A stretch of 23,485 nucleotides of DNA. Origin: a virus. Every line of letters begins with the position of its first letter. The stretch's first letter is position 1. A program made the position numbers and the translations under genes. Location of the stretch: positions 1-23,485 of the IMG/VR virus record IMGVR_UViG_3300020477_001066. The stretch is one strand, 5' to 3'. Under the pieces are notes generated by a model. The model made no database searches and had not been told where the DNA came from. It saw only the letters and a program-made list of their open reading frames with translations. This document shows, in pieces, positions 1 to 23,485 of this stretch.

Positions 1-340
1 CTCCACCTCCATCTCCATCATTTCCACTTGTACCATCTTGCAGTACCCATTGACCATTAGTAAATACCTGTACTTTTCCATCTACTGTTCTTTTATCTCC
101 TTCTTGAGGACCTTCCTCTCCATACCCTATCCCCTCTAGATACGTACTAATAGAATCTAAGTTAAGATAATCCTCTACTGATTTCTCTTCAGAAGGATCT
201 GTTACTGTAGGTGTTCCTCTACCTAATGTATTTGCTACAGGTGTATCGAATGTATATCCTTCGCTTATAAAGTATCTACCGAAGAAACTATTAGGATCTA
301 ACATTCTTCCTATCTGTGGAAAATATACTGATTCTGCCAT
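1..340 (-). CDS. Putative virion protein, 3' end beyond window
   Basis: This reading frame opens with an ATG at 340 and stays open for 113 codons to the left edge, so only the N-terminus is visible. The ATG shares one base with the upstream gene's stop (TAATG), the junction type used throughout this operon. The visible protein starts MAESVYFPQIGRML and then becomes acidic and Gly-rich. Around residues 82-100 it has the motif DGKVQVFTNGQWVLQDG, which resembles short 'print-name-and-value' type repeats of phage fibre and collar proteins, but I cannot assign a family. The position at the end of the ejection/lysis cluster suggests a structural protein. Function is unknown. Confidence 0.75.
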   Translation of the reverse strand, partial: MAESVYFPQIGRMLDPNSFFGRYFISEGYTFDTPVANTLGRGTPTVTDPSEEKSVEDYLNLDSISTYLEGIGYGEEGPQEGDKRTVDGKVQVFTNGQWVLQDGTSGNDGDGGG

Positions 341-1596
341 TATTTAACCCTTCTATTCCATTTAGTACCACCAGTAACTCTTTGTCCCGGTTGTCCAAAT
401 ACACTTTCTAAATCTTCTTCTGCTTTATCTTTGAATGTTTGTGTTCCTAATTCTGCAGATACTTCAAATGCTATATCTTCTCTTTCTTTTATATCATTTG
501 TTGAAATAAATCTTGTCCAGCTAGCAGATTGTTCATCTGGTGATTGTCCAACTAAGTTATTCCATTCGTATCTCCATTGAGGTGCAGCAGTAGAATATCT
601 TTTGACATTGGTATTTTTATATTGTGGAAACTTTGCCACAAAAGATTCCTCTAGTCCCGGAATAAACTCTTCATCATACCAAAGTGGATTAGCTTCTCTC
701 TGATTAGCAACATCTTCTAAGTTAAAATTAAGACTGGAACCGGGTCCCATTATAGATTCTATATCATCCTTAACACCAGATGTTGCCTGTATTATCTCTA
801 ATGGTTTCCCTTCAATTATAGCTTCTATTCTTTCTGGAAGCTCATAAGGTAATTTACGATTTCTTATCTTGCTTATAATCTTGTTAATTTCTGCAACAGC
901 TGAATCTCCTTCTCCATACTCTCCCATCATAAAAGAATTTGTAATTTCATTTATTAGATCTGGATTTAATGTCTGTATGCCAGATGATAATAGTTGTGTA
1001 GCAATACTTTCAAAACTTTTATCCCAATCCTGTAACCAAGTCTCTGGATCTTCAGCTTTGGATTTAATAGCCTTTCTTACTCCTGATGTCTTATCTCTAT
1101 ACCAAGAAGTAGTCATTAACTCCTTATCTCTAGGAACTCTACCTTCTTGTGCAGCTTCAATAGCTACTGCCAAGTAATCATAGTTACCATTCTCATCTGT
1201 TGAAAGTAGCCATGGTGCAAATCTTGACTCTTGTTTTATTGCTTCTACTAAATATTCATAAGATTCAGCACCATCTTCTACGTATTCAGATACAACACTA
1301 AGTTGATTTGTTGTGCCAAAATTAAAAGAAGAGTTATACATAACATCACTTACAACAGAATCTTCTGCTTGTTCTACTATTACTCCATCACTTATAATTA
1401 CATTGGGTACCAAAGATACTACTGTTTTATCAAGTATGCTTGCTGGATCTTCAATTAAATATCTCCATACAAATGTATCTCCTTCGGGAAGTTCCATAAA
1501 GGCTACTAACCAGAAATCATCTCCATCTTGCCATACCTCATAATCGTTTGGTAAATCTGGTCTTAACTTATTTTCTTCTTTACTTTGTACTGCCAT
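340..1596 (-). CDS. Hypothetical late (probably virion) protein, 418 aa
   Basis: I do not recognise a family. The protein is acidic and soluble, with no signal peptide or membrane segment. The first 50 residues are rich in Trp, Asp and Phe (DDFWLVAF, TFVWRYLIED). The middle (about 110-300) looks helical, and the C-terminus is basic (GTKWNRRVK). Its start overlaps the end of the 759-aa gene by 17 nt and its stop overlaps the next ATG, so it is translated as part of the late operon. Its place beside the peptidoglycan hydrolase and the ejection proteins argues for a virion or internal protein. This is inference from position only. Confidence 0.8.
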   Translation of the reverse strand: MAVQSKEENKLRPDLPNDYEVWQDGDDFWLVAFMELPEGDTFVWRYLIEDPASILDKTVVSLVPNVIISDGVIVEQAEDSVVSDVMYNSSFNFGTTNQLSVVSEYVEDGAESYEYLVEAIKQESRFAPWLLSTDENGNYDYLAVAIEAAQEGRVPRDKELMTTSWYRDKTSGVRKAIKSKAEDPETWLQDWDKSFESIATQLLSSGIQTLNPDLINEITNSFMMGEYGEGDSAVAEINKIISKIRNRKLPYELPERIEAIIEGKPLEIIQATSGVKDDIESIMGPGSSLNFNLEDVANQREANPLWYDEEFIPGLEESFVAKFPQYKNTNVKRYSTAAPQWRYEWNNLVGQSPDEQSASWTRFISTNDIKEREDIAFEVSAELGTQTFKDKAEEDLESVFGQPGQRVTGGTKWNRRVK

Positions 1597-3859
1597 GCTT
1601 AAAACTTTCTACCATTTTATCACGCCATGAGTCTGACATGTCTGCATTCCGGTACTTATTGAGATTTTTGTAATTACTTACAGTATTCTTAAAGGATACA
1701 TTCATATCTATAATAGGTTGTGGATTAGATAATGGTGGTAAATATGCTGATTTATATCCAGTATCCGTATCTACTGCTGCTGCCTTTTTTATTAATAAAT
1801 CTGTTGGACTTACACTCTCTACTTGATCTAATACAAGCGCAATATTCTCCCAATCAGGAGTGTATTCTTCTAATGGTAGATCTACCCCGTGTTGTTTTGC
1901 CATATTATGTGCCATTCTTGAACCATAATATTCTGCCATAGGTTTTAATTCTGGTGCAGCTGCTATTAGTCCTCCTAACAAAAATACACCTGTCTCATAA
2001 ATATCAAGATACTCCATACCCGGAGTAAGTAACCTTGTCATCAGTAGTTTTGCTTTATTCATTATTCTTCTTTTAGCTATTTTTCCTAAACGCAAATTAT
2101 TAGTTAAAGCACTCATGTTCCTATCATAGGATTCCACAAGCTCGAACAATCTTTCACCTTCAGAATCTGATAATTGTGATGACATATTATCCATAACACT
2201 TTCTGCTCTATCTGCTGCATCATAATACATGGTATCTCCCATTTCTTGCAGTTCGTTAAATTCTATAAATCTTTCCATATCTGCTTCATCTACTAATTCT
2301 TGAGGAACTGTATCTGGAAATTCAAATAACGACTCTGGAGTATCTGGTGCTTTATCTACTACATTTGTAGGTGTGTCTATTATTATTTCATCTATTGGAT
2401 TTGCTGTAGCTTTAGAAGTTTTGAATTGTTCTACAGTTGTATCTTCTATATTAATTCTTTTACCAATCCCTAAATCATCATTAGGGTCTAGTAAAACAAC
2501 TTCATATTGTGCATTAGTTGGTCCTGAAACAAATCCTTCTATACCTGCTTTTCTAAGTGCAGTAAAAGCAAGTTCTGTATCTCCAACTTCTTCTGCTAAC
2601 ACTTTTGTAAATACTTCTGAACCACCTCCATAAACACGCCTTCCTGCGTTATCATAGCTAAATGAAATTGTGCTATTTTTAGTAGATTCAACTAAATCAT
2701 CAAAAGATACTCCAGTTTCTTTAGCAAATATATCCCAATCTATTTTTTCTATTTGGTCCATTAATGGTGCAGCACCTCCAACATTAGATTTAGGATAAAA
2801 TATATCTCGACCTCTAAATTCTCCTTCTTTAATATTTATTAATAAATTATCTGTATTAACTTGTACTTTGTAAAAATTATCAGCAGCATCTCCATAATGT
2901 CCGGGACCTCTTATTTGTTCTAAAGTTTTATTACCTATTGGTTCTGTGTAAAAACCGGGGATATGATTACCACCACCCAGTTTATGACTAAATGTTATTT
3001 CATTTGCAGAAACTTTCCCCCCTGCGTGTTTAACATAAAGCTCAACATTTCCTTTAGTATCTCTATTTAAGCTATTAAAAAAATTGTCAGCTAATTGATT
3101 AGGAGTTAAATCATCTACTACATTTGTAGGTGTGTCTAATGGTATCTCTGTAAATACATCTAGTGTTTTACCTGCTGTACTACCGGGGTCCATTATTGAA
3201 ACAGGTTTTATACCTAAAGTATCTCCTTCTTTAACTAATGGTATTATTTCGTATTCAACATATTCTGAAACACCTGCCTTACCAGTTGCACCTGTACCAA
3301 GTGCTTTTACTCCGTTTTCTTTAAGTAAATCTATATTATCCCCAAAAAGTTTTTGTAGAGTAATATCGTGTCCCATAGGAAAACCCATAGCTTTTTGAAA
3401 TGGTGGCTCTCCTACTGCTTGTCGCCAATTCATATCCCAAAGATTAGCTTCTGTAACCCTACCACCATACTTTCCTTGAACTGGATAATCAAATGTAACA
3501 GATTCAGGTATACCTAATGCCTTAGCTAAATCAGGTCTGTCGCCTATTTTTGTATCTAAATCTAAAATTTCATTTAATTTTATTTCTGTTACAAACTTAT
3601 AATTTTTATGTGTTCCGGGTCTTTGATATTTATCAGAATACATTGGATTAGGCGAAAAATAATTATGTTGTCCTAATCCTGAACTACCATGATCTCCTCG
3701 TTTTTTTAAGAAATTAGAATCAATAATTCTATTAGGGTCATCAGTAGACCTATATAGCATTACATTACCATTTTCATCTAATGGTATAGTTATATCTCTT
3801 GTTCCACCAGATCTACGATCAGGACCTATTACTCCTTCTACTATATCTTCAGGGTCCAT
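1580..3859 (-). CDS. Protein with two tandem ADP-ribosyltransferase-like regions, 759 aa
   Basis: The N-terminal region (about 30-210) has the order of features of ADP-ribosyltransferase (ART) folds carried by phage polyvalent and ejected proteins: a first strand with Arg (MLYRST, R37), an aromatic-Ser segment (YFSPNPMYSDKY, 67-78), and a final acidic strand (SEYVEYEI, 198-205, with E199/E202/E204). A second region (about 270-460) repeats the plan: NVELYVKH, GFYTEPIGN, then RKAGIEGFV and QYEVVLLDP. It lacks the clear first-strand Arg. Each region is followed by the same linker, DTPTNVVD (242-249 and 495-502). The C-terminal third is helical with one hydrophobic stretch near 635-650. ART enzymes transfer ADP-ribose from NAD to host proteins, and phages can inject them with the DNA. 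No search was run, so catalysis is unproven. The gene is stop-start coupled to the 43-aa gene. Confidence 0.6.
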   Translation of the reverse strand: MDPEDIVEGVIGPDRRSGGTRDITIPLDENGNVMLYRSTDDPNRIIDSNFLKKRGDHGSSGLGQHNYFSPNPMYSDKYQRPGTHKNYKFVTEIKLNEILDLDTKIGDRPDLAKALGIPESVTFDYPVQGKYGGRVTEANLWDMNWRQAVGEPPFQKAMGFPMGHDITLQKLFGDNIDLLKENGVKALGTGATGKAGVSEYVEYEIIPLVKEGDTLGIKPVSIMDPGSTAGKTLDVFTEIPLDTPTNVVDDLTPNQLADNFFNSLNRDTKGNVELYVKHAGGKVSANEITFSHKLGGGNHIPGFYTEPIGNKTLEQIRGPGHYGDAADNFYKVQVNTDNLLINIKEGEFRGRDIFYPKSNVGGAAPLMDQIEKIDWDIFAKETGVSFDDLVESTKNSTISFSYDNAGRRVYGGGSEVFTKVLAEEVGDTELAFTALRKAGIEGFVSGPTNAQYEVVLLDPNDDLGIGKRINIEDTTVEQFKTSKATANPIDEIIIDTPTNVVDKAPDTPESLFEFPDTVPQELVDEADMERFIEFNELQEMGDTMYYDAADRAESVMDNMSSQLSDSEGERLFELVESYDRNMSALTNNLRLGKIAKRRIMNKAKLLMTRLLTPGMEYLDIYETGVFLLGGLIAAAPELKPMAEYYGSRMAHNMAKQHGVDLPLEEYTPDWENIALVLDQVESVSPTDLLIKKAAAVDTDTGYKSAYLPPLSNPQPIIDMNVSFKNTVSNYKNLNKYRNADMSDSWRDKMVESFKHGSTK

Positions 3860-3990
3860 TACATTCCCCCTACTTTTAATGAAGAATTAACTGGCATCCC
3901 TGTAATATGACAATCACATTCACAGAGACTATCATTGTCCGGATCTTCTATTTGATCCCATCCACAAAAATGACAATAAAAATCCTCCAT
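3859..3990 (-). CDS. 43-aa Cys-rich protein, possible zinc ribbon
   Basis: This small gene fills the gap between the hydrolase and the ART-like gene exactly, with a TAATG overlap at both ends, which strongly supports it as real. The protein has CHFC at residues 6-9 and CECDC at 23-27, spacing that could bind one zinc ion. The rest is acidic in the middle and ends in SLKVGGM. The GTAGGGGGA that encodes its C-terminus serves as ribosome binding site for the downstream gene. Function is unknown. Given its place in a late operon it may be a small structural or regulatory protein. Confidence 0.7.
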   Translation of the reverse strand: MEDFYCHFCGWDQIEDPDNDSLCECDCHITGMPVNSSLKVGGM

Positions 3991-4868
3991 TATCGTTCTG
4001 CCTTTAATTGATTCAATCTATATTGAGTCCATCCTTCACTACGTTGTTTTCCTTGAGTTATAATTGCTATCTCCTCCATAGCATAGGCAACATTAGCTAG
4101 TAACTCTTCTACATTTACTTCTTTAACATCTTGAATATCTTTATTTAGTTCTTCTTTACTGGATTGTTCTAAATTTTCTACATCTCTCGCAATATCTTTT
4201 GTAGCTTCAGTAGGATTATCTAGCCATACTTTCCTTTTTTTACTAAGTGGATGACTTATTCCCTCTCTTGCATGTTCAATAAAATCGCTGGGTCTTATTC
4301 CCCCTTCATCCTTTTTGAATCTCCTATTAACTTCTTTCCATACACTCCAATTATTACCACCGGGAGATTTACCAAAATCATATCCTGCTATATATACAGC
4401 AGCTACGGCATTAATAAAAGGATTATATATATTTTCCTCCCAAGTTTTTCCGTTATCAAATAACTCTGGAAAGAATCTTTTAAGATTCTCCTCCCATACA
4501 TTTCTGTTTATTTGCCATAAACCATAATCATAAGTTCCATTATCGTTTGGTTCTATTGATCTTATATTCCTAGCAAAACCCTGAGATTGACCCTTATCAT
4601 TTCTATGTTCAGCTAAAGCTATAGCTACTAGCTTTTCAACATCTGTATCAACTTTTGCATTTAATATATCTTTATGTTTAGAATTAGGGTTCCATCCATA
4701 GTCAGACTTATCTTGTCCAGTAAGAGATTCTTCTGTTTTTTCTACATAGTTATTAGCAAATACTATATAGGAATATAATTTTTCTGGGGAATATTCTCTA
4801 TCATCCTCTTCAGAGGGTGAGAAACTAATACCATTTGTCATTAGCAATCCTACCAATAATAATTTCAT
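3990..4868 (-). CDS. Lysozyme/lytic transglycosylase-like protein, 292 aa
   Basis: Residues 75-180 carry the signature of the lysozyme-like (SLT/GH23-type) fold: IALAEHRND with the presumed catalytic Glu at residue 87, the YGLWQIN segment (115-121), then NPFINAVAAVYIAGYDFG and a WSVW motif. These enzymes cleave the glycan strands of peptidoglycan. The N-terminus MKLLLVGLLM is short and hydrophobic and could be an export signal or a membrane anchor, though no basic n-region beyond Lys2 is seen. The C-terminal 100 residues are charged and helical (coiled-coil-like). Its place among putative ejection proteins and the lack of an adjacent holin suggest a virion-associated hydrolase for entry at least as much as an endolysin. 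The ATG overlaps the preceding stop (ATGA). Confidence 0.8.
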   Translation of the reverse strand: MKLLLVGLLMTNGISFSPSEEDDREYSPEKLYSYIVFANNYVEKTEESLTGQDKSDYGWNPNSKHKDILNAKVDTDVEKLVAIALAEHRNDKGQSQGFARNIRSIEPNDNGTYDYGLWQINRNVWEENLKRFFPELFDNGKTWEENIYNPFINAVAAVYIAGYDFGKSPGGNNWSVWKEVNRRFKKDEGGIRPSDFIEHAREGISHPLSKKRKVWLDNPTEATKDIARDVENLEQSSKEELNKDIQDVKEVNVEELLANVAYAMEEIAIITQGKQRSEGWTQYRLNQLKAER

Positions 4869-6658
4869 CCACCAATCATATCACTCATCCTGTCTACTGT
4901 GTAGGTTAAATAAGAAAGATCGTTCCTTCTTTTCTCTGCTGTAGCTTTGGCTCTAAGCTCTGGTTCAAATAATTCTTTTGCATAAGCTTCTGTTCTCTCC
5001 GAAGCTGACTGAGGTGCTTGTAATCTACTCGTTGGATTAATCATTCTCTGCGCTAAATCAACATTATGTTGCCAATCAATAGCTGCCTTTTCTGCATCTA
5101 TATCTGATTGAATCCAGTAATCCGATAGTGCGGCAAGTTCTGCTGGAGATAGATCAGTTCTGGCACCTATAGCTTTTAATGTAGTTTGTAACTCATTTTT
5201 AATAAATGCCGGAGATGGCTCTAAATATACTTTAGGATAAATAGGTGGCCTATTCTTATAGTCTCTCATTTTCTCAGATAAGAATGGACCAATTTTCTTA
5301 AACTCATAATTAGCTTCTATCATGGCATTTTGCATAGCAGTTTGTGTTAGTCGCCCCCATGAACCAGACTCTGAAAAGTAAGCATCTGGACTTAAGAAAC
5401 CTGCCTGCATTAGTTCTAGCTGTACTGCCTCCTTTTCTTCTGGAGGTAAACTTATCCAAGATATTTTTCCTTGGGCGGGGTCTCCACTTATGTGATCAAA
5501 TCCACCATATAGATTATCTCTACCATAATCACTAACAGTAATTTGTTCTTTTGCATCTTGGAGGAAATCTTTATCAAGAGATGGTTCCTGCCATCCCGAA
5601 GTCTCTATCTGTTTGTATATAAAGTAATCATCTGGTAAGTTTGAATAATCTGAAAACTCTCCTGAAGTAAGACCTGTTAGATTTTTTTCGAGATCTAAAT
5701 AATACATATCAATCGCTTCTTCATCTGCACCCTGTAAAGGATAGAGAATCTTTCCTTCCCCCTGAAGTTTCTCCACTTCAGTTGTAGTAAGCTGTTGTTT
5801 TTCCATATCTATAATATCGCCAGCGACACCCTGTGTAGCAACTGCGTACCATGCTTGTTTATCTACTTCTTCTACAATGTTTCCATCATCATCATAAGAG
5901 GATGGTAAATCTATCCATTTCCCTGTTGGTACAAATACTCCATCTTTCTCCTCTGTAACAGGATAATACTTAAGACCTGCATCATTTATATTGCTAAAAC
6001 TTGAATAAATACTTAGATCTGCTGTTCCTTTATTCTCTATTACTTCATTAAGATAATCACTTGAAAAGAATATATAACCATTACCACCTTTTGGTTTAGC
6101 TATTACCGCAATATTTCCTGTATCTTTTACATAATCATTCACTTCTACTTTCAAATATTCAAAATATTCCCCGGCCTCTTCACTATTAACTCCACTAACT
6201 CCAGAAGATAAATCAAATGCTTGACTAACTTCTTGTACAAAATCATTAGGTAAAATATTTATATATCCTTTTTGAACACTTGTTCCTGTATATTGTCTTG
6301 GACCTGTATATTCATCTTCTCCATATACAACTGAACCTTCCAAAGACTCTAAAGATTTCTCCATTATTGATTGATTATCCATATAAACTGTATTGTATGG
6401 ACTATCAGAGTTTCCAACTTTAATATCAAATATATCCAACTCTGTTATTACTCTAGCTAAAAACTGTATGTTTGTTATATCTTCTTTTGCTAAAGAGTTG
6501 AGTGTTTCTATTAGATCTTCATCCACTCTAGTAATTGATGATATGGATTGTTGATATTCTGTAGGTACACCAGAATAAGTCCTTGCTGAAACTACTCCTC
6601 GTTGTTGTATGACAGCTTGTATTAAAACTTCTTTCCAATCATCTTTTAATTCTGACAT
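4865..6658 (-). CDS. Virion/ejection-type protein, 597 aa
   Basis: There is no enzyme signature. The protein is acidic and Tyr/Asp-rich over residues 1-400. Near residues 405-450 there is a helical repeat-like stretch (LELMQAGFL, then GSWGRLTQTAMQNAM) of the kind seen in peptidoglycan-binding-like modules of large phage virion proteins. The final 100 residues are strongly helical (LSPAELAALSDYW and similar), compatible with a coiled coil. The start codon follows the 2,327-aa gene without a gap, and the GGAGGGGC that encodes that protein's last residues is its ribosome binding site. I infer an internal or tail-associated structural protein that works with the neighbouring giant protein. The family is not identified. 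Confidence 0.7.
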   Translation of the reverse strand: MSELKDDWKEVLIQAVIQQRGVVSARTYSGVPTEYQQSISSITRVDEDLIETLNSLAKEDITNIQFLARVITELDIFDIKVGNSDSPYNTVYMDNQSIMEKSLESLEGSVVYGEDEYTGPRQYTGTSVQKGYINILPNDFVQEVSQAFDLSSGVSGVNSEEAGEYFEYLKVEVNDYVKDTGNIAVIAKPKGGNGYIFFSSDYLNEVIENKGTADLSIYSSFSNINDAGLKYYPVTEEKDGVFVPTGKWIDLPSSYDDDGNIVEEVDKQAWYAVATQGVAGDIIDMEKQQLTTTEVEKLQGEGKILYPLQGADEEAIDMYYLDLEKNLTGLTSGEFSDYSNLPDDYFIYKQIETSGWQEPSLDKDFLQDAKEQITVSDYGRDNLYGGFDHISGDPAQGKISWISLPPEEKEAVQLELMQAGFLSPDAYFSESGSWGRLTQTAMQNAMIEANYEFKKIGPFLSEKMRDYKNRPPIYPKVYLEPSPAFIKNELQTTLKAIGARTDLSPAELAALSDYWIQSDIDAEKAAIDWQHNVDLAQRMINPTSRLQAPQSASERTEAYAKELFEPELRAKATAEKRRNDLSYLTYTVDRMSDMIGG

Positions 6659-9600
6659 TTATGCCCCTCCTACATTTATTTTATTTGGTAAATACATGCC
6701 ATATTCCTCGAATACATCTGGATTGTAGAATAAATCTTCTACAAAATCCCTTCTTTCTTCTATATATGGTAGCAGAACCTTCTCCGCTACAAAGTATAAA
6801 TCATCATTGTTAGCTACCATTCTTGCTATAGTATCTCTTAAAAATTTTCTTTCAGCGATATATCTTCTGGATGATCTCCATCCCTCCATAGATAGTCCTT
6901 CTCTAAAACCTTTCTTAGAAATAGTATCCATAATAGATAATATAGATATAACATCTCTTCCAACTTTGGTATTGGCTAATTGAGGTTCTTTTTCCCATGT
7001 TCTTAATTCCTTCATCTGTAATTCAACACTTGTTGTTTCTGGAAGTCCCGGTATTGGTCTATCATATCCGGGAAACTTATCTCTTGCATCTATTTGGTGC
7101 ATAGCTAAATATCTGTTCCTTGCCTTATCTTGATTAGGTCGTGTTATATCAAACAACTCAAGAGATTCTAATCTTTTATCTTCCATGTAAAATTGACCCA
7201 ATGATTGATTCCTTTTATAAAGCCATTCATCTGGTGATAATGGTTCTCTTTTTCCTTCTACTAAAGTTCTAACATAAGCTTCATAACTAAAGTCTCCACC
7301 TCCACCTTTAGGTATTGCAAACTGTGCTGTATATGGATGAGATTCAAATAGTTCTGGATTATTTCTTTGGAACTCTACACCTTTTTCATCTACTGGTCTT
7401 GGTTCAATGACTATTGACTTAGGTTGTACTAGATCTATTGGATTGAACCCAAACTCATCTATAAAGTATTTAGTTGCAGAATAGTTATCTCCCGGTGCAT
7501 AAGCCATTTGGTTTGTTCCCGGAAGTATTGGCGGTGTTTCTAATAACTCTCTATATCTATCTGATAATGTCTGCATGGCCCATACTGTTGTATTATTTTT
7601 TGGATCTCCAATCTTATCGTATCTAGGGTTCATACCTGTTGGTCCAATAAACTGGGAGAAAGCTTTTATCAAAGTTATTCCTCTACCTATCTTTTTAGCT
7701 TTCTGTTGTAAAGCAATTTGTTGTTGCTGTGTATCATCTAGTTCTCCATTAGCTTTTAATAACCTATAAATATCTATTTGAGTATTTCCTGCAACTCTTG
7801 CTATTTCATTATTAGGATTATCGCTATCAAAACCCCATATTGCTCTTACTGCATTTCTCATCCATGCTGGCGCAAAAGCTGCATTAATAAGATCGCCAGA
7901 AGTTTTAACATCTGGAAGTCCGTATGGGAAAGCAAACTTAACAAAATCATCAAATGCTGGGCTATCTCCTATAAGCTTTGCAAGAGGTATAGCCATCATT
8001 GGTCCTACACCCGGAACAACACTTAGTGCTATATTAAGAGAACTTGCATAACCCGGAAACCTTACTTGAACTTGTCTATCTTCCCCAAAAGCTACATCAG
8101 AAGCTGCTTCTGATATTAATTCCGAAACAACTGGATAATAAAATACAGATTCACCTGTTACCTCATCTTCTCCTATAAATCCTTCTCCTTCAATAGGACT
8201 AAAATCATTATCTTTTCTTAAAGCATTAACTGCTACCTGTCCTCTTCTTATCATTTGAGGATTTTCTTTTAATAATTTAGCCCAAGTAGTAACAATTTCT
8301 TTATAAGCATTACCAAATGGGAATATTGCTCTCATGTTGTAAAAGAACTTATTGTCTCTTGTTATATCATATAGTAAATCTTGAACACCTTGTAATGCAA
8401 CTGCTTTAGCTACAGTATCTAATTGATCAAAAGAAGCAACATCTTCTGTAAAGCTTGCTGCATCATATAACTTTTCTCTTTCTCTTATATACTTCCTACG
8501 ACCTCTTTGATATTTTTCACTCTTCTCCCCAACAGTTTCATCCAAGACTTTCATTCTTGCTTTTATCTTATCTTCTATCGCATTAACTTTTGATAATCTT
8601 CCTTCTCTGTACCTAGATACCATACCCTTTAGTTCTTCTACCCAATCTAAATCTGCTTGATTTGCCTTCTTTGCAGAAGCTATTTGTTTTTCTGACCATT
8701 TATTTTTTCCACTATAAGCAAAATTATCCCATAAATTCTGCCAAGTCCAATCGGCATTTTCTCCAAGTCTCTTATAAAATTTCTGATTATATTGAAAACT
8801 ACCAAGTGCTTCTCTATCTCCTCCTATTAAATCAAAAATCTCATCTAATTTCCCCCAAGAGCCTGTAACATCATTCCTAGAATCCCTTAAAGTTTCCCAA
8901 AGATCATCTCCGGGTTTAACACCCTTATCTCTTAATCCTTCTAAAAATTCCATCCACCATTCATTTGGTCCTGCTTCCACAACATCTCCGGGTTCTAACC
9001 CATCTAAGAATTGTTTTCTTAATAGATAAAATTCTTCATTAGGTACAACTGTATCTATTTTGGGTGATGCAACTTTTGTTTTCTTACGCATCTGTCTAGC
9101 TGTTTTTATAGCTTTTCGTAAAGCGCTTTCTGACATAGTATGGTCCATCATGGTCATCTCATCACCTAATATATAATCCCTTATTAAGACATACTCTGCT
9201 TCTGATTCGATCTCTGTAATTTTTTTCTTTTTGAAAAAGTTTCTATTAAGATTTTTTAATGCTTCTGTTAATTTATCACCAAGAGGATAAGGAGTCATAT
9301 CTGAGGCAGACCCTTTTGATTGATAACTGGGAGAACCTACTGTAAAGTCCGCTTTACGGAACGATGCCCACCTCTTTAAGTGCATAAATTCATATATATC
9401 TCCAAATACTTTATCTGGATACTCCATAGGTGCTTCTGAAGGGAAAAATTGTAATACTTTTAAGTCTCCTTCATATAGTCTATGTAAACCTAAAGTACCC
9501 GGCTTAACAATACGGGCCTGTTCTCTTCTTAGTTCATCAATTTCATCATCAAAGTTTATACGCAGACTCTTTTCTCCATAACCAGTTCTTCCAGTTGCTC

Positions 9601-12600
9601 TTAAAGATTCAATTTTTTTATCTCTTGTTTCTTTTATTACTCTTTCTTTTATTTCATCCCGTTTATCGTGAACATGTTTTTTCCAAAAAGCTTTTGCTTC
9701 TTCTTTTGAATATTTAGTCCATTCATCTAAATCTTCTTTATAATATTCTGCATACATTTGAATTTCCTCTAAAGCCTCATCATATAAATCATCCCATTCA
9801 GCTTCTGTTGCATAAAGAAATCTGTCATCACCATCCCCAGTAGCTATAGTGTATAAGTCTTTTTGCTTTTTAGTATTATACGGAATTGCATCTCTTAACG
9901 CTGTCTGCATAGAATAATCATCAACATCAATATCACCTACTTTTTCTATAGCTTCATCAATTGTTGGTCTAATTCCTATTCCTAATCTTTCCTCACTAAC
10001 TCTTCTCTTTCGTGTTGAACCTAAATCTCCAGTTTTAGGATCGACTCTCTCCAAAAGTCCTTCAGCATAATGTCTACCTCTAAATATCCAAATTCTATCT
10101 CTATCATATTTTTCTTTTTCCCCTTTTAATTCTCTATTTTTACCTCTCCACTTCTTTTCTACTGCTCTAATATCTTTTTCAAAATTAACATAGACATTAC
10201 CAGCTTCAGCATCTACTTTATTTAATTCCTCTATTTTTCTTTTGAGCATATCCAAATTTATCTCTGTGTCTCTTTTTCTTAATTTAACTCCTGCCATTGG
10301 AGTTCTCTTACCACCTCTAAGTAATGTCCCCGGTGTTCCCATAATCTTTGACCATAGATTTTCATCTGGTATTCCTGCATTAACAGCACCTCCTAGTTTT
10401 ACAGACCTACCTTCTGAACGAACAGTCCCTCCATACAATATTCTATGTCTAGCTGATGGACTCATGTAAGGTAACATCTCATATATTTGTCTCCAATAAA
10501 GTTGTCTAAATACTGGAGATCTTGATAAGTTATCTGTTCTGTCCCCCATTAAAGTCTTGAATCCCATTTCAACAAATTGTTTTATCCTAGAAGGGTCATC
10601 TTCAAATAACTCTTTTATTGTTTTTTGATATACTGGTAAATCTTCATACACTTCATCTAAAACATCTGCCATAGAATTTATAGAAGAGTCTTTCTTTTTT
10701 AATCCGGACTTTCTTTTTCCAGTTAAAGTATCCCCATACTTTTTATATTCAAGCCACAGATCATCAATCTTAAAACCATTACCAAATTCACCACCTAGTA
10801 ATATATTTAATAAATCATCATTAGCTTTTCTCTGATTTGTCATAATTGGGAATGGGGATTTAGTTATATCAACATCCTTTGGATTTGTAATATCCATAAG
10901 TTTTTCTAATAAAGCTTTATTTTCATCAAAAACTCCTCCTGCGTGTCCAGTCAATCTAGCTTTAATAGCATCTGCCATAGCAAATCTTCCACCAGCACCT
11001 TGAACAGCTCTTCTATACGAAGGGCCTCCCTTTTGATATACTCTCATTATTGCCTGTACTTCTTCACTCTTACCATTTACCCATTCCTGCAATCTTCTTT
11101 GTTGTCCTGCATCAGAAAGCGCTTCTCCATCAGCACCTCTGAATAAAAACTTGAACAAATCATCTCCGTTTATTCTATTTGCTTCTGTCATCCATTCTTG
11201 TAACCATACTTTCCATTGTTTAGTTCTCTGGCCATTAGCACCAAATCTAGTTATATCTCTTCTATCTATAACCTCAAACGGATGTGGACCCGGCTTTCTT
11301 CTTCCTGTGAACTCTCCTCCAAAAAATTTCATATTATTATTTATACCGGCCATAGCAGAAGCAGCTTCCTTAAACTGTTGTGCATCATCAAATGGATCTC
11401 CTAATAAGTCGTTATAAGTAACTCCTCTTTGACTCCATCTCTTAACTTTTCTAGCATCATCTGTTCCACCTATCCAAGAGGCAAGCCAACTTTGAGGCCT
11501 ACTAAACATTGTGTCAAATCCTCTAGCATACATCCTTATTTGTTCTTCACCTATTACTCTTATTGTCCATGCACCACGAAGCAGAACTAATGGTTTCCAT
11601 GCTTCTTGATAGTATTTATCTGCTGCTAAACTCATAATTCCTTGCTGTGCCGACTTATTTCTATTAGCAAAAACTCCCGGTACTTCTCCCGGTTCTAATC
11701 CCTTAGCAAAAGATTTAGTCATTTTAGCCCGTAATATACCCATAGTGTTATATGCTTTAGCTAGTCCTCCAGCATCTGGTAAAGGTATTGTTCTATTAAT
11801 AAACTCTGTCATAAGTTGAGGACCCGGAGTACCATGTGGTTTCCCATCAATAACTGCTGATTTTAGTTTATTTGTTGGACCCAAAACCTCCTCTCCAGTT
11901 AATTGATTAATCCAGAACTTTCTATATTCTGGGAGTTCATCCTCAAAAAATGATGTGAAGTATTTAGCATCATCTGGATTTACACCACCATTAATAATAA
12001 GATCTTCGTTAGTAACTGCCATCATTTCTTTTGCTACTTCATATAAACCTAGATCATCTCCATCTTCTAAATCAATTGCTTTATTTAATATCTTCGTTTT
12101 ATCACTTTGGTTTATTGTTGTCTGGTCCATCCATAACTTCATTTGATGTAATGTCTGATCCATTTGATCTATATCTAAGAATCTATAAGGTAAATCTGCT
12201 GCGTAGCTAGCAATAATCTGTCCAATTCTACCAGAATCCATAAGACTAGCTTTTATTATTTTTGCAGAACCGAATAGCTTTCCTGTACCTATAAGTTGTT
12301 CTGGAACATTAGGAATCAACGACTCAGTAAGCCCTCCTAATGCTCTACCTAATCCTCTTTTTGTTGGACTTCGTGTACCAAAACCAAAAGGTGTAGAAAT
12401 AGGATTTCCTAAAACTTCATCATTTAATAACTTTCTTACTGCTTTAACTTTATTTTCAACTGGCCTTGTGGAATATTGAATATCTTTTAGTTTTTTTAAC
12501 ATTTCACTATCTGTTACTCCTGTCAAATTCATAAATTCATGTGTGTTTTGGTTAGTAGCAAGCCAGTTTATAAGTTCCTCTGCACCTTCATCATGCTCTA

Positions 12601-13642
12601 AATAATCCTCAACTCTACGACCAGATACCCACTTTTTAATTCCTGTATCATTTAGACCTAGCTGCTTTTTTTGGGCATTTGTCAATTCTTTACTTCCTTT
12701 TTTACCGGGAGTTCCCTTATGAACTTTCTTCATTATATTCTTAACCAACTCTTCAGATGGTTTTAATGTTCTCCTACCTGCAGTTAAAGCTTTAGTACCT
12801 AATAAGAAATAGTTAGCTGGATCAAGAAACATTATTTTCCCTGCATCAATTATTCCAGACATAACATTAAAAGGTCTACTTCCCGGTTCCATAACTAAAT
12901 TAGCTGTAGCTCTTCCTAAAGATATAGGCATAGCTACTTGATTTCCTTGATTGTCTTTAGTTGTTATAGAAAACACACCTGACTCTTCTTGCATCCTTCT
13001 ATCTATATCAGTTATAGGACTTCCTAAATAAGAATTTATATTTTGTACTGCCTTATCTGGATCCATACCCTTTTGAACCATATATTTATATTCTTCATAA
13101 AATTTAGAGTTAGGATTGTTAGGATCAAACTCATCACTATCTGGAATAAATCCCTCTCCTAAATTAACTCTGTTTCCAGATTTTAACTGTCTTAAAGCTT
13201 GCCTTACAGTTGAACTACCAGATTGTGCATAAGCATCTTGAAATGTTAATTGATCTTTATAATCTCCAAATGTTGATGCTATAAAAGAGTTTATTGGTCT
13301 ATCTACCCAACTTCTATAAGCATCTTCTAAACCTAGTAGGCCTAATCTAACTCCTGCTTTTAACCCTCCTCCAAACTTACCTAAAAGACCTTTCTGATTA
13401 TTCTCTACTATTCTTTTAGATACTTCTTGTAATACTTCTGCTTCTGGTTTTACTTGAAGTAAAGTTAATGCTGATATAACATCCGGTGAGAAATTAGGAT
13501 AAGCTTTTGAAATTGCAGAAGCCCTCTGTGAATCATCACGTGTAACAGAATTTCTTACTTGTGCATATTTTTTTTGTCTTGCGTAAATTTCAGCATAAAG
13601 ATCTTGTTCCTCTTTGGGATTATCAAAATAAGCAACTCCCAT
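6659..13642 (-). CDS. Giant putative internal virion / DNA-ejection protein, 2,327 aa
   Basis: This single 7-kb reading frame takes up about 30% of the window. The first 300 residues contain Gly-rich amphipathic stretches (GLLGKFGGGLKAGVRLGLLG near 85-105 and an SGIIDAGKIMFLDPANYFLL stretch near 262). Residues about 1130-1450 are highly charged and helical. Around 1770 there is an aromatic motif, MRAIFPFGNAYKEIVTTW, followed near 1865-1890 by a hydrophobic segment (ALSVVPGVGPMMAIPLAKLI). The size, the amphipathic segments and the neighbours (portal upstream, peptidoglycan hydrolase downstream) resemble the large ejected internal proteins of podoviruses, which form a conduit across the cell envelope. 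I looked for single-subunit RNA polymerase motifs as in N4-type virion polymerases and saw none by eye. The ribosome binding site is weak; the start overlaps the previous stop (TAATG). Confidence 0.7.
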   Translation of the reverse strand: MGVAYFDNPKEEQDLYAEIYARQKKYAQVRNSVTRDDSQRASAISKAYPNFSPDVISALTLLQVKPEAEVLQEVSKRIVENNQKGLLGKFGGGLKAGVRLGLLGLEDAYRSWVDRPINSFIASTFGDYKDQLTFQDAYAQSGSSTVRQALRQLKSGNRVNLGEGFIPDSDEFDPNNPNSKFYEEYKYMVQKGMDPDKAVQNINSYLGSPITDIDRRMQEESGVFSITTKDNQGNQVAMPISLGRATANLVMEPGSRPFNVMSGIIDAGKIMFLDPANYFLLGTKALTAGRRTLKPSEELVKNIMKKVHKGTPGKKGSKELTNAQKKQLGLNDTGIKKWVSGRRVEDYLEHDEGAEELINWLATNQNTHEFMNLTGVTDSEMLKKLKDIQYSTRPVENKVKAVRKLLNDEVLGNPISTPFGFGTRSPTKRGLGRALGGLTESLIPNVPEQLIGTGKLFGSAKIIKASLMDSGRIGQIIASYAADLPYRFLDIDQMDQTLHQMKLWMDQTTINQSDKTKILNKAIDLEDGDDLGLYEVAKEMMAVTNEDLIINGGVNPDDAKYFTSFFEDELPEYRKFWINQLTGEEVLGPTNKLKSAVIDGKPHGTPGPQLMTEFINRTIPLPDAGGLAKAYNTMGILRAKMTKSFAKGLEPGEVPGVFANRNKSAQQGIMSLAADKYYQEAWKPLVLLRGAWTIRVIGEEQIRMYARGFDTMFSRPQSWLASWIGGTDDARKVKRWSQRGVTYNDLLGDPFDDAQQFKEAASAMAGINNNMKFFGGEFTGRRKPGPHPFEVIDRRDITRFGANGQRTKQWKVWLQEWMTEANRINGDDLFKFLFRGADGEALSDAGQQRRLQEWVNGKSEEVQAIMRVYQKGGPSYRRAVQGAGGRFAMADAIKARLTGHAGGVFDENKALLEKLMDITNPKDVDITKSPFPIMTNQRKANDDLLNILLGGEFGNGFKIDDLWLEYKKYGDTLTGKRKSGLKKKDSSINSMADVLDEVYEDLPVYQKTIKELFEDDPSRIKQFVEMGFKTLMGDRTDNLSRSPVFRQLYWRQIYEMLPYMSPSARHRILYGGTVRSEGRSVKLGGAVNAGIPDENLWSKIMGTPGTLLRGGKRTPMAGVKLRKRDTEINLDMLKRKIEELNKVDAEAGNVYVNFEKDIRAVEKKWRGKNRELKGEKEKYDRDRIWIFRGRHYAEGLLERVDPKTGDLGSTRKRRVSEERLGIGIRPTIDEAIEKVGDIDVDDYSMQTALRDAIPYNTKKQKDLYTIATGDGDDRFLYATEAEWDDLYDEALEEIQMYAEYYKEDLDEWTKYSKEEAKAFWKKHVHDKRDEIKERVIKETRDKKIESLRATGRTGYGEKSLRINFDDEIDELRREQARIVKPGTLGLHRLYEGDLKVLQFFPSEAPMEYPDKVFGDIYEFMHLKRWASFRKADFTVGSPSYQSKGSASDMTPYPLGDKLTEALKNLNRNFFKKKKITEIESEAEYVLIRDYILGDEMTMMDHTMSESALRKAIKTARQMRKKTKVASPKIDTVVPNEEFYLLRKQFLDGLEPGDVVEAGPNEWWMEFLEGLRDKGVKPGDDLWETLRDSRNDVTGSWGKLDEIFDLIGGDREALGSFQYNQKFYKRLGENADWTWQNLWDNFAYSGKNKWSEKQIASAKKANQADLDWVEELKGMVSRYREGRLSKVNAIEDKIKARMKVLDETVGEKSEKYQRGRRKYIREREKLYDAASFTEDVASFDQLDTVAKAVALQGVQDLLYDITRDNKFFYNMRAIFPFGNAYKEIVTTWAKLLKENPQMIRRGQVAVNALRKDNDFSPIEGEGFIGEDEVTGESVFYYPVVSELISEAASDVAFGEDRQVQVRFPGYASSLNIALSVVPGVGPMMAIPLAKLIGDSPAFDDFVKFAFPYGLPDVKTSGDLINAAFAPAWMRNAVRAIWGFDSDNPNNEIARVAGNTQIDIYRLLKANGELDDTQQQQIALQQKAKKIGRGITLIKAFSQFIGPTGMNPRYDKIGDPKNNTTVWAMQTLSDRYRELLETPPILPGTNQMAYAPGDNYSATKYFIDEFGFNPIDLVQPKSIVIEPRPVDEKGVEFQRNNPELFESHPYTAQFAIPKGGGGDFSYEAYVRTLVEGKREPLSPDEWLYKRNQSLGQFYMEDKRLESLELFDITRPNQDKARNRYLAMHQIDARDKFPGYDRPIPGLPETTSVELQMKELRTWEKEPQLANTKVGRDVISILSIMDTISKKGFREGLSMEGWRSSRRYIAERKFLRDTIARMVANNDDLYFVAEKVLLPYIEERRDFVEDLFYNPDVFEEYGMYLPNKINVGGA

Positions 13643-14100
13643 TATTCTGTCTCGCTAGATGACTGCCATACACTTCCTACACTATTTAACAATGATAATA
13701 ACTCTGGAGTTGGATTTATTTCTGCCATGGCTCTGATTAACATTAAATAATCTGGTTCTAATATTTGATTTCCTGCATCCCCTATCGTATCTATTGGCAT
13801 ATCTGGATAACGTGTTTGTCCATAAAGATCTACTTCATCAACTGGATTAATTACTACATTCTCATCATCAACAATCTCTCCTTCAACTACTCCTGTATCA
13901 TCTTGTACAGTAGGGTCTTGTCTTACTTGTTCTATTAATTGTTTCTCTTCATCATAAGAACCACTAACCATTCCTTTTACATCTTCAACAGTAGGTGCTT
14001 GGCCATCTGTTCTTCTTGATAACTTTCCGGGACCACTAACAGCTGCGGGTTTTTTTACTCCGCCTCTTCTGCCAGATTGCCTAGAAGATCCATTTGCCAT
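13642..14100 (-). CDS. 152-aa small late protein downstream of portal
   Basis: The N-terminal 45 residues are basic and low-complexity (SGRRGGVKKP, then SGPGKLSRRTDG). The middle is acidic and the C-terminus is a predicted helix (YLMLIRAMAEINPTPELLSLLNSV). The SGPGxLSRRTDG pattern is, from memory, common in short proteins encoded just after the portal in phages of Gram-positive and marine hosts. Their role is not settled; scaffold or connector are possible. The start has GGGAG six bases upstream and overlaps the 70-aa gene by 20 nt. No database check was possible. Confidence 0.75.
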   Translation of the reverse strand: MANGSSRQSGRRGGVKKPAAVSGPGKLSRRTDGQAPTVEDVKGMVSGSYDEEKQLIEQVRQDPTVQDDTGVVEGEIVDDENVVINPVDEVDLYGQTRYPDMPIDTIGDAGNQILEPDYLMLIRAMAEINPTPELLSLLNSVGSVWQSSSETE

Positions 14101-14293
14101 TTATATCTCCCATATCTATATCATCCATTAATACTCCGATAATGAATGTATTACCTAAATCAATTCTTACAAAAGGCATAGGTTGTGGTGGAGGTGTTGG
14201 TTCTTCTAATATCTCCATACTATTAATCCAAACATCTCTAAGTCCACTATGGACTATATTTTCAAATTCCATATCATAACTGTTCTGGGACAT
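14081..14293 (-). CDS. 70-aa hypothetical late protein
   Basis: The ORF is preceded by an excellent AGGAGG five bases from its ATG and overlaps both neighbours by 20 nt, in keeping with the compressed layout. The protein contains a Pro-rich hinge (EEPTPPPQP) between a short helical N-terminus and a likely beta-rich C-terminus (RIDLGNTFIIGVLMDDIDMG). No family is recognised. It could be a small head-completion or decoration protein, but position is the only evidence. Confidence 0.7.
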   Translation of the reverse strand: MSQNSYDMEFENIVHSGLRDVWINSMEILEEPTPPPQPMPFVRIDLGNTFIIGVLMDDIDMGDINGKWIF

Positions 14294-16049
14294 CTGGACC
14301 TCCTCCCCCTTGTAACAATAGACTTCTTATATCTGGTGGTGGACCTTGAGGAACTTGAGGTTGTCCTTGTTGCATTAATTGGTCCATCATAGCTTGTTCT
14401 GATTCTGGGACTTCTTCTTCTGCAGTATAGAATTTATCTAATACAGTCTGCATGTCATCTGGATTCTTTAATATCTGTACTAATGCCATTGTAGCTTTAG
14501 GATCTCCTTGTGTAGCTTGTACTTTCAATGTCTCAAACAATACTGTCTCTGCTTCTGACTTTGTAATTCTATTATTTATTTTCTGTAGATTTTCTAATCC
14601 ATCCATATTCTCTTGTAATGTTTGCTTATCAATTATCCCTGCTTGTAATAATTGTAAACCAGATACAATTTTAGTTGGTTCATCAAATCCTGCCATAACA
14701 CCATAAACTCTTCTTGTTTCATATTGACCATCTATATCATTTTTAGGGACATAATATTCTGCATAAGCTCTATCTTTGGCATAACCAGATATTGGTTTTC
14801 TTTTACTTCCATTAAGTACTTCATCCATTTCTAATCTTTTAGCATCTACTTCTTCTAGTGCGTTCTTTAATGACAACTGATACTCTCTAACATTCAAATC
14901 AACTGATGACATTAATTCTTGCAATCCTCTTCCTGTAACAAATGAATTAGGAGATTGTGCATCATCAGTAACTGGATAAGAAGAACCTAATCTAAGTTGC
15001 CTCTCTATCCTATCTATTTGTTGAAACATTTGGTAAGGAAGATTATTAACTGGTTTAGCAACTTGACTTCCCGGTGATAGATAGTTAATTGCAAATCTAC
15101 CTCTCTTATAAGCACCAGACTCTAGTTCTCCTACAATATTTGTTTCAGTAAATACTGCATCTTCCATAGCAATAATGGATAAAACATTTATCTTTGCCAT
15201 AGCTGCCATGAGTCCTAACACATGATCATATTGTCCTTGTAATCTATCAAAACTAAATCTCTTTGCTAGTACAAATCTAGGACCACTCTGTAATGGATTA
15301 GGTGTAAAATCTAATATTTGTTTTGTTGTAGGATAATAAACATAGGTTCCCTCTTCGTTGTAATACTCTATTAACTCTTCTCCCTCAGCAGTATTATTTT
15401 CCCAGCTTCTTGCATATTGATCTTTATATAATCCCTGAGACCATCCACCACTATATTCTCCAGTTGTATCTTGTATATCTACTTTTGCATGAGGATATAA
15501 ATTTTTAATAGTCTTTACTGGAACAATTCTAACTAAAGCTAGCTCTGTTGGTTGTTGATCTGGTCCATAGTAACCGGGGAAACAATCAAATGGATCTCTC
15601 AATTCTGCATGAGGATACATATTACCAAATCTATCTTTTTTATTTCTTATAATCCAAACTGAAAAACCATAACCCGGTAGCCATCTAGCAGCTTGTGGAA
15701 GTTGCATATCCATCTTACAACTCTTGTCATAAGCATGAACAATCCTTTCTAGCTTCTCTGATTTATTCTTAGCTCTATCTGAATCTTTATTATTAAATGG
15801 ATCAACTTTAAGATCTGGAACTCTACCTAGCTTCTGTGCTAAGTGTTCCAAACCAGAATCAATCATATTAGGTATTGGTAAATCTTCGTTATAGTTTTCT
15901 GAATTAGAACCTAATAGTGCGGCCACTCCTTGTGAACCTCCATTTAATATATTTCTAATTCTTTTCCTATAATCAAAAGATCCTGTAGATTCATGTAACC
16001 CACGAAGGTCATCAATTTTATGTGCTAACTTGTCAGCTGTATAAGCCAT
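14274..16049 (-). CDS. Portal protein, 591 aa
   Basis: I call this the portal because it directly follows the large terminase, has the usual length (450-700 aa), and has a portal-like composition: a helical N-terminus, a beta-rich stretch with many aromatic and Pro residues (DPFDCFPGYYGPDQQP near 130), a long helical segment near 335-390 and an acidic, Gln/Pro-rich C-terminal tail. Portals form the dodecameric ring through which the DNA is packaged and ejected. I chose the ATG at 16049, which overlaps the terminase stop as TAATG. A GTG at 16061 would add four residues (MGKI), but does not match the junction style of this operon. The gene ends in a GGAGGAGG-rich region that forms the ribosome binding site of the 70-aa gene. 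Confidence 0.75.
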   Translation of the reverse strand: MAYTADKLAHKIDDLRGLHESTGSFDYRKRIRNILNGGSQGVAALLGSNSENYNEDLPIPNMIDSGLEHLAQKLGRVPDLKVDPFNNKDSDRAKNKSEKLERIVHAYDKSCKMDMQLPQAARWLPGYGFSVWIIRNKKDRFGNMYPHAELRDPFDCFPGYYGPDQQPTELALVRIVPVKTIKNLYPHAKVDIQDTTGEYSGGWSQGLYKDQYARSWENNTAEGEELIEYYNEEGTYVYYPTTKQILDFTPNPLQSGPRFVLAKRFSFDRLQGQYDHVLGLMAAMAKINVLSIIAMEDAVFTETNIVGELESGAYKRGRFAINYLSPGSQVAKPVNNLPYQMFQQIDRIERQLRLGSSYPVTDDAQSPNSFVTGRGLQELMSSVDLNVREYQLSLKNALEEVDAKRLEMDEVLNGSKRKPISGYAKDRAYAEYYVPKNDIDGQYETRRVYGVMAGFDEPTKIVSGLQLLQAGIIDKQTLQENMDGLENLQKINNRITKSEAETVLFETLKVQATQGDPKATMALVQILKNPDDMQTVLDKFYTAEEEVPESEQAMMDQLMQQGQPQVPQGPPPDIRSLLLQGGGGPDVPEQL

Positions 16050-17968
16050 TATCTTTCCCACATTCTTTCATCATACGTTGTCATTTTATAATTGCTATAA
16101 CTAGGAGTATAGTCGCTGTCTACTTCTGAAAGTATGATTTTCATAGTTTGTCGTATACGCTTCATAGGAAACCATGATGCCATTACTAAGTCTGTTTTTG
16201 ATGTAGGAGACTTAGTATTTTTACTACTAGCTGCGCTAAAATATATTAACTGACTTCTGTATATATTTACTTTCCTCTGTGTAATTGGTGAGGCCCAAGG
16301 TATATTTATTTTACCCTGTTCAAATAAAGGAACCATTGATGTAACTCCAAATACTGGATCCCATTTATTCTTATAGGTTTGGTGTCCCTCTATCTTTACT
16401 CCATGACCTGCTGCCCAGTTCTTTATATCTTTATCTTGACCAATAGCTTTTTGAAATCCGTTTTCTTCTACTATCCAATGATATAGATTATATTGCTCAT
16501 ACCACTCTTTCATTACCTTATGGGCCTTTGCAATACCTCCTCCTAAATCATTCTTTATATCTACTAACCACATGTCCATAGTCTTTGCATTATATGCCCA
16601 CAAAACTGCTGCTTGGTACCCTGTAGATGCTGGGTCTAATCCAGCTATTAAAGAAGTTCGTGGAGGTATATCTCCTAGTTCTCTTGACCTATCAAGACAT
16701 TTATCTATCATCTCTGCATTAAATAATTCCATACCTTCTGGTACTGCTTTATTCAGATATACCATTTCAAAAATTGCTCTACCCCCTGTAGTCTCAGCTG
16801 CAGACAATTGTTCTAATAACCATTTATGACTTCTCTTACCTTTCCATAACATGTGATCATCTTGATCTTCTGATTCTTGGTCTAAAGGTATTTCTAAATC
16901 ATGCGCACGTTCTACTATTGTCTCCCAAGCTTCATTGTCTAATAGTGAATTATATAAATCATCTGGGTGCTGTCTTGACCCAATAACTACCATACCGGTG
17001 TGTTCCTCTTTTCTTGATTGAAGTGTTGTTGTCCACCAGTTCTTTGTATTCTCTCTAGCACTAGGTTGAACTGTAGAACCATGATCTTCTATGTCATCAG
17101 CTACTATGAGGTCTGCATCTCTTGAAAGAATTTTTCCTCCCTTACCTACAGCTACTAATGTAGGAGATTTGATTCCAGCTACTGTTCTAGTATTAACAGT
17201 AAACTGACCTGTACTCCAAGACTTCCCAGATTTATTCATAGGCCTAAAACCTTCATACCCTGCAAAGTCTTGAATCAACTGTTCATTATTTTCTAAATGA
17301 TCTAATACAGCACCTACTGCATTTTTAGCTATATCTTCATTACCCCCTACCCACATAACTCGTATATTAGGATTTTTACATATCATGTATACACAGAAGT
17401 GCGTTAGTAGGTCTGTCTTGCCGTGCCGGGGGGGTGATAGCACCATTAGTCTCTTACCATGCTTAATAGCTTCTAGGATTGCATGTATCCAACGCTTTTG
17501 AAATTCTGGGGTCTCATACTGCTCTCCTTGTTCTGTAAGGAAATATGTATCTCTAAATAATATAAAATCATCAAGTGCTGCTTTTGCTTCGGGGTTATTT
17601 TCTAATATCTTTTGATTATCTTTCAAAGCTTGGTCTTTCAAGTAAGCTGATAAAGATCTGGTAATAGTAGCTAAACTACATCCTAATATATCAGCTATCT
17701 CTTGTTTAGATTTAGAACCATTCAAAATAGAGTCAAAAAAATTTTTTTTCTCCATAATGGCATAGTATCTCCCTCTTCGTTTCTGTATATTGTGATCTAC
17801 ATCTTTCTCTATATGGTACTCAGATGCTGTTTTTTTTGCTCTGTAAGCCCTTTGTTTAATCCTCCTAGCACATTTATCAGAACAGTACTTCCTTCTACTC
17901 TTGGGTAGTATTTTCGTACAATCATTAGCTAGACAGAACTGTTTTTTTGCTTGGCTTTCTTTCTCCAT
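16049..17968 (-). CDS. terL: Large terminase subunit with N-terminal zinc finger and HTH, 639 aa
   Basis: The packaging motor ATPase/nuclease. The ATPase domain has Walker A SPPRHGKT (178-185, K184) and Walker B LIVADD (287-292). The C-terminal RNase H-like nuclease begins with IAGLDPASTG, with D445 the expected metal ligand. Unusual for TerL, residues 12-33 hold a Cys4 set (C12, C17, C29, C33) followed by a basic stretch, and residues 84-111 read as a helix-turn-helix (KQEIADILGCSLATITRSL). These could give the protein its own DNA-recognition module in place of a separate small subunit, which I do not see in the window. The ATG at 17968 has no clear Shine-Dalgarno upstream. A TATGAT sequence lies 13-18 nt before it, so a very short leader is possible. 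It is the first gene of the leftward late operon. Confidence 0.93.
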   Translation of the reverse strand: MEKESQAKKQFCLANDCTKILPKSRRKYCSDKCARRIKQRAYRAKKTASEYHIEKDVDHNIQKRRGRYYAIMEKKNFFDSILNGSKSKQEIADILGCSLATITRSLSAYLKDQALKDNQKILENNPEAKAALDDFILFRDTYFLTEQGEQYETPEFQKRWIHAILEAIKHGKRLMVLSPPRHGKTDLLTHFCVYMICKNPNIRVMWVGGNEDIAKNAVGAVLDHLENNEQLIQDFAGYEGFRPMNKSGKSWSTGQFTVNTRTVAGIKSPTLVAVGKGGKILSRDADLIVADDIEDHGSTVQPSARENTKNWWTTTLQSRKEEHTGMVVIGSRQHPDDLYNSLLDNEAWETIVERAHDLEIPLDQESEDQDDHMLWKGKRSHKWLLEQLSAAETTGGRAIFEMVYLNKAVPEGMELFNAEMIDKCLDRSRELGDIPPRTSLIAGLDPASTGYQAAVLWAYNAKTMDMWLVDIKNDLGGGIAKAHKVMKEWYEQYNLYHWIVEENGFQKAIGQDKDIKNWAAGHGVKIEGHQTYKNKWDPVFGVTSMVPLFEQGKINIPWASPITQRKVNIYRSQLIYFSAASSKNTKSPTSKTDLVMASWFPMKRIRQTMKIILSEVDSDYTPSYSNYKMTTYDERMWER

Positions 17969-18377
17969 CTGTTATAGTGTATCATACATATATTTAGTTT
18001 GAGATGGTTAAGACTACCTAACATGTGTACAAGTAAGAGTGATCGGGACACAAAAAGTCCGGGATCGGTGGCACGATAAACTAGAAAGACAAACCGGATA
18101 CTCAAGGCACTTGACTTAAACTTTATCAATAAATGGTAAATATTTTGACTCTAGCTGCAGTCATAGCCCGCTTATGCCCATTTGGGTGTAGAAATAGCAC
18201 TCCCTCCTACTACTAAGTAGCTAACTTTTACTGTAGTAAGAGGGCTTGTACTGATCTTATGATAGCAGGACAAGGGACCTTGACTGAAAATTTTAATAAA
18301 ATTTTATGACTTTTTACTAAAACCCTATAAACACTACACATTTAACATACTATATCTTGTATATACTATATATGGTA
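17969..18377. other. Non-coding stretch upstream of terL
   Basis: No ORF here has a credible start and coding character on either strand. Visible items are a short GGAC/GTCC hairpin near 18047-18061, several TTGACT-like sequences (near 18110 and 18280) without convincing -10 partners, a duplicated AAAATTTT near 18287-18305, and an AT-rich run of alternating TATA from 18345. It presumably carries the leader or promoter of the late operon, but I cannot place a promoter with confidence. Confidence 0.5.
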
Positions 18378-18393
18378 TACACTAGATGTGGTA
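18378..18393 (+). repeat. Left copy of 16-nt direct repeat flanking the tmRNA-like RNA
   Basis: TACACTAGATGTGGTA here matches TACACTAGGTGTAGTA at 18503-18518 in 14 of 16 positions, in the same orientation. The pair brackets the structured element at 18405-18497. The left copy overlaps the putative -10 region. Possible roles are protein-binding sites, integrase arm-type sites, or traces of insertion of the element. Confidence 0.6.
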
Positions 18394-18397
18394 TAGT
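18389..18397 (+). promoter_or_regulatory. Extended -10 promoter for the tmRNA-like RNA
   Basis: TGGTATAGT matches the extended -10 form (TGn plus a TATAAT-like hexamer). It ends 7 nt before the first G of the acceptor stem at 18405, which is the normal distance to a transcription start. No good -35 is visible, as is usual for extended -10 promoters. Confidence 0.45.
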
Positions 18398-18404
18398 GTC
18401 TACT

Positions 18405-18497
18405 GGGGATGATAGGTAATATATAGCTAACAAACTAAATAAAGACTACCCTTGATCACACTAGCTATACACTCCGGTTCAATTCCGGACATCTCCA
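18405..18497 (+). ncRNA. tmRNA-like (tRNA-like domain) RNA lacking the usual internal domains
   Basis: The 5' GGGGATG (18405-18411) pairs with the 3' CATCTCC (18490-18496) as a 7-bp acceptor stem with one G-U pair. A perfect T arm follows tRNA rules: TCCGG (18473-18477), loop TTCAATT, CCGGA (18485-18489). There is no regular D stem or anticodon arm with a T33-type loop. Instead TATAGCTA (18422-18429) pairs with TAGCTATA (18462-18469), in the position of helix P2 of tmRNA, after an unpaired D-loop-like segment containing AGG. GGGGxTG ends and a stemless D loop are tmRNA hallmarks, but a normal tmRNA is about 350 nt. The last bases read ACTA where tmRNA has ACCA. Alternatives are a degenerate tRNA or an attachment site copied from a host ssrA gene. 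The fold was judged by eye. Confidence 0.5.
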
Positions 18498-18502
18498 CTA
18501 AG

Positions 18503-18518
18503 TACACTAGGTGTAGTA
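18503..18518 (+). repeat. Right copy of 16-nt direct repeat flanking the tmRNA-like RNA
   Basis: This is the partner of 18378-18393 (14 of 16 identical). This copy also contains the inverted pair TACAC/GTGTA around TAG, so it could form a tiny hairpin just after the RNA. It is not followed by a T run, so it is not an obvious terminator. Confidence 0.6.
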
Positions 18519-18520
18519 AA

Positions 18521-18578
18521 AGATCAATACTTACCAGCATTATTCTGAGGGATACATTCTTATTTCCCCCACACCCTA
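18521..18578 (+). promoter_or_regulatory. Possible divergent copy of the bipartite promoter-like element
   Basis: AGATCAATA (18521) and CACCCTA (18572) resemble the two boxes of the element seen more clearly at 18771, 20512, 20743 and 22324. The spacing is 51 rather than 46-47, and both boxes carry mismatches. The downstream box also lies in a CCCTA/TAGGG hairpin. Weak on its own. Confidence 0.25.
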
Positions 18579-18630
18579 GATTGACATTAGGGGGTTGCTA
18601 AATAACTGCCTTGAGAATTTCCCTACATGT

Positions 18631-18654
18631 CCTGCGTGTGCCTGCCTGCGTATG
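18631..18654 (+). repeat. Short tandem CCTGCGT-TG motifs
   Basis: CCTGCGTGTG and CCTGCGTATG lie 14 nt apart in a locally GC- and GT-rich stretch that stands out from the AT-rich surroundings. The function is unknown, and two copies are too few to call iterons. Confidence 0.35.
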
Positions 18655-18686
18655 TTGTGCGCCTGTCTACTTTTGTACGAGAATGC

Positions 18687-18720
18687 GGGGGTTTAAGGCC
18701 CCCTATTGGTTTTAATCTTT
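18687..18720 (+). terminator. Possible weak plus-strand terminator
   Basis: GGGGG (18687-18691) and CCCCC (18699-18703) form a five-pair GC stem with a 7-nt loop, followed by TATTGGTTTTAATCTTT. The stem is short, but the tail is T-rich. It could end a rightward transcript from the 18.4-18.6 kb region. Confidence 0.4.
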
Positions 18721-18770
18721 CCCTCCCTATGAGGTTAAATATCAAGCTCTAAGGGGTACATAAGCCATTA

Positions 18771-18823
18771 AGATCATCCAACTGTATCTATTTTAAGCTG
18801 TTGCTATATTCAGAAACACCCGA
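18771..18823 (+). promoter_or_regulatory. Bipartite promoter-like element, copy A
   Basis: AGATCATCC at 18771, CTGTAT at 18782 and TATATT at 18805 (17-nt spacer, sigma70-like), then CACCCGA at 18817. The box-to-box distance is 46 nt. The same order and spacing occur at 20512, 20743 and 22324. The last box falls where the transcript would start. There is no clear plus-strand gene downstream, so a non-coding transcript ending near 19020 would be expected. Confidence 0.5.
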
Positions 18824-18883
18824 CCCAAATCAAGAGATAAGACCAGAAAGAATAAGCAATATATTAAATGGAGTACGGACCGG

Positions 18884-18946
18884 AGATCATCGAAGGGCCT
18901 CTATTTCTATAACTTTATATATAAAAAACTTACCCCACACACACGA
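18884..18946 (+). promoter_or_regulatory. Bipartite promoter-like element, copy B
   Basis: AGATCATCG here is preceded by CGG, giving a 12-nt perfect match to copy C. CACACGA follows at 18940, 56 nt from the first box, i.e. about ten bases (one helical turn) more than in the other copies. TATATA lies between them near 18917. The shared CTATTT after the box also matches copy A. Two hairpins lie just downstream. Confidence 0.45.
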
Positions 18947-18954
18947 CCAAAAGA

Positions 18955-18980
18955 AAGAGAGACCCGTAGGCCTCTCTCTC
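18955..18980 (-). terminator. Terminator of the leftward 20436-19010 operon
   Basis: GAGAGA and TCTCTC arms with an inner CC/GG pair around CGTA form a hairpin. Read on the minus strand it is followed by TTTCTTTT, as expected for a factor-independent terminator after the 136-aa gene. On the plus strand it may be part of a short structured RNA. Confidence 0.55.
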
Positions 18981-18984
18981 CCGT

Positions 18985-19020
18985 ACTAACTGAAAGGGTT
19001 CGCAGTTAGTTATTTAATTA
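18985..19020 (+). terminator. Perfect 8-bp hairpin with T-rich tail
   Basis: ACTAACTG (18985-18992) pairs perfectly with CAGTTAGT (19003-19010) around a 10-nt loop and is followed by TATTTAATT. It fits a plus-strand terminator for transcripts starting at elements A or B. It touches the stop codon of the leftward gene that ends at 19010. Confidence 0.5.
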
Positions 19021-19420
19021 CATGGCTTTTATTTGTTTCTATTTCCTTGATTTGCAATCCAACATTGTAGGAATTAACAACATCCTGATTAAAGGAGTTA
19101 CCCTTTGCCTTTGATAGTTCTACAAACTGGGCTTTAGTATATAGATACTGTTCAAAGTCTCCCGCCCAATTGTATATGTAGCCTTTAGGTCGTGGAAGGC
19201 CTGCCCTCTCTAATAGGTTTAGGTCCTCCTCTTGTCCATCTAATTCGTAATCCTTTGGAAAGTATTTTCTAACACTATCCCAACCGATTAACTCCGACCA
19301 GAACTTGTCATTTTGATTATCTCCTACAATAGTTACGGAAAAACGAGTTCCCTTCGTATTAGTAGGGCCATGATATTTAATCTTCACTACTAGATAGCCT
19401 TGTAGTTCTAAATCGTTCAT
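19010..19420 (-). CDS. Hypothetical protein, 136 aa
   Basis: Not recognised. The N-terminal 60 residues look beta-rich (LQGYLVVKIKYHG, TRFSVTIVG), and the remainder mixes loops and helices (FEQYLYTKAQFVELSKAKG). There is no membrane segment, signal or Cys cluster. The start has GGAGG closely upstream (encoded in the end of the 22-aa ORF), and the two share a TAATG. It is last in a leftward operon of small genes and is followed by a terminator hairpin. Confidence 0.8.
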   Translation of the reverse strand: MNDLELQGYLVVKIKYHGPTNTKGTRFSVTIVGDNQNDKFWSELIGWDSVRKYFPKDYELDGQEEDLNLLERAGLPRPKGYIYNWAGDFEQYLYTKAQFVELSKAKGNSFNQDVVNSYNVGLQIKEIETNKSHVIK

Positions 19421-19488
19421 TATTTCACCTCCTTACTGTCATTGTATTTCTCTTCTTTAGTTCTTAACCGGTTCCACTTCTTACGCAT
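19420..19488 (-). CDS. 22-aa basic micro-ORF between two genes
   Basis: ATG at 19488 with GGGGGA a few bases upstream. It encodes a 22-residue charged peptide beginning MRKKWNRLRTKEE and ends TAATG, overlapping the ATG of the 136-aa gene. Its start overlaps the end of the 57-aa gene. The fit at both ends and the AAGGAGG inside its 3' end argue that it is translated, perhaps mainly to couple translation of the next gene. It could also be chance. Confidence 0.45.
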   Translation of the reverse strand: MRKKWNRLRTKEEKYNDSKEVK

Positions 19489-19517
19489 ATTCCCCCTTTG
19501 TAGCCGGTTCCACTTCT
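19468..19517 (-). repeat. 14-nt direct repeat across the 57-aa/22-aa gene junction
   Basis: CCGGTTCCACTTCT occurs at 19468-19481 and 19504-19517, 36 nt apart on the plus strand. On the coding strand one copy encodes TEVEP of the 57-aa protein and the other KKWNR of the 22-aa ORF, so the copies are read in different frames. This suggests a local duplication. Confidence 0.6.
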
Positions 19518-19654
19518 GTAAGTTTATAATCAGGGAGTTCATCCCATGAATAACTAACCCAAGCATCAACCACTTCATGCCGTAGTTTTCCCTTCCCATC
19601 CCAGTCTATATATAGAATAGGAGGGCTTTCAAATTCAACTTTATACCTAGCCAT
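19481..19654 (-). CDS. Hypothetical small protein, 57 aa
   Basis: ATG at 19654 is preceded by GAGGAGGAATAACAAT, whose GGAGG comes from the Glu tail codons of the 74-aa gene. The protein starts MARYKVEFESPPILYIDWDG and looks like one small beta domain with several Trp and Tyr residues. No family is recognised. It is the second-to-last sizeable gene of the leftward operon. Confidence 0.65.
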   Translation of the reverse strand: MARYKVEFESPPILYIDWDGKGKLRHEVVDAWVSYSWDELPDYKLTEVEPATKGEYA

Positions 19655-19658
19655 ATTG

Positions 19659-19883
19659 TTATTCCTCCTCTAGTTCAATCATGGCTTCCGCAACCATCGG
19701 ACTACAAGTATTACAGAAGAAGCCCCAACGTGTTAAATACATTGTGTTCGGCAGTTGATAGCCTTCATCCTCCGTTATCTTTTCCCCGAAGTTATCACAA
19801 TCAAGCGGGGCTTTACAATGCCTGCATAAAATAGAACCCTCTTTGAACCATTTATACGATACCTTCGGCTTAAATGTAGGCAT
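19659..19883 (-). CDS. Small zinc-ribbon protein, 74 aa
   Basis: Four Cys in two pairs, CRHC (20-23) and CNTC (57-60), separated by 33 residues, fit a zinc ribbon. The C-terminus is a helix ending in the acidic tail ELEEE, whose GAGGAGGAA codons form the ribosome binding site of the next gene. The start overlaps the upstream stop as TAATG. Zinc ribbons in small phage proteins often bind nucleic acid or a host polymerase, but no specific role can be read here. Confidence 0.75.
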   Translation of the reverse strand: MPTFKPKVSYKWFKEGSILCRHCKAPLDCDNFGEKITEDEGYQLPNTMYLTRWGFFCNTCSPMVAEAMIELEEE

Positions 19884-20407
19884 TATGAGACCACCTTAAA
19901 ACTCTCGGCAGTTGTTGGAAGTCTCCCCAAGTCCAAAGACCTATCCAAAAGTTTAACCATGTCCTTACGTGCCGGCTTCAACTCGTTGTACTGCCCCCAT
20001 TCTGTTAAGACTTCAACGTCTCTTAGTTCGTTAGGATGATATGATCGTGAAAGGTCTATTCCTAATATAGTAAACCTTCTAACAATCTCACCCCCTCGCC
20101 CTCTCAGTTCCGAATAATAGTCATATTCTGGGGTCTCGTATCTCTCATAGTTCCCGTATCTATCTTGCATATACTCATTAGATAAAATGAACATAACACA
20201 ATGGGCATTATGGAACATAAAACCCATATTTGCAGACCCGCTCTGAATGGTGTCGGATTTTTTCAGGTCAACCCTAAAGGCCAACCCGACATCATACATT
20301 CTTGCCCGCTTATATAGGGGATTTGTCGGATGAAACCATCTAAGGTTTAACCACGTAACCCCCTTCTTACTAGCCCTGTTTTTGAAAGTCTTATAAAATT
20401 CAATCAT
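19883..20407 (-). CDS. Hypothetical protein, 174 aa
   Basis: I use the ATG at 20407 because GGAGG lies seven bases upstream and it overlaps the stop of a nine-codon leader ORF. An in-frame ATG at 20494 would add 29 unlikely residues. The protein is basic and aromatic-rich (WLNLRWFHPTNPLYKRARMYDVGLAF), with a Tyr-rich middle (YERYETPEYDYYSEL) and a helical C-terminus. I do not recognise the family. First full-length gene of a leftward operon. Confidence 0.75.
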   Translation of the reverse strand: MIEFYKTFKNRASKKGVTWLNLRWFHPTNPLYKRARMYDVGLAFRVDLKKSDTIQSGSANMGFMFHNAHCVMFILSNEYMQDRYGNYERYETPEYDYYSELRGRGGEIVRRFTILGIDLSRSYHPNELRDVEVLTEWGQYNELKPARKDMVKLLDRSLDLGRLPTTAESFKVVS

Positions 20408-20436
20408 TATAAAACCTCCGCATCTATTCGCATCAT
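20407..20436 (-). CDS. Nine-codon leader ORF
   Basis: AAGGAGGT lies eight bases before an ATG at 20436. The frame encodes MMRIDAEVL and stops as TAATG, sharing a base with the ATG of the 174-aa gene. The GGAGG that serves the next gene lies within the mini-ORF. A strong ribosome binding site on such a short frame suggests a leader peptide or a coupling device rather than a functional protein. Confidence 0.5.
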   Translation of the reverse strand: MMRIDAEVL

Positions 20437-20511
20437 TTTTTTGTACCTCCTTATATGTACCCTCTAAGTTTGGCACAATTAGGAGGAATTGCAAGGATTA
20501 AACAGGCCCGG

Positions 20512-20564
20512 AGATCATCGGATTGCATATATATATTTTTTTATATATATATTGAAGCACCCGA
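20512..20564 (+). promoter_or_regulatory. Bipartite promoter-like element, copy C
   Basis: AGATCATCG at 20512 (in a 12-nt perfect match to copy B), TTGCAT at 20523, a run of TATA ending in TATATT at 20548, and CACCCGA at 20558. The box distance is 46 nt, as in copy A. It lies 26 nt upstream of the ATG of the plus-strand 50-aa zinc-ribbon gene, which supports promoter function. Confidence 0.55.
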
Positions 20565-20589
20565 AAAACTCTTTCCCTATTTAATAAGT

Positions 20590-20742
20590 ATGAGATGTAA
20601 ACAATGTAATTCAAAGAATGTATTTGAGTTAGTTAAACAAAATATAAATAATAAAAAGATAATCGGAAAATTATATTCAAATATATATTGGTGTGCTAAA
20701 TGTCAGGGAGACAGCAAAGGATTAATAGAAACATATATATAA
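20590..20742 (+). CDS. Zinc-ribbon protein, 50 aa
   Basis: The protein has CKQC (3-6) and CAKC (35-38), a classic two-knuckle zinc ribbon, with a Lys/Asn-rich middle. The start at 20590 puts the first CxxC at the N-terminus, typical of this class. The frame is open further upstream, but that part overlaps promoter element C and reads as low-complexity. There is no Shine-Dalgarno before the ATG. It is a single plus-strand gene between two leftward operons, with element C before it and element D directly after its stop. A nucleic-acid-binding or polymerase-modifying role is possible but not shown. Confidence 0.65.
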   Translation: MRCKQCNSKNVFELVKQNINNKKIIGKLYSNIYWCAKCQGDSKGLIETYI

Positions 20743-20796
20743 AGATCTTTTATATAAATATATCTTTGTATTTCAGGGGTATCTAAACGCACCCGA
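20743..20796 (+). promoter_or_regulatory. Bipartite promoter-like element, copy D (weaker first box)
   Basis: AGATCTTTT begins right after the stop of the 50-aa gene, TATCTA is at 20780 and CACCCGA at 20790 (47 nt between boxes). The downstream part AACGCACCCGACA matches copy E (AACGCACACGACA) with one difference. It leads directly into a strong hairpin, so a short RNA of about 55 nt is the predicted product. Confidence 0.45.
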
Positions 20797-20802
20797 CACC
20801 AA

Positions 20803-20842
20803 AGAGAAACCCCCCAGTAGCGGAAACTGAGGGGCTTTCTCT
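20803..20842. terminator. Strong hairpin, probable terminator of the leftward 22190-20879 operon
   Basis: AGAGAAA (20803-20809) pairs with TTTCTCT (20836-20842), continued by CCCC/GGGG and AGT/ACT inside, with a 7-nt loop. The T run outside is short on both strands. It lies 37 nt past the stop of the leftward 128-aa gene and just after element D, so it may serve both strands or be the body of a small RNA. Confidence 0.5.
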
Positions 20843-20878
20843 GTCTATATACAAGGAGAGTATATATGTTAGGTAACT

Positions 20879-21265
20879 TTAATAAACTTCCTCCTCTGCG
20901 TAGCCGTATATATGACTGTAATCTAATTCAAGTACCGGCTTGCTTCCATCTAAAGATATGTAAACTCCGGCTTCTGAACCACCATCCTTTACAAGATAAA
21001 CAGAGAAGTTTCCATCTCCCCCGCTAGAAACAACTACCCCAGAACATACGTTTCCGTGATTATCCTCTAAAGATTTTTCGGAAACTCTAGTGTAAAAGTT
21101 CTTTTCTTTTATAGTCGGGTCATCCAAGTATTCTTTTGTCTCTACTTGGATGTGTAGGTTCCCATCTCCTTGCTTATAGTTATCTATGTAGCACGGGTCA
21201 GTAATAAATAACTGTCCGCTATCTACTGGCGCACTACCTATATCTATTAATTTTATTTCACTCAC
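20879..21265 (-). CDS. Small protein with DSGQLFITDPCYI motif, 128 aa
   Basis: The N-terminus carries VDSGQLFITDPCYID, similar to a motif found in small, poorly characterised phage and bacterial proteins (a DUF4241-like pattern, from memory). The rest is a beta-rich, Gly/Ser/Asp-containing domain (GVVVSSGGDGNFSVYLV, GVYISLDG). The C-terminus is acidic (YAEEEVY). There is no signal or membrane segment. A well-placed GGAGG in the preceding gene's 3' end serves its ATG, and the two overlap by 8 nt. Last gene of its operon. Confidence 0.75.
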   Translation of the reverse strand: MSEIKLIDIGSAPVDSGQLFITDPCYIDNYKQGDGNLHIQVETKEYLDDPTIKEKNFYTRVSEKSLEDNHGNVCSGVVVSSGGDGNFSVYLVKDGGSEAGVYISLDGSKPVLELDYSHIYGYAEEEVY

Positions 21266-21419
21266 TTGTAACCTCCTCCTTAATTACATTAACGATAGTT
21301 GTATCTTCTATATATTCTTTTGTATCTCCTTGAACAGCTAGTTCCCTAGCTTCTTGTTCATTGGTAGCCGAAACAGTTGTGAATATTCTTCTCTCCATCT
21401 CTACTGTATATCTTTCCAC
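21258..21419 (-). CDS. Small protein with GTG start, 53 aa
   Basis: I choose the GTG at 21419: it overlaps the upstream stop as TAGTG and has GGAGG four bases before it. An ATG at 21446 would overlap the previous gene by 28 nt. The protein (MERYTVEMERRIFTTVSATN, then EQEARELAVQGD) has the beta-beta-alpha look of tiny phage proteins whose helix reads 'EQEAxELA'. The 50-aa protein at 23261 has a similar start (YEYKVEVRF, then YEDAENFV), so the two may be distant relatives. Function is unknown. Confidence 0.65.
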   Translation of the reverse strand: MERYTVEMERRIFTTVSATNEQEARELAVQGDTKEYIEDTTIVNVIKEEVTSE

Positions 21420-21709
21420 TATTCCTCCTCCATTATCTTTGCCCACTCATTGACATCTCTATTGCCCATGAGTTCAAGTGCTACATCTAATCCTTTACGC
21501 AGGTACTCTCTATCTGAATGTTCAACACTTACCCCGAATCCTAAATCATTTAACCAACTTTCACACTCGCTAATTAATGAATTTGTTATCTCGTTTTCTT
21601 TTGGGTTCTCTCCATCTTGAAAAGAATCAAAATGTGATTCAAAGAAGTTGCTATCAATATCATCGCTATCTACATTTACATTTATTATCAATGCTGTTTT
21701 GTATTTCAT
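21419..21709 (-). CDS. Hypothetical acidic protein, 96 aa
   Basis: Starts MKYKTALIINVNVDSDDID, a beta strand followed by an acidic loop, and then becomes mainly helical. Ends KIMEEE, where the GAGGAGGAA codons form the ribosome binding site of the GTG-started gene downstream. The start overlaps the previous gene as ATGA. No family is recognised. The first 20 residues resemble other small phage proteins that start with a 'K-hydrophobic strand-D/E' pattern, but this is weak. Confidence 0.75.
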   Translation of the reverse strand: MKYKTALIINVNVDSDDIDSNFFESHFDSFQDGENPKENEITNSLISECESWLNDLGFGVSVEHSDREYLRKGLDVALELMGNRDVNEWAKIMEEE

Positions 21710-22062
21710 TTAGACCTCCTCTGGATAACTGTAAGAGCCGAAGCTATTACCCACTCATAGACATCAGACATATTACATACACTCGCATATCTCTTATCTT
21801 CCTTTACGAGATTAGATAATTTCTCTGATGTTTCATCTTGTGGATGTTGGCTACAAAACCATCCATCCTTTTCTTCATCAAGACCCTCATTGTAATCATA
21901 TATTACTCCCTTAACGATAGAAATATAAACTGTCTCATCATAAGGGAGTCTATATTCATCCGGCATACAGTTAATTATATCTCTTAGATATAGACCATGA
22001 GCTAAGTCCTTTATGGAGAAAGACTCTTTTGCTACTAATCTTTCCTTTTCTTCTATACTCAT
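21706..22062 (-). CDS. Hypothetical protein, 118 aa
   Basis: Acidic N-terminus (MSIEEKERLVAKESF), a middle with DEYRLPYDETVYISIVKGV, and a C-terminal hydrophobic helix (VYEWVIASALTVIQRRSK) that is too short and mixed to be a clear membrane anchor. Two Cys (C33 and one near 70) do not form a zinc motif. ATGA overlaps link it to both neighbours. No family is recognised. Confidence 0.75.
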   Translation of the reverse strand: MSIEEKERLVAKESFSIKDLAHGLYLRDIINCMPDEYRLPYDETVYISIVKGVIYDYNEGLDEEKDGWFCSQHPQDETSEKLSNLVKEDKRYASVCNMSDVYEWVIASALTVIQRRSK

Positions 22063-22190
22063 TTCTGCACCTCATCAAGTCCACCGATAATGTTCTTCAA
22101 CATATCTTTTAGGTTTGTGGATTTAGAAGTAACATCTTCTGCTACTTCCTCCGCTTCTCTTATCTTATTTAGAAGTTCGGATAGTTTCAT
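22059..22190 (-). CDS. Hypothetical helical protein, 43 aa
   Basis: ATG at 22190 with AGGAGGT five bases upstream, one of the best ribosome binding sites in the window. The protein (MKLSELLNKIREAEEVAEDV and onward) is one long amphipathic helix with regularly spaced Leu/Ile/Val, suggesting a coiled coil. Its stop overlaps the 118-aa gene's ATG as ATGA. First gene of the leftward operon, and it lies 31 nt from a predicted -10 hexamer. Confidence 0.7.
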   Translation of the reverse strand: MKLSELLNKIREAEEVAEDVTSKSTNLKDMLKNIIGGLDEVQK

Positions 22191-22220
22191 AACGTACCTC
22201 CTATATAGTTATCTAAGTAT

Positions 22221-22250
22221 TCTATACGATAAATATATATTTGTATACAA
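22221..22250 (-). promoter_or_regulatory. Sigma70-like promoter of the leftward 22190-20879 operon
   Basis: On the minus strand TTGTAT (22250-22245), an 18-nt spacer and TATAGA (22226-22221) precede the AGGAGG and ATG of the 43-aa gene. The -35 is half of the palindrome TTGTATACAA, whose other half can serve the plus strand. Confidence 0.45.
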
Positions 22251-22270
22251 CTAAATATTTATTTGATAAA
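22241..22270 (+). promoter_or_regulatory. Possible divergent plus-strand promoter
   Basis: TTGTAT (22241-22246), an 18-nt spacer and GATAAA (22265-22270) mirror the leftward promoter around the palindrome TTGTATACAA at 22241-22250. A GGAGG and a short ORF follow at 22283. Confidence 0.35.
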
Positions 22271-22291
22271 CTTTAATTATACGGAGGTTAA

Positions 22292-22357
22292 ATGATACAG
22301 GGCATACAAATACAAAACAGAAAAGATCATGTATCCTTGTTTATTATTGTCCCTTAG
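22292..22357 (+). CDS. 21-codon micro-ORF ahead of the rightward operon
   Basis: GGAGG lies four bases before the ATG at 22292. The frame encodes MIQGIQIQNRKDHVSLFIIVP and stops at TAG, immediately before the TATAAA of element E. Support is the ribosome binding site only. It may be a leader peptide that is translated through element E. No function can be given. Confidence 0.3.
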   Translation: MIQGIQIQNRKDHVSLFIIVP

Positions 22358-22377
22358 TATAAACTTAACGCACACGA
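22324..22377 (+). promoter_or_regulatory. Bipartite promoter-like element, copy E
   Basis: AGATCATGT at 22324, TTGTTT at 22337, TATAAA at 22358 and CACACGA at 22371 (47 nt between boxes). It sits 23 nt before the ATG of the first gene of the rightward operon, with AGGAGG between, so this copy is the best placed to be a functional promoter. Confidence 0.55.
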
Positions 22378-22399
22378 CAGAAAATATAGGAGGTACAAG

Positions 22400-22600
22400 A
22401 TGAGTATGAAAACATACACATTAGAAGAGCTAAATAAAAAATATGAAAATCGTAAAGTTGATTGGTATATCAATATTGGACAAGTAGCTTCTTTCAAATG
22501 GAAGAAGCGAGGGGTTCCCGAATACCAGATACTTGGAGTATCTGGGATGATTCGTGAAAACTTTGAAAACTTGGAGATGATTAACAGGAGGTTAGGATGA
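22400..22600 (+). CDS. Hypothetical small protein, 66 aa
   Basis: ATG at 22400 with AGGAGG seven bases before it. The protein starts MSMKTYTLEELNKKYENRKV, then has a probable beta segment (WYINIGQVASFKW) and a C-terminal helix. It is basic and contains no Cys. The stop overlaps the next ATG (ATGA). First gene of the rightward operon controlled by element E. No family is recognised. Confidence 0.75.
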   Translation: MSMKTYTLEELNKKYENRKVDWYINIGQVASFKWKKRGVPEYQILGVSGMIRENFENLEMINRRLG

Positions 22601-23178
22601 GTAGTTTTATATCTAAAACACTTAACGATTATTTATTTGGAGGGGAGGAGGAAGAAGAATTTATAGAGATGTCATTAGGGAAGTGGCAAGAATATAAACC
22701 TATAAAGAATCCAATAACAGAAAATCATAATTATGTTCAAGAAAGAAAATTACCTAAGTTTATTTTTAACATTGTACGTAAGTATGCTAAACATCCATCA
22801 AAGTTTTGGCCCTTAGTAGTTAAATGTATTTATAAAAAAACATACGGATACTTTGAAACATACGGGGAGGACCTAGAGTTTGTAAAGAAACAGAATCCTT
22901 TATGTATATGGACAGAGGTTCACGCAAGCGGAAGCTTTGAGGGAATACAAAGTGGATTCATGTCAGTTGATAGAATGATTTACTTTGTAACTGAAGTACC
23001 GAGAGATAAAAAACAATTTATATCTATTGACTACCATGATGATTGTCAAGATGAGTATGAGTATCCACGTTGTTGCGAGAAAGAATGTTATATATGCGAG
23101 GACATACTAGGTAATGATGACATGAGTGAAGTATCTAAGGGTAAATTCAAATGTGATACTTGTGAGGAGGAAGAATGA
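22597..23178 (+). CDS. Hypothetical protein with C-terminal zinc ribbon, 193 aa
   Basis: The first 140 residues are not recognised and include an acidic patch (GGEEEEEFIEM), a basic helical region (KFIFNIVRKYAKHPSKFW) and a beta-rich part (SGFMSVDRMIYFVTEV). The C-terminus has a CYIC pair (164-167) and a CDTC pair (186-189), a zinc ribbon, with extra CC at 159-160. It ends CEEEE, whose GAGGAGGAAG codons provide the ribosome binding site of the next gene. ATGA overlaps on both sides. Confidence 0.75.
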   Translation: MSSFISKTLNDYLFGGEEEEEFIEMSLGKWQEYKPIKNPITENHNYVQERKLPKFIFNIVRKYAKHPSKFWPLVVKCIYKKTYGYFETYGEDLEFVKKQNPLCIWTEVHASGSFEGIQSGFMSVDRMIYFVTEVPRDKKQFISIDYHDDCQDEYEYPRCCEKECYICEDILGNDDMSEVSKGKFKCDTCEEEE

Positions 23179-23261
23179 CAACTTGTATACAAGAATGGTG
23201 TGAGTGTTGCGGTATGATGTTACATTGTGAAAATTGTAAGTGTGAAAGAGAGGAAGAATAA
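23175..23261 (+). CDS. Cys-rich micro-protein, 28 aa
   Basis: Seven of 28 residues are Cys (4, 9, 11, 12, 18, 21, 23), with the core CECC and CENCKC, so it may bind one or two metal ions. It overlaps the previous gene by ATGA and the next by TAATG, has GAGGAGG in the previous gene's Glu tail as ribosome binding site, and itself ends EREEE. The tight fit supports a real gene. The function is unknown. Confidence 0.65.
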   Translation: MTTCIQEWCECCGMMLHCENCKCEREEE

Positions 23262-23413
23262 TGGCATACGAATACAAAGTTGAGGTTCGTTTTATGGGAG
23301 AGAACTATGAGGATGCAGAGAATTTTGTTCACTCTATGAGTGGTAGTGATTGGATGGAACATTTAGAAACTACATCAGGATTAGATGTAGAAGAAACAAG
23401 AGAGGAGGAATAA
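23261..23413 (+). CDS. Hypothetical small protein, 50 aa
   Basis: Starts MAYEYKVEVRFMGENYEDAE, a beta strand followed by a helix, and ends in the acidic tail TREEE (GAGGAGGAA), the ribosome binding site of the next gene. It resembles the start of the 53-aa protein on the other side of the divergent region. TAATG overlaps on both sides. Confidence 0.7.
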   Translation: MAYEYKVEVRFMGENYEDAENFVHSMSGSDWMEHLETTSGLDVEETREEE

Positions 23414-23485
23414 TGCCACATATAGAAGACATAATGATAGAAGAGTTGGAGGGAGTGTTTAGATATGATGAACATACTGAAGATG
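23413..23485 (+). CDS. Start of a further small gene, cut by the right edge
   Basis: ATG at 23413 shares a base with the previous stop (TAATG) and has GAGGAGGAA just upstream. Only 24 codons are visible (MPHIEDIMIEELEGVFRYDE and onward), acidic in composition. Nothing more can be said. Confidence 0.6.
   Translation, partial: MPHIEDIMIEELEGVFRYDEHTED

Follow-up and report, generated by a model that had tools for sequence, protein, structure and literature searches.

The window analysed here is the whole 23,485-nt stretch of the viral record IMGVR_UViG_3300020477_001066. The gene for the terminase large subunit lies at 16049-17968 on the minus strand (PHROG terminase, E 1e-68), and the N-terminal start of the encoded protein (17870-17968, minus strand) contains a short Cys-rich segment, CLANDC...YCSDKC, which resembles a small zinc finger placed before the ATPase part. 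Divergent from this gene, in 1 kb of DNA where no gene was recognised, we located a short tmRNA-like RNA on the plus strand (18405-18497, G1 to A73), delimited by its RNAfold structure, an end-to-end match to Rfam model RF00023, and conservation and covariation in relatives. A -10-like hexamer, TATAGT (18392-18397, plus strand), ends 7 nt 5' of G1, and TATACT, TATAGT or TATAAT occupies positions -13 to -8 in most relatives. With this putative promoter element, transcription would begin at the mature 5' end of the RNA or immediately beside it. No match to a -35 element was found upstream of the RNA, and a promoter scan was not significant. The hexamer is embedded in dyad repeats of the type ACTAnnnnTAGT (18349-18404), which occur again directly behind the RNA (18497-18517); the same is seen in relatives, and the repeats look like operator sites or processing signals. 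A GGGGGTT stretch about 100 nt 3' of the RNA (18588-18597) is also retained in several relatives.

Within the RNA, the elements of tmRNA follow one another in the tmRNA order, namely acceptor stem, D-loop without D stem, P2 and T arm, all on the plus strand. The 5' strand of the acceptor stem, GGGGATG (18405-18411), forms 7/7 pairs with CATCTCC (18490-18496), which includes U70, and the alanine identity pair is present as G3 with U70. The 10-nt D-loop (18412-18421) carries the GG of the elbow contact described below. It is followed by the P2 strands TATAGCTA (18422-18429) and TAGCTATA (18462-18469), which enclose a 32-nt loop (18430-18461) standing where the mRNA-like domain would be, and by the T arm TCCGG-TTCAATT-CCGGA (18473-18489; 5/5 pairs). 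A73 corresponds to 18497 and is followed by ACTA; CCA is not encoded. The minimum-energy structure calculated by RNAfold was the drawn fold (-21.6 kcal/mol, z -2.8), with an extra 3-bp hairpin within the loop as the sole departure, and 4 of 200 shuffles equalled this energy. The 8-bp P2 was matched by 0.9% of interior shuffles, and P2 of the window sequence alone is modest evidence. A sequence-only reading of this locus had already described the acceptor stem, T arm, 8-bp P2 and 32-nt interior, and each was recovered at these positions. Its two further remarks, that G3 lies opposite U70 and that no tRNA anticodon arm can be drawn, also held, but part of the window's own subfamily has G3-C70; an arm with a 5-bp stem and a 7-nt loop was present in control tRNAs and in none of 28 distinct sequences of the family.

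RF00023 matched the RNA end to end with 35.4 bits (E 5e-11), under the curated cut-off of 47 bits, and gave 52.6 bits on five relatives. Ordinary tRNA-Ala genes reach 35-40 bits with the same model; this score therefore cannot stand as sole proof, and the case rests on comparison with relatives. A mini-tmRNA covariance model (R1) separated a GC-rich class of similar RNAs well (66-87 bits) and gave the window 36.1 bits vs 29-33 bits for tRNA-Ala, so that the AT-rich marine family was level with or slightly above tRNA-Ala. With both models, tRNA-Ala comes close to the window's score, which would suit a degenerate or D-armless tRNA; this reading is very improbable, given that ARAGORN reported neither a tRNA nor a tmRNA, that the anticodon arm is absent throughout the 28 sequences, and that loop length varies by clade. 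The first two of these observations likewise led us to reject an ordinary or class II tRNA. Membership of the standard tmRNA family (RF00023) was rejected on the score below 47 bits and the absence of the mRNA-like domain, tag frame and pseudoknots. A permuted tmRNA (RF04321; 25.5 bits, E 0.12) was rejected as well, the upstream acceptor strand being fully paired and conserved; the weak match arises because of the GGGGGTT stretch downstream. No conserved tag frame was found across the marine family, and a very short tag of the type reported for Fermentibacterota (PMC11915505) was discarded, with a resume codon plus stop not conserved in the family.

Through the terminase large subunit, 80 relatives were found. 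Where terminase identity was at least 67%, the RNA occurred at the same place and in the same orientation in 53/53 evaluable relatives; five further ones were left out because their contigs stop before or inside the RNA. In the sister group (about 53% terminase identity), the RNA was found in 0/14 members within the searched stretch, one of the 14 having no upstream DNA. A set of 20 distinct condensed sequences kept 99.7% of its pairs and showed double changes at 10 pairs; covariation was 0.596 vs 0.195 in shuffles, all three helices covaried, and slid versions of the helices paired at only 44-62%. The acceptor stem (P1) was fully paired in all 20, with double changes at 2 pairs, the T stem had double changes at 3 pairs, and the outer 5 pairs of P2 were all doubly changed in the family. 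Because the P2 register was picked per sequence for maximal pairing, the percentages for P2 have an upward bias built in. Double changes that separate close relatives are free of it, and they include TATAGCTA/TAGCTATA in the window vs TAAAGCTA/TAGCTTTA in its nearest relatives (T-A here vs A-T there) and AGTTA/TAACT vs AGTTG/CAACT within the family. Interior length varies by clade, giving cores of 76 to 106 nt. G3-U70 is present in 17/20 distinct relatives and G3-C70 in 3/20. In at least five relatives, the apical loop retains a pyrimidine-rich motif (TTATCCAA, TTGTTCCAA, TTGTCCCAA or TTTTCCC), which is less clear in the window.

The D-loop and the T-loop also change together at the elbow. A D-loop GG occurs with a T-loop TTC (16 sequences) and AG with TGC (12 sequences), accounting for 28/28 distinct family sequences, and the rule holds in 230/232 sequences overall. 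On the terminase tree, a joint switch is forced at least two times, and three is the simplest count. This covariation corresponds to the tRNA contact 18-55 and is direct comparative evidence for an L-shaped RNA. Because of the pairing and covariation in the 20 relatives and the missing anticodon arm in the 28 sequences, chance and tRNA are excluded, and the comparison shows that the predicted RNA is held at a fixed place by selection. We are highly confident that the RNA is, in structure and kinship, a tmRNA of which just the tRNA-like domain (TLD) is left.

Phage integration into ssrA occurs, and some Gordonia phages have 3' fragments next to an integrase. Two readings are nonetheless extremely improbable at this locus, a leftover of host ssrA, which the sequence-only reading had suggested, and an attachment site, which it had named as a refuting outcome: all evaluable relatives keep both ends and P2 with compensatory changes, and the longest exact match was 10 nt among 37 tmRNA and tRNA loci, 33 of them from the putative host family. 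An integrase family was sought among the proteins tested and none was found. Both were dropped. The loss of P1 and P2 pairing that the sequence-only reading had named as a refutation is not seen either: relatives retaining the flanking terminase gene also retain P1, P2 and the T stem, with compensatory changes.

The closest isolate homologs of the terminase, capsid and exonuclease are mostly in actinobacterial phages. Terminase relatives (51-55% identity) also occur in a 1.1-Mb genome that shares its class with an Acidimicrobiales MAG and belongs to a family whose genomes measure 0.6-1.1 Mb. One 1.1-Mb Acidimicrobiia genome contains at least three such relatives at 51-55%, probably co-binned or infecting phages, and no TLD-only RNA was reported there. 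Genomes of Ca. Actinomarinales measure about 0.9-1.1 Mb (PMC7771536), and we infer that the candidate host family matches this group in size and class. The host is thus probably a marine, Ca. Actinomarinales-like member of the Acidimicrobiia; a second actinobacterial class yielded only distant terminase homologs. The candidate host family has a normal one-piece tmRNA with the tag AKPKLA(I/L/V)AA; most phage relatives have precisely the acceptor of this tmRNA, GGGGGTG/CACCTCC. The window acceptor, GGGGATG/CATCTCC, is that of a tRNA-Ala(UGC) from the same family.

The pattern GGTTTCGAC-N(16-46)-GGACNNNGGTTCRANTCC, which places no constraint on the acceptor, was used to search for a wider class. 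In viral contigs, the matches listed comprise at least dozens of different phage RNAs of this kind, most of them 73-80 nt long. In 84,980 species genomes, the same pattern gave 11 loci: five were convincing (66-87 bits with R1), three resembled, on inspection by eye, a permuted cyanobacterial tmRNA native to the host, and a further three fitted poorly. Three of the five convincing loci adjoin phage head, terminase or phage-type glycosyltransferase genes. Across 56 aligned phage RNAs, pairing was 97.4% and covariation 0.825 vs 0.154. Pair 3-70 was G-U in 60/60 complete stems among the matches listed; pairs 4-69, 5-68 and 6-67 vary with compensation. RF00023 matched all of 36 records of the wider class and exceeded its cut-off in 25, nearly all with RNAs of about 80 nt, and many such RNAs may for this reason be annotated as ordinary tmRNA; some low-scoring records among the 36 hold tRNA-Leu genes instead. 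At least dozens of distinct GC-rich RNAs from unrelated phages have a small hairpin within P2 (consensus AARCCGCAYGCGGA), which the marine family lacks. SmpB (PF01668) was found in 0/50 carrier records, many of which are fragments.

The matches in isolate phages were mostly complete tmRNAs or pieces from the 3' end, and a single one, in Vibrio phage D239 (OZ196063), is likely TLD-only. This phage is a possible laboratory system; its RNA of about 67 nt (1171-1239 of the examined locus) is unannotated, lies within a tRNA cluster and has the T-loop CTCGACT. In a Synechococcus phage, a match to the first 35 nt of the RNA lacked a T arm and was dismissed as chance. The genome of Microvirga lenta has a tmRNA-like sequence of 87 nt in duplicate (one copy at 2190-2277 of the examined locus; 39.8 bits with R1). 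A 340,433-base jumbo phage record contains a full-length tmRNA (tag ANDNGALPLRLAA) together with a short non-tRNA hit classed as TLD-only. Tentatively, and with slightly less than even confidence, we propose that TLD-only tmRNAs form a widespread, dedicated phage class that would be charged with alanine and act on the ribosome with host SmpB, either as an RNA-only shut-off of trans-translation or by adding untemplated alanine to stalled chains; in GC-rich members, the inner hairpin AARCCGCAYGCGGA might be a functional stand-in for the mRNA-like domain.

The structure and family of the window RNA are well supported; its function we infer. G3-U70 is read by AlaRS, the acceptor and T stem by EF-Tu, and the D-loop/T-loop elbow by SmpB; these are the tmRNA parts kept here, and the tag frame and pseudoknots are the parts lost. 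Our preferred reading, with a probability of roughly 0.55, is that the RNA is a competitor of host tmRNA and blocks trans-translation. As a free-standing TLD without the tag-coding and pseudoknot part, it would use the AlaRS, EF-Tu and SmpB of the host; host SmpB would be needed, since the 50 carrier records lack an SmpB gene. Trans-translation would be damped during infection, because an RNA without a reading frame could neither tag a protein nor end translation. According to two later articles, an RNA resembling the TLD-only one of mycobacteriophage DS6A strongly inhibits tmRNA in E. coli, charged or not, perhaps by titration of SmpB (PMC4131195, PMC11915505; originally Mao et al, 2009). Besides this reported inhibition by a similar RNA, we count in favour of a competitor the conservation in 53/53 relatives, the covariation of helices and elbow, the missing anticodon arm and tag frame, the wider-class pairing of 97.4% with G3-U70 in 60/60 stems among the matches listed and covarying neighbouring pairs, and the identity of the candidate-host tmRNA acceptor with that of most relatives. 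Counted against it are the window's RF00023 score, which does not exceed that of tRNA-Ala, and the replacement of G3-U70 by G3-C70 in part of the window's subfamily, where charging cannot be needed. The suggestion made from the sequence alone had likewise been a minimal phage RNA of the tmRNA type that might serve as a decoy for AlaRS, SmpB or EF-Tu, and this is now the best-supported reading.

The main rival, which we hold possible but unlikely, is that the alanine-charged RNA and host SmpB enter ribosomes stalled on broken mRNA and take over the nascent chain, after which other host factors clear the complex and phage proteins escape the degradation tag. Such tagless rescue would account for the strict G3-U70 of the wider class, a feature superfluous for an RNA that did no more than soak up SmpB, and a tag-less mitochondrial tmRNA is retained alongside SmpB (PMC11915505). 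The RNA offers no stop codon to end translation, however, and the effect reported for a similar RNA (PMC4131195) is inhibition. The G3-C70 pair in part of the window's subfamily also speaks against rescue and is more readily reconciled with a decoy. Another tRNA-like role, as an AlaRS or EF-Tu sink, a stability tag, a replication primer or a packaging RNA by the terminase gene, is unlikely. The fixed site adjoining that gene and the acceptor shared with a candidate-host tRNA-Ala(UGC) point towards it, but the wider class occurs in phages of widely differing size with no one gene tied to it, and none of these roles requires the tmRNA-type D-loop and P2 that are retained. For the competitor reading, in turn, the co-occurrence of a full-length tmRNA and a TLD-like RNA in one 340-kb record sits badly with simple sabotage.

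TLD-only tmRNAs were already on record for one phage (DS6A), for mitochondria and for certain plastids. The open-access literature searched gave no description of a phage family that spans a lineage, of how broad the class is, or of the alternative elbow pair; where that literature offered a single phage case, a marine phage lineage is now seen under clear selection to keep such an RNA. If these RNAs block or bend trans-translation, they would amount to a phage attack on ribosome rescue by means of RNA, and the reason why host tmRNA matters to phages would become testable. The phage TLD-only RNAs also provide a natural set of minimal AlaRS/SmpB substrates. The TLD-only tmRNA of DS6A (tmID 11587; Mao et al, 2009, as cited in PMC4131195 and PMC11915505) resembles the window RNA, by description rather than by sequence, in being a phage gene with little beyond the tRNA-like domain and no tag frame; it comes from a single phage, whereas a whole marine lineage is involved here. 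The standard one-piece tmRNA (RF00023) shares the G3-U70 acceptor, the D-loop without D stem, P2 and the T arm in the same order, but measures about 340-380 nt vs 93 nt here, where the mRNA-like domain and pseudoknots are missing. Mitochondrial tmRNAs (RF02544) and the CDS-less plastid tmRNAs of Mallomonadaceae are likewise short and without a tag frame (PMC11915505), but they are organellar rather than phage genes, and the mitochondrial ones are mostly permuted. The two-piece tmRNA of phage Melnitz (PMC9004378) is also a marine-phage tmRNA gene; it has a tag-coding piece and a permuted order, whereas in the window RNA the 5' strand of the acceptor precedes the 3' strand and is perfectly paired.

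Follow-up and report, generated by a model that had tools for sequence, protein, structure and literature searches.

A two-box DNA element of constant orientation is conserved in one phage clade and may be a clade-specific promoter

A bipartite DNA element, composed of GATC[A/T] and a second box, CGCACGACACA, at a near-fixed distance downstream, is real and conserved, and it is confined to one small clade of marine phages. Every copy points away from the terminase gene regardless of the direction of the neighbouring genes, and in several lineages the second box directly precedes genes on the plus strand. The leading explanation, which we hold at about even confidence, is a promoter restricted to the clade, in which a GATC activator box lies upstream of a conserved start-site box. 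Searches of the open-access PMC literature turned up no description of it.

The stretch of DNA analysed here, referred to as the window, spans an entire virus record (23,485 bases, G+C 35%). In addition to the terminase large subunit it encodes a portal-like protein and a lysozyme-like domain. A tRNA-like RNA at window positions 18405-18498 lies upstream of terminase in the family; it shows strong covariation, with compensatory changes in both tested helices, and is present in 55 of the 71 upstream regions examined. Its model matched 14 of 32 sources, a set that takes in contigs without the region and distant relatives.

The initial annotation had described five copies of the element in the window, and their coordinates, spacings and common plus-strand orientation are confirmed (Table 1). 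A doubtful sixth copy that it placed at 18521 was rejected, as the letters there read CACACCC and not CACMCGA. The pattern AGATCW-N38..52-CACMCGA yields five matches in the window, all on the plus strand, and none in 100 dinucleotide shuffles. CACMCGA alone occurs five times on both strands of the record, and these are exactly the five copies (shuffle mean 0.9). AGATCATC alone has seven exact occurrences in the window, four of them within structural genes, and the first boxes of copies D and E match it incompletely. Because AGATCATC alone is not special, the second box and the fixed pairing carry the signal.

Table 1. Element copies and associated features in the window; spacing is the distance from the start of AGATC to the start of CACMCGA.
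Feature	Coordinates	Strand	Box 1	Box 2	Spacing (nt)	Remarks
Terminase large subunit	16049-17968
Copy A	18771..18823	+	AGATCATC, 18771-18778	CACCCGA, 18817-18823	46
Copy B	18884..18946	+	AGATCATC, 18884-18891	CACACGA, 18940-18946	56
Candidate partner protein	19883..20407	-				174 aa, co-occurs with the element
Copy C	20512..20564	+	AGATCATC, from 20512	CACCCGA, from 20558	46
Copy D	20743..20796	+	AGATCTTT, from 20743	CACCCGA, from 20790	47
Copy E	22324..22377	+	AGATCATG, from 22324	CACACGA, from 22371	47
First gene of the plus-strand operon after copy E	22400..22600	+				66 aa, no Pfam match

Viral contigs are rich in terminase relatives, with at least 600 stretches from which the best 80 were kept. 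Among phage records 423 carry a match to the terminase, every one below 60% identity, and relatives in genome contigs fall in MAGs labelled Rhodobacteraceae, Gammaproteobacteria, Actinomycetota and Flavobacteriaceae. Motif searches over the genome and its relatives, proposed in the initial annotation, show that the element recurs in relatives with about 82% terminase identity. Briefly, GATC-N36..48-CRCGAC gives 32 matches in eight such contigs (G001-G008), many of them near-duplicates not counted as independent, and the reversed control gives none there. The search covered 22 contigs, and the remaining 14 yield two pattern matches, both in G014, versus 17 control matches. When loci are oriented by terminase, every element match lies on the opposite strand; rows for two unrelated Polyangium contigs (L111 and L112) were dropped from the oriented site list.

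A search that began from the second box returned 35 instances, which were grouped into 17 clusters because contigs of one species repeat each other. GATC lies 38-44 nt upstream in 13 of the 17 clusters; of the remaining four, three are the second copy in a tandem, with GATC at a distance of 64-69 nt, and the fourth is an unrelated match in L023. The relatives' form of the element is GATCW followed by CGCACGACACA, and the second box of the window lineage is two bases longer, CGCAC[A/C]CGAC; L005 and L006 carry mixed forms. GATC and the second box are 38-41 nt apart in the CGCACGAC lineages and 44 nt apart in the three window-lineage instances, with copy B as the single +10 spacing variant. The claim that the element is phage-specific thus holds, with its near-fixed spacing recurring in sister genomes and its occurrence limited to a single clade and a single region of the genome.

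The element is missing from the more distant relatives examined, those with about 70% identity. Several of these keep a related box, CGYTCACCGTC, at the position of copy A, which was considered as a counterpart and set aside as it is not repeated as a set. Two loci with 73% RusA identity (L176 and L177) have no match to the patterns for the second box, and none was seen on reading L176. Pattern scans of viral contigs (37 and 75 stretches) return, beyond the contigs of the clade, mostly single matches in GC-richer contigs that look like chance.

Two relatives, G001 (41.7 kb) and G007 (41.5 kb), look complete because their ends overlap, the first 40 bases recurring near the end in both. Outside the early region these genomes hold one further CGCACGA, on the minus strand of G007 and without GATC. 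Within it, copies recur at comparable positions. A and B lie where the terminase operon gives way to the first minus-strand operon, and D comes after a terminator-like hairpin of the minus strand (20837-20807 in the window, where it follows copy D). E stands at the start of the plus-strand operon and F inside it; H, often in tandem, falls between a RusA-like gene and the gene beside it, and I is inside a minus-strand gene. Copy B is also followed by a hairpin that reads, by eye, as a minus-strand terminator, and a copy occupies the corresponding place in L005. The place of copy D is occupied in G001, G007, G006, L005 and L006, and that of copy E in G001, G007 and G006 and, with GATCC, in L141. 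The earlier statement that all copies are intergenic is correct for the window and fails for the clade, in which some copies lie inside reading frames, namely one in a plus-strand frame of G007, one in a plus-strand frame of L141 and the I-type copies in a minus-strand frame.

Intergenic E- and F-type copies place the CGAC of the second box 18-25 nt before a plus-strand start codon, beside the Shine-Dalgarno sequence (window/L113, G001, G007 and L141), and the first plus-strand gene at these positions differs between lineages, yet the placement of the second box is the same. In the window, copy E adjoins the AGGAGG and ATG of gene 22400. L113, which is very close to the window's virus, contains an extra F-type copy past the window end, as well as a tandem array of the second box; there the entire 60-nt gap within the plus-strand operon is the site. 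Copies C and E had both been placed upstream of plus-strand genes; E precedes gene 22400, and C precedes a 50-aa open reading frame (20590-20742) that by eye lacks a Shine-Dalgarno sequence. The E and F placement is the strongest argument for a promoter. The strongest counter-argument is that most copies are not ahead of a gene in their own direction; the genes faced at A, B, D, H and I are on the minus strand.

As a promoter, the element would belong to a class read toward the plus strand, away from terminase. The second box would cover the discriminator and the first transcribed bases, the AT-rich spacer would supply a weak, degenerate -10, and GATC[A/T], about 43-50 bp upstream, would be bound by an activator that takes the place of a -35 contact in the manner of class II activators. 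Transcription would start at the element with use of the host polymerase, giving short-leader mRNAs of small plus-strand genes at E- and F-type copies and short or antisense transcripts that oppose minus-strand operons at A, B, D, H and I.

Across 23 representative sites the conserved parts are GATC[A/T] and the second box, and the next best column, an A at +18 from GATC (83% of the 23 sites), may be chance. Because these sites were picked for having both boxes, the columns of the boxes are conserved partly by construction; the ACA that follows CGAC and the search that began from the second box are free of that selection. Between 40 and 11 nt ahead of CGAC the AT content is 0.72-0.76, and it then falls to 0.47-0.55, so that the spacer is the most AT-rich stretch of the element, and its sequence is not conserved between sites. 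The -10-like hexamer noted earlier, 4-7 nt before the second box, is visible by eye in copies A, C, D and E but not in B, and at the level of the clade such hexamers are not significantly enriched (best z 1.87, 26 sites). No sigma-70 -35/-10 pair listed on the plus strand of the window overlaps copies A-E. Among the longest 25 of 79 inverted-repeat pairs none falls inside a window copy, although copy C is overlapped by arms rich in AT. We considered an archaeal-type TATA box by eye and dropped it, since it is missing from A-type copies and the spacer is rich in AT in any case. The E and F placement, the AT-rich spacer and the one helical turn by which copy B is longer render the promoter proposal of the initial annotation plausible; against it stand the missing significant -10 and sigma-70 pair, the majority of copies that face no gene in their own direction, the copies inside reading frames, and the tandem second boxes at H that have no first box of their own. 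No sigma-70 region 2 protein or RNA polymerase was recognised in the scans described below, and the candidate partner protein matches no recognisable fold. Because of these points, we take an upstream activator with a conserved initially transcribed sequence as the leading hypothesis and not as a result.

No RNA polymerase was recognised among the proteins scanned. A 2327-aa protein of the virion region was considered for this role and gained no support, having no Pfam or PDB match and one PHROG match at chance level (E 0.16), and a D.DGD-like motif is absent from 51 relative loci with the giant open reading frame. PF00940 is found in none of six records, but its control is positive nowhere and many genes lack annotation. 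A phage sigma factor was rejected, since PF04542 (sigma-70 region 2) occurs in none of six records and its control is positive in 10 of 14 genomes.

One protein does co-occur with the element. The family of the minus-strand gene at 19883-20407 is present in seven of nine element-bearing sequences and in none of 16 relatives without the element; the two misses are L141 and L154, whose fetched stretches stop short of the locus. Across all viral contigs a scan finds the family at seven loci, all within the clade, and no phage record has it. A Foldseek search with the predicted structure (mean pLDDT 78) gives nothing at E <= 0.001 in either PDB or BFVD, the best VIA Z is 3.8, and the sequence has no PDB match better than E 0.16. 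By this correlation we infer a candidate partner of the element, although co-occurrence in one clade is weak evidence because any clade-specific gene would show it.

T4 middle promoters have an activator site in place of the -35 and use the host polymerase. The proposed promoter would share both features with them, and it differs in having no recognisable -10, no known activator and a conserved box that extends into the presumed transcript start. By analogy, the nearest known system is the SAS/ESAS of Cluster K mycobacteriophages. SAS is 13 bp long and usually lies 3-9 bp from a start codon. Its longer upstream partner, ESAS, measures 46-47 bp and is thought to hold a promoter; it combines inverted repeats of 17 bp, which are imperfect, with -35/-10 sequences of the SigA type spaced 17-18 bp, and the function of these repeats is putative (PMC3203893, PMC11373665). 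Both systems consist of short asymmetric repeats that belong to a single phage cluster and almost all point the same way, beside translation starts and with an upstream partner part. Unlike SAS, the second box here lies 18-25 nt from the start codon, and copies at A, B, D, H and I do not precede plus-strand starts; unlike ESAS, window copies A-E are overlapped by no SigA-like -35/-10 pair listed on the plus strand. As to inverted repeats, the longest 25 of 79 pairs include none inside a window copy, although AT-rich arms reach into copy C, and upstream only GATC[A/T] is conserved. Because the defining distances and the -35/-10 pair differ in this way, we do not file the element as a member of SAS/ESAS.

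Constant orientation is better explained by a polar protein-binding site than by a promoter, and the placement at ribosome sites is not. Such a site, acting as a stoperator-like block to elongation or a Ter-like replication barrier, would halt traffic in one direction across the early region through a protein that binds both boxes; we regard this as rather unlikely. In mycobacteriophage L5, stoperators are single asymmetric 13-mers whose orientation follows transcription and which are bound by the phage repressor (PMC9283540). They resemble the present element as asymmetric sites in short intergenic spaces whose orientation matters; unlike them, the element has two parts at a near-fixed distance, and all its copies are on the plus strand though neighbouring genes run both ways. 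An orientation constant relative to the genome and not to the genes speaks for a polar block, as do copies at operon boundaries and inside minus-strand genes and the doubling or tripling of the second box at the end of the long minus-strand operon, in periods of 25-27 nt with unrelated intervening sequence. A copy in a minus-strand coding sequence of G007 encodes serine as TCG, which makes up 1.3% of serine codons there; this rare codon is suggestive of a DNA-level constraint. A polar block leaves unexplained why the second box stands directly before the Shine-Dalgarno sequences of plus-strand genes, and no repressor or Tus-like protein was recognised among the scanned proteins. In its fuller form, for which we have similarly low expectations, GATC[A/T] with CGCACGACACA would act independently of gene direction, together with a clade-specific cognate protein, and polarise polymerase or fork traffic in the early region.

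Less probable still are replication start sites, at which a short plus-strand transcript begun at the second box would prime DNA synthesis; all sites would point one way because of that transcript. The single orientation, the clustering in one region of two genomes with overlapping ends and the AT-rich spacer agree with such sites, as do the proteins scanned, among which a single-strand annealing protein and an exonuclease but no replicative polymerase were found. In the window, GC skew tracks the strand of the genes and carries no other signal, and five to seven start sites within a few kilobases would be unusual. We think it improbable to a greater degree that the element acts in RNA, as a leader, processing site or binding site in a long plus-strand transcript spanning the region. 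Orientation on one strand and the nearness of the second box to ribosome sites at E and F fit that idea; GATC has no pairing partner in the second box, the spacer differs between sites, and copies occur where no plus-strand gene is known. A chance repeat of two common words in AT-rich DNA, suggested by the commonness of first-box words alone, is refuted by the empty shuffles and by spacing kept near-fixed across diverged genomes, and we give it almost no credence.

Were the element a promoter, it would let the expression programme of this uncultured group of marine phages be approached from sequence, and it would be a case of specificity centred on the start site where no phage polymerase is recognised. 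Should it prove to be an element oriented to the genome, it would be an uncommon way of organising a small phage genome. The co-occurring protein encoded at 19883-20407 makes a partner testable.

A tRNA-like structured RNA was found in 55 of the 71 terminase-upstream regions; the 16 in which it was not found comprise two short contigs (L010 and L063) and 14 regions at 51-54% terminase identity. Its acceptor and T-arm are paired in 100% of 276 cells, 35 of which carry double-sided changes, with a covariation of 0.370 compared with 0.153 after shuffling. By eye, a third stem also changes in step.

Conserved sequence flanks this RNA on both sides. In many relatives, a TATACT-like box lies 6-8 nt upstream of its first G and is perhaps the promoter of the tRNA-like RNA itself. 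In several relatives, a portion of the downstream stretch appears by eye to be complementary to the D-loop region.

Elsewhere, tandem copies of box 2, the downstream box of the two-box element (CACMCGA in the window), recur in three related contigs with a period of 25-27 nt and unrelated intervening sequence. Searches of Pfam and PDB with the giant virion-region protein returned no match, and PHROG returned one at chance level (E 0.16). Giant ORFs of about 1450-2160 aa lie close to terminase in 51 of the loci covered. The related contigs G001 (33401-35407, minus strand) and G007 (29671-31494, minus strand) encode proteins that contain extended stretches of threonine as well as highly acidic repeats.

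Features of the window and of related viral contigs
Feature	Sequence	Position	Strand	Remark
tRNA-like structured RNA	window	18405-18498	+	upstream of terminase; same position in relatives
TATACT-like conserved box (TATAGT in window)	window	about 18345-18404	+	kept in many relatives
Second conserved noncoding stretch, 3' of tRNA-like RNA	window	18499-18603	+	
2327-aa protein, virion region	window	6659-13642	-	
Box 2 in tandem	L113	about 920-990	-	
Box 2 in tandem	G007	23400-23427	+	
Box 2 in tandem	L141	about 7031-6950	-	

ARAGORN did not call the tRNA-like RNA, and its sole Rfam match, below threshold, is to permuted tmRNA. The third acceptor pair is G-U, the alanine identity mark, in 21 of 23. 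The RNA resembles the tRNA-like domain of a tmRNA from which the message part is absent.
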